The notes beneath the pieces are model-generated. The model did no database searches, was not told where the DNA came from, and saw nothing but the letters and a program-made list of their open reading frames with translations. A DNA stretch of 62,964 bases from the NCBI GenBank assembly GCA_002705265.1, contig PAHR01000001.1:1-62964 (forward strand), read 5' to 3'. The stretch's first letter is position 1. Each line of letters opens with the position of its first letter. A program made the translations under genes and the position numbers. This document shows, in pieces, positions 1-62,964 of the stretch. The DNA comes from Pelagibacteraceae bacterium. Lineage in GTDB: Bacteria > Pseudomonadota > Alphaproteobacteria > HIMB59.

Positions 1-115
1 AAGTTAAATCATAGTTTTTACTTCTAAAGTTTATAATTTTATTTTTTTTATTATCTAGGATGCTGTTTAAATGATTGCCTAAAAAACCATTACCACCAGA
101 TATTAGAATTCTCAT
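1..115 (-). CDS. NAD-dependent epimerase/reductase, N-terminal fragment (GDP-L-fucose/colitose synthase-like), truncated by window edge
   Basis: Reverse complement reads MRILISGGNGFLGNHLNSILDNKKNKIINFRSKNYDLT; Rossmann GGNGFLG motif; directly downstream of gmd on the same strand. Confidence 0.6.
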   Translation of the reverse strand, partial: MRILISGGNGFLGNHLNSILDNKKNKIINFRSKNYDLT

Positions 116-120
116 ATAAA

Positions 121-1149
121 CTATTTGTTTTTACTGTTAATTTCTTCTTTGATCATTATCTTAATAAGTTCTTTTAATTTAGTTTTTGGCTTCCATCCAA
201 TTGCTTTTAAAGCTTTTTTATAATCTCCATTAAGATAACTTACATCGATAGGTCTAAAATACTTTTTATCAATTTTAACTATTGTATTTCCATTTTCAGG
301 ACATATGGCTTTTTCTTTAAATCCTTTTCCAATCCATTTATATTTTATTCCTAAATAATTCATTGAAAGATTAACAAATTCTTTTATTGAGCAAGTTGTG
401 TTTGTAGATAAAACAAAGTCATCAGGTTTTTTATATTGCATGATTTTATACATTCCTTCAACATAATCAGGAGCATAACCCCAATCCCTGATTGAATAAA
501 TATTACCTAAGCTTAAAAATTCTTTCGATCCATGTTTTCTTCTTACTAAGTTTTGAATAATTTTTTTTGTAACAAAAGTCCCACCTCTTCTCGGAGATTC
601 ATGGTTAAACAAAATTCCGTTAGAACAAAACATCCCATAAGATTCCCTATACATTTTAACTAAAAGATATGAACATAATTTTGCTATTCCGTATGGTGAA
701 GATGGAATCATCGGAGTAATTTCGTTTTGCGTTTTATAAGTATTTTTCCCAAATATTTCACTTGATGAAGCTTGATAAAATTTAATTTTTTTATTAGTTG
801 ATTTTATTATCTCTAATAATTTAAGTGTACCAATTGCATCAACATTTAAGGTATACTCAGGAAGTTCATATGAGACACTAACATGGCTTTGAGCTGCCAG
901 GTTGTATATTACATTTGGTTTTATTTTACTTATGACGTTACTAAGAGATTGTCCATCAAGTAAGTCACCGTAATGCAAGAAAAATTTATTTTTTAATTTT
1001 TTATTATTAAATAAATGATCAATCCTTCCTGTGTTAAAAGAACTTGATCTACGAATTATTCCATGAACTTTGTATCCTTTTTTTATTAATAGTTCACTTA
1101 AATAAGATCCATCTTGACCTGTAATTCCAGTTACTAAAGCTATTTTCAT
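121..1149 (-). CDS. gmd: GDP-mannose 4,6-dehydratase
   Basis: MKIALVTGITGQDGSYLSELLIKKGYKVHGIIRRSSSFNTGRIDH is a classic Gmd N-terminus; RDWGYAPDYVEGM. Confidence 0.95.
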   Translation of the reverse strand: MKIALVTGITGQDGSYLSELLIKKGYKVHGIIRRSSSFNTGRIDHLFNNKKLKNKFFLHYGDLLDGQSLSNVISKIKPNVIYNLAAQSHVSVSYELPEYTLNVDAIGTLKLLEIIKSTNKKIKFYQASSSEIFGKNTYKTQNEITPMIPSSPYGIAKLCSYLLVKMYRESYGMFCSNGILFNHESPRRGGTFVTKKIIQNLVRRKHGSKEFLSLGNIYSIRDWGYAPDYVEGMYKIMQYKKPDDFVLSTNTTCSIKEFVNLSMNYLGIKYKWIGKGFKEKAICPENGNTIVKIDKKYFRPIDVSYLNGDYKKALKAIGWKPKTKLKELIKIMIKEEINSKNK

Positions 1150-2324
1150 TTTATATTTGAAATAATCTCATAAACTAATTTTATATTTTTTTTAAGATTA
1201 ATAATATCATTACCTATAAAAAAACCATTTTTATTAAGATAATTAGCTGATTCATAGTTTTTATTATCTATATATTTTAAATATTTCATTACTGGATTTT
1301 TCATAAAATTACCACTTACTATAGGTCTATACATAACTTTATTTTGATCAAGTTTTTTTAAAATTTCTTCTCTTTTATTTTCAAGATCGCCAATTAAGAT
1401 TATTGAGAAGCCAAACCAACTAGATTTGCCAATTTCCTTTTGTATTAGAACCCGATCATTTAATTGAGAGAATAATTTCTTGAAATAATTTGCGTTGGAA
1501 ATTCTTTTTTTTCTCATAGATGGCCATTTTTTAAGCTGAATGCTACCTACAGCCCCACTAAACTCAAGTGGACGCAAATTGTATCCAGGAGTAATAAAAG
1601 TGAAACTATCATTAAAATTGTTTCCAGAGTGTTTATAAATTTTATTCTTTTTATCAATATCTCTTACCCAGCCATGAGCTCTTAAAGTTTTAATAAAATC
1701 AGCATCATCTTTGCTTTTACATACAATCATTCCACCTTCCATAGTTTGTAAGTGATGGCTAAAAAAAAAGGAAAAACTTCCAAAACTACCTATTGTTCCA
1801 GTAAATTGATTTGTATTTGAAATAGCACCAAAACTTTCGCAATTATCTTCTATTAGAATAAGATTATTTTTTTTTGCAATTGTTTTTAATTTTCTAAAGT
1901 CATTGGAATTTCCTAATAGATTAACAGCCATAATTGCAACTGTTTTCGAATTTATGGCTTTTTGTGTTTTTTTAATATCTAAATTTAATGTATTTTTATC
2001 TATATCTACAAAATTCAGACTAAATCCATACTGATTGCATGGAAAATAAGTAGTCGACCAACTTACAGCTGGAACAATTATGTTTCCTTTTAATCTATAT
2101 TTCAAAGCAAGTGCAGCCATAATTAATAAATTTGCTGATGATCCGCTATTAACCATTACGGCATTTTTAGTATCTAAGTATTTACAAAATTCTTTCTCAA
2201 ACTTCCTTACTTTTTCGCCCATTGTATATTGGCCGCTTTTAACTATTTTATAAATTGCATTTCTTTCTAGTTTATCCCAAGTATCAGAAGCTAATTGATA
2301 GTTTTTTTTTGAAAATTTACTCAT
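1146..2324 (-). CDS. DegT/DnrJ/EryC1-family PLP enzyme, ColD-like (GDP-4-keto-6-deoxymannose 3-dehydratase candidate)
   Basis: DegT fold motifs; internal aldimine Lys position reads His (FSFFFSHHLQTMEGG) as in ColD/E1 dehydratases; 4-bp overlap with gmd. Confidence 0.8.
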   Translation of the reverse strand: MSKFSKKNYQLASDTWDKLERNAIYKIVKSGQYTMGEKVRKFEKEFCKYLDTKNAVMVNSGSSANLLIMAALALKYRLKGNIIVPAVSWSTTYFPCNQYGFSLNFVDIDKNTLNLDIKKTQKAINSKTVAIMAVNLLGNSNDFRKLKTIAKKNNLILIEDNCESFGAISNTNQFTGTIGSFGSFSFFFSHHLQTMEGGMIVCKSKDDADFIKTLRAHGWVRDIDKKNKIYKHSGNNFNDSFTFITPGYNLRPLEFSGAVGSIQLKKWPSMRKKRISNANYFKKLFSQLNDRVLIQKEIGKSSWFGFSIILIGDLENKREEILKKLDQNKVMYRPIVSGNFMKNPVMKYLKYIDNKNYESANYLNKNGFFIGNDIINLKKNIKLVYEIISNIK

Positions 2325-3276
2325 TTTTTTCTATTAACCATAAATCAGTTTTTTTATTATTTAATATATGATTTTCAAGATCATCTATAATATCTAATTC
2401 ATCAGAGTAGACCACATAACCTAGCTCAATGATTTTTTTGATATTAATTATGAAATTTATAGAAGTAATTTTTTGAAAATTATATTCAATAGTAATAATT
2501 TTTGGTTTTATTAATAAAAGACTTTTAATCAAATAAATCTCAGAGCCCTCTATGTCTATTTTGCAGTAATCAATATTTGGAAATTTATATTTTTCCAAAA
2601 TTTTTTCTAAAGAAATCATTTCTTTAGAAATAAGAGTGTTATGTTTGTTTTTTTTTAGATATTTATAGTTTAAGATATTTTCATCTAAGATTTGAGATTT
2701 TTCTCCAAGACCCTCAATAAAATTAACTTTTTTCGCATTTTCTCCTACTAATTCATTTACAAAATGTATATTGGTTATATCAAAATTCTGAATTAAACTA
2801 TTACTTTTCAATATTTCATAATTTAGTTTACTTCCTTCTATGCTAATAATCTTAGCTGTTGGAAAATTTTTCGAGAGAGGAAATGTCATAAGACCTATAT
2901 TAGAACCAATATCTACTATGTAGTTTAAATTTATTTTATGTTTATCAAGAATTTTTTTTAATTTATTAACTAATAAATTGCCGTAAATAATCTCTTTGGG
3001 ATAAAATCCGTGTAATAAATGTGGGTTAAATTCAGAATTTTTTAGAGTTATACCATTTTCTCTAAGATAAAAACTATTTTCGTTTGTTTTCAATATAACT
3101 TCATATTTATACTTAAGTTTATTAAGTAATTTAATAACAAAAGAAAGACTGAACCAAATAATTTTTTCTCTTATAAAAATATACTTTCTTTGTTCAATCT
3201 CTTTTTTCATTATAAATATTTGAAATAAATGAAATATGGAAATCAAATATAATTTGAATTTTTTTAATAAATACAC
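2317..3276 (-). CDS. FkbM-family SAM methyltransferase
   Basis: VDIGSNIGLMTFPLSKNFP...IISIEGSKLNYEILKSN and DYCKIDIEGSEIYLI motifs. Confidence 0.8.
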   Translation of the reverse strand: MYLLKKFKLYLISIFHLFQIFIMKKEIEQRKYIFIREKIIWFSLSFVIKLLNKLKYKYEVILKTNENSFYLRENGITLKNSEFNPHLLHGFYPKEIIYGNLLVNKLKKILDKHKINLNYIVDIGSNIGLMTFPLSKNFPTAKIISIEGSKLNYEILKSNSLIQNFDITNIHFVNELVGENAKKVNFIEGLGEKSQILDENILNYKYLKKNKHNTLISKEMISLEKILEKYKFPNIDYCKIDIEGSEIYLIKSLLLIKPKIITIEYNFQKITSINFIINIKKIIELGYVVYSDELDIIDDLENHILNNKKTDLWLIEKNE

Positions 3277-3388
3277 GGCTTTATTTTAAATTTATTAAGC
3301 AAAAAATATACAATTCTATTTAATAAAATTAAGATATTGTTTTAATTGATATTAAATATAAAACTTAAATTATATAAAATTTAGTAAA

Positions 3389-4075
3389 ATGAAATCGAAA
3401 TTATTGTATAAGAAAGTCTTATTCTTTTTTGCCCATCCTGATGATGAGACACTTTCAGCAGGAGCTACAATAAATAAGCTTCGCTCTGAAGGAGTCAGGG
3501 TAAAAATTGTTATTGCTTCTAAGGGGCTTACAAGTAGAGGAGAGCATAATAATAAAAAAATTAGCGATCATATTAAAAATCTTACTGAAGCTTGTAAAGT
3601 ACTGGGTGTTACAAGTAAAGATTTGCATATTGGTGATTTTGAAGACAATAGTTTTGACTCAGAGCCATTGATAAAACTAGTTAAATTTCTTGAAAATATT
3701 TTAAAAAATTTCAAGGCAGATGCTATTTTTACCCATCATAAGTTTTGTACAAATATTGATCATAAATATTGTCATGAAGCAGCTGTTATTGCTTCAAGGC
3801 CAATAAATGGTTCATTCATAGATTTATATTCTTGTGAAACTATTAGTAGTTCTGGATATAGCAAGCCAAGTAAATATGATCCAAATTTTTTCTACAAAGT
3901 TTCTAAAAAAAATATTTTAGCAAAACAAAATGCATTGAAAAAATTTAAGTTTGAATTGAGAAAATTTCCTCACATGCGATCAATAGAATTTATAGAAATT
4001 CATGCAAAGTACAGGGGTGCTCACATAGGAACAAATTTTGCTGAAGCATTTATAGTTAATAATTTATTTATTTAA
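3389..4075 (+). CDS. PIG-L/LmbE-family deacetylase
   Basis: VLFFFAHPDDETLSAGATI motif, FTHHKFCTNIDHKYCHEA. Confidence 0.9.
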   Translation: MKSKLLYKKVLFFFAHPDDETLSAGATINKLRSEGVRVKIVIASKGLTSRGEHNNKKISDHIKNLTEACKVLGVTSKDLHIGDFEDNSFDSEPLIKLVKFLENILKNFKADAIFTHHKFCTNIDHKYCHEAAVIASRPINGSFIDLYSCETISSSGYSKPSKYDPNFFYKVSKKNILAKQNALKKFKFELRKFPHMRSIEFIEIHAKYRGAHIGTNFAEAFIVNNLFI

Positions 4076-5018
4076 TTAAATCATTAAAAATATTTTGATT
4101 GCCTTTGTATGTAATTTTTAAAATTTTGTTTTTTTGAATTCTATTTATTTTTTTAGGATTTTTTATTAAATCATCAATTACTTTATTTAATTTTGATATG
4201 CTTTCAATATTTATAACAATGCCTTTATTTTTTAAAAAATTATAATTTTGTTTTTGATTTTTAATAAATAAATTACAAACACTTATTGCAGAAAAACCTA
4301 TTCTTTCTAGAAGTGAGTAGCCATAACTGCCAATAAAAAAATAACTATATTGATAAGTCTTATATAAGTCTTTTTTATCAATAGTAAGTTTAATTTTTTT
4401 ATGATTTTTCAATTTCATTAAAGTTTTTTTTGAAAAATTCATCTCACTTGTTAAAAGTAATTCTATTTTCATGAATTCATAAAATTTACTTAAAGATAAT
4501 ATTTTTAAAACTTTAAATAATAAATTGGATTTACAAGTAGATGAAAAAAAAATTGCAATAGGTATTTCTTTATTAAAATTAAATATTTTTCTTATTTTTG
4601 GATTTTTATTTAATGGTGATTGGATTAAATATTTAAAACCAAGCAATTTTTTTATATTTTTTATTTTTTTTGGATTTTTTGGATTATTACTAGAATAATT
4701 TAAATAAAAATCTGTTTTATATTTGATTACTCCAAAGTCATCTATTACACAAATTTTTTCTGAAATTTTTTTGTAGAAAATTATTTTTTTATTATTTAAA
4801 AAATAACTATCAACAAAAATTAAATTAAAATATTTTTCTTTAATTGTTTTAATTATTTTAAACTTACATGTACTTTTATTAATATCATGTCTTTTCTCGA
4901 AATAAAAAAAAACATCCCATTTATTTTGCTTGAAAGTATAAGCTAAATTAATACATCTGCCTAAATGGCCCCTACCTGTTGACTTTGAATAGTCAGGAAT
5001 AAAGCAGATTTTTTTCAC
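4068..5018 (-). CDS. pseG: UDP-2,4-diacetamido-2,4,6-trideoxy-beta-L-altropyranose hydrolase (PseG-like)
   Basis: FIPDYSKSTGRGHLGRCINLA (GxGHxxR), GT-B-like fold pattern, neighbours pseB/pseC. Confidence 0.75.
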   Translation of the reverse strand: MKKICFIPDYSKSTGRGHLGRCINLAYTFKQNKWDVFFYFEKRHDINKSTCKFKIIKTIKEKYFNLIFVDSYFLNNKKIIFYKKISEKICVIDDFGVIKYKTDFYLNYSSNNPKNPKKIKNIKKLLGFKYLIQSPLNKNPKIRKIFNFNKEIPIAIFFSSTCKSNLLFKVLKILSLSKFYEFMKIELLLTSEMNFSKKTLMKLKNHKKIKLTIDKKDLYKTYQYSYFFIGSYGYSLLERIGFSAISVCNLFIKNQKQNYNFLKNKGIVINIESISKLNKVIDDLIKNPKKINRIQKNKILKITYKGNQNIFNDLIK

Positions 5019-5031
5019 TTACATTAATTAA

Positions 5032-7217
<2,186 letters not shown>

Positions 7218-7228
<11 letters not shown>

Positions 7229-8105
7229 TAAAATTGTACTAGGGACTGCCCAAATAGATGGCAATTATGGTGTGGCAAGAGAAAATTCAATTTTTGATAT
7301 TAAGAAAATTCTTAAAATTTGTAAAACTGAAAACATTTTATTTTTAGACACTTCTCAAAAATATAACAATGCTCACAACATATTAAGTAACTATGTTAAA
7401 AAAGATTTTAATATAATTACAAAAATTTCATTTGCAGATATTAAAAATGAATATTTAAATAAGGAAATTGTTAAAAGAAAATTAGAAGAAGTTTTTATTT
7501 CTTTAAAACAAAATCAAATAAATTCAATTTTATTGCATGATACCAATATCCTCAAAACAAAATATGCAGATTATTTAATTGAAGAATTAAATATTTTAAA
7601 AAAAAATAATAAAATTAAATATTTTGGTATATCAATTTATGAACTTGAAGAGTTAGAGTCATTTTATGATTTAGGGTTTGACATAATCCAAGGCCCTTTA
7701 AATATTTTAGACAGAAGAATTATTGATTCAGGGTGGCTTGAAAAAATTCATCTTGATCAAAAAGAATTTCATGCCAGGTCAATTTTTCTCCAAGGTCTAC
7801 TTTCTCAAGATAAAAAACAAAATATACCTATAAAATTTCATAAATGGGAAAAATTTTGGAATGATTGGTTCTCCTGGCATAGAAATAATAATATAAAGCC
7901 AATTCAATCTTGCTTATCATATGCTTTGAATAATGAATCAGTAGCCAAAACAATAATTGGAGTTGATAATGAGGAACAATTAAATAACTTAATTAATATA
8001 TGTAAAAACAAATTACTTGATATTAATATGTTGAAGGATTTAATGAAAAAAACTATAAACGATGAATACTTAATAAATCCAAAAAATTGGAAAACATTTA
8101 AATGA
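7218..8105 (+). CDS. aldo/keto reductase family protein
   Basis: NKIVLGTAQIDGNYGV, LDTSQKYNNAHN, LHDTNIL, FGISIYELEEL; TTG start overlapping pseC. Confidence 0.8.
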
Positions 8106-9160
8106 AAATAGGAAATAAATTTATTGGAGACGGTCATCCTTGCTTTATAACTTTTGAAGCAGGAGCAACTCACGATGGAGTTGATTATGCAAAAAAACTT
8201 ATTAAACATGCTTCCGACTCAAAAGCAGATGCAGTAAAATTTCAAATTTTTGATCCTAATGAATTAATATCTGATAAAACAATTGAATTTGATTTTGAGA
8301 TACTTGTAGACCGAAATACGAATGAAACAAAAAAAATCTCAGAAAATCTTTTTGATATATTTGTAAGAAGAAGTTTAAATTTTGAACAATGGACTGAGCT
8401 TAAAACATACTCAGATAGTTTGGGCTTAACTTTTTTTGCCACGATAGGAGACGAGCTAGGTTTGGATTTTGTGAAAAAAGTTGGATGTCACTCAATTAAA
8501 ATAGCTTCAGCTGATGTAAACTATTTTCCTTTTCTAAAAGAAGTTGCTAAATCTGGAATCAGTATTCAATTGGATACAGGTAATTCAACAATTGGAGAAA
8601 TTGCTGATGCTATTGACATAATAAAAACTGAAGGCAATAGTGAAATAATTATTCATAATTGCCCTTCTGGTTATCCAGCAATACCTTCTTCGATTAATTT
8701 AAATATGATAAAATCTTTAAAAAATATGTTCAATTGTCCAGTAGCTTATTCTGATCACTCAGTGGGTTTTGATATGGATATTGCAGCAGTTGCAATCGGA
8801 GCAAATCTTTTAGAAAAAACTATTACTCTTGATAAAACTACCCCTAGGGTAGAGCATATTATGTCTTTAGAGCCAAAAGAAATGGAAGAATTTGTAAAAA
8901 AAATTCGTGAAATTGAAATAGCTATGGGTTCGTCAAGAAGGATATTTACTGAAATAGAAAAAGAAAAAAGATTAAAAGTCAGAAGGAGTATTTGTGCAGG
9001 TATGGACTATAAGAAAAATACCCAGGTAAAAGATATGATTTTAAAATACAAAAGACCTGGATACGGCATACCTCCTAATCAATTAAATGAAATACTAAAT
9101 AAAAAATTAAACAAAGATATTAAAGAAGGTTCACAATTATCATTTAATGACCTTGAGTAA
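8102..9160 (+). CDS. NeuB-family nonulosonate synthase with C-terminal SAF domain
   Basis: FEAGATHDGVDYAKKLIKHASDSKADAVKFQIF; SDHSVGFDMDIAAVAIGANLLEKTITLDK; SAF-like RRSICAGMDYKKNTQVKDMILKYKRPGYGI. Confidence 0.88.
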   Translation: MKIGNKFIGDGHPCFITFEAGATHDGVDYAKKLIKHASDSKADAVKFQIFDPNELISDKTIEFDFEILVDRNTNETKKISENLFDIFVRRSLNFEQWTELKTYSDSLGLTFFATIGDELGLDFVKKVGCHSIKIASADVNYFPFLKEVAKSGISIQLDTGNSTIGEIADAIDIIKTEGNSEIIIHNCPSGYPAIPSSINLNMIKSLKNMFNCPVAYSDHSVGFDMDIAAVAIGANLLEKTITLDKTTPRVEHIMSLEPKEMEEFVKKIREIEIAMGSSRRIFTEIEKEKRLKVRRSICAGMDYKKNTQVKDMILKYKRPGYGIPPNQLNEILNKKLNKDIKEGSQLSFNDLE

Positions 9161-9860
9161 AAAGCCTATCGCAATTATCCCTGCTAGATTAAATTCAAAA
9201 AGACTTTCAAGAAAAAATATAATTAAAATTAATAATAAACCATTGATTGCTTGGTCTATTAGAAAAGCCCTTCGTTCCAAACTATTTAGTAAAGTAATTG
9301 TTAGTTCTGAGTCTTTAAAAATTAAATCTATTGCTATAAAAGAAGGGTCTGAATTCCATCACAGAAAACCAAATCTGTCTAAAGATACTTCTACTGTAGT
9401 GGAAGTTTGTCAAAATGTATTAAACAACTTTGATAAATCTATTAATGAGAAAATGGTATTTTGTTGTATTTATCCAACTGCCCTTCTTCTTACAATTGAA
9501 GATTTAAAAAAAAGTTATAAAAATTTTTCTATTTCTAAATATGATTCTTTAATTTCTGCTTCAGAATATAATCTACCTCCTTTTCAAGCTCTTTTGCCAA
9601 AAAAGGGTTTTTGGCATTTGGCTATGAAAAAATATGAAAAAATTCAATCTAATAAATATCCAAATATTTTATGTGACGCAGGTATGTTTTATTGGACAAC
9701 AAAAAAGATCTTAAAAAAAAATAAATCTTTTTACTCAAAAAAATTAGGAATTCATAAGATACCTATAGATAGAGTATGTGATATAAATACTAAAAATGAT
9801 TTTAAATTAATGGTAAAAAATTTAAAAAACTTAAAAAATGACAAAAAAATATTTATATAA
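9147..9860 (+). CDS. pseF: CMP-nonulosonate cytidylyltransferase (PseF/NeuA-like)
   Basis: IAIIPARLNSKRLSRKNI, PLIAWSIRKAL, IPIDRVCDINTKNDF. Confidence 0.88.
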   Translation: MTLSKKPIAIIPARLNSKRLSRKNIIKINNKPLIAWSIRKALRSKLFSKVIVSSESLKIKSIAIKEGSEFHHRKPNLSKDTSTVVEVCQNVLNNFDKSINEKMVFCCIYPTALLLTIEDLKKSYKNFSISKYDSLISASEYNLPPFQALLPKKGFWHLAMKKYEKIQSNKYPNILCDAGMFYWTTKKILKKNKSFYSKKLGIHKIPIDRVCDINTKNDFKLMVKNLKNLKNDKKIFI

Positions 9861-11184
9861 TATTTCTAATAAGACTCTTGGTTCTAAGTTATGGAAAAGA
9901 GCCCAAAAAAGTATTGCAGGTGGAAGCATGCTTCTTACCAAAAACCCAGATAGATACCTATCAGATTATTGGCCTTCTTATTTTCAAAAGACAAGCGGTT
10001 GTAAAGTTTGGGATTTAAATTCTAAAATGTATTTAGATTTTAGTTATATGGGTGTTGGTACTAATTCCCTAGGTTATTCAAGAAAAGAAGTTGATAAAGA
10101 AGTTTTAAAAAAAATTTCATTAGGCAATATGTCAACGCTTAATGCGCCTGAAGAAGTATTCTTATCTGAAAAATTATTAAATCTAAATCCCTGGGCACAA
10201 AAAGTCAGATTTACTAGGTCCGGAGGAGAAGCAAATGCTGTAGCCATTAGATTGGCCAGAACTTTTAAAAGAAAAGACAAAATATTAATATGCGGTTATC
10301 ACGGATGGCATGATTGGTATTTGTCTACCAACTTATCCTCAAAAAATAATTTAAATGGACATATTATTAAAGGTTTAAATCCAGGGGGAGTTCCTAGCTC
10401 ATTAAAAAACACAACCCTATCTTTTAAATATAATGATATAAAAACTTTTACTAAGCTTATTTATAAACATAAAGACGATATAGCTGCTGTAAAGATGGAG
10501 GTTGTTAGGAGCATACAACCAAAAGATGATTTTCTAAAAAAAGTAAGAGAGATAACAAAAAAACATAATATTATTCTTATTTTTGATGAGTGTACCTCAG
10601 GTTTTAGAGAAACGTATGGAGGTATTTACTCAAAATACAAAGTTACACCAGATATGATTATCTATGGTAAAGCACTTGGTAATGGTTACGCAATTAACGC
10701 AGTATTAGGAAAGGGTAAAATTATGAATTCCATAGATGATACTTTTATAAGTAGTACTTTTTGGACTGAAAGAATAGGATCCACAGCAGCATTGGCCACT
10801 TTAGATACAATGAAAAAAGAAAAATCATGGATAGTCATCACAAAAATAGGTAAAGAAGTTAGGGGTTTTTGGAAAGACGTATTCAAAAAATTTGAATTTG
10901 ATACTGAAATAACAGGTATACCAGCTTTATCAAATTTTTATTTTAAAGATCTTAACCATTTAAAATATATTCGTTTTATTTCTCAAGAAATGCTTCAAAA
11001 AGGATTCTTAGCTAATAATGTTTTTTATGCTTCCACTTCTCACAATAAAGCACTTTTAAAAAAATATTTTTTAGCATTCGAAGAGAGTTGTATGGATTTG
11101 AGAGAAGCAATGGATAAAAAAAACATTGATATTTTGTTAAAAAAGCAACATAAAATAAAAAAAAACTTTGAAAGATTGAATTAA
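9838..11184 (+). CDS. class III aminotransferase, glutamate-1-semialdehyde aminomutase-like
   Basis: RFTRSGGEANAVAIRLAR, GYHGWHDW, FDECTSGFRETYGG, YGKALGNGYAI. Confidence 0.88.
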   Translation: MTKKYLYNISNKTLGSKLWKRAQKSIAGGSMLLTKNPDRYLSDYWPSYFQKTSGCKVWDLNSKMYLDFSYMGVGTNSLGYSRKEVDKEVLKKISLGNMSTLNAPEEVFLSEKLLNLNPWAQKVRFTRSGGEANAVAIRLARTFKRKDKILICGYHGWHDWYLSTNLSSKNNLNGHIIKGLNPGGVPSSLKNTTLSFKYNDIKTFTKLIYKHKDDIAAVKMEVVRSIQPKDDFLKKVREITKKHNIILIFDECTSGFRETYGGIYSKYKVTPDMIIYGKALGNGYAINAVLGKGKIMNSIDDTFISSTFWTERIGSTAALATLDTMKKEKSWIVITKIGKEVRGFWKDVFKKFEFDTEITGIPALSNFYFKDLNHLKYIRFISQEMLQKGFLANNVFYASTSHNKALLKKYFLAFEESCMDLREAMDKKNIDILLKKQHKIKKNFERLN

Positions 11185-11203
11185 TAGTTCAAATTATAAA
11201 ATA

Positions 11204-12367
11204 ATGAAACTTTGTACTAAATGTGTTATGCCTGAAACAGCTGAGTCATTATCTTTTGATGAATCTGGTGGTTGTTCTGTTTGTAAGCAAATAGAATTTA
11301 AAAAAGAAGAAATCGACTGGAATCAACGACATAAAGATTTGATAGAGTTAGTTGAGGAACATAGAGGCAAATATGACTATGATTGTATTGTACCTTTTTC
11401 AGGAGGTAAAGACTCAACCTTTACACTTTATTATTTAGCCAAAGAATTAAAATTAAAATGCTTGGTAGTTCGTTTTGATCACTTATTTATGAGACCAACA
11501 GTTGAAGAAAACTGTACAAAAACTTTTAAAAAACTTGGTGTTGATGTAATCAGATTTTCCCCTAATTGGAAAGTTGTAAGAAAATTAATGTATGAGTCTT
11601 TAGTTAGAAGGGGTGATTTTTGTTGGCACTGTCATACGGGAATCTTTGCATACCCGATGCATGTGTCGTTAATGACAAAAGTTCCTTTGATATTTTGGGG
11701 CGAGCCAGGAGCTGAATACTCATCTTACTATTCTTATGATGAAGTTGAAGAGGCAGATGAAAGAAGATTTAATTTAAAAATAAATTTAGGAATAAATGCT
11801 GAAGATATGCATGGCATGTTAGATAATACAATTAGTGATCATGAAGTAACCCTGAGGGATTTGAAACCATATACTTATCCATCTAGAGAATTATTAATGA
11901 AAAACAAAACAAGATCAGTATATTTAGGAGCTTATATACCATGGAATCCAAGAGAACAATCTGCCTTAATTGCCAAAGAATTAGATTGGAAGGGAGATTT
12001 TGTAGAAGGAGTACCTCCGGAATATAGTTATGAAAAAATTGAATGTTTCATGCAAGGATTAAGAGACTATATAAAATTCTTAAAAAGAGGATTTGGGAGA
12101 ACTTCACATTTAACTTCAATTGATATAAGAAACGGAGAGCTTACAAGAGAAAAGGCTTTAGAACTAGTTAAGGAATATGATGGGAAAAGACCAAAAGCAC
12201 TGGATTTCTTTCTTGATTTAATGGAAATAAAAGAAGAAGAGTTTTACAATATAGTATCAAAGCATGTAGTTTCTCCAAATAAAATGCCTAACACAGACCT
12301 TATTGGAAAAAATAATAAGGTTCCAAAGGATTTCGATTCCTTTGAAAAAATTTTTTCACATAAATAA
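11204..12367 (+). CDS. N-acetyl sugar amidotransferase (WbpG/PseA-like)
   Basis: KLCTKCVMPETAESLSFDESGGCSVCKQ and PP-loop FSGGKDSTFTLYYL. Confidence 0.92.
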   Translation: MKLCTKCVMPETAESLSFDESGGCSVCKQIEFKKEEIDWNQRHKDLIELVEEHRGKYDYDCIVPFSGGKDSTFTLYYLAKELKLKCLVVRFDHLFMRPTVEENCTKTFKKLGVDVIRFSPNWKVVRKLMYESLVRRGDFCWHCHTGIFAYPMHVSLMTKVPLIFWGEPGAEYSSYYSYDEVEEADERRFNLKINLGINAEDMHGMLDNTISDHEVTLRDLKPYTYPSRELLMKNKTRSVYLGAYIPWNPREQSALIAKELDWKGDFVEGVPPEYSYEKIECFMQGLRDYIKFLKRGFGRTSHLTSIDIRNGELTREKALELVKEYDGKRPKALDFFLDLMEIKEEEFYNIVSKHVVSPNKMPNTDLIGKNNKVPKDFDSFEKIFSHK

Positions 12368-12369
12368 TT

Positions 12370-13011
12370 TTGATAGTAGGTATAATAGATTATGGTGACG
12401 AAAATACAGGATCAGGAAATTTAAATTCTGTAAGAAATTCATTATTCTATGCCGGTTGCGAAACAATTTTGATTAATGATCCTGATCAATTAAAAAAAGT
12501 TGATAAAGTAATTTTACCTGGAGTTGGTGCAACAAAACATGTAATTGATAGTATTAAAAAAAAAAATTTTGATGAAGCTTTAAATGAAAATATTTTAAAA
12601 AAAGGAAAGCCCTTTTTAGGTATTTGCGTTGGCATGCAAGTTTTAGCAACTCATTTAACTGAATTTGGTGAACATGATGGTTTAGGTTGGATTGAGGGTA
12701 AGGTTATAAATCTTAAAGACACTATTTCTAATGATAGAATTATTCCACATATGGGTTGGAATGAAATATCATTTAAAAACGACACTTTAAAATTAGAAAA
12801 AAAAATTAATAGATATAAATCCTTTTATTTTGCTCATTCTTATACTCTTATCCCAGTAAATAAAAGTATTGTGAACTCTACTGTGGATTATGGTAAAGAA
12901 TTAGTTGCAGGTATTTCTTTTGATAACATAGCTGCTTTTCAATTTCATCCTGAAAAAAGTCAAATATCTGGAGAATTATTTTTAAAATGGTTTATAGAAT
13001 GGAGTCCTTGA
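12370..13011 (+). CDS. HisH-like glutamine amidotransferase paralogue (HisH2)
   Basis: DYGDENTGSGNLNSV, LGICVGMQVL nucleophile elbow, FQFHPEKSQ; TTG start; between wbpG-like and hisF-like genes. Confidence 0.92.
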   Translation: MIVGIIDYGDENTGSGNLNSVRNSLFYAGCETILINDPDQLKKVDKVILPGVGATKHVIDSIKKKNFDEALNENILKKGKPFLGICVGMQVLATHLTEFGEHDGLGWIEGKVINLKDTISNDRIIPHMGWNEISFKNDTLKLEKKINRYKSFYFAHSYTLIPVNKSIVNSTVDYGKELVAGISFDNIAAFQFHPEKSQISGELFLKWFIEWSP

Positions 13012-13012
13012 T

Positions 13013-13765
13013 ATGTACCAGAGACTAATCCCATCTATTTTAATTCAAGGTAATAGGCTAGTAAAAGGTAAATTTTTTGATAATCATAAAGATGCTGGCT
13101 CTCCTAGGACAACAGCTAGAGCGCACAATCACCAAGGAGCCGATGAACTTTTAGTAAGTGACATAAAAGCTTCAAAGTTCAACATACCCCCAAATTTTGA
13201 AATTTTGAAAGAGATCGCAAAAGAAGTATTTATGCCTCTTACCTTTTTTGGAGGAATTTCTTCCGTTCAGTTAGCAAGAAAATGTATGGATATTGGAGCT
13301 GATAAAATAGGCCTTAATACTACCGCTATTGATAATCCAAATTTGATAAATAGCTTGGCTAAACAATTTGGATCTCAAGCAGTTGTTTTGGGACTAGATA
13401 TTATTAAAATAGATAATAATTATTTTGTTTATGACCATAGATCAAAAAAAGCAATTCAAGATTTAGAACCACTAATATGGGCTAAACAAGCTATTGATTT
13501 AGGTTGTGGTGAAATTAGAATTATGTCAGTTGATAAAGAAGGTAGTCAGAATGGATTTGACTTTAATATATTTAATAAAATGAGAAAAATAGCAAATATA
13601 CCAATAATTTTAGAAGGAGGAGCTGGAGGATTAGACGATTTAGAAGAAGCTTATGATAATGGTGTAAATGGGATAGCTTTAGGATCCCAACTAGTTTTTT
13701 CAGACAGTAATTTAATTAAAATAAAAAAACATTTAAAAACAAAAAATAAAAATATAAGAGATTAA
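13013..13765 (+). CDS. HisF-like cyclase-family paralogue (HisF2)
   Basis: RLIPSILIQGNRLVKG, DAGSPRTTARA, VDKEGSQNGFD, GGAGGLDDLEEA. Confidence 0.92.
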   Translation: MYQRLIPSILIQGNRLVKGKFFDNHKDAGSPRTTARAHNHQGADELLVSDIKASKFNIPPNFEILKEIAKEVFMPLTFFGGISSVQLARKCMDIGADKIGLNTTAIDNPNLINSLAKQFGSQAVVLGLDIIKIDNNYFVYDHRSKKAIQDLEPLIWAKQAIDLGCGEIRIMSVDKEGSQNGFDFNIFNKMRKIANIPIILEGGAGGLDDLEEAYDNGVNGIALGSQLVFSDSNLIKIKKHLKTKNKNIRD

Positions 13766-13800
13766 GCTAACTAAATAAAAAAAGTTATATAACTTAATAA

Positions 13801-15372
13801 ATGAAAATGAATGTTATTTACATAAAATCACCTGACTCGGCATGGATAGATATAGCAAATATTTTAAAAAAAAAAAATAGTTGGAATACTGTTGGTTGGA
13901 TTGGTCAAAAAAAGTATAAAATAAATTTTGATAAATTTAGTAAAGACAACAAAGCAAATTATTTTGATCAAGAACTTTTTTTTTCCAATGAAATTGACTA
14001 TTATTTAAATCAACAAATACACACAAAGGTAAATGTAGATGAAATTTTAAAAAAAATGAAGTTTCATATTCCTATAATTTATGAACAAATTAACCGATGG
14101 TTTGATTATGCTATTTCAGAAAATAAAAATCTAAAAAAATTATTTTTAAGTAAGATGATCGCAGATATTTCAAAATTTATTGAAATTTATAAAATCGATA
14201 TAGTGGTTTGTCCAACAGTACCTCATCGTATTTATGACTATGTTTTTTATGCATTACAATTAATTAAAAATAAACCATTCTTAATGGTAGAAAATACTTC
14301 TGGAATTCGAATTAAAAACAATAACTTAGTAAATCTTAATTTTGGGATTTATAATGTTTATTTTAGAACGAGTTATATAAATAATATCAAATTAAACTCA
14401 AATCATAAATTTGATAGCGAGATTTCTAAAGTTTTACAATATTTTAAAGATAAAAATGATTCAATAAAATATACTTATATTCTAGCAAATGAAAAAACTA
14501 CTGAAAGTTTATTATATAAAAGTAAACTTCTTATCCCTAAAAGAATTAAACTTTACCTAGGTTTTATTATTAGAAATTTTTTTCAAGGCAATGATAAAAC
14601 AGGATTGTATTTAGAAAAAAATTCAAAAACTTTTTGCGCTAAGTCTTCTATAAAAAAAAACGTCACGTATAAACTTTTAATTCATAATAACTCACAAAAA
14701 GCTTTTAATTTTTACTTAAATAATTCTATTAAATCAGATTTCCCTGAAAAGTCTGTCTTTTTTGCTGGAAGTAGGCACCCAGAAAGATCTCATTGCCCTG
14801 ATGCAGGTCTTTTATACGACCCCCTAAGAATTCTAACAAAACTCTCTACAAATTTGCCTAATGATTATTTTATTTTATATAAAGAACATCCAAATAATTT
14901 TAATCAACCATTTGAGGATCCAAGAAAAAATATTGATTTTTATAAAAAGTTATTAGAATTAAAAAATATTATATTTATTCATCCAAAAATTCACTCAAAT
15001 CATCTTATTGACGTATCTTCTATAGTGGCCACAGCTACAGGGACTGCAGGATTTGAAGCAGCTATTAGAGGAAAGCAATCAATTATTTTTGGCTCTTGTT
15101 GGTATGAAACCCTTGGTTCAGTTAAAAAGTTAAATAATTCTTTTGAAATAAAGAATTATTTTAAGAATTTTAGAATCTTGGATGAAAAAAGTATTAGAAA
15201 AGAAATATCAATTTTATTGAATAAAATTTACTCTTGCTCTTTTGATTTAAATTATAGGAGGAATAATCTAGTTAATTTTAATGACAAAAGTAATCCTCTA
15301 TATTTAAAAAAACTAGATCTCATTTCTGAAATGTATTCTAATACTTACAGTACTTATAAAAAATTTAATTAA
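13801..15372 (+). CDS. surface carbohydrate biosynthesis protein, capsule-synthesis/GT-B-like (possible glycosyltransferase)
   Basis: GSRHPERSHCPDAGLLYDPLRILTKL...YFILYKEHPNNF...ATATGTAGFEAAIRGKQSIIFGSCWYE; shares PERS/PD/YKEHP motifs with 20009..21502. Confidence 0.65.
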   Translation: MKMNVIYIKSPDSAWIDIANILKKKNSWNTVGWIGQKKYKINFDKFSKDNKANYFDQELFFSNEIDYYLNQQIHTKVNVDEILKKMKFHIPIIYEQINRWFDYAISENKNLKKLFLSKMIADISKFIEIYKIDIVVCPTVPHRIYDYVFYALQLIKNKPFLMVENTSGIRIKNNNLVNLNFGIYNVYFRTSYINNIKLNSNHKFDSEISKVLQYFKDKNDSIKYTYILANEKTTESLLYKSKLLIPKRIKLYLGFIIRNFFQGNDKTGLYLEKNSKTFCAKSSIKKNVTYKLLIHNNSQKAFNFYLNNSIKSDFPEKSVFFAGSRHPERSHCPDAGLLYDPLRILTKLSTNLPNDYFILYKEHPNNFNQPFEDPRKNIDFYKKLLELKNIIFIHPKIHSNHLIDVSSIVATATGTAGFEAAIRGKQSIIFGSCWYETLGSVKKLNNSFEIKNYFKNFRILDEKSIRKEISILLNKIYSCSFDLNYRRNNLVNFNDKSNPLYLKKLDLISEMYSNTYSTYKKFN

Positions 15373-16489
15373 TTTTAATGTCTTCCCAACTTAGAGGATG
15401 CCCTGTTTTGAGATCTTTTAAGCTTTTTTTTCCATTTACATATTTATAAAACTTTAATGGAAGTCCATCATTTGGTCTTAGTGAATCAAAATTTTTATTT
15501 TTTCCATATCCAAATTTAAATTTATCTCCAGCCTTTATGTTTTTTGTTATCCAGAGTGAAGGTTGAAATTTTCTTGTTTCAAGCTCTCTATTAGAAGGTT
15601 TTAATTTTACAGATCCCTTCATCTTTTTAAATATTTTTAAGTGCTTTTTACTTAAATCTCTTAAAAAATTCTTGTAACTAAATTCATCTATTGCTTTGAT
15701 TAAATATTCTATTTCTTTTGGTTCTTTGGAGAATGCCCAATCAAAACCACCTTTTTTTTTCTCAAAAAGTTTTTTTGATTTTGACCTATTTTTAATTAAA
15801 TGGAATTCTATTACTTCAGCTCCCATATATACTGATGATAGTGGAGCTATGAATGGTTCTAAATTTTTTAAACTATTTACATTTTCAAATAAAGTGTGAT
15901 CAGAAAAGCCAATAGTACAATTAAAATATTTCTTTATAAAAGGGATAGTTTGTAGATCAAGTTCAGCAAAATTTGCCGGATAACCACTATTACAATGCAA
16001 CAAGGTTGGCCTAGCTTTGTTACTTCTAATAATATTGATTGCGTTTTCAACCTCTTCAAAATACGACATTCCATTTGAAATCATTATATTTTTTGAAACT
16101 TTTGTCGTTTCTTTAATTAAACTCAAATCAGACAATTCAAAACTAGCAATTTTATATTTACTAAAATTAAATTTCTTAGTAAATAGTAAGTCATTTTCTG
16201 AATAAACAGTTGTAAATAAATCAATTTTTATTTTTTTGCAATACTCAACTATATTATTATGCCAATCTCTTGGTGTATGAGCCATTTTGTATAATTTTTT
16301 AATAGCCATATTTCCCCACATGGTATTATTTTTAAATTTTGTATCTGATGAAATTGTATCGGAAGTATAGCTTTGGATTTTAACACAATCTATTTTAAGA
16401 CTTTTAGCAATATCTATAAGTTCAAACATTTCATGAAGATCCCCTTCATGATTGCAGGAAAGTTCTGCTATTAAATATGGTTTCTTCAT
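15365..16489 (-). CDS. pseI: pseudaminic acid synthase (PseI)
   Basis: YLIAELSCNHEGDLHEMFELIDIAKSL.CVKIQSYTSDTIS; TPRDWHNNIVEYCKK; SAF-like C-terminus SLRPNDGLP. Confidence 0.85.
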   Translation of the reverse strand: MKKPYLIAELSCNHEGDLHEMFELIDIAKSLKIDCVKIQSYTSDTISSDTKFKNNTMWGNMAIKKLYKMAHTPRDWHNNIVEYCKKIKIDLFTTVYSENDLLFTKKFNFSKYKIASFELSDLSLIKETTKVSKNIMISNGMSYFEEVENAINIIRSNKARPTLLHCNSGYPANFAELDLQTIPFIKKYFNCTIGFSDHTLFENVNSLKNLEPFIAPLSSVYMGAEVIEFHLIKNRSKSKKLFEKKKGGFDWAFSKEPKEIEYLIKAIDEFSYKNFLRDLSKKHLKIFKKMKGSVKLKPSNRELETRKFQPSLWITKNIKAGDKFKFGYGKNKNFDSLRPNDGLPLKFYKYVNGKKSLKDLKTGHPLSWEDIKIN

Positions 16490-17169
16490 TTTTTAGTTGT
16501 TATTTTAACTTCACACAATATTGATTTTGTTTTCTTTTTTGCTTTTGAAAATTCTAATTTAAGTTTATTTTCTAAAATCACATAAGCTTTTTTATATTCT
16601 TCTGAATCAACCATTCTTATAGCATCATAAACTTTATTTAAACCTTTATAAAGTTTAAGATTATTATCTTGATAGGAAAGTCTTTTTAAAGGAGTCCTTC
16701 TATAATTTTGACTTCTATAAATTAATTTTTTTTTATAAATAATATTTTTAATTATATCAATACTTACATCAGAGCATCTGTTTAGAATATCACTTAAAGG
16801 TCCCTTTAAACTCAGATGTCTTTTAAGAATTATTGGTCCCTTATCAAATTCTTCTGATATTAAAAAAGCGGTCATTTTAGTTTTATTTAAACCTTTTATA
16901 ATTTGATTTTGTATTGGACTTCCTCCTGAAAAATTTGGTAAATCTGAAGAGTGAAAACCTATAATTTTTGAATATTTTAATAAGTGACTTGGTATTTTGT
17001 AACTCCAATGCAAAACAAATACATAATCATAATTTTGATTTTTAATTTTATTTATAATTTTTGACTTTGAATTTAAAAAATCACAATGATGTTTTGTATG
17101 AGCTCTAAAAAACCTAAACGTTTTTCGACCCCATTCCTTATTAGAGATAAATAGTATTTTCAATGTCAT
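16486..17169 (-). CDS. formyltransferase-family protein
   Basis: GFHSSDLPNFSGGSPIQNQIIKGLNKTKMTAFLISEEFDKGPI (Formyl_trans_N pattern). Confidence 0.8.
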   Translation of the reverse strand: MTLKILFISNKEWGRKTFRFFRAHTKHHCDFLNSKSKIINKIKNQNYDYVFVLHWSYKIPSHLLKYSKIIGFHSSDLPNFSGGSPIQNQIIKGLNKTKMTAFLISEEFDKGPIILKRHLSLKGPLSDILNRCSDVSIDIIKNIIYKKKLIYRSQNYRRTPLKRLSYQDNNLKLYKGLNKVYDAIRMVDSEEYKKAYVILENKLKLEFSKAKKKTKSILCEVKITTKK

Positions 17170-17236
17170 ATTGTATTAGTCCTATAACTTCATATATAGT
17201 ATTAATTAATTAAGATAATAGCGAATAATAAATATT

Positions 17237-18388
17237 ATGGAAAAAAAAGTATTATTTTTATGTGATGAACAAAATGATTGGTTTTCACATATACTAAGAC
17301 CTTATGTCAAAAAACTAAATCAACAAAATAATAATTATAAAGCTTCTATTTCTTTTAAAATACCTAAAACCAAATACTTTGAGATTGTATTTTTGATGAA
17401 TCTTACCTACAAGGTAGAAAAAAATTTCCTCAAAAATTTTGGTGTAACTTTGCTTATCCATGAGAGTGATTTACCAAAAGGTAAGGGATACGCACCCATT
17501 CAATGGCAGTTATTAGAAAATAAAAATAAAATAAAATCTTGTCTAATAATGGCATCAGATAATGTTGATAGTGGAGATATAGTTGATTCAACTATTATTA
17601 AATTTAAAGATAATGAACTTTATGACAAGATAAGAAAAAAACAATTTGATTCACATTTATTACTGATAGACAGATTTCTTAGTAACTTTCCAAAATTTAG
17701 GAAACAAAAACAAAAAGGTTCTTCAACTTACTATAGAAAAAGAATGTTTGGAGATAGTGAGCTAAATATTAATCGATCAATTAAAAATCAATTTAATTTA
17801 TTAAGGATAGCCAATAATGAAAAATGGCCAGCTTTTATAAGAAATAAAAATAGTATTTATAAATTAAAAATATATGAGACAAATATTGAAGAACTGATTG
17901 GTTTAGAAATAAGAATAGCTAAACCAAAAGATAGTAGGGATATTTGGTTAATTAGAAATGACCCTTTAACAAGAAAAATGTTTAGAGTTCATAAATATGT
18001 AAAATGGGATGATCATAATACTTGGTATAAGGATATTATTGTTAATAAAAAAAGTAAAATTTTTATCGGTTATTCTAAAAATACAGATGAAATAATAGGG
18101 TATGTTAGATTTGATATTGATAAACAAAATAATTTTCATATATCTGTAAGTTTGAAATCGACATTTAGAGGTTTTGGCTTATCTACAAAATTTCTTTTGA
18201 TGGCATTTAAAACATTAAGAGAAAAGAATGTTTTATTTATTGCTGAAATTTATGATATTAACAAGGCAAGTAAAAAAATATTTAAAAATTTAGGTTTTAA
18301 AAAGTATAAACAATCTAGATCTTTAAATACTTTCAGAGCATATAAGAGAGAAATATTGGGCAAAAATTTACCTTTAGATAATAAATGA
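17237..18388 (+). CDS. bifunctional formyltransferase-like / GNAT acetyltransferase (PseH-like C-terminal domain)
   Basis: N-term LLIHESDLPKGKGYAPIQWQLLENKN...DNVDSGDIV; C-term IRIAKPKDSRDIWLIRNDPLTRKMF...GYVRFDID...SVSLKSTFRGFGLSTKFLLMAFKTLR...KASKKIFKNLGF. Confidence 0.85.
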   Translation: MEKKVLFLCDEQNDWFSHILRPYVKKLNQQNNNYKASISFKIPKTKYFEIVFLMNLTYKVEKNFLKNFGVTLLIHESDLPKGKGYAPIQWQLLENKNKIKSCLIMASDNVDSGDIVDSTIIKFKDNELYDKIRKKQFDSHLLLIDRFLSNFPKFRKQKQKGSSTYYRKRMFGDSELNINRSIKNQFNLLRIANNEKWPAFIRNKNSIYKLKIYETNIEELIGLEIRIAKPKDSRDIWLIRNDPLTRKMFRVHKYVKWDDHNTWYKDIIVNKKSKIFIGYSKNTDEIIGYVRFDIDKQNNFHISVSLKSTFRGFGLSTKFLLMAFKTLREKNVLFIAEIYDINKASKKIFKNLGFKKYKQSRSLNTFRAYKREILGKNLPLDNK

Positions 18389-19992
18389 AAACTCAAATAT
18401 CAATAATTTACAAGTTTTTGAGGAAATATTTGCCACTAAAATCACAATTATTTTTTCTACTTTTAATATTTTTTTCAATTTTAATTGGTTTATTAGATTT
18501 TTTTTCAATATATTTTTTACAAAATTTTAATTCTGAGTCTGGCGTTTCAATAAGTTTAAATCATAAATATGTGATTTATTTCATGATTAATTTCACTGCT
18601 TTATTTTTATTTAAATTAATTCATTTAATAATTAATAGATTAGTTTTAGTGACTTCTGAAGAAGGGTTATGTAATGAGATCATTAAAAAAAATTTTTTAA
18701 ATCGATATATCGATACGTCAGATAACTCAGATAGTTCAATCGTGAATTTGATTACATATGAGTCAAAAAGATTAACAAATAGTGTTATTAAGCCTATTAA
18801 TTTAATGTTTTCAAGCTCACTCATGCTTTCACTAATTGTCACTGGATTAATAATATTTGGTTATTCTTTAACTCTCATTATAGGAGCTTTAGGAACTTTT
18901 CTATTATTCATAATATATATGTCTATTAAAAAAAAGTTTGATTTTTTTAACAAAAATTTAACTAACAAAAATAACGAAAGAACAAAAAATATCTTAGATA
19001 TTTTAAAAGGTTCTATGGCAATAAAAAGTTACAAATTGGAAAATTTTTTCTTTAGTGATTTTAAAATCTCTAATTACCAAATTAAAAAATTGTCTTTACT
19101 TAGTGAACTATATCAACAGGTACCAGTAAAATTAGTAGAATTATTTATAATAATTTTAATTTTTTTGTTTTATTTGCTAAATTACTTTTACTCTTCAACA
19201 GATAATTTAAAAATAGATTTTTTTGTATATTTTTATGCGTTCTATAGAAGCTACCCTTTAGTTAAAGATATCTATGGGGCTTTTAGTAATTTTCAGAATA
19301 ATAAAGAGTCATATGTGCAAATTAAGAAATATTTAGATGAAAAATTTGACGATAGTTCGGATAAAAATTTAAACTTAAAATCTTTTAATAAAATATCATT
19401 TAAAAATATTAGTATTCAAAGAAAAAGAAAAAAAATTATTAATAACCTATCTGTTGATATTAAGAAAAGTAAATTCATGGGAATCTCTGGAAAATCCGGT
19501 TCAGGTAAAACTACTTTAGCCCTCGCTCTATCTGGATTAATTAATATTAGTAGTGGTAGTATATATTTAAATAATACTAAAATTGATCATAAAATTTTTT
19601 ACAAACTTAGAAAAGAAATTATTTATCTTAGCGAAAATCCTTTTATTGTTTCAGGTACCTTGGAGAAAAATATGTTTGGTATGTCTATAAGTAATAAAAA
19701 ATTAAAGGATTACTTAAAGTTAGTAAATTTTGAACAAATAAAAAAACATGATTATATAAATACCGATAATGATAATATTTCTTATGGGCAAAAACAAAAA
19801 ATAGCTTTAATAAGATCTTTATTATTTAAGCCAAAGATTTTAATTTTAGATGAAGCTCTTAATGGTATTGATTTAAAATCAATGTCAAAAATTTTAAATT
19901 TTTTAAAAAAGCAAAATATCACGGTTTTGCTAATTACTCATAATATATCAGTAATGAAAAAATATTGTGAAGATATCCTTAAAATTAATTAA
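18385..19992 (+). CDS. ABC exporter, fused membrane and ATPase domains (PglK/MsbA-like)
   Basis: Several TM segments; Walker A GKSGSGKTT; Walker B ILILDEAL; degenerate signature ISYGQKQK. Confidence 0.85.
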   Translation: MKTQISIIYKFLRKYLPLKSQLFFLLLIFFSILIGLLDFFSIYFLQNFNSESGVSISLNHKYVIYFMINFTALFLFKLIHLIINRLVLVTSEEGLCNEIIKKNFLNRYIDTSDNSDSSIVNLITYESKRLTNSVIKPINLMFSSSLMLSLIVTGLIIFGYSLTLIIGALGTFLLFIIYMSIKKKFDFFNKNLTNKNNERTKNILDILKGSMAIKSYKLENFFFSDFKISNYQIKKLSLLSELYQQVPVKLVELFIIILIFLFYLLNYFYSSTDNLKIDFFVYFYAFYRSYPLVKDIYGAFSNFQNNKESYVQIKKYLDEKFDDSSDKNLNLKSFNKISFKNISIQRKRKKIINNLSVDIKKSKFMGISGKSGSGKTTLALALSGLINISSGSIYLNNTKIDHKIFYKLRKEIIYLSENPFIVSGTLEKNMFGMSISNKKLKDYLKLVNFEQIKKHDYINTDNDNISYGQKQKIALIRSLLFKPKILILDEALNGIDLKSMSKILNFLKKQNITVLLITHNISVMKKYCEDILKIN

Positions 19993-20008
19993 GAATTAGT
20001 TTCTATTT

Positions 20009-21502
20009 TTATTTATCACTCTTGATATAATTAGTAATGTCAGTTTGAAAATTTTTCTTTATATTCTCATAGTCAAATTTTTCTTTATTATGTCCAAATC
20101 TAAAAAATGAATTATATCTCCAATAATCTCGGATTATATACATTCTCTGTATGCCTAATTTAATTTTATTAAATTTTAATTTAGTTTTATTAGTAAATTT
20201 GAAATTCATAGCTTCTATAATTGAATTTTTATTAATATATTTAATTACATTAGGATAATTTTGATATTGAGCATCCCCAAATAGAAGATATGGTTTTTTG
20301 ACATAATAAGATTCATGCCCTGAAGAACCATTTACACCTGCTATAAAAACAGATTTTTGCATAATTTTTATTGAATTTTCATAGTCTTTAATAAAATATA
20401 TATTTTTTAAATTTTCTCTAATCTTTATGAAATAATTTTTATCTCTATATATTATATTTTTAAAATATTTATCAAAACTTTTTGGATGTTCTTTATATAA
20501 AATAATATAATTTTTAGGAAGATGTCGAGATAATATTGATAAAGCATAATAATGCTCATAGTATATATTCCCATCTGGATTTGTTGATCTTTCCGGTTGA
20601 TAACTAGGTAAAAAGTAAATGTATTTTTTATTTTTTAATTTAGAAAAATTGATACTAAATTTATCATAGTATTTTTGCGATTGTCTCAAGCCATATTGGT
20701 TCATTTTACTTGCAAATAATATTCTTAGATATGAAGATCTTTTTGGAAAACCAAATTTTAACATAATTGGATTTATGCTTTTATTTAATTGTAGCAATCT
20801 TATAATTTTAAAAAAAATATTTTGTTTTAAATTTGATGAAAGAATTGTTTTATTAGTAAGAGGAACTCTTTTTTTATTAGTTAAACTTTTAATTTGATTG
20901 ATGATTTTAATTTCCTCTAATCTAAATATATTCTTATTTATTTTTGTAATTACATTTTTTTTGGTATTTATTTTTTTTACAAAATCATCATTGTTTTCAA
21001 TCAAACAACCAAACTCTTCAAAATATTGGAAATCAGGATAAATGAATTTAATACTATTAGATTCACAAATATCTCTAATAATTACGTCATAAACTCTATG
21101 AGGAGGACTTCCACAAATTACTAACTTAAAAGGATTACTAAGTATAATTTTAATTAATTTTCTAACTAATCTATCTATATATTGTAATCTTTGATCCAAA
21201 CTAAAATACATAAAATTTGGGAAAAATCTTGAAAGATTATTATTATATTTTAGATAATTATTTTGAAGTAATTCATAAGTACTTATAAATTTTAATTTAT
21301 TAAAAAATATTTTTTTATTATTAATTATAATATTAGGATAAGAATATAATTTTTCCGATAAATTATTATTTTTCTCATCAAAATCTTCATTAAATATATA
21401 TATATTTTTTTTATCAATATTTATTTCTTTAAAAATTTCATCCCATATAGGTGTTACTGTTCCAATGCCAAGTATTTTTTTATTCATTTTTAAATTATGC
21501 AA
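20009..21502 (-). CDS. surface carbohydrate biosynthesis protein, paralogue of 13801..15372
   Basis: FLPSYQPERSTNPDGNIYYEHYYALSILSRHLPKNYIILYKEHPKSF ... AGVNGSSGHESYYVKKPYLLFGD. Confidence 0.6.
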   Translation of the reverse strand: MHNLKMNKKILGIGTVTPIWDEIFKEINIDKKNIYIFNEDFDEKNNNLSEKLYSYPNIIINNKKIFFNKLKFISTYELLQNNYLKYNNNLSRFFPNFMYFSLDQRLQYIDRLVRKLIKIILSNPFKLVICGSPPHRVYDVIIRDICESNSIKFIYPDFQYFEEFGCLIENNDDFVKKINTKKNVITKINKNIFRLEEIKIINQIKSLTNKKRVPLTNKTILSSNLKQNIFFKIIRLLQLNKSINPIMLKFGFPKRSSYLRILFASKMNQYGLRQSQKYYDKFSINFSKLKNKKYIYFLPSYQPERSTNPDGNIYYEHYYALSILSRHLPKNYIILYKEHPKSFDKYFKNIIYRDKNYFIKIRENLKNIYFIKDYENSIKIMQKSVFIAGVNGSSGHESYYVKKPYLLFGDAQYQNYPNVIKYINKNSIIEAMNFKFTNKTKLKFNKIKLGIQRMYIIRDYWRYNSFFRFGHNKEKFDYENIKKNFQTDITNYIKSDK

Positions 21503-22362
21503 ATTTTAATTTTATTTTTTGTTATGTAAGTTATTGTTTTAACATCGAGAATTTCTAAATTATTACATTTTAATAGTTCACTTAAGTATAAATTAACACA
21601 TATGTTATTATCAGCGTATAAATCCTTAGTTAATTCTATTTTTTGCATAATATTAGAAAAATTTTCCTCATAGAATAACCAATTTATATAATTATATTTA
21701 ACAACATCTATATTAATCATTTTTTTTTCGCTGATAGTATTGAATTTTATTAAATAAATAATCTTAATTTTTAAAAATAAATTTAAAATTAAATTAATCA
21801 TTTTTTTAGTTTTGGATATTTTTTTCAAGCTTCCTCTCTGATATTTATAAAGCGTTTGATCTTTTTCACTAAGTGAATAGATTTTAATTAAAAAATCAAA
21901 AATTATATTTTTAATAAAGAAAAATTTATTTAAACTATATTTATAATTCCTATTTTTTAATATTTTTTTTTTGAACTTATACTTACTAAAAATAATTTTT
22001 TTCTCAGAGATTTTTAGTAAAGTAAATAATGTAAATGTAAATGGACAAATATCAATGTTTTCAAAAATAACTTTTTTAATTTTTTTTTCAGTCAAAAATT
22101 TATCCCAAAAATCTATTAATTCTAAAAATAAATACTCTTCATCCCTAGAATCCATCGTTTTGTAATTAAAAGTACATTTTGTAATAATTTGATTAAATTT
22201 TTGTATATATCTAATCGATTTGTTATGAATTAATCGATCTGGTATGGTTTTATTTGAGTTATTAAATAAGCTTTCAATATCTATATTTTGTCCTTTTGTA
22301 TTAATATATTTAGTAGAAGTCTCTTTTTGAATGAAAAGCGTTTTTTTTTCAATAATAAACAT
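21490..22362 (-). CDS. hypothetical protein, possibly related to the N-terminal half of the 20009/13801 family
   Basis: Long open frame, 4-codon overlap with the downstream gene; weak positional resemblance only. Confidence 0.5.
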   Translation of the reverse strand: MFIIEKKTLFIQKETSTKYINTKGQNIDIESLFNNSNKTIPDRLIHNKSIRYIQKFNQIITKCTFNYKTMDSRDEEYLFLELIDFWDKFLTEKKIKKVIFENIDICPFTFTLFTLLKISEKKIIFSKYKFKKKILKNRNYKYSLNKFFFIKNIIFDFLIKIYSLSEKDQTLYKYQRGSLKKISKTKKMINLILNLFLKIKIIYLIKFNTISEKKMINIDVVKYNYINWLFYEENFSNIMQKIELTKDLYADNNICVNLYLSELLKCNNLEILDVKTITYITKNKIKICII

Positions 22363-22423
22363 TTTAATATTCTAAGTAATTTGAATAGTATATTAATGAG
22401 ATTATATATCTAGGTTATAAAAA

Positions 22424-23419
22424 TTGCGAAAAATTTTATTTATTTATGAAAAAAAAAATTGGTCTATTTATGACGATGGCTATAATTTAAAAAAACATAA
22501 TCAAAATATAATTCTTTCTAAATTACCAATACCTATTTTTTTTTATATTAAAATAATACATTTTGGGTCCTTTAATCTTTTAAGAAAATACAAATTCCTT
22601 CTAAGAATTTTAAAATTATTTAAATTTAAAATTATCTGCTCTTGGTACCATATTGATGATTCAAAAGATAAAAATTTTTATAATTTTCATGATTTATATA
22701 ATTATGTTGATAAATGGCATGTTACAACAGATGAAATTTATAGTCATTTATTAAAAGAGAATGTAGTAAAAAATAAAATTAAAAAAATTTTTTTAGGATT
22801 TGAATCAAAATTATTTTATCCACCAGATATTTCCCAAATTATAGATTTAAAAAACAAATTAGATTTACCTAAAATTAACAATACTATTATTATAGGATCA
22901 TTTCAAAAAGACGGATCAGGATGGAATGGTGGTGATTTAATTAAGCAAATTAAAAGACCGCAGTTATTTATTAATTTTGTAAAACAATTAAAAAAAACAA
23001 ATTATGATATTTTTGTTGTTCTTTCTGGTCCTTCAAGAAATTTTGTAATAAATGAATTAAAAAAAAACCAGATAAAATATAAGTATTTTGGATATGTTAG
23101 CCAAGAAAAGTTATCCCAATTATTTAAAGTTATTGATTACTATTTTATTACTTCAATTAAAGAAGGTGGGCCTAAAAGCTTAATCGAAGCGACAGCTTCT
23201 AATAAAAAAGTTATTTCAACAAATGTAGGGATGTCAGGTTATGTTCTAAAAAAATATTTAAACGGTGTGATTATTAATGAAGATGAATTTGAAAATTTTT
23301 GTGACATTTTTTCAAAATTTCACAAAACTAAAATTAATGTAGACTACAAATCTTTTAAAAAAGAATTTGATTGGGAAAGCATATCTAATAAATATAAGGA
23401 ATTACTATATGACCTTTAA
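22424..23419 (+). CDS. glycosyltransferase, GT4/GT-B type
   Basis: GSFQKDGSGWNGGD...YFGYVSQEKLSQLFKVIDYYFITSIKEGGPKSLIEATASNKKVIST; TTG start. Confidence 0.75.
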   Translation: MRKILFIYEKKNWSIYDDGYNLKKHNQNIILSKLPIPIFFYIKIIHFGSFNLLRKYKFLLRILKLFKFKIICSWYHIDDSKDKNFYNFHDLYNYVDKWHVTTDEIYSHLLKENVVKNKIKKIFLGFESKLFYPPDISQIIDLKNKLDLPKINNTIIIGSFQKDGSGWNGGDLIKQIKRPQLFINFVKQLKKTNYDIFVVLSGPSRNFVINELKKNQIKYKYFGYVSQEKLSQLFKVIDYYFITSIKEGGPKSLIEATASNKKVISTNVGMSGYVLKKYLNGVIINEDEFENFCDIFSKFHKTKINVDYKSFKKEFDWESISNKYKELLYDL

Positions 23420-24166
23420 TTTATGAAAATATCTTATTAATTTTAGCTTAAAACATAATTTATTTATGAAATTATAATCATTTACATCAAAATAAGTTTT
23501 ATTAAACATTGATATGTATTTGAGAAAAAATTTTTTTCTAAAAAGTAAATCTTTTTCAAAAGAGTTCTTTTCATTTGTATCGTATATTTTTTCCACAATT
23601 CCATTTGCTTTAATATAGATTTTTAATTTTCTTTTAATTGTTTTTTTATAATTTGATTTGATAGTTATACTATTATGCCTAATGTAAAAAAAATTTTTAT
23701 TTGCCTTGTTTATAGTTGTTATTTTTTCTCCTAAAATAAAATATATGATAGCTAAAAAGTGGTAAAGCACATAAAAACCATCATTTTCAATAAATATTTT
23801 TTGATATTTTTGTTTTTTAATAATTTTTCTTAAATAAAGGTATTCTTTTAAAAATGGATATTCTTCTAATACCCACACTTTACCAATTTTTTTCCTAAAA
23901 ATTTGAAATTTTATTAACGAAATACTTGGTGTTTCAACAAATATTGATCCTTTGAAATTTAATTTTTTTAATGAAAAAATATAATACAAAAATTTAGATC
24001 TTTTTAATGATATAAATATACTTTCTGAATTTACTAAGTCAGATAAAGAATTTGTGAATTTATTATTTTTTATATTTCTTCTAAAAATATAGTCTATATT
24101 TAAATATTTAGAATTGATGTATGTTTTTCTAACTCTATTTCCATAACCAATAATTGATAATCCCAT
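23405..24166 (-). CDS. divergent Gfo/Idh-like oxidoreductase or hypothetical
   Basis: Rossmann-like start GLSIIGYGNRVRKTYI; remainder not recognised. Confidence 0.45.
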   Translation of the reverse strand: MGLSIIGYGNRVRKTYINSKYLNIDYIFRRNIKNNKFTNSLSDLVNSESIFISLKRSKFLYYIFSLKKLNFKGSIFVETPSISLIKFQIFRKKIGKVWVLEEYPFLKEYLYLRKIIKKQKYQKIFIENDGFYVLYHFLAIIYFILGEKITTINKANKNFFYIRHNSITIKSNYKKTIKRKLKIYIKANGIVEKIYDTNEKNSFEKDLLFRKKFFLKYISMFNKTYFDVNDYNFINKLCFKLKLIRYFHKLKVI

Positions 24167-24172
24167 AAAAAA

Positions 24173-24865
24173 TTAATTTAATATTTTTTTATGTATATCT
24201 ATAAAAGTTTTACTTCTCTCATTTTGGTAAAATTTATCAATAGTTTCCTGAGTTGCAAAATTATATATAATTCTTGGCCTAGGTATATCTTTAAGTGACT
24301 GTTCAGCTTTATGAAGAGTAGTAGTATCCATTAATACACCGTATTCATTTCCACAAAAAAAGCTTTTCTTATTAAGTTTAAATGAACTGAAGTACTTATC
24401 AATAAAACTAAAATTAAGTCTGCTATGAGTTTCTGTAATAATTGAAAATTCTTTTGAATCTTCTTCGAATAACTTTGGAAATACTAAAAATTTATAACAT
24501 GGTAAAAACGGTCCTATAATTTTCGATTTTTTAATATAAGTGTCTCTATGCCAAGTCATATATGAAAGACCTTTATAACAAATTCTATATTGAATATTTG
24601 TGAGAAAGACTTTCTTATTAACCAATGAATTTATTTTTTTATCTATTTCATTTTTAAATAATAAATCAAACAAAAAAGGTTCATCTAAAATACTTTGAAG
24701 TTCAAAATCTTTTGTATTCTTATATTTGTATAGCCATTTAGAGTCATGCTTTTTATCACTTATAACCTCTTTAAATTTATTTCTTATAAGATCTTGGCTA
24801 AAATTTAACTTATCTAATCTAAATTCTTGATAGCCTTTTTGATAAAAGAATTCACTATTGACCAT
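24173..24865 (-). CDS. phytanoyl-CoA dioxygenase-like 2OG-Fe(II) oxygenase
   Basis: WHRD (HxD) ... DTTTLHKAEQSLKDIPRPRIIYNF (distal His and Arg). Confidence 0.65.
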   Translation of the reverse strand: MVNSEFFYQKGYQEFRLDKLNFSQDLIRNKFKEVISDKKHDSKWLYKYKNTKDFELQSILDEPFLFDLLFKNEIDKKINSLVNKKVFLTNIQYRICYKGLSYMTWHRDTYIKKSKIIGPFLPCYKFLVFPKLFEEDSKEFSIITETHSRLNFSFIDKYFSSFKLNKKSFFCGNEYGVLMDTTTLHKAEQSLKDIPRPRIIYNFATQETIDKFYQNERSKTFIDIHKKILN

Positions 24866-24896
24866 TTTGGTTGTAATTTATTTGTTTACTTTAGAA

Positions 24897-25849
24897 TGTT
24901 TTATATAAATTTCAATTTAAACCTTAATTCAGGTGGTGGTAATAGTTTTTTAACTAGACTTAAAGCAGAATTAGATAAACTGAAGCTTTATTCAAATATC
25001 CATAAATCCAAATATATTATTATTAATAGCCATCATAACGTTTTAAGAGCTTTGATCATAAGAATTATTTACGCTAATAAGGTATTTATTCATAGGGTAG
25101 ATGGACCAATCGGATTATATGTAGGCAAAGATGATTTTAGAGATAAATTAGTTCAAAACTTAAATAAAATTTCTGATTTGACTATTTTTCAATCGAATTG
25201 GTCAAAAAAAATGAATTTAAAATTATTGAAAATTGGAAATAAACATAGCCCTGTAATATATAATGGATCAAAAATTTTCAAACAAAGAAAAGCAAATGAA
25301 AATAAAAAAATATCTATAATTATTTCTTCCTGGTCTACCAATACAAATAAGGGAATAAATTTTTTTTCATATTTAGATAAAATGTTAGATTTTAAAAAGT
25401 ACAGAGTTGATTTTTATGGTAATACAAATTATCAATTCAAAAACGTTAAAATTATTAAAAATAAAAATTTTAAAGATTTAGAAAAGATAATTCCAAATTA
25501 TGACTTGTCATTAATTTGCAGTAAAAATGATCCTTGCTCTAATTTTTTAATCGAATCAATTAATTCAAATATTGATGTACTTTCCTTAAGTAGTGGGGGT
25601 CATAATGAATTAATAGTAAATAAAAAATGTTTTTTTAAAGATAAGGAAGATCTTTATGCGAAAATTATGAGGTATAAGAGAAAATCTTATAAATCTAATA
25701 CTCAATATGATATAAAAAATTCTGTAAATTTGTATATAATTAATTCAAATAAAATAAAAAAACCAATATATAGAAATAGGTTATTTATCTTGAAAATTTT
25801 TATAATTACTTTTTTTAACATACTATTAAGTAAAGTTAATAAAATTTAA
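24897..25849 (+). CDS. glycosyltransferase (GT4-like)
   Basis: NSGGGNSFLTRLKAEL, VFIHRVDGPIG, FQSNWSKK, VIYNGSKIF; ATG at 24897 preferred over the track start at 24827, which overlaps the opposite-strand gene. Confidence 0.7.
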
Positions 25850-25850
25850 C

Positions 25851-27083
25851 ATGTACAAAATTTCAGTAATTGGATTAGGTTATATTGGTTTTCCATTAGC
25901 CGCGATGTTATCAAAAAATTATAAAGTTATAGGATATGATCAAAATCCAAATAGAATTGTTAATTTAAATTTAGGATTAGATGATAACAAGCAGTATTCG
26001 AAAAAATTTATTTCTAACTTAAATAATATTCTTTTAACTGATAATCATAATGAATTAAAAAATTCAGATATCTTTATAATAACTGTCCCGACACCGATTG
26101 ATAAAAACAAATCTCCTGATTTATCCCTTTTAAAAAAAGCATCTAAACTAATCTCTAAATATATAAAAAAGAATTCTATAGTAATATTAGAGTCAACTGT
26201 TTATCCCGGAGTAACAGAAAATATATGTGGGGCTATTATAGAAAAATTTTCTAAATTACGTTCCAAAAAAGATTTTTTTTTAGCATACAGCCCAGAGAGA
26301 ATGAATCCTGGTGATAATAAAAGATCAATTGATAAGATTACTAAAGTTATAGGAGCTTGTGATCTAAAGACATTGAAAACTGTTTCAAAAATTTATGCAA
26401 GTTTTCTAGGAAAAAAAATCTTTCATGCAAGTAGTATAAAAATAGCTGAAGCTGCAAAAGTTATAGAAAATACACAAAGAGATATCAATATTGCTTTTAT
26501 GAATGAAATTAAAGAAATTTTTGATAAGACAAATATAGATACATTTGAAGTTTTAAATGCTGCTAAAACTAAATGGAATTTTTTGAATTTTGAACCAGGT
26601 TTAGTTGGAGGGCATTGTATAGGAGTTGATCCCTATTATTTAGCTGAATTTGCAAAAAAAAATAAAATAGATCCAAAAGTTATACTTTCTGGAAGATCGA
26701 CAAATGAAAAAGCAACAAAATTACTATTTAATCAGATTAAAGTTTATCTAAAAGAAATAAAAAAACCAAATATTTTAGTTTTAGGATGTACATTTAAGGA
26801 GGACTGTCCAGATATTAGAAATTCTAAAATTATTGAACTCTGTTTAAACTTACAAAAGTTATGCAATAATTTATCAATATATGATCCGTGGGTAAATAAA
26901 TTCGATAGAGAAAAATTAAATTTTAAATTTGTTGATAAATTACCAAAAAAAGAAAACATAAACTTAATCTTAATAGCTGTAAAACACAGTATTTTTAAAC
27001 AGATTGGACTTAAGAGAATTAAATCAATTTCAAATAAAAAAACATTAGAAATAATTGATTATAAAAGAATTTTCAAAACTTAA
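25851..27083 (+). CDS. nucleotide-sugar dehydrogenase (WbpO/TviB/VipA-like UDP-HexNAc 6-dehydrogenase)
   Basis: ISVIGLGYIGFPLAAMLSKNY; STVYPGVTENICG; GLVGGHCIGVDPYYLA; GCTFKEDCPDIRNSK. Confidence 0.93.
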   Translation: MYKISVIGLGYIGFPLAAMLSKNYKVIGYDQNPNRIVNLNLGLDDNKQYSKKFISNLNNILLTDNHNELKNSDIFIITVPTPIDKNKSPDLSLLKKASKLISKYIKKNSIVILESTVYPGVTENICGAIIEKFSKLRSKKDFFLAYSPERMNPGDNKRSIDKITKVIGACDLKTLKTVSKIYASFLGKKIFHASSIKIAEAAKVIENTQRDINIAFMNEIKEIFDKTNIDTFEVLNAAKTKWNFLNFEPGLVGGHCIGVDPYYLAEFAKKNKIDPKVILSGRSTNEKATKLLFNQIKVYLKEIKKPNILVLGCTFKEDCPDIRNSKIIELCLNLQKLCNNLSIYDPWVNKFDREKLNFKFVDKLPKKENINLILIAVKHSIFKQIGLKRIKSISNKKTLEIIDYKRIFKT

Positions 27084-27086
27084 TTT

Positions 27087-28433
27087 ATGTTAAATCTTAA
27101 CAGTAATAAAATTATAAAATTAGATTATGTTTTAATTTTTTTCATTTGCTCACTACCATTAGTATTAATTTCAGGTCCATTTCTTCCTGACCTATTTGTA
27201 GTACTCTCTGGATTAATCTTTATATATCTAATGTTTAAAAAAAAAATATTATTTAATTTTTTCAATAAATACGTTTTTTTACTTTTAAGTTTTTATCTAG
27301 TTTCAATAATATCTTCTTTTTTATCAAACAATATAATCATGTCTTTTGAAAGTTCATTATTTTATTTTAGATTTTACTTTTTACCCTTAGTAATGTTTTA
27401 TTTATTATTAAAATTTGAGAGTAAATTAATATCGCTAATTTGTATTATTTTATATATATCACTAATTATTATTTTCATAAGTATATTATATGAAGGTTTT
27501 TTAAATGGATTTAATGATCCGCAGTATTCAGGACTATTCGGTGATGAGCACATAGCAGGAAGTTTCACTTCAAGGTTTTACCCCCTAATAGTTTGCCTAA
27601 CTTTTTTTATTATTAGCGAAGATAATAAATATTTACCTTATATCTTAGCTTTAGTTATAATCATGTCATCTTTAATTTTACTTTTGAGCGGCGAACGAGC
27701 TTCAATAGTATACTTTTTTATATCAAACTTATTTTTTTTATTTTTTTTACCTAAATTTAAAAATATATTTTTAATAATATTTTCTGCTTTGATATTGATA
27801 TTGTCAGTCAATATTTCAAACATTAAATCTATCGATAGGATAATTAATAAAACATATGATCAGATTTTTACTTCAATTAATGGTCAAAATCCATCTTTAG
27901 TAGCTTTTTCACCTCATCATCAATCTCATTATTTAACCGCTTACAAAATGTTTAAACATAATCCTATAATTGGAATTGGGCCAAAATTATTTAGAGAAGA
28001 GTGTGATCACGATAAATATTTTTCAAGATTTAAATGGGTACCATATAATTTAGTAGATAATAATGGTCCAATACCGAGAGAATATATAAGGCCATTTGGA
28101 GTAACAGGCAGGTGGATAAGTGGTTGTTCCACACACCCTCATAATTCATACATGCAACTTCTTGCAGAGACAGGAGTAATAGGTTTTGGGATATTTTTAT
28201 TTTTTTTTATTATGGTTTTTTCAAAAATGATAAGAGAGTGTAAAAACTTTTATCAAAAAATTTATAAAAAAAACAAGCATCATTATATTTTATTTTCTTC
28301 TTTACTTTCAATTTTTATATCTCTTTTCCCATTAATTCCTACAGGTAGCATTTTCAACAATTGGGTAAATGTTGTATATTATTTTCCCATTGGTCTGTTA
28401 ATATATTCTCTCAATAAAACAAAATTAAGGTAA
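27087..28433 (+). CDS. O-antigen ligase/polymerase-like membrane protein
   Basis: Multiple TM segments; LLLSGERASIVYF; THPHNSYMQLLAETGVIGFGIFLFFF. Confidence 0.8.
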   Translation: MLNLNSNKIIKLDYVLIFFICSLPLVLISGPFLPDLFVVLSGLIFIYLMFKKKILFNFFNKYVFLLLSFYLVSIISSFLSNNIIMSFESSLFYFRFYFLPLVMFYLLLKFESKLISLICIILYISLIIIFISILYEGFLNGFNDPQYSGLFGDEHIAGSFTSRFYPLIVCLTFFIISEDNKYLPYILALVIIMSSLILLLSGERASIVYFFISNLFFLFFLPKFKNIFLIIFSALILILSVNISNIKSIDRIINKTYDQIFTSINGQNPSLVAFSPHHQSHYLTAYKMFKHNPIIGIGPKLFREECDHDKYFSRFKWVPYNLVDNNGPIPREYIRPFGVTGRWISGCSTHPHNSYMQLLAETGVIGFGIFLFFFIMVFSKMIRECKNFYQKIYKKNKHHYILFSSLLSIFISLFPLIPTGSIFNNWVNVVYYFPIGLLIYSLNKTKLR

Positions 28434-28481
28434 ATTATATTTATCTTTAAATTTATAAATTTTAATGTTTAATAAAAAAAT

Positions 28482-29498
28482 ATGAAAATTTTAATAACAG
28501 GTTGTTCAGGTTTTATAGGATATCATTTAACTCACAAGCTTCTATCAAAGAATATAAAGGTAATTGGTGTTGATATGATGAACGATTATTATGATATAAA
28601 TTTGAAAAAAAAAAGACTCTCAAATTTAAAAAAGTTAGCAAAACCAAACAAGAATTTTGTTTTCTATAAACTTAATATTTCAGACTTTAAAAAATTAAAT
28701 AAGGTTTTCAATGAAAATAAACTTGATTATGTAATTAATTTAGCAGCACAGGCAGGAGTAAGAGATTCTATTAAAATACCCCAAAGATATTTAGATTATA
28801 ATATAACAGGTTTTTTAAATATATTAGAATTGTCCAACAAGCATAATATAAAACATCTTTTGTATGCTTCTACTAGCTCAATTTACGGTTTAAACAAAAA
28901 TTTTCCATTGAAGGAAAGCGAATCTACTGAACATCAAATACAATTTTATGCTGTTACCAAAAAAACTAACGAATTGATGGCTCATGCTTGGAGTCAATTA
29001 TATAATTTACCTGTAACTGGATTCAGATTTTTTACAGTTTATGGTCCCTGGGGTAGGCCTGATATGGCTTTATACAAGTTTGCAGATAGTATCATTAATA
29101 ATAAACCTATTGAGCTATTTAATAAAGGAGATCACGTAAGAGATTTTACATATATTGATGATGTAATTCATGGAATTTATTCAGCTATAAAAAAAATTCC
29201 AAAAAAAAATAATAAAAACATTAATTTTAATACATCTAATTCAACCTCGCCATTTAAGATCTATAATTTAGGTTGTGGTAGAGAGGTAACATTAAAGAAT
29301 TACTTAAGGTTAATAGAGAAAAATTTGAATAAAAAAGCAAAAATTAAATATCTTCCAATGCAGCTTGGAGATATACATAAAACTTCTGCTGATATAACTC
29401 TAGCAAAAAAAGAATTGGGCTATAATCCAAAAGTTAATGTTGAAGAAGGTATTAAAAATTTTATATCTTGGTTTAAATATTACAAAAAATACAAATAA
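28482..29498 (+). CDS. UDP-glucuronate 4-epimerase-like / UDP-sugar 4-epimerase
   Basis: ILITGCSGFIGYHLTHKLL, GVDMMNDYYDINLKKKRL, GVRDSIKIPQRYLDYNITGFLNIL, FFTVYGPWGRPDMALY. Confidence 0.88.
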   Translation: MKILITGCSGFIGYHLTHKLLSKNIKVIGVDMMNDYYDINLKKKRLSNLKKLAKPNKNFVFYKLNISDFKKLNKVFNENKLDYVINLAAQAGVRDSIKIPQRYLDYNITGFLNILELSNKHNIKHLLYASTSSIYGLNKNFPLKESESTEHQIQFYAVTKKTNELMAHAWSQLYNLPVTGFRFFTVYGPWGRPDMALYKFADSIINNKPIELFNKGDHVRDFTYIDDVIHGIYSAIKKIPKKNNKNINFNTSNSTSPFKIYNLGCGREVTLKNYLRLIEKNLNKKAKIKYLPMQLGDIHKTSADITLAKKELGYNPKVNVEEGIKNFISWFKYYKKYK

Positions 29499-29504
29499 TA
29501 AAGT

Positions 29505-30611
29505 ATGAATGTTTTGCTTTTTTTTACATTTGGAGTTTCATTAGAAGATTGGAAAGATAAAGGATTCCTCGACAGGGAAATTAAGTATTACAATAAATTA
29601 TACGAAAAAAATATTAAATTTACTTTTATAACTTACGGAGATGGGTCTGATCTAGAATTAATTAACAAAATTGATTCTAAAATTGAAATAATACCTATTT
29701 TTAAAAATTTTAAAGTAAAAAATAAATTTTTAAAATTTTTATATTCTTTATTTTTTGTAATTAAAAATAAAAAAAATATTTCTAAATTTGATTATTTTAA
29801 AACTAATCAAAACTATGGAAGTTGGCTAGCTGTATTCGCATCTCTATTTAATAAAAAAAAAATAATTTCAAGATGTGGTTATGATTTATTTCATTTCTCT
29901 CTATTAAAAAAAAATCCTTTAAAAATTATAGCTTCATATTTGATATGTTTTTTAATTTATAAGAAATCTAATAGAATTATCGTACCTACGTTATATTATT
30001 ATAATTTTATTAAAAAATATTTTTTGCTAAAAAATCAAAATATTGAAGTTATTCCAAATTATGTTGATACCTTAATATTTAAAGATCTTAAGTATAAGAA
30101 GAATAATAATAAAATATTATTTGTTGGTAGATTAGAAAAGCAAAAGAATATTTTAAATATATTAAATGGATTGAGAGATTCTAATTTTTGTCTTGATATT
30201 TTGGGCAATGGTTCTTTAAAAGATAAAATTATTACAAAAGCTAAAAAAATAAATACAAAAGTTAATTTTATAAATAAATCATATACAAATAATGAAATGC
30301 CAACTTTGCTTAACAATTATAATTATTTGATCTTATTTTCATTATATGAAGGAAATCCTAAAATATTACTAGAAGCAATGTCATGTGGCTTATGTGTTAT
30401 AGGATCTGACACTTATGGAATAAATGATATAATTGAAAGTGAAAAAAATGGTCTTTTATTTAAATTGTCGGATTACAATAAAATATGTAATAAAATAGAA
30501 ACCTTAGATTTTTTTAAATTGACAGAAATTAAAAATAATGCATCTAAATTTATTAATGAAAAGTATGATTTTAATAATGTAATTAAAAAAGAGATTAAAA
30601 TTTATAATTAA
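29505..30611 (+). CDS. glycosyltransferase family 4
   Basis: VIPNYVDTLIF, ILFVGRLEKQKN, YEGNPKILLEAMSCGLCVIGSD. Confidence 0.88.
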   Translation: MNVLLFFTFGVSLEDWKDKGFLDREIKYYNKLYEKNIKFTFITYGDGSDLELINKIDSKIEIIPIFKNFKVKNKFLKFLYSLFFVIKNKKNISKFDYFKTNQNYGSWLAVFASLFNKKKIISRCGYDLFHFSLLKKNPLKIIASYLICFLIYKKSNRIIVPTLYYYNFIKKYFLLKNQNIEVIPNYVDTLIFKDLKYKKNNNKILFVGRLEKQKNILNILNGLRDSNFCLDILGNGSLKDKIITKAKKINTKVNFINKSYTNNEMPTLLNNYNYLILFSLYEGNPKILLEAMSCGLCVIGSDTYGINDIIESEKNGLLFKLSDYNKICNKIETLDFFKLTEIKNNASKFINEKYDFNNVIKKEIKIYN

Positions 30612-31447
30612 TGAAATATTTAAAAATATCTATAGATTTTTTTTATAAAAAAATTGTAAAATTTATTGATAATACTTTTTTAACTATCAGTTTATTAAAT
30701 TTAAAAAAAAATTTAATATCTTATAATCATGAAGATCTTGCAAAAAAATTTCAAATATTAGTTGATGATTATGAAAAAGAATTTGATTTTGAAAAAAGTT
30801 TTGGCTTTAAAATTGAAAAAGATTTCATACTTAATTTAGCAAAATATACAAAAGTTATACCAAAAAAATCAGAACTGAACATAGATCATGGTAGATTACT
30901 TTATAGTTGTTTAAGAAGTTATATAAAACGATTGAATGAAAATAAAATTAATATTATTGAAACGGGAACAGCAATGGGATTTTCAAGCTTATGTATGTCA
31001 AAAGCACTATTAGACAGTAATTTTATCGGGCAAATATATACTTTTGATATTATTCCTCATAATAAGGTAATTGATTGGAAATCTTATGGCAATAAAGGCG
31101 AACCTAGTTCAAGAAGAGATATATTGTACAAATGGTCAGCCCTCTCTAATAAGTATATTAACTATTTAAATGGCTTCTCACATATTTCTTTATCTAAAAT
31201 ATATTTTGATAGAATTCATTTTGCATTTTTAGATGGTTCTCACTATGGACATGATATTGATTATGAATTTTCTCATATAGTAAGATTACAACAAAAAGGC
31301 GATATTGTTGTTTTTGACGATTATAATGAAAAACAATATTCTGATTTAAAAATTAGAATTGATAAATTGATTGATAAATTTGGATATAATAAGAAAATCA
31401 TAGAAGGTAAAAATTTTAGAAATTATGTAATTGCTTCAAAAAAATGA
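30611..31447 (+). CDS. class I SAM-dependent methyltransferase (Methyltransf_24-like)
   Basis: IIETGTAMGFSSLCMSKALL...IYTFDI...HFAFLDGSHYGHDIDYEF. Confidence 0.75.
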   Translation: MKYLKISIDFFYKKIVKFIDNTFLTISLLNLKKNLISYNHEDLAKKFQILVDDYEKEFDFEKSFGFKIEKDFILNLAKYTKVIPKKSELNIDHGRLLYSCLRSYIKRLNENKINIIETGTAMGFSSLCMSKALLDSNFIGQIYTFDIIPHNKVIDWKSYGNKGEPSSRRDILYKWSALSNKYINYLNGFSHISLSKIYFDRIHFAFLDGSHYGHDIDYEFSHIVRLQQKGDIVVFDDYNEKQYSDLKIRIDKLIDKFGYNKKIIEGKNFRNYVIASKK

Positions 31448-32346
31448 CAACATTTAGTGTATTATTGCCTATATATAAAAATGATGAGTTTATAATTGAA
31501 ACTTTCAATTCCTTACTTAACCAAACCTTTAGAGATTTTGAAATAATTGCTGTTATTGATAATTTAAATACTAATATACCAGATCACATTCACAATAAAT
31601 TTTCTAAAAATCCCAACTATAAAAAAATAAATTTTTTTGAATTTTCTAATATGGGACTTACGAAAATTTTAAATAAAGGTATTTCCCTAGCTAAAGGAAG
31701 ATATATTGTAAGAAATGACTCAGATGATTTGTCTGCAAGTAATAGATTGGAAAAAATTAATAATCTGATTGAAAAAGAAAAAAATATAAAACTTATTTAC
31801 TCTCATTTCCACATAATTGATACTAATTCTATTAAAATAAAAACGAAAAAACCAAGTTATAAAGGATTAGAATTAAGAAAAAAACTAAATTTCAAAAATC
31901 CAATTGGACATTCAACAGTTACGTTTCATAGAGAGTTTATTAATAATTTAGGAAAATATAATGAAGAATTGAAAGTATCTCAGGATTATGATTTGTGGAG
32001 TAGAGTAGTGAATACCGATCCTGATGCAGTAGCATTTATAAAAGATACATTAGTAAGTATTAGATATCATAAAAAATCAATTTCAGAGTCTTTCTCTGAA
32101 AATCAAAGACAAAATTCAGTTTTAATAGCTATGAATAATAAATTTTATCCTAAGAAATTTAATAATAAAAATAATCTAATGAGCAATATGGAGAATAACT
32201 ATTATATCGCTCTTAAATTTGCTTATTTGTATGGTATAAAAAAACAAATTAGATTAAATATTGCTTCTATTTATTATTTAATTCTTATATATACTCATCA
32301 CAAATCTCTTTTAATTAAGAGGTTATTAAGAATTTTTAAAATATAA
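31444..32346 (+). CDS. glycosyltransferase family 2
   Basis: FSVLLPIYKNDEFIIETFNSLLNQTFRDFEIIAV...GRYIVRNDSDDLS. Confidence 0.9.
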   Translation: MTTFSVLLPIYKNDEFIIETFNSLLNQTFRDFEIIAVIDNLNTNIPDHIHNKFSKNPNYKKINFFEFSNMGLTKILNKGISLAKGRYIVRNDSDDLSASNRLEKINNLIEKEKNIKLIYSHFHIIDTNSIKIKTKKPSYKGLELRKKLNFKNPIGHSTVTFHREFINNLGKYNEELKVSQDYDLWSRVVNTDPDAVAFIKDTLVSIRYHKKSISESFSENQRQNSVLIAMNNKFYPKKFNNKNNLMSNMENNYYIALKFAYLYGIKKQIRLNIASIYYLILIYTHHKSLLIKRLLRIFKI

Positions 32347-32349
32347 AAA

Positions 32350-33451
32350 TTGAAAAAAAAAACTTTAATTATTAGTAACAATTATTTTAATTTATATAAT
32401 TTTAGAGAAAGTCTAATAAAAAAGTTATACGAGCATAATTCATTAGAGTTACATTTATGTGCGAAAAAGGACAATTTTTTTAATAACTTTTCAAATTTAA
32501 GTGTCAAAAATCATCATATAAATATATTAGAAAGATCTTATTCTGTAATTAGTAATTTTATTACTTTAAAAAACATTTATTTTCTTATAAAAAAAGAAAA
32601 ATTTATCAATATCTTTTCTTTTACTATTAAACCAAACTTATTCTTATGTATATTAAAATTTTTTTTTAATTTTAAATTAATAGTTACAATTTCTGGGCTT
32701 GGAGAAATTTTTTTAAAAAAAAATTTTAAAAATAAATTAATATCTTTAATGTATATAAAATTATTATCTAAAAGTGACTATATTTTTTGTCATAATGAAT
32801 ATGATTTTCAATTTTTATTAAGTAGGAATAATAAACTTAAAAAAAAAAATTGAAGTAATTAATGGATCAGGTGTTAACTTAAATAAGTTTAAATTTTCTC
32901 CATTAAAAACAGACAATAAAGTTATTTTTCTTTTAGTTGCTAGAATTATAAAAGAAAAAGGAATTATAGAATATTTAAAAGCATCGAAAATGATTAAAGA
33001 TTTAAATAAATTTAATTGCCAATTTATACTCATTGGTGATATTTATAAAAAATCAATTTTTAATAATATATTTTATAAAGAATTACTATTATCCCCTGTA
33101 GAGTATCTGGGTTTTAAATCAAATATAATTTACTATTTAAATAATTGTTCTTGTTTGGTGTTACCAAGTTATAGAGATGGCATGTCCAAGATACTTTTAG
33201 AAGGATGTGCAGTTGGCAGACCGTTAATAGCTTCAGATGTCCCAGGTTGTAATAATATAGTTAAGAATAGCTATAATGGATTTTTATTTGAACCTAAAAG
33301 CTCTATTTCATTATTTGAAGCAATGAAAAAATTTTTGTTATTATCAAAAGAAGAAAAAATTGAGTTTTCTGTTAATTCAAAAAATTATTCAAATAATTTT
33401 GATGAAAAGTATGTCTTAGATAGATATATATGTACTTTAGATACAAATTAA
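32350..33451 (+). pseudogene. glycosyltransferase family 4, apparent frameshift in an A11 tract (two ORFs, one gene)
   Basis: ORF 32350..32853 stops just after the poly-A run at 32839-32849; deleting one A continues as KKKIEVINGSGVNLNKFKFSPLKTDNKVIFLLVARIIKEKGII into the frame of ORF 32990..33451 (LPSYRDGMSKILLEGCAVGRPLIASDVPGC). Confidence 0.8.
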
Positions 33452-33452
33452 A

Positions 33453-34379
33453 ATGCTCTCTATTTATTTATTTGAATTAATTATTTACATAAGTTTATCT
33501 TTTTTTTTATCATTTATTTTTAAATTAAATGATAAAAAAAAAATTTCTAATAATTCTAACTTAAATGTATTCCTTATTGGTGGTTTTCTTTTCAGTTTAG
33601 TTTTTATTAGGTATTTTGATATTAAAGATATTTATTTAATATTTTTTATTTTATCATTTATGGTTCTCGGTTATTTAGATGATAAATTTGATATTAAAGT
33701 TATAATAAGATTTATTTTTGCTTTTATTATATTTTATTTTTTTATAATAAATAATCATAATTATTTAATCAAATTATATTTTTTACCTGACAATTATATA
33801 TTTAATATAATTATTTCTAGTATTATTTTTTTGGGTTTCTTGCATATGAGTAATATGACAGATGGAAGAAATGGTCTTCTATCAACAAATTATTTAATTG
33901 TTTATCTTTTTATTTTTTTATTTCTAGAAAACGAACCTATTTCTAAATTTGAAATTATTTTTTTGATTTCTTTAATTATATTTACAATTATTAACCTATT
34001 TAACATTTCTTTTTTAGGCAATTCAGGTGTAATGGTTTTGGCATCAATATCATACATACTATTTACATCTCTTTATGCCTCTCATGTAACTAACACAATT
34101 GATATTTTGTGTTTATTTTCTTTTCAAATTTTGGATGGCTTAAGAGTTAGCTTTTTAAGAATTAAAAATAATAAAAATCTTTTTAAAAAGGACCTATTAC
34201 ATGTTCATTATAATTTTGAAAATTGGCTAAAAGGATATTTCGTTTATTTTGTATTTTTTATTTTAAACTTGGTTTTTCTATACTTTTTTAGGAACTTTTC
34301 CAGTGGTTATTTTTGTTTGATTTTCTCAACAATGTGTTATCTCTTAGTTTTGTTAATATCAAAGAAAAAAAATACTTAA
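33453..34379 (+). CDS. MraY/WecA/WbpL-family polyprenyl-phosphate sugar-1-phosphate transferase
   Basis: GYLDDKFDIKVIIRFIF, NMTDGRNGLLSTNYLIVY, polytopic membrane protein. Confidence 0.85.
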   Translation: MLSIYLFELIIYISLSFFLSFIFKLNDKKKISNNSNLNVFLIGGFLFSLVFIRYFDIKDIYLIFFILSFMVLGYLDDKFDIKVIIRFIFAFIIFYFFIINNHNYLIKLYFLPDNYIFNIIISSIIFLGFLHMSNMTDGRNGLLSTNYLIVYLFIFLFLENEPISKFEIIFLISLIIFTIINLFNISFLGNSGVMVLASISYILFTSLYASHVTNTIDILCLFSFQILDGLRVSFLRIKNNKNLFKKDLLHVHYNFENWLKGYFVYFVFFILNLVFLYFFRNFSSGYFCLIFSTMCYLLVLLISKKKNT

Positions 34380-34434
34380 AATATTATTTTAATATGTTTT
34401 TAAAAATAATTATAAAAAAAAATAAGCAAAAAAT

Positions 34435-36375
34435 ATGTGCGGTATAACGGGTTTTTTCAATATTCCTGAGATTTCCAATTCTAAATCTATTGATAGTTTA
34501 TTTGAATCAATAAGTCATAGAGGGCCAGATTTAAACAAACATTTTGTTGAAGAAAACAGTATTTATTTTTTATTTAGCAGATTATCTATTATTGATTTGT
34601 CTTCTGCAGGTGATCAACCGATGATTTCAAAATCAGGTAATTCGATAATAATTTTTAATGGTGAAATTTATAATCATTTAGAAATTAGAGATAAAATTAA
34701 TAAAGATTTAAAAATTAGTTGGAATGGTCATTCTGATACAGAAACTTTATTAGAATCTATCGAATATTATGGTATCGATATACTTAATGAAATTAGAGGT
34801 ATGTATTCCATATGTTTTTATGATAGGAAAAAAAACCAATTAATTTTAATAAATGATCGATTTGGAGAAAAGCCATTATATTATTCTATAAATGAAAAAA
34901 ACTTTTTTTTTTCAAGTGATATAAAATCCTTTAATTACCAAAAAAGAAAAATAAATCCAATTGCTTTAAAATATTTTTTTAGAGACAATTGCATTAAAAG
35001 CCCATTATCAATTTGGAAAAATGTTAATAAAATTAAACCTGGTGAAATCATTAATATTCAACTAGACATTGAGAATAAAATTGTCAAAAAAGTACAACAT
35101 TCAAATTACTGGTTATCTAATAACAAAAAAACAAAAGATATAAGTAAAGATCCATTAGACAAACTTACTGACAAGCTTGATACTATTTTAAATGAAGTAA
35201 TTTCTAATCAATTAATTGCTGATGTTCCAGTAGGTTGTTTCTTGTCAGGCGGAGTAGATAGCTCTCTTGTTACGGCCATTGCTTCTAAAAATTCCCCTAA
35301 TATGAAAACTTTTTCAATTGGGTTCAATGATAAACGTTTTGATGAAGCTCCATTTTCAGAAAAAATTGCTGAACATCTTCATACTGATCATCACAGTAAG
35401 TATTTTACAAAAGAAGATGCTGTTGAAATAACAAAAAAAATCCCCTTTATTTATGGAGAGCCTTATTCTGATTCTTCACAATTACCAACGATTCTATTAT
35501 CAAATTTTGCCAGCAAGTATGTTAAAGTTTCACTAACTGGAGATGGTGGGGATGAACTTTTTGGTGGTTATCACAGATACAATTTAATACCATCAATTTG
35601 GAAAACCTCAAAACTCATACCTTTACCATTTAAAATACTATCAAATAAATTTTTAAGATTATTAAGTCCTTACTCCTTTAAAACTTTGTCTTTCTTTTTG
35701 AAAATAATAAATAAAAAATACTCTGATACTTTATATCTCGAGTCAAAATTAGAGGAATTATCGGAGTCATTGATGTCAAAAAATTTTCTAGAGATGTCTA
35801 TATCTATTTCAAATCACCTGCCTTTAAATTATAACCCCCATGTTGTTAAAGGCAATTATCCTATTAATGAAAATTTAAAAAATGAACATTACTACGATGA
35901 AAACAATATAAGTGAAAGTTTAATGACTTATGATGTTGAAAACTATTTACCTAATGATTTATTAGTTAAAACAGATAGAGCAAGTATGCATTATGGTTTG
36001 GAAGCCAGGATGCCATATTTAGATCATATTGTTTTTAATTTTTGTAGAAGCTTGCCCCTTAAATATAAAATTAATAAATCTGAAAGTAAGATTATATTGA
36101 AAAACTTATTGTACAGATATGTTCCAAAAAAACTTTTTGAAAGGCCAAAAAGAGGATTTGTTGTACCTTTAGCAAATCTAGTTCTTGATGAAAATATATG
36201 GATTAAAAAATTATTAAATGAAAAGAAAATTATTAGACAGGGCATATTAAACTATGATTTAGTAAAAAAAGAAGTGGAAAGCTTTATTAAAGGAAATTAT
36301 TTAAATCAATATATTTTATGGGATATAATAATGTTTCAACAATGGTATGACTACAATGAAGATAAAATTTCTTGA
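34435..36375 (+). CDS. asnB: asparagine synthetase (glutamine-hydrolysing) family protein
   Basis: MCGITGFFN nucleophile Cys; LSGGVDSSLVTAIAS PP-loop; DGGDELFGGYHRY. Confidence 0.93.
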   Translation: MCGITGFFNIPEISNSKSIDSLFESISHRGPDLNKHFVEENSIYFLFSRLSIIDLSSAGDQPMISKSGNSIIIFNGEIYNHLEIRDKINKDLKISWNGHSDTETLLESIEYYGIDILNEIRGMYSICFYDRKKNQLILINDRFGEKPLYYSINEKNFFFSSDIKSFNYQKRKINPIALKYFFRDNCIKSPLSIWKNVNKIKPGEIINIQLDIENKIVKKVQHSNYWLSNNKKTKDISKDPLDKLTDKLDTILNEVISNQLIADVPVGCFLSGGVDSSLVTAIASKNSPNMKTFSIGFNDKRFDEAPFSEKIAEHLHTDHHSKYFTKEDAVEITKKIPFIYGEPYSDSSQLPTILLSNFASKYVKVSLTGDGGDELFGGYHRYNLIPSIWKTSKLIPLPFKILSNKFLRLLSPYSFKTLSFFLKIINKKYSDTLYLESKLEELSESLMSKNFLEMSISISNHLPLNYNPHVVKGNYPINENLKNEHYYDENNISESLMTYDVENYLPNDLLVKTDRASMHYGLEARMPYLDHIVFNFCRSLPLKYKINKSESKIILKNLLYRYVPKKLFERPKRGFVVPLANLVLDENIWIKKLLNEKKIIRQGILNYDLVKKEVESFIKGNYLNQYILWDIIMFQQWYDYNEDKIS

Positions 36376-36405
36376 GAACTAGTAAATAAGAGTTTAATTT
36401 GAGTT

Positions 36406-36948
36406 ATGAATAATCAATATTTCAGTCAATATATTGAAGTTATAAAAGATAAGTTTTTATCGATTGATGAAAAAATTTTATCAGATATTAAAAAACAACT
36501 CTTAATTGTAAAAAATAATAATAGTAAAGTTATAATAGTTGGAAATGGAGGCAGTGCAGCAATAGCTAATCATGTCAGCATAGACTTAATGAAAACAGCC
36601 AATATTCGATCCTTAACATTTAGTGACCCAAGTTTAATTACATGCTTTGCGAATGATTATGGTTATGAGAATTGGGTTGCTAAAGCAATAGAACACCATC
36701 ATCATCAAAATGATTTAATTATTCTTATTAGTAGTAGTGGAAAGTCTATGAATTTAGTAAATGCTGCTTCTAAGTCAAAAGAGCTAGGGTTGAATTTAAT
36801 AACTTTAACTGGATTTATTAAAAATAATTCTTTGAGCAAAATGGGAGACATAAATTTGTGGATTGATAGTAATAGCTATAACGTTATCGAAAATGTTCAT
36901 CAAATTGCTCTATTATCTGTACTAGATTTTATTATTAGTGAAAAATAA
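36406..36948 (+). CDS. SIS-domain sugar isomerase, GmhA-like phosphoheptose isomerase
   Basis: VIIVGNGGSAAIANHVSIDLMKT; LISSSGKSMNLVNAA; C-terminal ENVHQIALLSVLD. Confidence 0.85.
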   Translation: MNNQYFSQYIEVIKDKFLSIDEKILSDIKKQLLIVKNNNSKVIIVGNGGSAAIANHVSIDLMKTANIRSLTFSDPSLITCFANDYGYENWVAKAIEHHHHQNDLIILISSSGKSMNLVNAASKSKELGLNLITLTGFIKNNSLSKMGDINLWIDSNSYNVIENVHQIALLSVLDFIISEK

Positions 36949-36960
36949 TTCATATCAAAA

Positions 36961-37752
36961 ATGAAAGCAATACTACTAGCTGCTGGATTAGGTACTAGAC
37001 TAAAGCCCTTAACGGATAATTGGCCAAAATGTCTTATGCCTATAAATAAAAAACCTTTATTGGAATATTGGCTAGATAGCTTGATCAAATCAGGCGTAAA
37101 GGAAATTTTAATAAACCTTCATTATTTTCCAAAAATTGTAGAAAGTTTTGTAAAAAATTCTTTATATAAAGATCATGTAATATTTTCAGAAGAAAAAGAG
37201 CTACTTGGTACGGCGGGTACCATTGTTAAAAATAAAAAGTTTATTACAAACTCAAAAATTTTATTAATTCATGCAGATAATTTATGCATATGTAGTTTGA
37301 AAAAATTTATTGATTTCCATGATAACTTAAGACCAAAAGAAACAAAAATTACAATGATGACATTTAATACAAAAAAGCCAAAAGATTCTGGAATTGTGGT
37401 TTGTAATAACAAAGGAATCGTTCAGTCATTTTATGAGAAAAGTGAAAAAGACTATGGGGATTTAGCAAATGCTGCTGTTTACATGATTGAACCTTCAGTA
37501 TTGAATTGGATTGTAGAAAACAATTTGAAAGATTTTAGTACTGAAGTATTGCCAAATTTTATGAATAGAATTTCAACATGGCATAATAATAAAGTCTTAA
37601 GGGATATTGGAAGTTTAGAAGAATTATTAAAAGCCCAATATGATGTAGAACCACATAAAGATAATAATAGCTATTACTCTTGGGAGTATAATGATAATTT
37701 TATTAAAATTTGTGAGAAAGTTGATCAATTAATAACTAATGAAAAAAAATAA
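36961..37752 (+). CDS. nucleotidyltransferase, HddC/RfbA-type sugar-phosphate NTase
   Basis: AILLAAGLGTRLKPLTDNWPKCLMPINKKPLLEYW, LLGTAGTI. Confidence 0.88.
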   Translation: MKAILLAAGLGTRLKPLTDNWPKCLMPINKKPLLEYWLDSLIKSGVKEILINLHYFPKIVESFVKNSLYKDHVIFSEEKELLGTAGTIVKNKKFITNSKILLIHADNLCICSLKKFIDFHDNLRPKETKITMMTFNTKKPKDSGIVVCNNKGIVQSFYEKSEKDYGDLANAAVYMIEPSVLNWIVENNLKDFSTEVLPNFMNRISTWHNNKVLRDIGSLEELLKAQYDVEPHKDNNSYYSWEYNDNFIKICEKVDQLITNEKK

Positions 37753-38743
37753 AAAAACTTTTTTGGTGATTGGTAGTAACTCATTTTCTGGATCTGCTTT
37801 TATTTATCATTTGTTAAAACGAAAATATAATGTAATTGGAGTTAGTAGATCAAAGGAGTTATTACCTATATTTCTGCGTTACAAGAATTTAAAAAATGAA
37901 CAAAGATTATTTAAGTTCTTCCAAATTGATTTAAATAAAAATTGTAAAAAACTGATTAATTTAATTAAAAAATATAAGCCAAGCTATATTATAAATTTGG
38001 CAGCTCAAAGTATGGTCGCTGAAAGTTGGGATCATCCTGAACATTGGTACCAAACTAATGTTTTTGCACAAATTCAACTTTGTGAAGAAATAAATAAATT
38101 AAATTTTATTAAAAAATATGTTCATGTTACAACACCTGAAGTATATGGAAGTAGTAAAAATAAAATAAAAGAAAATTTTAATTTTAATCCATCAACCCCA
38201 TATGCAGTTTCAAGAGCTTGTTGTGATTTACATTTAAGAAATATGTGGAAGTTATATAATTTCCCTGTTGTTTTTACTAGAGCAGCTAATGTCTATGGCC
38301 CATGTCAACAATTATACAGAATTATTCCTAGAGCATTATTATATGCTCGAAAAAATAAACAATTAATGTTACATGGTGGAGGTAAGTCTATTAGATCTTT
38401 CATTCATATCGATGATGTTGCTGAAGCTACAATATCTATAGCTTTAGAAGCTAAAATAGGAAAGACTTATCATATTTCTACCAATAATTTTATATCTATT
38501 AAAGAACTTACAAAAAAAATATCATTTCTAACAAATAAAAATTTTTCTGATTTTGTTAATGTTGCCTCTGAAAGAAGTGGAAAAGACCATGCTTATCTAT
38601 TAGATAGTTCTTCTCTTAGAAAAGAATTAAATTGGAGAGATAAAGTTTCTTTAGATTTTGGCCTTAAACAAACGCTAGAGTGGGTTGATTCAAATTTATC
38701 AAAATTATCTAAAAGTAATCAATTTTATGTTCATAAAAAATAA
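37739..38743 (+). CDS. NDP-sugar 4,6-dehydratase-like SDR
   Basis: FLVIGSNSFSGSAFIYHLL, NLAAQSMVAESWDHPEHWYQTNV, TTPEVYGSS, TPYAVSRACCDL. Confidence 0.85.
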   Translation: MKKNKKTFLVIGSNSFSGSAFIYHLLKRKYNVIGVSRSKELLPIFLRYKNLKNEQRLFKFFQIDLNKNCKKLINLIKKYKPSYIINLAAQSMVAESWDHPEHWYQTNVFAQIQLCEEINKLNFIKKYVHVTTPEVYGSSKNKIKENFNFNPSTPYAVSRACCDLHLRNMWKLYNFPVVFTRAANVYGPCQQLYRIIPRALLYARKNKQLMLHGGGKSIRSFIHIDDVAEATISIALEAKIGKTYHISTNNFISIKELTKKISFLTNKNFSDFVNVASERSGKDHAYLLDSSSLRKELNWRDKVSLDFGLKQTLEWVDSNLSKLSKSNQFYVHKK

Positions 38744-38757
38744 GGAGATATGAATAA

Positions 38758-39699
38758 ATGAATATTTTAATTACAGGAGGGTGCGGATTTGTTGGCTCTG
38801 CTCTTATTAAGGATCTTTTGGCCCAAGGTCATAGTATTACAAATATTGACACCCAATGGTTTGGTATTAATTTAGAAGATCATAGAAAATTAATTAATAT
38901 TAAATCAGATATAAGGAATATAGAGGGAATTGATTTTCAGGGATTTGAAGCAGTAGTCCACCTTGCTAATATAGCTAATGACCCTGGTGTTGAGCTCAAT
39001 CAAAATCTTTCATGGGAAGTTAATGTTCTCGCTGGTAAAAAACTCATAGAACAGGCAATTAAAAATAATATTAAAAAGTTTATATATGCAAGTTCAGGAA
39101 GTGTTTATGGCATTAAAGACGAAAAAGATGTAACTGAAGATTTAGATCTAGTTCCAATATCTACATATAACAAAACTAAAATGGTGGCTGAGAGACTTTT
39201 TCTAAGTTACTCATCACAAATAGACTTTTATGCATTAAGGCCTGCTACGGTTTGTGGACTATCACCTAGAATGAGATTAGATGTCAGTGTAAACTTACTT
39301 ACTTATCAAGCACTTTCTAAAGGAAAAATATCTTTATTTGGTGGGTCTCAAATACGTCCAAATATTCATATAAAAGATATGGTTAATGCTTATAAACATT
39401 TATTATTTAATAATGTAAAACCAGATATTTATAATGCTGGATTTGAAAATTATTCACTTAGAGAAATATCTGAAATGATACAAAAAAAAACAAATTGTAG
39501 CATTGAAGTCACGAATAACAATGATCCAAGGTCTTACAGGCAGAATTCTGACAAAATCATTTCCACTGGATTTGAAAAAAAATATTCAGTTCAAGATGCC
39601 ATAAACGAAATAGTTGAAGCTTATAATAAAAAACAAATAATAGACAAAGATATTTATTATACAGTTAAATGGATGAAAAAACTGGGCTTAAATAACTAG
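38758..39699 (+). CDS. NAD-dependent epimerase/dehydratase
   Basis: ILITGGCGFVGSALIKDLL, YASSGSVYG, YNKTKMVAE; GGAGATATGAATAA upstream of ATG. Confidence 0.88.
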   Translation: MNILITGGCGFVGSALIKDLLAQGHSITNIDTQWFGINLEDHRKLINIKSDIRNIEGIDFQGFEAVVHLANIANDPGVELNQNLSWEVNVLAGKKLIEQAIKNNIKKFIYASSGSVYGIKDEKDVTEDLDLVPISTYNKTKMVAERLFLSYSSQIDFYALRPATVCGLSPRMRLDVSVNLLTYQALSKGKISLFGGSQIRPNIHIKDMVNAYKHLLFNNVKPDIYNAGFENYSLREISEMIQKKTNCSIEVTNNNDPRSYRQNSDKIISTGFEKKYSVQDAINEIVEAYNKKQIIDKDIYYTVKWMKKLGLNN

Positions 39700-40728
39700 T
39701 CAATCATTTAAACATTTTATTATAGGTCTTAAGTTAAGACCCTTTTTTAAATCATTTATAGCAATATTAATGTCTTTAAGCTTATAAATTTTTTTTGCTA
39801 AAGGATTTATTAAATTACGAGAATTGATAGTAATTTTTTTTAAATCATTCATATTTTTATCTAAATTCATCCAACCACCCCATGATCCAACTATATTTTT
39901 ACCTTTTATTAAATCATGTGGGTCTAAAGATATCTTATCATTGTGATTTGGATGAGATGAGAATACTAGCAATCCATCATCTTTAAGTAATTTAAAAGCA
40001 TTCTCTATTGTTTTTTTTAATCCAGCAGACTCAAAAATAAAATCATATTTTTTATCATTAATTTTAGAGATTTTTGTATAGAAATTATTTCTATGATTTT
40101 TTTCAATATATTTTTTTTTACTAGCATTTGTGTCAAAAATAATAATATTATTTTTCTTAAAATAATTTTTTAAAGCTAAGTAAGAAAAAAAACCAACTCC
40201 GCCTAAGCCATAAATTAATATATTTTTATTTTTTATAGATTTGATTTTTTTAATTACTGGACCAGCGCCAGTTGGTATAGCGCATCCAAATAGAGAAGCC
40301 TCTTTAAAATTAATGAATTTTGGTTTTTTAAAAACTCTATTTTCTGAAACAATTGAAAATTCAGAAAAAGTAGTTATAAATCCAGAATTTATTTTTTCAC
40401 CTTTATTATTTTCGTAAAAATCTATTTTACTATCTAATCCCTTGCCTTTTATCCAAGAAAGAATAACTTGATCTCCTTTTTTTACTTTTTTTACACTTGG
40501 TCCAATGTCATAAACTTCACCAGAAGCTTCATGACCAAGCATGTGTGGGATCCATTTTTTATTATTACGCTCCCCAGCTATTTCCATTAACTGACTTCTA
40601 CAAATACTGGTATAATGTATTTTTACTAATACTTGCCCTTTATTTATTTTTGGAAATTTTATATTTTCAATACTTAATGGTTGGTTAATTTTTCTTAAAA
40701 TTGCAGCTTTAAAATATTTTTTTTCCAT
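39700..40728 (-). CDS. zinc-dependent alcohol dehydrogenase family (MDR)
   Basis: IHYTSICRSQLMEIAGERNNKKWIPHMLGHEASGEVYDIG; GLGGVGFFSYLALK. Confidence 0.85.
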   Translation of the reverse strand: MEKKYFKAAILRKINQPLSIENIKFPKINKGQVLVKIHYTSICRSQLMEIAGERNNKKWIPHMLGHEASGEVYDIGPSVKKVKKGDQVILSWIKGKGLDSKIDFYENNKGEKINSGFITTFSEFSIVSENRVFKKPKFINFKEASLFGCAIPTGAGPVIKKIKSIKNKNILIYGLGGVGFFSYLALKNYFKKNNIIIFDTNASKKKYIEKNHRNNFYTKISKINDKKYDFIFESAGLKKTIENAFKLLKDDGLLVFSSHPNHNDKISLDPHDLIKGKNIVGSWGGWMNLDKNMNDLKKITINSRNLINPLAKKIYKLKDINIAINDLKKGLNLRPIIKCLND

Positions 40729-40733
40729 TTTCT

Positions 40734-41801
40734 TTATCCTTTAATACCAATGATTTTATTTGCCTCTTCAATAATACCATTTGTATCACCATTCCAGTAA
40801 ATTTTATGATTTTTGCAAAGAAATTTATAGTTTTCTCCAACAGTTTGACCAATATCATTAAAAAATTTCTTACTTAAATTTGGCATGTGATCATGGGTTT
40901 TAAGGTGAGTTACCGATGCAGAATTTTTGTTTAATTGAGATGCTGCTGCTGTCCCTGAATGTGGAAAAAAATTTACTTTTGCTATTTCGTAAATAGCAAT
41001 TCTATAATTCATTATTAGTGCACATTCTTCTAAAAAAGCAAATTGGCTTAGTTTTTGTCTATGACTTTCATCATTAATATTATCTGTGTCAGGAATGATA
41101 TAAACCTTATAATTAAGTTTTTTGTAATATTCAGCTATCTTTAACCAAAATTCTATATCGCTATCTCTTTCCTTTTCATAGTTATAACTTCTCAAAGTAA
41201 TTGTGATTACTTTGTTTAAGTCTGTTGAATTATCAATTGTTTTTAATTTAAGCTTAATTTCTTCAATAATATTTTTTTTAATTTTTATGCCATCATAATC
41301 CTCACATTTATTTAAATATTTGAATAAATATTTATAATTGAAATAAGATATTTTGTTTGAAAAATTATATGAAAAAAAAATACCATCATTAAATTTTTTA
41401 ATATCTTTTATATCTTCAAAGAATATTGCTTCTAAGCAGTTATCAAAACTTTAACTTAAAGGTATAAGCATAGATTTAATTCTATTATTTAATTGTGATA
41501 CAGAAAGAGGAAACCAATTTTTATAATCTTTTCTTTTTCTTTTTATAATGATTACTCTAAACATTATATTGTTTTTTTTTGCAAATTTATCTACTTGTAG
41601 CATGGCGAATGCAAAATCAAAAGTAGGAGACTCAAAATTTAAATCATACAAAACATTTATTTCTAAAGTATTTTTATCTATATTGGTGTTATAATTAGAA
41701 AAAAAAAAGTCTTTAAAATTTCTTACAAATTTTGTTTGAGGGTATTTTAATTCACTTAACGATCTTAATATAAAGTTAACAAGTGTGTATTGTCTAATCA
41801 T
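40734..41801 (-). pseudogene. degraded gene of unknown function: one in-frame stop plus one frameshift
   Basis: Reverse strand: ...MLIPLS*SFDNCLEAIFFEDIKDIKKFNDGIFF then frameshift at the T9 tract (A9 at 41372-41380), restored frame SYNFSNKISYFNYKYLFKYLNKCEDYDGIKIKKN...VITITLRSYNYEKERDSDIEFW into ORF 40734..41195. Confidence 0.75.
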
Positions 41802-41829
41802 ATTTTCCTAAAAAACATTATCAAATAAT

Positions 41830-43521
41830 TTAGTATGGCCACATTTCATTAAGAGGAAGTGGATAATTTTTTTTGCCAATATGATATTTTTGTCTAAAAA
41901 GCTCTCCTTGATTTTCTTGAACAACCAATTCACAAATTATTGGTTTATTGAATGTAGTTAATTTTTTAATACCTTTTTGTATATCTTTGGTTTTGTCAAT
42001 TTTTATAAAATCAAAACCAAATCCTTTAGCAACGTTACCTATATTTGGCATCTTTAAAGACCATTTAGGGTGAGTGCCATAGTACTTATTTTTTAAAAAA
42101 CCTTGCTGGGTTTGCCTAATAGCTAAGTAGCCGTTGTTATTAACAACTATAATTACCGCTGGTATATTTTCTGACTTAATTGTTTGTAAATCTTGAATAT
42201 TCATTAAAAAACTTCCGTCTCCAATGATGCAATATAGTTTTTTAAAAAGATTAGATTTATAAGCTCCGATAGTTTCTGCTAGTCCAGTTCCCATAGCTGA
42301 CATTCCAGAAGAACATATTACTCTTTGATTTGATTTTATACTTAAGCTTTGAAATCCTGTATAAAGGGCTGTTCCACCACCATCAACAATAAAACAGCTT
42401 TTCATGGGTGACTGGCTTGTAAGTTTGTAATAAAAGATATTTGAATTAGGTTTTATATTTGATTTTGGCATATACCAGTTTAATTTTTTAAAATTTTTTG
42501 TATCTTTAGAATTTTTACTAGTAAGATTCTTGAAAACAAAAAAAAACTTTTCAAGCGATTCATTAAACTTATAATCAAATTTAATACTAAGGTTATTGAG
42601 TTGGTCAGGATCAATATTAATTATAGCCTTTTTGCTTTTTGGAGCATATTCTTTTGTTAAAGTAGTTGTATGAGGAATACTTAAATGAGTGCCAAGACAC
42701 AAAATAAAATCAGAATCAAATACAGCTTTATTGGCTCCTCTTTGGCCTCTCATGCCAATAATACCTAAATTATTTTTATAATTTGTAGGTAAATAGTCAG
42801 CAGCAGTCCATGTCGTAACGAAATTAAATTTTTTATTTTTAATAATTTTAAGATAATCTTTTAATTTGCCAGAAAGTCTAAGTCCATAACCAAGTATTAA
42901 AAGAGGATTTTTTGAAAGATTAAATTCTTTAGAAAATTTTGAATAATTATTTTTTGTTTTATTTTTATTTAAATTTTTAAAACTATAATTTTTAGGTTCT
43001 TTAATTAACTCCCATTGTAAATTCAGTGGAATATCAATCCAAACTGGCCCTGGTCTTCCACTGATCGCAATTTCGTATGATTCCTTAAGAATACAATAAA
43101 ATTTATTTTTATCGTTTACAAAAGTAGCTTTTTTAGCAATTGGTTTAACAATATCAACAATTTTTGATTCTTGAGTTCCAATCTGCCTTACTTTTTTTCC
43201 ATAAGAAACATGATCTGTTCTAACTTGCCCAGAAATAAAGATACAGGGTATAGAATCTTGCCAAGCAGCTAGTAATCCTGTAATAGCATTTGTTCCTCCT
43301 GGCCCAGAAGTAACAACTACTAGGGAAGGTTTTGATGTTAGTTTAGAACAAGCAACTCCAGCAAGGGCAGAAGATTCCTCATGATGATTGTAAGTAACAT
43401 CTATTTTATACTTCTCAAGAGAGTCAAATATATGTGCAACAGCACCCCCTTGAAGTCCGAAAGCTTTTTTATTCCCATTTACTTTAAAAAACTTTGCAAG
43501 GCAGTCTGTAAGTTTAATCAT
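41830..43521 (-). CDS. thiamine-diphosphate-dependent enzyme, acetolactate synthase-like
   Basis: GLQGGAVAHIFDSL, NHHEESSALAGVA (catalytic Glu), VTSGPGGTNAITGLLAAWQDS, GDGSFLMNIQDLQTI; start set at MIKLTDCLAKF, downstream of the track start, to avoid overlap with the SDR. Confidence 0.9.
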   Translation of the reverse strand: MIKLTDCLAKFFKVNGNKKAFGLQGGAVAHIFDSLEKYKIDVTYNHHEESSALAGVACSKLTSKPSLVVVTSGPGGTNAITGLLAAWQDSIPCIFISGQVRTDHVSYGKKVRQIGTQESKIVDIVKPIAKKATFVNDKNKFYCILKESYEIAISGRPGPVWIDIPLNLQWELIKEPKNYSFKNLNKNKTKNNYSKFSKEFNLSKNPLLILGYGLRLSGKLKDYLKIIKNKKFNFVTTWTAADYLPTNYKNNLGIIGMRGQRGANKAVFDSDFILCLGTHLSIPHTTTLTKEYAPKSKKAIINIDPDQLNNLSIKFDYKFNESLEKFFFVFKNLTSKNSKDTKNFKKLNWYMPKSNIKPNSNIFYYKLTSQSPMKSCFIVDGGGTALYTGFQSLSIKSNQRVICSSGMSAMGTGLAETIGAYKSNLFKKLYCIIGDGSFLMNIQDLQTIKSENIPAVIIVVNNNGYLAIRQTQQGFLKNKYYGTHPKWSLKMPNIGNVAKGFGFDFIKIDKTKDIQKGIKKLTTFNKPIICELVVQENQGELFRQKYHIGKKNYPLPLNEMWPY

Positions 43522-43525
43522 TTTT

Positions 43526-44314
43526 TTAAGTAAGATAATTATGATACATAAAATGCCTTGATTGACCAGCATCAACAGGAACTATAGCTCCATGAGAAAA
43601 AGATGCTAATTCAGAACAGTAAAATAAAACTACAGGAGAAATTTCATCGACTTCAGCAAATCTTCCTAACGGACTTCTTTCTCTTAAATATTTTTCTGCA
43701 TGCGCAGGGTTATCTTTTAAAACTTTATCCCAATGTCCGCCTTTAGTTAAAGTTACTCCTGGAAAAATTGCGCTCATAACAACATTGTTACATTCTGTTG
43801 CTAATATTCTTCCCATCGTTCTTGTATAAGCAGTTAAAGCTGCTTTTGAAACTGTATAAGTAACCGGTCCACTATTTTCTAGTCCAGCACAAGAAGTTAT
43901 ATTAACTATTCTACCCCAATCTTGATTCTTCATATAATCAACAACATGATTAGTAATTTGAACATGTACTTCAAAATTCAAATTCATAATTTTTCTCCAA
44001 TCCTCAATTTCACAATAAGGATTTGTGATATTTAAGTTATGACCAGCATTATTTACCAAAATATCAATTTCTTTATTCGATAATTGTTCTTTAAAATTTA
44101 AAAACCAATCTTCATCAAAAAAATCTAGTAAAATTCCTTCAACACTTATTGGGAGTTTAGATAGTTTTTCTTTTAATAAATCTATTGACTCTTTTTTTCT
44201 CGATGTGACTAAAAGATTAACACCTTCTTTTGCAAGTAGTTCAGAAATTGACTCGCCGATCCCATTACAACCGCCTGTAACTAAAGCAGTTTTTCCTTTA
44301 ATTCCTAAATCCAT
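43526..44314 (-). CDS. SDR-family oxidoreductase
   Basis: ALVTGGCNGIGESISELLAKEG, LVNNAGHN, YTVSKAALTAY. Confidence 0.92.
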   Translation of the reverse strand: MDLGIKGKTALVTGGCNGIGESISELLAKEGVNLLVTSRKKESIDLLKEKLSKLPISVEGILLDFFDEDWFLNFKEQLSNKEIDILVNNAGHNLNITNPYCEIEDWRKIMNLNFEVHVQITNHVVDYMKNQDWGRIVNITSCAGLENSGPVTYTVSKAALTAYTRTMGRILATECNNVVMSAIFPGVTLTKGGHWDKVLKDNPAHAEKYLRERSPLGRFAEVDEISPVVLFYCSELASFSHGAIVPVDAGQSRHFMYHNYLT

Positions 44315-44316
44315 GA

Positions 44317-45474
44317 TTAATTAATTAATATAGGATTTATAATATTTTTGATACCTAATTTACTCAACTTGTTATAAATGTTTCTGTTTGAAATCTTAGT
44401 ACTTACAGAAGTAATGATAATATTTGAATTTTTTTTCATATTATCTATTGATACAATTTGAGCATTAATATTAGGAAATTTTTTATTAAATTTTTCAGTA
44501 TTTTCCTCAAAAATAAAATCTAAATTTTTTATAAATGGTAAATTATATGCCAAAGTAGGGACCATTAGCCCAGCACCAAATCCACTAAAATCAATTTGCA
44601 AATTAGATAAAGTATCATTTAATTTTCCATAGTAGTTATAAAAATCCTCATATGCATTTTTAAATATTTCTTTATCTATATTTACAAATGATAATTGCTT
44701 TGCTTCAGAGGATTTTTTACAAAAAACTCTTAAAGTACCGTAAAGTGACTCATCATACTCAAAATTTTTAATATTTAAGCCATATTTTTTTAATATAAGG
44801 CTTATAGATTTGAGTGAAAAAAGATTTAAATGTTGATGGGTAATTTGATCGAATCTTAAATATTCTATTTGTTTTTCAATAGATGGAAATTGCAAAAAAC
44901 ATTGATCATCATCTTTCATTGCAGCAGATATTTTTGAAATTAGATCATTTGGGTCCTCTAGATGTTCAATAGTATGACTACTACATATAATTTTAGAGTC
45001 ATTTTTGAATTCAATTAAATCCATATCATCAAAAAAGGATTTAATTAAAATTACATTTTCCGGTCCAGAAGCATTGGGGTCGATATTAATTAATTTAGTA
45101 TCTTTAAGATTATATAGTTTAAAAAAAGTTGAGTCATTTCCACCAATATCAATAAAAGATGAAAAATTTTCAAAATTTGTATTAGAGTTTATAAATTTAG
45201 AAAAATTCTCTAGACAATTAATTGCACCAGCACTAGCTGAAGTAGTTGTCCAGTAATTTTGATATACATATCTAATATCAAGAATTTTTTTTAAATAGGC
45301 ATGATTACATTTCACACAAAACTGGTAAATTTGATCCTCGAAGAATTGTTTCTCATCGTGATTTTTTGATGTTTCAAGAAATATCTCTGTAATAGGGTAT
45401 TTTGGAAGATTTATGTCTTCTGTCTCTTTACCATTACAAACTATGCACTTTTCTTGAATTTTATGTTTAATCAT
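44317..45474 (-). CDS. sugar C-methyltransferase-like SAM enzyme with N-terminal zinc-binding motif (NovU/TylC3-like)
   Basis: CIVCNG...FCVKCNHAYL Cys pairs; FIDIGGNDSTFFKLY; SSHTIEHLEDP; QITHQHLNLFSLKS. Confidence 0.8.
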   Translation of the reverse strand: MIKHKIQEKCIVCNGKETEDINLPKYPITEIFLETSKNHDEKQFFEDQIYQFCVKCNHAYLKKILDIRYVYQNYWTTTSASAGAINCLENFSKFINSNTNFENFSSFIDIGGNDSTFFKLYNLKDTKLINIDPNASGPENVILIKSFFDDMDLIEFKNDSKIICSSHTIEHLEDPNDLISKISAAMKDDDQCFLQFPSIEKQIEYLRFDQITHQHLNLFSLKSISLILKKYGLNIKNFEYDESLYGTLRVFCKKSSEAKQLSFVNIDKEIFKNAYEDFYNYYGKLNDTLSNLQIDFSGFGAGLMVPTLAYNLPFIKNLDFIFEENTEKFNKKFPNINAQIVSIDNMKKNSNIIITSVSTKISNRNIYNKLSKLGIKNIINPILIN

Positions 45475-46646
45475 AAATACTCCTTTAATAATATAAATTT
45501 TTTTAATTCTGCTATACCCAATTTAATTGTATTAGATGAAGTAGCAAAAGAAAATCTTATATATCCTCTTCCATTTCTTCCAAAAAATGATCCTGGACAT
45601 GTAGCTACACCTCTTTTTTTTAATAATTTTTTTGAAAATTTTACATCATCAATGGCGAGTTTTTTTATATTTACAAATATATAAAAAGCTCCATTTGGTT
45701 TTAAACAACTGATGTTTTCAATTTTACTAATTAACTTAAATATCAAATCCCTTTTTTCCTTTAAGTCTTCAACTATATTTTTTATTTCGAGTTGACTTGA
45801 ATTTAAAGCTTTTATTGCAGCTATTTGAATAAAAGGAGATACACAGGAAGTGGTTGTCTCCAATAATAATTGCATTTTTTCAACTAATTTCGATGGAGCA
45901 GTGATTGCACCTATTCTCCAACCAGTCATAGCGTAGGATTTACTTAAGGAATGAACAACTATAGTTGTTGTTTTACATTTGTCTAAAACACTGGGTGAAA
46001 AGAATCGAGATTTTTCGTAAACCAATCTCCCATATACCTCATCACTTATTAAAAAGATTTTATTTTTTTTTGCAATTTTAAATATGTTTGTAATATTTTC
46101 TTTAGTCAGTAAAGAGCCAGTTGGGTTATTAGGTGAATTAATAATGATAGCTTTTGTCTTTTTTGAAATTTTGTCTTTCAGCTCACTTAAATTAACTTGA
46201 AAATTATTTTTTTCGCTTAAATTATAAAAAATAGGTTTCAAATTAAGCATTTTAATTATAGATAAATAAGAAACAAAAGAAGGATCTGAAATTAAAATTT
46301 CATCTCCAGCATCAGCTATACAATATAAAGAATAAAATATTTGAACGTTAGCACCTTGAGTAACTAAAATTTGGTTTAAATTAGGTTCAAATTTTCTAGA
46401 TAATTTGAATCTTTTAACAGCCGCTTTTTTAAATTTTTCTAACCCCCCAGATCCACTATAATGAGTTATTCCATCTCTCAGAGATTTAATACAACTGTCA
46501 ACAACTTTTTTTGGAGTATCGTAACTTGGATCGCCTATTTCAAAATGATATATTTTTTTTCCTTTTAATTTTAATTTATTTGCCTCATCAAGAATCTGAA
46601 ACATTTGTTGACCCATCAATCTATTGGAATTTTTAGAAAGCATCAT
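45471..46646 (-). CDS. class I/II PLP aminotransferase
   Basis: HFEIGDPSYDTP, ITHYSGSGGLEKFK, INSPNNPTGSLL, HSLSKSYAMTGWRIG. Confidence 0.9.
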   Translation of the reverse strand: MMLSKNSNRLMGQQMFQILDEANKLKLKGKKIYHFEIGDPSYDTPKKVVDSCIKSLRDGITHYSGSGGLEKFKKAAVKRFKLSRKFEPNLNQILVTQGANVQIFYSLYCIADAGDEILISDPSFVSYLSIIKMLNLKPIFYNLSEKNNFQVNLSELKDKISKKTKAIIINSPNNPTGSLLTKENITNIFKIAKKNKIFLISDEVYGRLVYEKSRFFSPSVLDKCKTTTIVVHSLSKSYAMTGWRIGAITAPSKLVEKMQLLLETTTSCVSPFIQIAAIKALNSSQLEIKNIVEDLKEKRDLIFKLISKIENISCLKPNGAFYIFVNIKKLAIDDVKFSKKLLKKRGVATCPGSFFGRNGRGYIRFSFATSSNTIKLGIAELKKFILLKEYL

Positions 46647-46654
46647 GAATTTTT

Positions 46655-47710
46655 TTAAAAAGGACCTTTAAAAGTTTTATTTGGTATATCATGTTTTTCA
46701 TCTTTATTATTAATAAAACTATAACTACCTTTAAATTTTAACATTTGTAAAACTTTCTTAACTATAACTTTATAATCATTGTAATATTCTTTTGTCATAT
46801 AATAGCTTGTTGGTTCAGGGATGTTTGGCATTCCAATTATCTCAGGTTTATTTTTTAGCTTAAAAGTGTTTAATGAAGAGTGTGTAATAATAGCAGAACT
46901 AACAGAAAATAACTCTGTTCCAGTATCAACACAAAGAATTGAACCAGTCTTGTTAACGGATTTATTTATTGTATTAAAATCTATTGGTCTAATAGTTCTT
47001 AAATCTACAATTTCTATTTCAATTCCTAGTTTTTTTAAAAAGATACCTGCTTTAATTGCCTCTAAAGTCATATAAGACATTGTACATACAGTAATATCCT
47101 TACCTTTTTTGATAACTTTACTTTTACCTAATTGGTTTTTTTTATAATTATTGTCGTACTTTCCCTCTGCAAAATGTAACCATCGATGCTCTAGAAATAT
47201 AACTGGATCAGGATCAAAGATAGAGCTATACAATAAATTTTTACCGTCATTAGGTGTTGAGGGAATTACTACTTTAAGACCAGGTATTTGCGCAAATAAA
47301 CTATTCAAATTTTGAGAATGAGTTGGGCCTTGACCCCAACCTCTACCTATAATTAGTCTAATACATATTGGTATATTAATTTTACCACCAAACATATAAT
47401 GATACTTTGCTGCTCCATTTATAATTTGATCGAGACTTAGTAAGGCAAAATCTAATCTTTGATGAGTTAAAACAGGAATAAAACCATTCATTGATGCTCC
47501 AATAGCAAATCCAGTTATGGCATTTTCTGAAGCAGGTATGTCAAAAACTCTTGAGTCTCCAAATTTTTTTTTAAGCCCTGTAGTTGTTCCAAAAATTCCC
47601 TTAGGATCCGTAGCGCCAAGCCCAAAGCAAATTACTTTTTTATTACTTAACATTGCTTTGCTTAAAGTATTATTAATGAGTTTAGCGAATGAAGCAGTTT
47701 TCTTAATCAT
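46655..47710 (-). CDS. pyruvate/2-oxoacid dehydrogenase E1 beta-like (transketolase-type) subunit
   Basis: FDIPASENAITGFAIGASMNGFIPVLTHQRLDFALLSLDQIINGAAKY; VIPSTPNDGKNLLYSSI. Confidence 0.9.
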   Translation of the reverse strand: MIKKTASFAKLINNTLSKAMLSNKKVICFGLGATDPKGIFGTTTGLKKKFGDSRVFDIPASENAITGFAIGASMNGFIPVLTHQRLDFALLSLDQIINGAAKYHYMFGGKINIPICIRLIIGRGWGQGPTHSQNLNSLFAQIPGLKVVIPSTPNDGKNLLYSSIFDPDPVIFLEHRWLHFAEGKYDNNYKKNQLGKSKVIKKGKDITVCTMSYMTLEAIKAGIFLKKLGIEIEIVDLRTIRPIDFNTINKSVNKTGSILCVDTGTELFSVSSAIITHSSLNTFKLKNKPEIIGMPNIPEPTSYYMTKEYYNDYKVIVKKVLQMLKFKGSYSFINNKDEKHDIPNKTFKGPF

Positions 47711-48693
47711 ATCTGTTTATAATATTCATTTTTGTATGCTTGAGATTTAATATTTTTTTCAGATCTTCTTGCTTTTGTAAAAGCATTATCTATAGATACA
47801 TAATTATTTTTTTCTATTCTTTGAATTTTTAGCATACCTCCATTAATTTTTTTGGATAGAAAATTTTTCATTTTAATTAATGGATCTTTACTTATCATAG
47901 TATTTGTAATTTTTTTATTTCTATAGTTAAGATCATCATCATAATTCGGTCCACAATGCTCCCTCCATCTGTAATTTGAAAATTCTAAAAAATAAGGTTT
48001 TTTAAATTTTTTAATGTATTTAATTGCATTATCAAAAGATTTATAGATTTGATCAATATTATTACCATCACAATATGAAGATTTAACACCAATTGATTGT
48101 GCTAATTTGTATATTTTTCTTCTATCTGGTTGTCTAACTTTTAACGAAGAGTAGACTGAATATTGGTTATTTTCACAAACAAATAATGTCGGAATGCTTT
48201 TTACCGCTGCAAAATTTAGCGACTCATAAAAAACACCTTCTTCAGTAGCGCCATCACCCAAAAACACAATACTTATATTTTTTGTTTTTTTGTTTTTAAA
48301 TTTATAACCTAATCCTAAACCAACTGGGATACTATTGCCAACTATAGCCGAAGATCCCATAAATCCTGCTTTAGTATCTATTAAATGCATAGAACCTCCT
48401 TTGCCTTTTGAGCAACCAAAACTTTTTCCATACAGCTCTGCAACAAAATCATTTAATGACCCACCTTTTGCTATGTAATGAGCGTGTGCTCTATGTGTGC
48501 TAACGCATAAATCTTTTTTATCTAAAAATAAAGATAAAACTGAAGGAACCGCTTCTTGCCCAATTGATAAGTGAGTTGGGCATCTAATTTCTTGCTTAGG
48601 GTACTCTGCTACTATTCTTTCTTCTGTTGCCCTTATAAGATGCATCATTGAAAATATTTTATATAATTTTTTTATGTCTATGGAATAAACCAA
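47707..48693 (-). CDS. pyruvate/2-oxoacid dehydrogenase E1 alpha-like subunit
   Basis: THRAHAHYIAKGG; GKGGSMHL; GDGATEEGVFYESLNFAAVKSIPTLFVCENNQYS. Confidence 0.92.
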   Translation of the reverse strand: MVYSIDIKKLYKIFSMMHLIRATEERIVAEYPKQEIRCPTHLSIGQEAVPSVLSLFLDKKDLCVSTHRAHAHYIAKGGSLNDFVAELYGKSFGCSKGKGGSMHLIDTKAGFMGSSAIVGNSIPVGLGLGYKFKNKKTKNISIVFLGDGATEEGVFYESLNFAAVKSIPTLFVCENNQYSVYSSLKVRQPDRRKIYKLAQSIGVKSSYCDGNNIDQIYKSFDNAIKYIKKFKKPYFLEFSNYRWREHCGPNYDDDLNYRNKKITNTMISKDPLIKMKNFLSKKINGGMLKIQRIEKNNYVSIDNAFTKARRSEKNIKSQAYKNEYYKQI

Positions 48694-49331
48694 TAATAAT
48701 CCCCATTAAAATTGTTTGATTTAAAAAAATCAATCCAGTCCTCAACTGACATTATAGTTTTAGCTGTCAAATTCCATTTCATCATTCTTTCTTTTTCTTC
48801 GTTATTCCTGTAAGCATCAACAGTAATAAATGAATTTTTCTTAGTAACCCTTTCTATTTCTTTTAGAGATATACCACAGTCTTTTAATTCCAAGTTATGA
48901 ATTGTATTAATCGAAATAACTAGATCAAAAGTATTGTCTTCAAAAGGTAGTGACTTAGCATCACCAACTATTAAATTTTCTCTTACTTCTTCCTTTGAGT
49001 TTTCAATAGCATATCGAGAAATATCTAATCCTTTTAAAATAAAATTATTGTTATACTGTTTAAAATCAAAAAGCATAAAACCCTTAGCGCATCCTACATC
49101 AAGTATTTTTGACCCATTTTTTAAATTATAGAAATTAACAAAATCTGGAATTACATTTTCCCAAAATTTTGAGTTATAAGCAAAACCACCATAACCGTGT
49201 TTTCGATCTCCATCAAAAAATTCTTTACCAAATTTTCTTGCTATGGCCCTAACTTCTGATGTTGTTCCCATAGATCTTTCGTCAAGATTTCTTTTAGATT
49301 TAGGGTAATTTTTTAAAAGATCAATTTCCAT
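48678..49331 (-). CDS. class I SAM-dependent methyltransferase
   Basis: ILDVGCAKGFMLFDF; LPFEDNTFDLVISINTIHNL. Confidence 0.85.
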   Translation of the reverse strand: MEIDLLKNYPKSKRNLDERSMGTTSEVRAIARKFGKEFFDGDRKHGYGGFAYNSKFWENVIPDFVNFYNLKNGSKILDVGCAKGFMLFDFKQYNNNFILKGLDISRYAIENSKEEVRENLIVGDAKSLPFEDNTFDLVISINTIHNLELKDCGISLKEIERVTKKNSFITVDAYRNNEEKERMMKWNLTAKTIMSVEDWIDFFKSNNFNGDYYWFIP

Positions 49332-49461
49332 AAGATATAATCATTATATAATTAAGCATTTATAACTGATTGAGCAAGAAATATATCTTTAATTATTTAA
49401 TATTTAAAAACTTTAATATATAAAGTTATTTCTTAGTAAAGTTTATGTTGAGTTTATTACA

Positions 49462-50871
49462 ATGATATCTTTTATATCCGGCAATTTTCAAATTATTCAT
49501 TCAGGGCATCTTAGGTTATTTAAATTTGCAAGACAATTTTCTGACAAACTGGTGGTAGGTATATATGCTGATAAAAATATTTATAGTAATAAAAAAGCCC
49601 TAAGTTCAAGTATTAAAGTTTTAAAAAATAGTCCGTATGTAGATGAAGTTGTTACTATAAGAGGTAATATAATTAAAGTTCTTAGTCAAATTAAACCAAA
49701 TTTTATAGTAAAAGGATATGAACATTCAACAAAAAAAAATATTGAAGATAAATATGTTAGTATTAATAAAAATAAATGTAAGTTAATATTTAGTTCTGGT
49801 GTTTTAGAAAATTTAGAAAATACTAATTCAACAAATGTAAATAATGATCTAAAAATAAAACATGATCATTCTTTTATAAAAAAAAATAAATTATCTCAAA
49901 AAAACCTTAATAAAATAATTGATAATTTTAATAAGTTAAGGGTTTGCGTTATTGGTGAAATTATAGAAGATAAATATGAAGAATATTCAGTTTTGGGACT
50001 TTCTCAAGAAGATCCTACTGTTGTTTTAAGTTCCATTGGTAACTCTTCTTATGTTGGTGGCGCAGCTATAGTAGCATCTCATGCAAGCGGGTTAGGTTCA
50101 AAAACATCATTAATAAGCTTATACAATAAAATGGATGATAGTAATTTTTTAAAAAAATTACTTGATTATAAAGTAGAAACCATATTATTTGATGACAACA
50201 CTCGAAAAAATATTAAGAAAAAAAGATTGAGAGCTGAAGGTAAGACTCTACTTAGAATTAATGAAGTCAATAACCATTTTATTAATAAAAAAATAGAGAA
50301 TGAAATAGTTAAGTCTTTTTCCTTACTTTCCAAGCAAATTGATGTTCTAATTTTTTCTGATTTTAATTATGGGCTATTGCCTAAATCTTTAATTAAAAAA
50401 ATAATTAAAATTGCTAGACAAAAAAAAATATTTGTTGCAGTAGATAGTCAAATATCATCTCAATTCGGTGATATCACAAGATATCAAAATATAGATTTTT
50501 TATCGCTAACTGAACACGAAGTTAGAAAATCTATTAATAATGAATATGATGGCTTAATTGAAATTATGAATAAATTACAAAAAAAAGTTAATACAAAATA
50601 CTTTAATCTTAAGCTCGGTGCAGCAGGTTCCATAATATACGATTTTAAAAACTATAATTCTGCAACTCTAAATTCATTAAACAAAAATCCCTTAGATATA
50701 TCTGGAGCAGGGGACTCAATGTTAGTTGTAGCTAGTTTAGCTTTAGCGAGTGGCTCTAATCCAAGTGAAGCTGCATATTTAGGAGCTTTATCAGCGGCTT
50801 TGCAAATTTCTAGAACTGGCAATATACCCTTAGATTTGAAATTATTAAAAAAAGTTTTAAAAAATATTTAA
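49462..50871 (+). CDS. HldE/RfaE-like bifunctional protein with inverted domain order: N-terminal cytidylyltransferase-like, C-terminal PfkB-type kinase
   Basis: N-term SGNFQIIHSGHLRLFKFAR (HxGH); C-term RVCVIGEIIEDKYEE...GGAAIVASHASGLG...NPLDISGAGDSMLVVASLAL. Confidence 0.88.
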   Translation: MISFISGNFQIIHSGHLRLFKFARQFSDKLVVGIYADKNIYSNKKALSSSIKVLKNSPYVDEVVTIRGNIIKVLSQIKPNFIVKGYEHSTKKNIEDKYVSINKNKCKLIFSSGVLENLENTNSTNVNNDLKIKHDHSFIKKNKLSQKNLNKIIDNFNKLRVCVIGEIIEDKYEEYSVLGLSQEDPTVVLSSIGNSSYVGGAAIVASHASGLGSKTSLISLYNKMDDSNFLKKLLDYKVETILFDDNTRKNIKKKRLRAEGKTLLRINEVNNHFINKKIENEIVKSFSLLSKQIDVLIFSDFNYGLLPKSLIKKIIKIARQKKIFVAVDSQISSQFGDITRYQNIDFLSLTEHEVRKSINNEYDGLIEIMNKLQKKVNTKYFNLKLGAAGSIIYDFKNYNSATLNSLNKNPLDISGAGDSMLVVASLALASGSNPSEAAYLGALSAALQISRTGNIPLDLKLLKKVLKNI

Positions 50872-50973
50872 AATAATGTTTGCACAATTATTGATATTTA
50901 AGGGTTTTTTATAGTTCACTTTAAAAATTAATTAATCTAATTAAATTAATATTTAAAAAGCTAAGTAAATACA

Positions 50974-52728
50974 ATGTTATCAAAAGTCAAAAAAATAAAA
51001 GAAATCAGTAGCAATAAAACTAAAAAATATTTTTTCTTTTTAATTATAATGATGCTATTAGCTATGATTTTTGAAATGATAGGATTAAGCTTAATTTTTC
51101 CTTTAATTAAGCAAATTACGTCAAGTGAACCAAATTTTATTTTAATACAATTACATAATTTAAATTTAATATCTTCTCAAATTTTAAATAGCTCACCTTT
51201 TAAATTAACTCTTTTTACATCATTAATCATTTTTATAGCTTATGCGACAAAAGCAATTATTTCCTCTTTATTAGAATGGCATAAAGCAAAATTTCTTTAT
51301 AAACTACAAGAAGAAATTTCTTTAAAATTATTTTTTTCTTATATTAAAAGTGACTATAAGAGGCATTTAAAAGAAAATTCATCTAACTTAGTAAGAAATA
51401 TTGTAACTGAAAATCAACAATTTGCTGATAATGCTATTTATCCTTTATTAATATTTTTAACAGATTTACTTGTAATAATCGGCATTCTTTTAATACTAAT
51501 AATTTTTGAGCCAATTATAGTAATATCTTGTTTAATTTCAATTTTGGTAATTTCATATGTATATTTAAAGTTTACTAGAAAAAAAAATATTAAATATGGA
51601 GAGCTTAGGCAAAAGTATGAGGGTCTCAAAATTAAATTTTTTAACGAAGGTATAGGAGCTGTAAAAGAATTAAAAATTTTAGGTTCTGAAAAAGGTTTTT
51701 TTTCAAATTTTAATAGACAGAATGAAGGAATTACACATGTTGGAACTAGACAATCTTTTATTCAAGTATTTCCTCAAATTGGATTAGAGTTTATAGCTAT
51801 ATCTGGAATTGTAGCTGTGTTACTTGTTATTTCTTCAAGAAATTTAAATCTTACAGAAATTATACCTTTAATGGGGGTAATTGTAGCAGCAATTTTTCGC
51901 TTAATACCAGCTTTTTATAGAATGATTAATTGCTATGTAAGGATTAGGTTTGCTGCTCCTGTGGTAGATTTAATGCATTCAGAAATTTTGTACAAAAATG
52001 AAAAAAATAATACAAATCAAAAAGATAGATTTGAATTTAAAGATATATTATCTCTTAAAAATATTAATTATTCTTACTATAACTCTAAATATATTTTTAA
52101 AGATTTTAACTTAGATATTCCTTTAAATAAGTGGGTAGCTGTAAAAGGTGAAACAGGATCAGGAAAATCTACATTAATTGATATTATATTAGGTTTATTA
52201 AAGACTGAGTCAGGAAATATTCTCCTAAATAAAAAAGAAGTTTATATTTATGAAAATCAAAATTGGTTAAATAATTTTTCTTATGTACCTCAAAATATAT
52301 TCCTTATTGATGGAACTATTAAAGATAATATTATATTTGATTTTGATAATTCAAATTTTGATAAAAACAAACTTAATTTATCTATTGAAGTATCACAGTT
52401 AAAAGAATTCATAAATACCCTTGATTTAGGCTTAGAAACTATAGTTGGAGAAAGAGGTATAAAATTATCTGGGGGACAGAAACAGAGGATTGGAATAGCA
52501 AGAGCAATTTATAATATAAAAGAAATTATGATTATGGATGAAGCAACTAACGCCTTAGATGAAGTCACAGAAAAAAAATTATTAAAAGCACTTAAATTGA
52601 ATTTCTATGAAAATTCATTTATTTTTATTTCTCATCGTAAAGAGACCATTGATTTTTGTGACCATAAAATAGAAATTTTTAAAAAAGGTATAGGATCAGA
52701 AGCAATAGTCAGAGGAATTTCAAATTAA
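50974..52728 (+). CDS. ABC exporter, fused membrane and ATPase domains
   Basis: Walker A GETGSGKST; LSGGQKQRIGIARAI; IMIMDEATNALDE; N-terminal TM domain. Confidence 0.93.
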   Translation: MLSKVKKIKEISSNKTKKYFFFLIIMMLLAMIFEMIGLSLIFPLIKQITSSEPNFILIQLHNLNLISSQILNSSPFKLTLFTSLIIFIAYATKAIISSLLEWHKAKFLYKLQEEISLKLFFSYIKSDYKRHLKENSSNLVRNIVTENQQFADNAIYPLLIFLTDLLVIIGILLILIIFEPIIVISCLISILVISYVYLKFTRKKNIKYGELRQKYEGLKIKFFNEGIGAVKELKILGSEKGFFSNFNRQNEGITHVGTRQSFIQVFPQIGLEFIAISGIVAVLLVISSRNLNLTEIIPLMGVIVAAIFRLIPAFYRMINCYVRIRFAAPVVDLMHSEILYKNEKNNTNQKDRFEFKDILSLKNINYSYYNSKYIFKDFNLDIPLNKWVAVKGETGSGKSTLIDIILGLLKTESGNILLNKKEVYIYENQNWLNNFSYVPQNIFLIDGTIKDNIIFDFDNSNFDKNKLNLSIEVSQLKEFINTLDLGLETIVGERGIKLSGGQKQRIGIARAIYNIKEIMIMDEATNALDEVTEKKLLKALKLNFYENSFIFISHRKETIDFCDHKIEIFKKGIGSEAIVRGISN

Positions 52729-53941
52729 TAAATTTCTATACATAAGTTATGACGGTCTACATGATAATTTAGGCCACTCACAAATAATTCCTTATATAAA
52801 AATTATTAACAAAAATCTAAATAATAAATTTTATGTAATATCTTTTGAAAAAAAAAAAAATATAAATAAAACAGACGATTTATTTAAAGATTATAATATA
52901 GAATGGATTAAATTAAGTTTTACAAAAAATATTTTCCCTCTTATTAAAATATTAGATTTAATAAAATTAATTTCTAAATCAATTTACATTGTATATAAAT
53001 ATAAAATACAAATAGTTCATTGTCGCGGTCACGTTTCAGCATTATCTGGTTTAATTTGCAAATTAATATTTAAAACAAAATTTATTTTTGATTGTAGAAG
53101 TTTTTGGGTTGATGAAAGATTTGATGATGGTAAATGGAATAAAAGCAAGTATGTAAATAAAATTGCTTATTTTTTTTTTAAATATTTAGAAAAAAAATTT
53201 TTTAAAAATAGTGATCATAATATTATTCTAACAAATAAAGCAAAAGAATATTTGATATCAAATAAATCTTGTGATCCTAATTTAATTTCTGTAATACCTT
53301 GTTGTGCTGATTATGATAAATTTAATATTTCTGACTCAGATTCAATTGATAAAATTAAAAATCAATACGGCATAAATAAAAACGATATTGTTTTTGGTTA
53401 TTTTGGATCTTTATCACCCCTATATATGACAGATAAGATGATTAATTTTTTCAAAACATTTAAGAAATCTTTTAAAAATTCAAAATTTATGGTTTTTACT
53501 GACAATAATGATTTCTTTAATAGCAACATTGATTTAAAAAAATTTTTACTGGAAAAAAGCTTAATAGTTAAGACTTTAAACAAAGAGGAAATACCTAGTC
53601 ATTACAATATATGTAATTTTACTCTCAGTTTTATATCTAATAGTAAAGCGAGGATAGCTACTTCACCAACTAAAATAGCAGAATCTTTGGCTTGTGGCAT
53701 ACCCGTGATTTGTAACCAAAATATTGGAGACTTAGATAGCTTTATATCAAAATATTATGATTTTGGATTAATTAACGCTAATAATGATAATAATTTTCAT
53801 ACTGTAATTAGTAATATTCAATACATTATTTCTTTATCTAAGGATAAAATTAGAAATCTTTCAAAATTAGATTTAGATTTAAATATAGCCAAAAAAAAAT
53901 ACATTCATGTTTATAAAAGTTTAATTAATGAAAAAGACTAA
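52724..53941 (+). CDS. glycosyltransferase (GT4-like), probable ATT start; ORF track shows only the C-terminal part (53252..53941)
   Basis: Uninterrupted frame from 52724: (I)NKFLYISYDGLHDNLGHSQIIPYIKIINKNLNNKFYVISFEKKKNINKTDD...IQIVHCRGHVSALSGLICKLIFKTKFIFDCRSFWVDERFDDGKWNKSKYVNKIAYFFFKYLEKKF...; AGAGGA 7 nt before ATT; overlaps ABC stop codon. Confidence 0.85.
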   Translation: MNKFLYISYDGLHDNLGHSQIIPYIKIINKNLNNKFYVISFEKKKNINKTDDLFKDYNIEWIKLSFTKNIFPLIKILDLIKLISKSIYIVYKYKIQIVHCRGHVSALSGLICKLIFKTKFIFDCRSFWVDERFDDGKWNKSKYVNKIAYFFFKYLEKKFFKNSDHNIILTNKAKEYLISNKSCDPNLISVIPCCADYDKFNISDSDSIDKIKNQYGINKNDIVFGYFGSLSPLYMTDKMINFFKTFKKSFKNSKFMVFTDNNDFFNSNIDLKKFLLEKSLIVKTLNKEEIPSHYNICNFTLSFISNSKARIATSPTKIAESLACGIPVICNQNIGDLDSFISKYYDFGLINANNDNNFHTVISNIQYIISLSKDKIRNLSKLDLDLNIAKKKYIHVYKSLINEKD

Positions 53942-55151
53942 TGTTGTAATTTTTAATGGAGGTAGAGGTGCTTCAACTATTATTAAAAATTTAATTTCCT
54001 ATAATCATATAAACCTAACATCTATAGTAAATGCCTATGATGATGGAAAATCAACTGGTGAAATAAGAGATTTTTTTAAAATGTTAGGTCCCTCAGATAT
54101 TAGAAAAGTTCAAAAAATTATGATACCTAAAAATATTAAGGATTATAATTCATTAATTAAAATTTTTGATTATCGTTTTAAAAAAAATGTTAAAAGAAAA
54201 TTATTAATTAATGATTTAAATTCTTTTGCAAATGGATCAAAATTTATTACAAAAAATGTTACTTCAAGTAATGTTAAAATAATTAAAAATCTTCAAAAAT
54301 TTACTGGAATATTTTTAAATGAACTTTCTAAATCTGAGTCAATTAAAAGTAAATTGTTTAATTTTAATGATTGTTCTTTTATGAATTGCATATATGTGGG
54401 TGCTTATTTTTCATTTAATAAAGATCTTGAAAAAGCAATTAATCATATTTCTAAGCTTTTTAATGTGAAGGGTAAAGTATTACTTAATAGTAATGTAAAC
54501 AAAAAACTAGTAGCAATAAGAGAGGATGGAAAAGTCTTAGCAAGTGAAGCTCAAATAGTTGAACTTCGTTCAAATGTTAGATTAGAGCAAATCTATTTAT
54601 TAAATAAATATCCTAATTCTAATGATTTTAAAAACATCAATATTAAAAAGAAAAAAGAGATTTTAAATAGAAGAAGTAAAATAATTAATGCTAGTGCTCA
54701 AGTTATTAAAGCTATTAATCAAAGTAATATAATAATTTATGCTGCTGGCACCCAGCATTCATCTTTATTACCAACTTATTTTTCTAAGGGAATATCTAGC
54801 TCTATAGCAAGAAATAAAAGAGCTATGAAAATTTTTATTACTAATATTGGTGCTGATTTTGAAAATCCCTGTTATATAGCTTCTGAATACTTAAAAAATG
54901 CTTATCGTTATCTTAATCAATCAATAAAGAAAAAATATAAATATAGTGAGTTATTTAGCCAGGTATTTATTAATAATCCATCCCAAGATACAAAAAATAA
55001 TTATGTGAAATATGATAAAGATGGCTTCACTAATATTAACACAAATTTAGTTGTAAAGAAATTTGAGTTGTCAAATAAACCAGGTTTTCATAATGGCAAA
55101 AAAATTGTTGATCAAATATTTTATATGTACAAAAAATTTAAAATTTTATGA
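53928..55151 (+). CDS. YvcK/CofD-like (UPF0052) family protein
   Basis: VVIFNGGRGASTIIKNLISYNHINLTSIVNAYDDGKSTGEIRDFFKMLGPSDIRKVQ; AGTQHSSLLPTYFSKGISSSIARNKRAMKIFITNIGAD. Confidence 0.8.
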   Translation: MKKTNVVIFNGGRGASTIIKNLISYNHINLTSIVNAYDDGKSTGEIRDFFKMLGPSDIRKVQKIMIPKNIKDYNSLIKIFDYRFKKNVKRKLLINDLNSFANGSKFITKNVTSSNVKIIKNLQKFTGIFLNELSKSESIKSKLFNFNDCSFMNCIYVGAYFSFNKDLEKAINHISKLFNVKGKVLLNSNVNKKLVAIREDGKVLASEAQIVELRSNVRLEQIYLLNKYPNSNDFKNINIKKKKEILNRRSKIINASAQVIKAINQSNIIIYAAGTQHSSLLPTYFSKGISSSIARNKRAMKIFITNIGADFENPCYIASEYLKNAYRYLNQSIKKKYKYSELFSQVFINNPSQDTKNNYVKYDKDGFTNINTNLVVKKFELSNKPGFHNGKKIVDQIFYMYKKFKIL

Positions 55152-56050
55152 AAGTTTTAGCGATAATAGTAACTTTTAATAGAAAAAAATTATTAAAGAG
55201 ATGCTTAGATGCTATTCAAAATCAATCTTTACAACCTAATGAAATTCTAGTGGTAAACAATGATAGTAATGATGGAACACAAGAATTTTTAAATATAAAT
55301 AAAATTAATCATATAACTCAAAAAAATGTTGGATCTGCTGGTGGCTGGAAAACAGGAATCGACTATGCTTTAAAATTTCAATTTGACGGGGTTTGGATGA
55401 TGGATGATGATGGTTATCCTGAAAAAAATGCTTTAAAAATTCTTATTGAAAATCTTAATTCAAGTATTTCTTGTATATCTTCAGTGGTTATCAATGAAGA
55501 TGATAAAAATACTTTTACTTTTCCATACCCAATTTTAAATAATAGAAACTATCCTAAAATATTTGCTTTAAAAAGAAAAATTAAAACTTTATCCAATTTT
55601 AAGATAGAATATAAAGATAACTTTTACCCATACGCACAGTTATTTAACGGATCTTTAATTGATACTAATTTTATTAGAGAAATTGGAAATATAAATTTTA
55701 ATTATTATATATTTGGTGATGAAACAGATTTTTTTTATCGACTAAAATCTAAAGGTAAGGTTATATCAATTTTAAATTCAATTCATTATCATCCAAATGT
55801 ATCTAATAGGCCATACAACTTAATTAAAATTTATTATTATCTTAAGAATTCTATAATAATTAATAACAAATATATGGATTTTCCTATTACAAGATCTATT
55901 TTAAATATTATTGCAATTATTTTTAGAACTGCTGCAAGAAATGGAATATTTTATATAGTCAGTATTTTATTAGGGAAAAAAAAATTCTTTTTTTATAAGG
56001 CAATTATGAGAGGGTTTAAGGGCAAGTTAGCCAAAGATTTTGATGATTAA
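55148..56050 (+). CDS. glycosyltransferase family 2 (galactofuranosyl/rhamnosyltransferase-like)
   Basis: AIIVTFNRKKLLKRCLDAIQNQSLQPNEILVVNNDSNDGTQEFL; NVGSAGGWKTGIDYAL; VWMMDDDGYP. Confidence 0.88.
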   Translation: MKVLAIIVTFNRKKLLKRCLDAIQNQSLQPNEILVVNNDSNDGTQEFLNINKINHITQKNVGSAGGWKTGIDYALKFQFDGVWMMDDDGYPEKNALKILIENLNSSISCISSVVINEDDKNTFTFPYPILNNRNYPKIFALKRKIKTLSNFKIEYKDNFYPYAQLFNGSLIDTNFIREIGNINFNYYIFGDETDFFYRLKSKGKVISILNSIHYHPNVSNRPYNLIKIYYYLKNSIIINNKYMDFPITRSILNIIAIIFRTAARNGIFYIVSILLGKKKFFFYKAIMRGFKGKLAKDFDD

Positions 56051-56771
56051 ATTTAAATTATTAATTCCTGCTGCAGGGAAAGGAACTCGTTCTAAACTTA
56101 ATTATCCAAAAACATTATATCCTGTAGACGGAACACCAATTATTTTAAGAATTATTAATAATTTTTCTAATTATGATAATTATCCTTCAGTAGTAGTAAG
56201 TCCAGATGGATGCAATCAGATAAAAGATGTATTAAAACAACAAAAAATAAATTTTGAGTTGATTCTTCAAGAAGAACCAAAAGGAATGGGCAATGCTGTA
56301 TTAACTTTTAAGAAATCAAAGTTTTATAAAAATGTTGATAATATAATTTTAGTTTGGGGTGATATTCCGTTTCTTAATAAAAATACTATAGAAGATACTA
56401 TTAAAAGACATGAAGTTAATAAAAATGATTTTACTTTCCCAACTTACTTTTCTAAATCTGCTTATACTATTTTGGAAAGAGACGATCAGGGTTCAATTTT
56501 AAATGTTTTAGAAACAAGAGAAAATCCCAGCATCACATCTGTTTCGGGTGAGAGAGAAATTGGTTTTTTTATTTTCAAATCAGATCTTGTTCTAGATTTT
56601 CTTCAAAAGAACCTTGATAACAAGATAACTACTTCAACAAAAGAGCATGGATTTTTATATATAATTAAACATTTAGTTGACAAGGGATATAGGGTTGAGG
56701 GATTACCTATAGCTAAAGAAGAGGATTGTATTTCACTAAACAAAATTGAAGATTTAGATCAAAATATTTAA
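56040..56771 (+). CDS. nucleotidyltransferase (GlmU-N/MobA-like NTP transferase)
   Basis: LLIPAAGKGTRSKLNYPKTLYPVDGTPIILRIINNF; EEPKGMGNAVL; WGDIPFLN. Confidence 0.85.
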   Translation: MMIKFKLLIPAAGKGTRSKLNYPKTLYPVDGTPIILRIINNFSNYDNYPSVVVSPDGCNQIKDVLKQQKINFELILQEEPKGMGNAVLTFKKSKFYKNVDNIILVWGDIPFLNKNTIEDTIKRHEVNKNDFTFPTYFSKSAYTILERDDQGSILNVLETRENPSITSVSGEREIGFFIFKSDLVLDFLQKNLDNKITTSTKEHGFLYIIKHLVDKGYRVEGLPIAKEEDCISLNKIEDLDQNI

Positions 56772-56847
56772 AAATTAACAATTAAATTAATATAGATTTA
56801 TATATACTTTTTAATAAGTATAATTTTATATAAATATATTTGTTGAT

Positions 56848-57996
56848 ATGGAAATTTTTTTTTTAACTTTTATTGTAATAAGCTCGTTAACACTAGTAAC
56901 AAATAATAATAAATATTTACTCAATAATATTTATTTTGATTTATCTGCATGGATATTGTTGTTTTTATTTTTAATTTTTTTTATTGGTTTTCGATATGAA
57001 GTAGGTGGTGATTGGGATTCTTACATAGAAAGTTATATTGAAAATCTTAAAGGACAAAGATTAACTGCTGAGCTTTTAAGCAGAGAACCCTTTTTTAAGA
57101 CTTTAGGTATAATTGGATCTAATTATATTGGGGGAATTTATTTTATAAATACAATAAGTGCAATTATATTTACAATTAGTTTAATTTTTTTTTGTAAATC
57201 TCTTCCATATCCGTGGATTGGATTTCTAACAGCATTTCCTTATTTAGTGACGGTTGTTGCTTTAGGTTATACTAGACAAAGTATTTCAATCGGCTTATTT
57301 ATGATTACACTAGTTTTTCTTAAAAAAAATAAATTTTGGAAATATTTAATAATTAATTTTCTTGCAATTGGTTTTCATTTTTCATCATTCATAACATTGC
57401 CTTTAGTTATGGTTCAGCAAATAAAAAGAAGAAAGTTTTATTTTTTTGTAGGATTATCACTCATAGTTTTATTCTTTATTGCTATGAAAGCAGAGTTATC
57501 TGCAATGATAGAGAATTATTTAGAAATAGATTACGCGTCAAAAGGAGCTTTGATTAGACTAATAATGTTAATTATACCTACTTTGATTTTCTTCAAATTC
57601 AAAAAAAACTTTGAATATGAAAACAAAATTGAAGAATTTTGGACGTATTTAGGTTATTTATCAATTTTATTTTTTATATTATATTTTGTCTCTCCATCAT
57701 CAACCGCGGTTGATAGATTTGCCTTATTCGTAATTCCATTTCAAATGTTTGTATGGTCTCATGTTCCAAACTTATTAAGTAAAAAAAACTCCAGTGTAAT
57801 AGTATTTATTATATTTTTTATATTTTATAATTTTTCTATTCTTTGGGTATGGCTATTCCATTCTATCCATTCAAATGAATGGCTTCCATATAAAAATTAT
57901 ATTTTTGAATTATGGAAATATGATTACCATTTTTTAATTCCTAGAACATGCTTGGAGTTTGATTTCACCTGCACAGAATTTAAAATTAGAATGTAA
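56848..57996 (+). CDS. EpsG/Wzy-family polysaccharide polymerase-like membrane protein
   Basis: GFRYEVGGDWDSYIESYIE; GYTRQSISIGLFMITLVFLKKNKFWKYLIINFLAIGFHFSSFI. Confidence 0.8.
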   Translation: MEIFFLTFIVISSLTLVTNNNKYLLNNIYFDLSAWILLFLFLIFFIGFRYEVGGDWDSYIESYIENLKGQRLTAELLSREPFFKTLGIIGSNYIGGIYFINTISAIIFTISLIFFCKSLPYPWIGFLTAFPYLVTVVALGYTRQSISIGLFMITLVFLKKNKFWKYLIINFLAIGFHFSSFITLPLVMVQQIKRRKFYFFVGLSLIVLFFIAMKAELSAMIENYLEIDYASKGALIRLIMLIIPTLIFFKFKKNFEYENKIEEFWTYLGYLSILFFILYFVSPSSTAVDRFALFVIPFQMFVWSHVPNLLSKKNSSVIVFIIFFIFYNFSILWVWLFHSIHSNEWLPYKNYIFELWKYDYHFLIPRTCLEFDFTCTEFKIRM

Positions 57997-58000
57997 TTAA

Positions 58001-58783
58001 TTATTTTTTTGTTGAAAATCTTATTAAACTAATTGCAGCACCCGAAAGAAAACCTATTAATCCAAATATCAATATATTTAAAGTATAATCTGCTTCAATA
58101 TATGTAGGATCTTGTTCTCCTATAATTAAGACTTGTGATCCTCTACCACCAATCATTTTTGTTATCATGGAAGCTTTATTAAATTGATCAAATTGTTTAA
58201 ATGCATTTGTAGCCAATACATCTAACGAATACTGTAAATCTGGAGATGCATCATATTTTTCAAATATTTCTAATCTATCTTGGATTGACTGATTTTGTTT
58301 AGCAACAAGGTCATTATCAATTTTCATTTTTGAGTATTCATTAATAATTTCTATTTGAATTTCTGCTTCTTCATTAGTCTTAATACTTAATTCTTTATTT
58401 GCTTCATTTAATAATCTAGATATTTCATTTACTTCATCTTTGTTTTGATAATAAAACTTTATAGGATCTGACGCTCCTGTTGAGAAAGATTGTAAATTGA
58501 TTTTGTACTTTTTTGGTAGATAGGTATTAATAGCTTTTACAGTGACATGTTCAATACATCTATAGTTTGATCCACATATCGAGTCAACACTAAGTGGAAC
58601 AATGTCAACATAGTACTTAAAAATTACGCTATAATGTCCCTTTTGATCCTTGCTGTAGTAAAATCCAAGAATTAGTGAAGCAATAATAGCAAATATAATG
58701 ATCAATTTACCATCATATAAGATCCTAATTAACTTAATAAGATCAAGTGGTTCATTAGTTTGTTTTTTAGTTTTTTTGACCAT
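58001..58783 (-). CDS. Wzz/chain-length-determinant family protein
   Basis: EPLDLIKLIRILYDGKLIIIFAIIASLILGFYY N-terminal TM and C-terminal TM (TLNILIFGLIGFLSGAAISLIR). Confidence 0.8.
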   Translation of the reverse strand: MVKKTKKQTNEPLDLIKLIRILYDGKLIIIFAIIASLILGFYYSKDQKGHYSVIFKYYVDIVPLSVDSICGSNYRCIEHVTVKAINTYLPKKYKINLQSFSTGASDPIKFYYQNKDEVNEISRLLNEANKELSIKTNEEAEIQIEIINEYSKMKIDNDLVAKQNQSIQDRLEIFEKYDASPDLQYSLDVLATNAFKQFDQFNKASMITKMIGGRGSQVLIIGEQDPTYIEADYTLNILIFGLIGFLSGAAISLIRFSTKK

Positions 58784-58874
58784 TTGAGTCTATAATAGAT
58801 ATAGTATTAATATTTTGTATCCAAATAAATAATTTATTATGAATATATAAGTATTTATATTAGTTTTACGAAAT

Positions 58875-59762
58875 ATGAAATATTTACTTGATATATCAGA
58901 CCTAAATCAAAATGATTTTTTTGAAATTTTAGATCAAGCAGATGAATTAAATATGCAAAATGAAGCAATTTTAAGTAAAAAATCTATTGGTTTAATTTTT
59001 GAAAAATATTCAACTAGGACCCGTCTTTCCTTTCAAGTTGGAATAAGGCAATTGCAAGGAAACCCTATCGATATCAAGTTTGAAGAATTAAATTTGCAAA
59101 GAATAGAAACTTTTAATGATACTTTTAAAATTTTTGGATGCTATCTAGATGCTCTAGTATTTAGAACTGATAATCATGAGAAATTACAAAAAGCATTAGA
59201 ATGTTTTAATAAGCCAATTATAAATGCCCTATCTGATAAATCCCATCCATGTCAAATAATTTCAGATATATTTACTTTAAGGGAGCATTTTAAAAAAATT
59301 GATAATATTTCAATATGTTGGTTAGGAGACTTAAATAACGTGTTATTTAGTTTAGTCGAAGCAATGAGCTTTTTACCTAAAACTAGTTTAAATATTTTTA
59401 CTGATGAAAATTTATTTAATAATTCTAAATTTAAAAAAATTAATAAAGCTTCAAATATCAATTTTTTCTTTGATTTAGAACAAAAGATTATTAAAGAGAC
59501 TGATTGCATAATGACTGATGTTTATTCATCAATGAATGATGAAGTCAAACTTGATAAGGAAAAAATTTTAAAAAGATTTCAAATCAATGATAAAATTATG
59601 GATTATACAAAAAATGAGTGCGTCTTTATGCATTGCTTGCCTGCAAAAATTGACTCGGAAGTAACACAATCGGTTTTATCAAGTTCTAAATCTATTGTAT
59701 TGCATCAAGCTAAAAATAGACTTGTAGCTCAAAAAGGAATTTTAAAGTGGTTAGAAATTTAG
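58875..59762 (+). CDS. argF: ornithine carbamoyltransferase
   Basis: FEKYSTRTRLSFQVGIRQLQG; SHPCQIISDIFTLREHF; FMHCLPAKIDSEV. Confidence 0.93.
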   Translation: MKYLLDISDLNQNDFFEILDQADELNMQNEAILSKKSIGLIFEKYSTRTRLSFQVGIRQLQGNPIDIKFEELNLQRIETFNDTFKIFGCYLDALVFRTDNHEKLQKALECFNKPIINALSDKSHPCQIISDIFTLREHFKKIDNISICWLGDLNNVLFSLVEAMSFLPKTSLNIFTDENLFNNSKFKKINKASNINFFFDLEQKIIKETDCIMTDVYSSMNDEVKLDKEKILKRFQINDKIMDYTKNECVFMHCLPAKIDSEVTQSVLSSSKSIVLHQAKNRLVAQKGILKWLEI

Positions 59763-60235
59763 CTATTATTCTTATTCCCTTCGTTTTAATAAGCTGTGAA
59801 ACAACTTCATCAATTGACAAGTATCATTCCTCAGTTAAACAAGTTTTTATAGATGTAGTTAAAAAAGATATTTTTGAAGATAAATTAGCTATAAGAGGTA
59901 AATATTCAAATAAAGCAAAAAAATTATTTAAAAATTGGCTTGAAACGGGTATTAAAACTAATGGATTTGATGGAGAAGTGGATATTCATTTATTATCTAT
60001 AATTTCTGAAGAAATATTAATAGACAATGGAGTTAGAATAAATATTGACGCTAAAATTGAATTATTAATCTCCAAGTCGGCTCTCGATAGTAAAAGATTA
60101 ATTGAGCTCAATGGTAGTGAGTTTGGGGAACTAACTGGTCAGTTTTCAATAAATGATAAATCAGTATTAGCTGAAAATATCATTAAAAAACTAATTGAAA
60201 GGTTTAGTAATAAGTTATCTTCTGAAGTGAATTAA
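59747..60235 (+). CDS. small predicted lipoprotein
   Basis: Signal peptide with lipobox: MVRNLAIILIPFVLISCETTS. Confidence 0.7.
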   Translation: MVRNLAIILIPFVLISCETTSSIDKYHSSVKQVFIDVVKKDIFEDKLAIRGKYSNKAKKLFKNWLETGIKTNGFDGEVDIHLLSIISEEILIDNGVRINIDAKIELLISKSALDSKRLIELNGSEFGELTGQFSINDKSVLAENIIKKLIERFSNKLSSEVN

Positions 60236-61680
60236 TTTTTCCAATAGAAGGGAGATAAAAGTATTAAAAGAGTTAAAATTTCTAATCTGCCAAATAACAT
60301 TCCCAAAGATAAAATGATTTTTGAATAATCGGAAAGTAAGGCAAAATTTCCTTCAGGACCAATCATTTCACCAAGACCTGGTCCAACATTAGATATTGAA
60401 GTTGCAGCTGCAGATAAGCAAGTTACTAAATCTAACCCGCTAAAAGATAAAAGAAAAGCAATTAAAATGAATCCTAGAATATATACAAAAAAGAAACTGG
60501 TAACGGAATCAAAAGTAGAATCTGGTATGGCTTTGTCATTAAACTTAGAAACAAAAACACCATGAGGTTTTATTAGTTTTCTAATATGGTTTTTAACTGA
60601 AAGAAATAAGATTTGAAATCTAAAAATTTTAAGCCCCCCAGTTGTCGATCCTGCACAACCACCTATAAACATTATAAATAAAAATAATATCGACGAATAG
60701 TTGCCCCAATTTTCAAAATTATCACTTATAAATCCAGTTCCAGTAATTATAGAAATTGAATTAAAAGAAATAGTAATAAATTTTTGCGATATTGAACTAC
60801 TTATTTGATCTCCAACTAAAAAATATAAAGAAAAAATTAATGCAATTATAATTGAAATAAATAATCTGACCTGCTGATCTTTTAAAAGGATCAAAGGATT
60901 TTTTATTGAAATTTGAGCTAATATAATGAAAGGAAAACTACCTATTAGCATAAATATAATAGAGACTAAGAGAATATTATTATTTTGAAAAAAAGCAAAA
61001 GACTCATCATGTGTAGAAAAGCCACCAGTTGAAATTGTGCTAAAACTATGAGTTAAAGCATCAAAAAAACTCATACCGCACGAATAATAACTAAACACAC
61101 AAATAAGAGTTAAAGCTAGATATATCATAAATATTTTTGATACAACGGCTGAAATTCTTGGTAAAAATTTTTCATAAGGGTCATCTCCTTCCATATGGAA
61201 TAACTGCATGCCGCCTACTTTTAAAAATGGAAGTACAGAAATTGCTAAAACAATTATACCTATTCCGCCTAGCCATTGAAGTAGAGACCTCCATATCAAG
61301 ATACCTTTTGGTTGATTATCTAGATTACTAATTACTGTAGAACCTGTAGTGGTTATGCCACTCATAGACTCAAAAAAAGCATCAAAAAAGCTTAAATTTG
61401 TTTTCGCATACATTAATGGTACTGCACATATAAAAGCCATGACCACCCAAGATAAACCAGTTAAAAAAAATGCTCCTTTGAGATTAAGTTTCATTTCTGT
61501 ATCTTTATTAATTATTATTAATGAACCTCCTATAATTAGATATATGATAAAAGGTACTGCATAAACTTGCCATTGATCTGTGCCATAAATAATTTCAGTA
61601 ATTAAAGGTATTGAGAGAAAAAATCCAGTAGCACATATAAGAAAACCTAGTACCAAAGATATTGGTTTTAAATCAAACAT
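60232..61680 (-). CDS. trkH: TrkH-family potassium uptake protein
   Basis: ESMSGITTTGSTVI, WLGGIGIIVLAISVLPFLKVGGMQLF, SFSTISTGGFSTHDESF, GGCAGSTTGGLKIFR. Confidence 0.93.
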   Translation of the reverse strand: MFDLKPISLVLGFLICATGFFLSIPLITEIIYGTDQWQVYAVPFIIYLIIGGSLIIINKDTEMKLNLKGAFFLTGLSWVVMAFICAVPLMYAKTNLSFFDAFFESMSGITTTGSTVISNLDNQPKGILIWRSLLQWLGGIGIIVLAISVLPFLKVGGMQLFHMEGDDPYEKFLPRISAVVSKIFMIYLALTLICVFSYYSCGMSFFDALTHSFSTISTGGFSTHDESFAFFQNNNILLVSIIFMLIGSFPFIILAQISIKNPLILLKDQQVRLFISIIIALIFSLYFLVGDQISSSISQKFITISFNSISIITGTGFISDNFENWGNYSSILFLFIMFIGGCAGSTTGGLKIFRFQILFLSVKNHIRKLIKPHGVFVSKFNDKAIPDSTFDSVTSFFFVYILGFILIAFLLSFSGLDLVTCLSAAATSISNVGPGLGEMIGPEGNFALLSDYSKIILSLGMLFGRLEILTLLILLSPFYWKN

Positions 61681-61690
61681 TTAATTTTTA

Positions 61691-62083
61691 TTAATGGATT
61701 TTCTTTTTTTCATATGGGCTATCAAGAGAAAAAGCAGGTATATCAATTTTCAAATGCTCTCCTTTTGATCCTTTCATTGAATAATAGCCTTGCATAATAC
61801 CACTTGATGTTTTTAACGGAGTTCCACTAGTATATTCAAAAGTTTCTCCAGGTTTTATGTATGGAGTTTCACCAACAACACCTTCACCTTGAACTTGAAG
61901 AACTTTTCCATTTCCATCAATAATAATCCAAGTTCTTTGACTTAATTGAATCACATCATTTCCATTATTATTTATATTGACTTTATATGCCCAAACGTAG
62001 TGATTGTCGTTTGGTGATGATTGGTCATCAAGAAAATAAGGTTTTACAGTGACTGTAACTTCCCCAGTAGTTTTTTTATACAT
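61691..62083 (-). CDS. apaG: ApaG domain protein
   Basis: VTVTVKPYFLDDQSSPNDNHYVWAYKVNINNNGNDVIQLSQRTWIIIDGNGKVLQVQGEGVVGETPYIKPGETFEYTSG. Confidence 0.95.
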   Translation of the reverse strand: MYKKTTGEVTVTVKPYFLDDQSSPNDNHYVWAYKVNINNNGNDVIQLSQRTWIIIDGNGKVLQVQGEGVVGETPYIKPGETFEYTSGTPLKTSSGIMQGYYSMKGSKGEHLKIDIPAFSLDSPYEKKKIH

Positions 62084-62133
62084 TAAATTTAATTATAGCT
62101 TAATGTTGTTGTTATAAAAATGAATATTTAATT

Positions 62134-62964
62134 CTAAAATAAACCTTGTATTAAACCATTTTCATCTAATTTAATGTTATTTGCACTTGGAACCCTAGGC
62201 AATCCAGGCATAGTCATAATTTCACCTGTTATAACAACAATAAATCCAGCTCCAGCAGATAACCTGACTTCTCTAACAGGAACTGTAAATCCTTTAGGAG
62301 CTCCCCTTAAGGTGGGATTAGTTGAAAAACTATACTGTGTCTTTGCAATACAAATAGGCAATTTACCGTACCCATTATCTTCAAAACTTTTTAATTGTTC
62401 CATAACTTTTTTATCAACTGATATATCTTCTGCTCTATAAATATTTTTAGCCACAGTTCTTATTTTTTCGACCAAAGGAATATCATCTTCGTATTGGTAA
62501 TGAAATTTTGAAGTGTCACTGGTTTCAGCAATTTTTACTACTTCTTCAGCTAGTTCAGTAGTTCCTTCACTACCATTAGCCCAATGTGAACACATTACCG
62601 CTTTAACACCAAGTTTATCGCATCCTTCAGTTATAACCTTACCCTCTGATTCAGTATCTAAAGTGAAATGATTAATAGCTACAATTGGAACTAGTCCAAA
62701 TGATTGAATGTTTTCTATATGACGTTGAAGATTAGCAAACCCGTCAGTTACTGCCTGGACATTTTCTTTATTTAAGTCTGCTTTTTCTATGCCGCCATGA
62801 GATTTTAAAGCCCTAACTGTTGCCACGATAACTACTACATTAGGAGTAAGACCGGCTTTTCGACATTTAATATCAAGAAATTTTTCAGCACCTAGGTCAG
62901 CACCAAAACCAGCTTCAGTTACAACATAATCTGCTAGTTTTAAAGCAGTAGTTGTTGCTATTAC
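62134..62964 (-). CDS. fhs: formate-tetrahydrofolate ligase, C-terminal part (truncated by window edge)
   Basis: [58 protein letters not shown]...[14 protein letters not shown]...[32 protein letters not shown]; frame open to 62964. Confidence 0.97.

Follow-up and report, generated by a model that had tools for sequence, protein, structure and literature searches.

The window, a stretch of 62,964 nucleotides of Pelagibacteraceae DNA, probably encodes a pathway for a branched higher-carbon cell-surface sugar that is made by transfer of a two-carbon unit to a keto-heptose, a chemistry that we read from homology and gene order. The unit extends over about 36.4–50.9 kb and includes plus-strand genes on either side of a 9.6-kb minus-strand block. 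Three thiamine diphosphate (ThDP) genes lie inside this block, and none of them is a housekeeping gene.

In the proposed pathway, a GmhA-like isomerase together with the kinase and nucleotidyltransferase (49462, 36961) would provide a nucleotide-activated heptose, which a Cj1427-like SDR (38758) with a divergent dehydratase-family SDR (37739) would convert to a keto-heptose, the ketone probably being at C4. The E1-alpha/E1-beta pair would decarboxylate pyruvate and deliver the ThDP-bound two-carbon unit to this ketone and not to a lipoyl domain, giving a tertiary alcohol that bears an acetyl branch (C7+C2). The methyltransferase and the Zn-ADH would then modify the branched sugar, and the accessory set found here (YerE-like ThDP enzyme, SDR, C-methyltransferase and aminotransferase) would introduce a further carbon branch along with a C-methyl group. 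The end product is predicted to be a surface polysaccharide sugar. In photosynthetic Bradyrhizobium the same backbone would be used, with a split transketolase as the two-carbon donor for bradyrhizose. No 7-phosphatase is evident for the pathway.

Gene content and distribution of the module

All eight genes named in the preliminary description are intact and in place on the minus strand, flanked by plus-strand genes, and its view of three ThDP genes in one minus-strand cassette stands. Its boundary was too narrow, as the plus-strand flanks belong to the unit; these contribute the GmhA-like isomerase, an HddC-like nucleotidyltransferase, two sugar-nucleotide SDRs and a heptose-kinase fusion. 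It also missed a ninth minus-strand gene, at 40737–41801. Chance is excluded by Pfam E-values of 1e-8 to 1e-68 and by the recurrence of the gene set across phyla.

Related loci (n = 80, about 18 phyla) were picked by E1-beta similarity alone. The check proposed earlier, a search for the same gene set at other loci, finds it recurring in these 80 loci. Most carry a core of GmhA, HddC, two SDRs, a methyltransferase, E1-alpha/beta, Zn-ADH and a heptose kinase, and all eight partner genes occur together in 22. The gene order is similar to that of the window in some 18 phyla, with the order methyltransferase, E1-alpha, E1-beta retained in 56 of the 80. The idea of a self-contained, island-specific cassette pathway does not hold: the cassette is a variant of a pan-phylum module, the core of which lies partly outside the minus-strand block. 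Very improbable, too, is the version in which this block alone is the pathway, with the acetolactate synthase (ALS)-like enzyme and E1 acting on a YerE-type 3,6-dideoxy keto-sugar. The ALS-like enzyme does group with the YerE-like JanthE, but 16 of 62 long loci carry the E1 core with neither ALS, transketolase nor a DegT pair, the most constant partners of E1 are the plus-strand flank genes, and no 3,6-dideoxyhexose gene set was recognized in the window ORFs scanned. Of the earlier suggestion of ThDP-dependent two-carbon transfer to a keto-sugar, the enzyme families (E1 and YerE-like) fit, whereas a 3,6-dideoxyhexose acceptor is unlikely, given the presence in the module of genes for heptose activation and of a gene related to that for a heptose C4-dehydrogenase.

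The E1-alpha/E1-beta pair

The E1-beta-like subunit (46655–47710, minus strand) has the motif GRGWGQGP and the C-terminal sequence FKGPF, and the E1-alpha-like subunit (47707–48693, minus strand; E1_dh 3.9e-57) adjoins it directly upstream, as in nearly all loci. The catalytic residues of the pair are conserved. Both subunits miss the curated E1 cut-offs (259.7 vs 393.9 for E1-alpha, 239.3 vs 321 for E1-beta). By tree and motifs, the E1-beta family is a clade separate from housekeeping E1 with its own invariant motifs. It has a C-terminal extension of ~24 residues that is missing from an E1-beta of 327 residues which the genus possesses besides its own PDH, the latter having a lipoyl-E1-beta of 459–471 residues. 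A lipoyl-domain search in which positive controls scored 1e-22 to 1e-48 found none in the window or in any of the 80 related loci, and the window ORFs scanned contain no E2 or E3 genes.

The lack of a lipoyl domain bears out the expectation that the pair is unlikely to work in an acyl-CoA-forming complex. Identity with the housekeeping PDH was rejected, given the separate PDH of the genus and the position of the family in the tree; the objection raised in advance, that E1 might be the housekeeping PDH with E2/E3 encoded elsewhere, does not apply for the former reason. An unlikely alternative is that the product of the pair is an acyl group destined for N- or O-acylation of a sugar, with E2/E3 provided by the housekeeping complex. 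Among NCBIfam models the E1 sequence is closest to PDH E1, and the genome carries the start of its own PDH operon, both in keeping with acylation. The distinct clade with its invariant motifs and C-terminal extension and the count of lipoyl domains (0/80 loci) argue against it, and it leaves unexplained why a transketolase takes the place of E1 in the bradyrhizose operon. Transfer of the two-carbon unit to a sugar is consistent with the layout of the alphaKADH2 sugar-branching pairs, in which, as here, adjacent E1 genes lie beside nucleotide-sugar genes with no E2/E3.

On plasmids we found two module-like copies with annotation and a single Streptomyces E1 pair. The latter, on pSGRIFU1, has the GRGWGQG motif and a C-terminal FxGP in common with the family; its branch in the tree is long and of unsure placement. 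There are no confirmed relatives of E1-beta in viral contigs; matches in a phage collection are about 30–39% identical and lie mostly in unannotated records.

The ALS-like enzyme and other minus-strand genes

The third ThDP gene (41830–43575, minus strand) encodes a protein of the acetolactate synthase fold that its best solved match and the tree place with YerE-like carboligases; it is an accessory gene. Homology begins at residue 19, and the start is likely an internal ATG at about 43521, in which case there would be no overlap with the neighboring SDR gene. The closest solved relative is JanthE (8rph; 213 bits vs 189 for the next PDB match), a YerE-like ketone-coupling enzyme (PMC12188165). 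JanthE falls inside a 34-row clade of the ALS-like tree (99% SH-aLRT), and IlvB of the genus falls outside. The latter is a separate protein of 590 residues, about 30% identical to the ALS-like protein, with matches in 43 of 52 genomes, the window counted. The acolac_lg equivalog scores 270.6 bits, below its cut-off of 538. On these grounds IlvB, the AHAS large subunit, was rejected as the identity of the protein, which disposes of the second objection anticipated in the preliminary description. Phosphonopyruvate decarboxylase was rejected because the protein has all three domains.

The other accessory genes lie upstream on the same strand. The short-chain dehydrogenase (43526–44314) has homologues of 63–64% identity in two related loci (L073 and L133). 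The NovU/TylC3-type sugar C-methyltransferase (44317–45474; Methyltransf_23) has the sugar C-methyltransferases 4rv9 (2.9e-11) and TcaB9 as its best solved relatives. The class-I (aspartate-type) aminotransferase (45471–46646; Aminotran_1_2 2.1e-68; 1dju/1gd9 about 1e-70) has a homologue (51%) near the ALS homologue in L073, and possibly supplies a 2-oxo-acid donor. Two further minus-strand genes are core members. The SAM methyltransferase (48678–49331), directly upstream of E1-alpha, has a homologue of 39% identity as the last gene of the bradyrhizose operon. The zinc-dependent alcohol dehydrogenase (39700–40728; ADH_N 4.9e-17), also with a homologue in that operon, is present at 41 of 52 loci.

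The ninth gene (40737–41801, minus strand) is one frame broken by a single TAA at 41451–41453. A sister genome holds an intact homologue of 353 residues (L056:1036–2097), the AlphaFold model of which (pLDDT 71.5) matches 3tov and WaaF (1psw) with E about 1e-6 and TM about 0.5. The homologue and its model thus suggest a GT-B, heptosyltransferase-like (GT9-like) glycosyltransferase, a fold that speaks for heptose in the pathway. Because one gene of the cluster is interrupted, or misassembled, the pathway may be inactive in this genome. That the whole cassette is a decaying, non-functional remnant here is quite unlikely: against the in-frame TAA stand the 13 other genes, all open, and the conserved catalytic residues of the E1 pair, and a draft assembly may carry such an isolated stop through an error in its consensus.

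Heptose-type genes on the plus strand

On one side of the block, the GmhA-like SIS-domain isomerase of the sedoheptulose-7-P isomerase family (36406–36948; SIS_2) has TIGR00441 gmhA as its top NCBIfam model (80 bits, cut-off 209) and is present at 44 of 52 long related loci. The HddC-like sugar-1-phosphate nucleotidyltransferase (36961–37752; NTP_transferase) is present at 29 of the 52; it scores 93 bits against the HddC model, under the cut-off of 300, and another model ranks top. The divergent RmlB-type SDR (37739–38743; 47/52 loci) is a homologue of Bradyrhizobium gdh by homology and primer match. In its family the catalytic Lys typical of orthodox dehydratases is gone, with R or H at that position in 56 of 62 members, and TPE stands where those enzymes have TDE. 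The second SDR (38758–39699; 46/52 loci) is related to Cj1427-type GDP-heptose C4-dehydrogenases, conserves Y137/K141, and has as its closest solved structure 6vo6 (1.3e-29), which we take to be Cj1427. On the other side lies the heptose-7-P kinase-like cytidylyltransferase–PfkB fusion (49462–50871; 37/52 loci), with a domain order opposite to that of HldE; it matches rfaE_dom_I at 151 bits (cut-off 345) and the D-beta-D-heptose 7-phosphate kinase 4e84.

The best matches thus include gmhA, rfaE_dom_I, 4e84 and 6vo6, and homologues of the C. jejuni-type GDP-heptose 4-keto set (isomerase, kinase, nucleotidyltransferase, C4-dehydrogenase) are found together. None of the activation enzymes reaches equivalog level with the gmhA, HddC and rfaE_dom_I NCBIfam models, so heptose is a putative substrate. 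The 37739 and E1 families co-occur (genus p = 1.3e-4, class p = 3.6e-4). The gene lhgO adjoins six of the 80 loci, and also L164. This is what one would expect of a C4 oxidation coupled to the reduction of 2-oxoglutarate to L-2-hydroxyglutarate, a chemistry described in PMC10680097.

E1 could instead be a carboligase acting on a hexose, pentose or amino sugar, as with AviB1/B2 and Pau11/12, with the heptose-like genes serving elsewhere. Known E1-type branching enzymes take keto-pentoses and deoxyhexoses (PMC10338323, PMC4802897, PMC12247030). Some E1 pairs also lack a close 37739-type gene, often having two DegT aminotransferases, so acceptors may vary. Co-conservation of the isomerase, the heptose-kinase fusion and the Cj1427-like SDR with E1 across phyla makes a non-heptose acceptor unlikely for the module.

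The bradyrhizose operon

In photosynthetic Bradyrhizobium, disruption of gdh (BRAO285v1_100023) abolishes bradyrhizose, the synthesis genes of which are stated to be unknown (PMC4743980). Both published gdh primers match exactly a homologue of the 37739 gene. This homologue lies in an operon of 11 genes that contains the heptose backbone of the window, with a split transketolase where E1 stands. Shared with the window are the heptose-kinase fusion, HddC, the Cj1427-like SDR, GmhA, the 37739-type SDR, and the Zn-ADH and methyltransferase homologues, as well as a ThDP carboligase in the middle and a surface polysaccharide as the setting. Unlike the window, the operon has no E1-alpha/beta and no YerE-like enzyme was seen in it, and it has extra HAD-like and APH-kinase genes. 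The window, which has the E1 pair but lacks a transketolase N subunit, is not of the bradyrhizose-operon type, and because the operon lacks E1, its genetic anchor covers the backbone and not the E1 step. In open-access papers we found no link between bradyrhizose and a transketolase.

We suggest tentatively that bacteria have a general way of building the higher-carbon and carbocyclic sugars of their surfaces, in which ThDP-borne two-carbon units are joined to the C4 ketone of a heptose. Bradyrhizose (C10) would be made by the transketolase form of this route and caryose (C9) possibly by another, as would many unseen nonoses and decoses of environmental bacteria, Prochlorococcus and SAR11-like ones among them; the donor enzymes, E1, transketolase and YerE-like, would be interchangeable or combined. 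As a candidate product, caryose agrees with C7+C2 by its name, 4,8-cyclo-3,9-dideoxy-nonose (PMC9026286).

Comparison with known branching systems

E1-type sugar branching has been reviewed for specialized metabolites and YerE-type branching for LPS (PMC12247030; see also PMC4753412). The bradyrhizose operon content, with a backbone common to E1-type modules in about 18 phyla, gives a concrete, testable pathway. The module points to E1-type branching as a common feature of the surface glycans that environmental bacteria make, abundant plankton included, where sugars of this type could shape recognition by phage and grazers.

The system had been put forward as undescribed. Branching by E1 pairs is established or proposed elsewhere (PMC12247030, PMC4425429, PMC4802897), and the idea is not new chemistry, with AviB1/AviB2, Pau11/Pau12 (Plm8/Plm9), EvdU5/EvdS3 and KbDH-alpha/beta (alphaKADH2) being, as here, heterodimeric E1-like pairs beside sugar-nucleotide genes with no E2/E3. 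Those pairs belong to actinomycete secondary metabolites and pentose or deoxyhexose acceptors, whereas the window has heptose genes and lies among surface-glycan islands. We found no E1 in O-antigen or heptose clusters in open-access papers; as far as searched, the heptose module with E1 in surface-polysaccharide islands is undescribed.

Among the decarboxylase-family carboligases of LPS synthesis, YerE, ErwE and JanthE, the ALS-like enzyme is nearest JanthE by solved structure. It differs from them in being accessory to an E1 pair, with no 3,6-dideoxyhexose set recognized beside it, and in being distant in sequence. GDP-heptose modification in C. jejuni (Cj1427; PMC10680097) has in common with the window an isomerase, a kinase, a nucleotidyltransferase and C4 oxidation of the activated heptose. 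There, the 4-ketone is epimerized and reduced, whereas in the window it is expected to gain carbon through a ThDP enzyme.

Results

The minus-strand block at 39700-49331 holds all eight genes named in the preliminary description, together with a ninth, interrupted gene. The surrounding island, extending to ~57 kb, is devoted to surface-glycan biosynthesis (NeuB, DegT, GMD, glycosyltransferases, Wzy_C/EpsG and ABC export). In addition to the heptose module, two NeuB-family genes (8102-9160 and 15365-16489) suggest one or more nonulosonic acid pathways, and a CofD-domain protein (53928-55151) is encoded with glycosyltransferase genes on both sides. The interrupted gene (40737-41801) is glycosyltransferase-like and is broken by one in-frame TAA at 41451-41453. 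Loci L056 and L109, which agree in gene order, represent one contig of the sister genome G043; it carries an uninterrupted homologue (L056:1036-2097), whose structure model predicts a GT-B fold nearest to GT9 heptosyltransferases, pointing to heptose.

The ThDP-dependent E1 pair (E1-alpha, 47707-48693; E1-beta, 46655-47710; both minus strand) is not the housekeeping PDH: its E1-beta stands apart from the genus housekeeping E1-beta in identity, tree and motifs. The two housekeeping forms, a lipoyl-fused PDH form of 459-471 aa and a 327-aa form, share ~34-40% identity with the window protein. The genus also has a second group, with 47-55% identity and one 40% outlier, comprising the window gene, a copy on contig C46 of the same genome and copies in six relatives. 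The two types split in the tree, with 99% for the housekeeping clade by a quick method with some long branches. In the position of the NGAAARVGAQ-type loops of housekeeping E1-beta, the window set carries GRGWGQGP, and it has a C-terminal FKGPF after a ~24-residue extension. Judged by alignment, catalytic-type residues are retained in both subunits: H67, H70, H72, N176 and H246 of E1-alpha are invariant in 75 sequences, and E62 and H131 of E1-beta are kept in at least 93%. The C46 pair (L060:3398-6951) lies beside another cytidylyltransferase-PfkB fusion, with no homologue of the window SDR 37739-38743 (37739-type) at that site. A Streptomyces griseofuscus pSGRIFU1 pair with GRGWGQG and FAGPY (L163, 10986-13032) lies next to regulators of the butyrolactone type and a gene with a condensation domain, a setting that is not clearly a sugar cluster.

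An E1-beta alignment scan of GTDB genomes yielded at least 473 relatives; the best 80 were taken as loci, and their neighborhoods were analyzed by gene calling and tblastn. Because loci were picked by E1-beta alone, the neighboring genes are independent evidence. Among the 52 of these best 80 that exceed 17 kb, the 37739-type SDR occurs in 47, the 38758-type SDR (window 38758-39699) in 46, GmhA (36406-36948) and the methyltransferase MT (48678-49331) in 44 each, Zn-ADH (39700-40728) in 41, the heptose-kinase fusion (49462-50871) in 37 and HddC (36961-37752) in 29. The fusion is of heptose-kinase type, its cytidylyltransferase-PfkB order being the reverse of HldE. MT-E1-alpha-E1-beta order is found in 56 of the best 80. 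Accessory genes vary: among the 62 of the best 80 loci longer than 14 kb, 26 carry the acetolactate synthase-like enzyme (ALS, 41830-43575) alone, 15 two DegT genes, 4 a split transketolase, 1 both ALS and transketolase, and 16 none of these. The search for the gene set elsewhere, suggested in the preliminary description, thus recovers the core across ~18 phyla among the best 80 relatives, and the accessory set in part, in the Methylophilaceae locus L073 (aminotransferase 51%, SDR 63%, ALS 51%). Since several loci come from metagenome bins, single-phylum claims (e.g. one archaeal bin) are weak.

Within the genus, the 37739-type gene is present in 4 of 52 genomes, all four with the special E1-beta (p = 1.3e-4). 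Among 289 class genomes, a GRGWGQGP codon pattern matches 14 and the 37739-type gene is found in four; they coincide in three (p = 3.6e-4), two being the window's genome and a genus-mate. The fourth carrier, locus L173, instead carries a gene set of the bradyrhizose type, with transketolase, Zn-ADH, HAD, APH and MT. One pattern match, L176, has no E1 gene and was dismissed as chance. Most other motif-bearing class loci carry the heptose-kinase fusion, MT or GmhA, often with two DegT genes, and most have no close 37739-type gene, which implies that the E1 family is wider than the exact module.

The ALS groups with its best solved relative, JanthE, in one clade and not with the genus IlvB, supporting its proposed assignment as a YerE-like enzyme; JanthE is a demonstrated YerE-like coupling enzyme (PMC12188165), and such enzymes are already known from LPS (PMC12247030). 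An IlvB identity was rejected, the score being about half of the IlvB equivalog cut-off and the genus IlvB a different protein. Genus-type IlvB was not found in the window's draft assembly (1.34 Mb, 54 contigs, 87.7% complete), presumably through assembly incompleteness.

Discussion

In Bradyrhizobium ORS285, the bradyrhizose O-antigen is lost when 'gdh', part of an 11-gene cluster, is disrupted, possibly with polar effects; the bradyrhizose synthesis genes were stated to be unknown (Busset et al., PMC4743980). When translated, the cores of the published gdh primers read DAFLPYK and DMSLRTYF. In the 37739-type genes of the module the two sites occupy equivalent positions, usually with a spacing of 378-381 bp. 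In a Rhodopseudomonas-family genome both primers match exactly (23/23 and 24/24); going by these primers, it probably belongs to the published strain's species. Its locus, like those of three relatives, contains an 11-gene run: heptose-kinase fusion, HddC, 38758-type SDR, GmhA, 37739-type SDR (gdh), transketolase N, transketolase C, Zn-ADH, HAD-like protein (labeled from an FDFDNT-like motif, with no Pfam match), APH kinase and MT. The backbone is common to this run and the window module, whereas the run carries a split transketolase. Through the exact primer matches, the genetic evidence connects the common backbone with a bicyclic sugar of ten carbons. In the RmlB-like 37739-type family, whose Bradyrhizobium representative is associated with loss of the O-antigen, the usual catalytic Lys is mostly replaced (R in 45, H in 11 and K in 6 of 62 sequences), the usual Asp is also missing (TPE for TDE) and the glycine motif is GxNSFxG.

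The best solved relative of the 38758-type SDR is 6vo6, which we take to be Cj1427. Cj1427 oxidizes C4 of GDP-heptose with 2-oxoglutarate, yielding L-2-hydroxyglutarate (PMC10680097), and L-2-hydroxyglutarate oxidase homologues adjoin six of the best 80 of at least 473 loci, as well as L164. Bradyrhizose closes its rings through OH-4, OH-5 or OH-9 (PMC9912281); for a pyranose through O-9, C9 must be attached to C4, and with OH-4 present C4 is a tertiary carbinol. ThDP-dependent addition of a two-carbon unit (C9-C8) to a 4-keto-heptose would give such a carbinol. Joining C7 to C8 would next complete the inositol-like ring, leaving the remaining carbon to the methyltransferase. By the same logic, the window E1 pair may use pyruvate to form a 4-C-acetyl-heptose. 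The YerE-like enzyme would attach a further branch and, as ErwE prefers 4-hydroxy-2-oxo acids (PMC12247030), the aspartate-type aminotransferase might conceivably make its 2-oxo-acid donor.

The preliminary description put the system forward as its best candidate for an undescribed one. This holds for its setting, as neither E1 pairs in surface-glycan or heptose modules nor bradyrhizose enzymes were the subject of any paper in the open-access literature searched, but not for E1-like sugar branching itself, of which there are established or proposed cases in avilamycin, everninomicin, paulomycin, aldgamycin and kibdelomycin. The type of chemistry is known; the proposed acceptor backbone and the setting are new, and the distribution is far wider than described.
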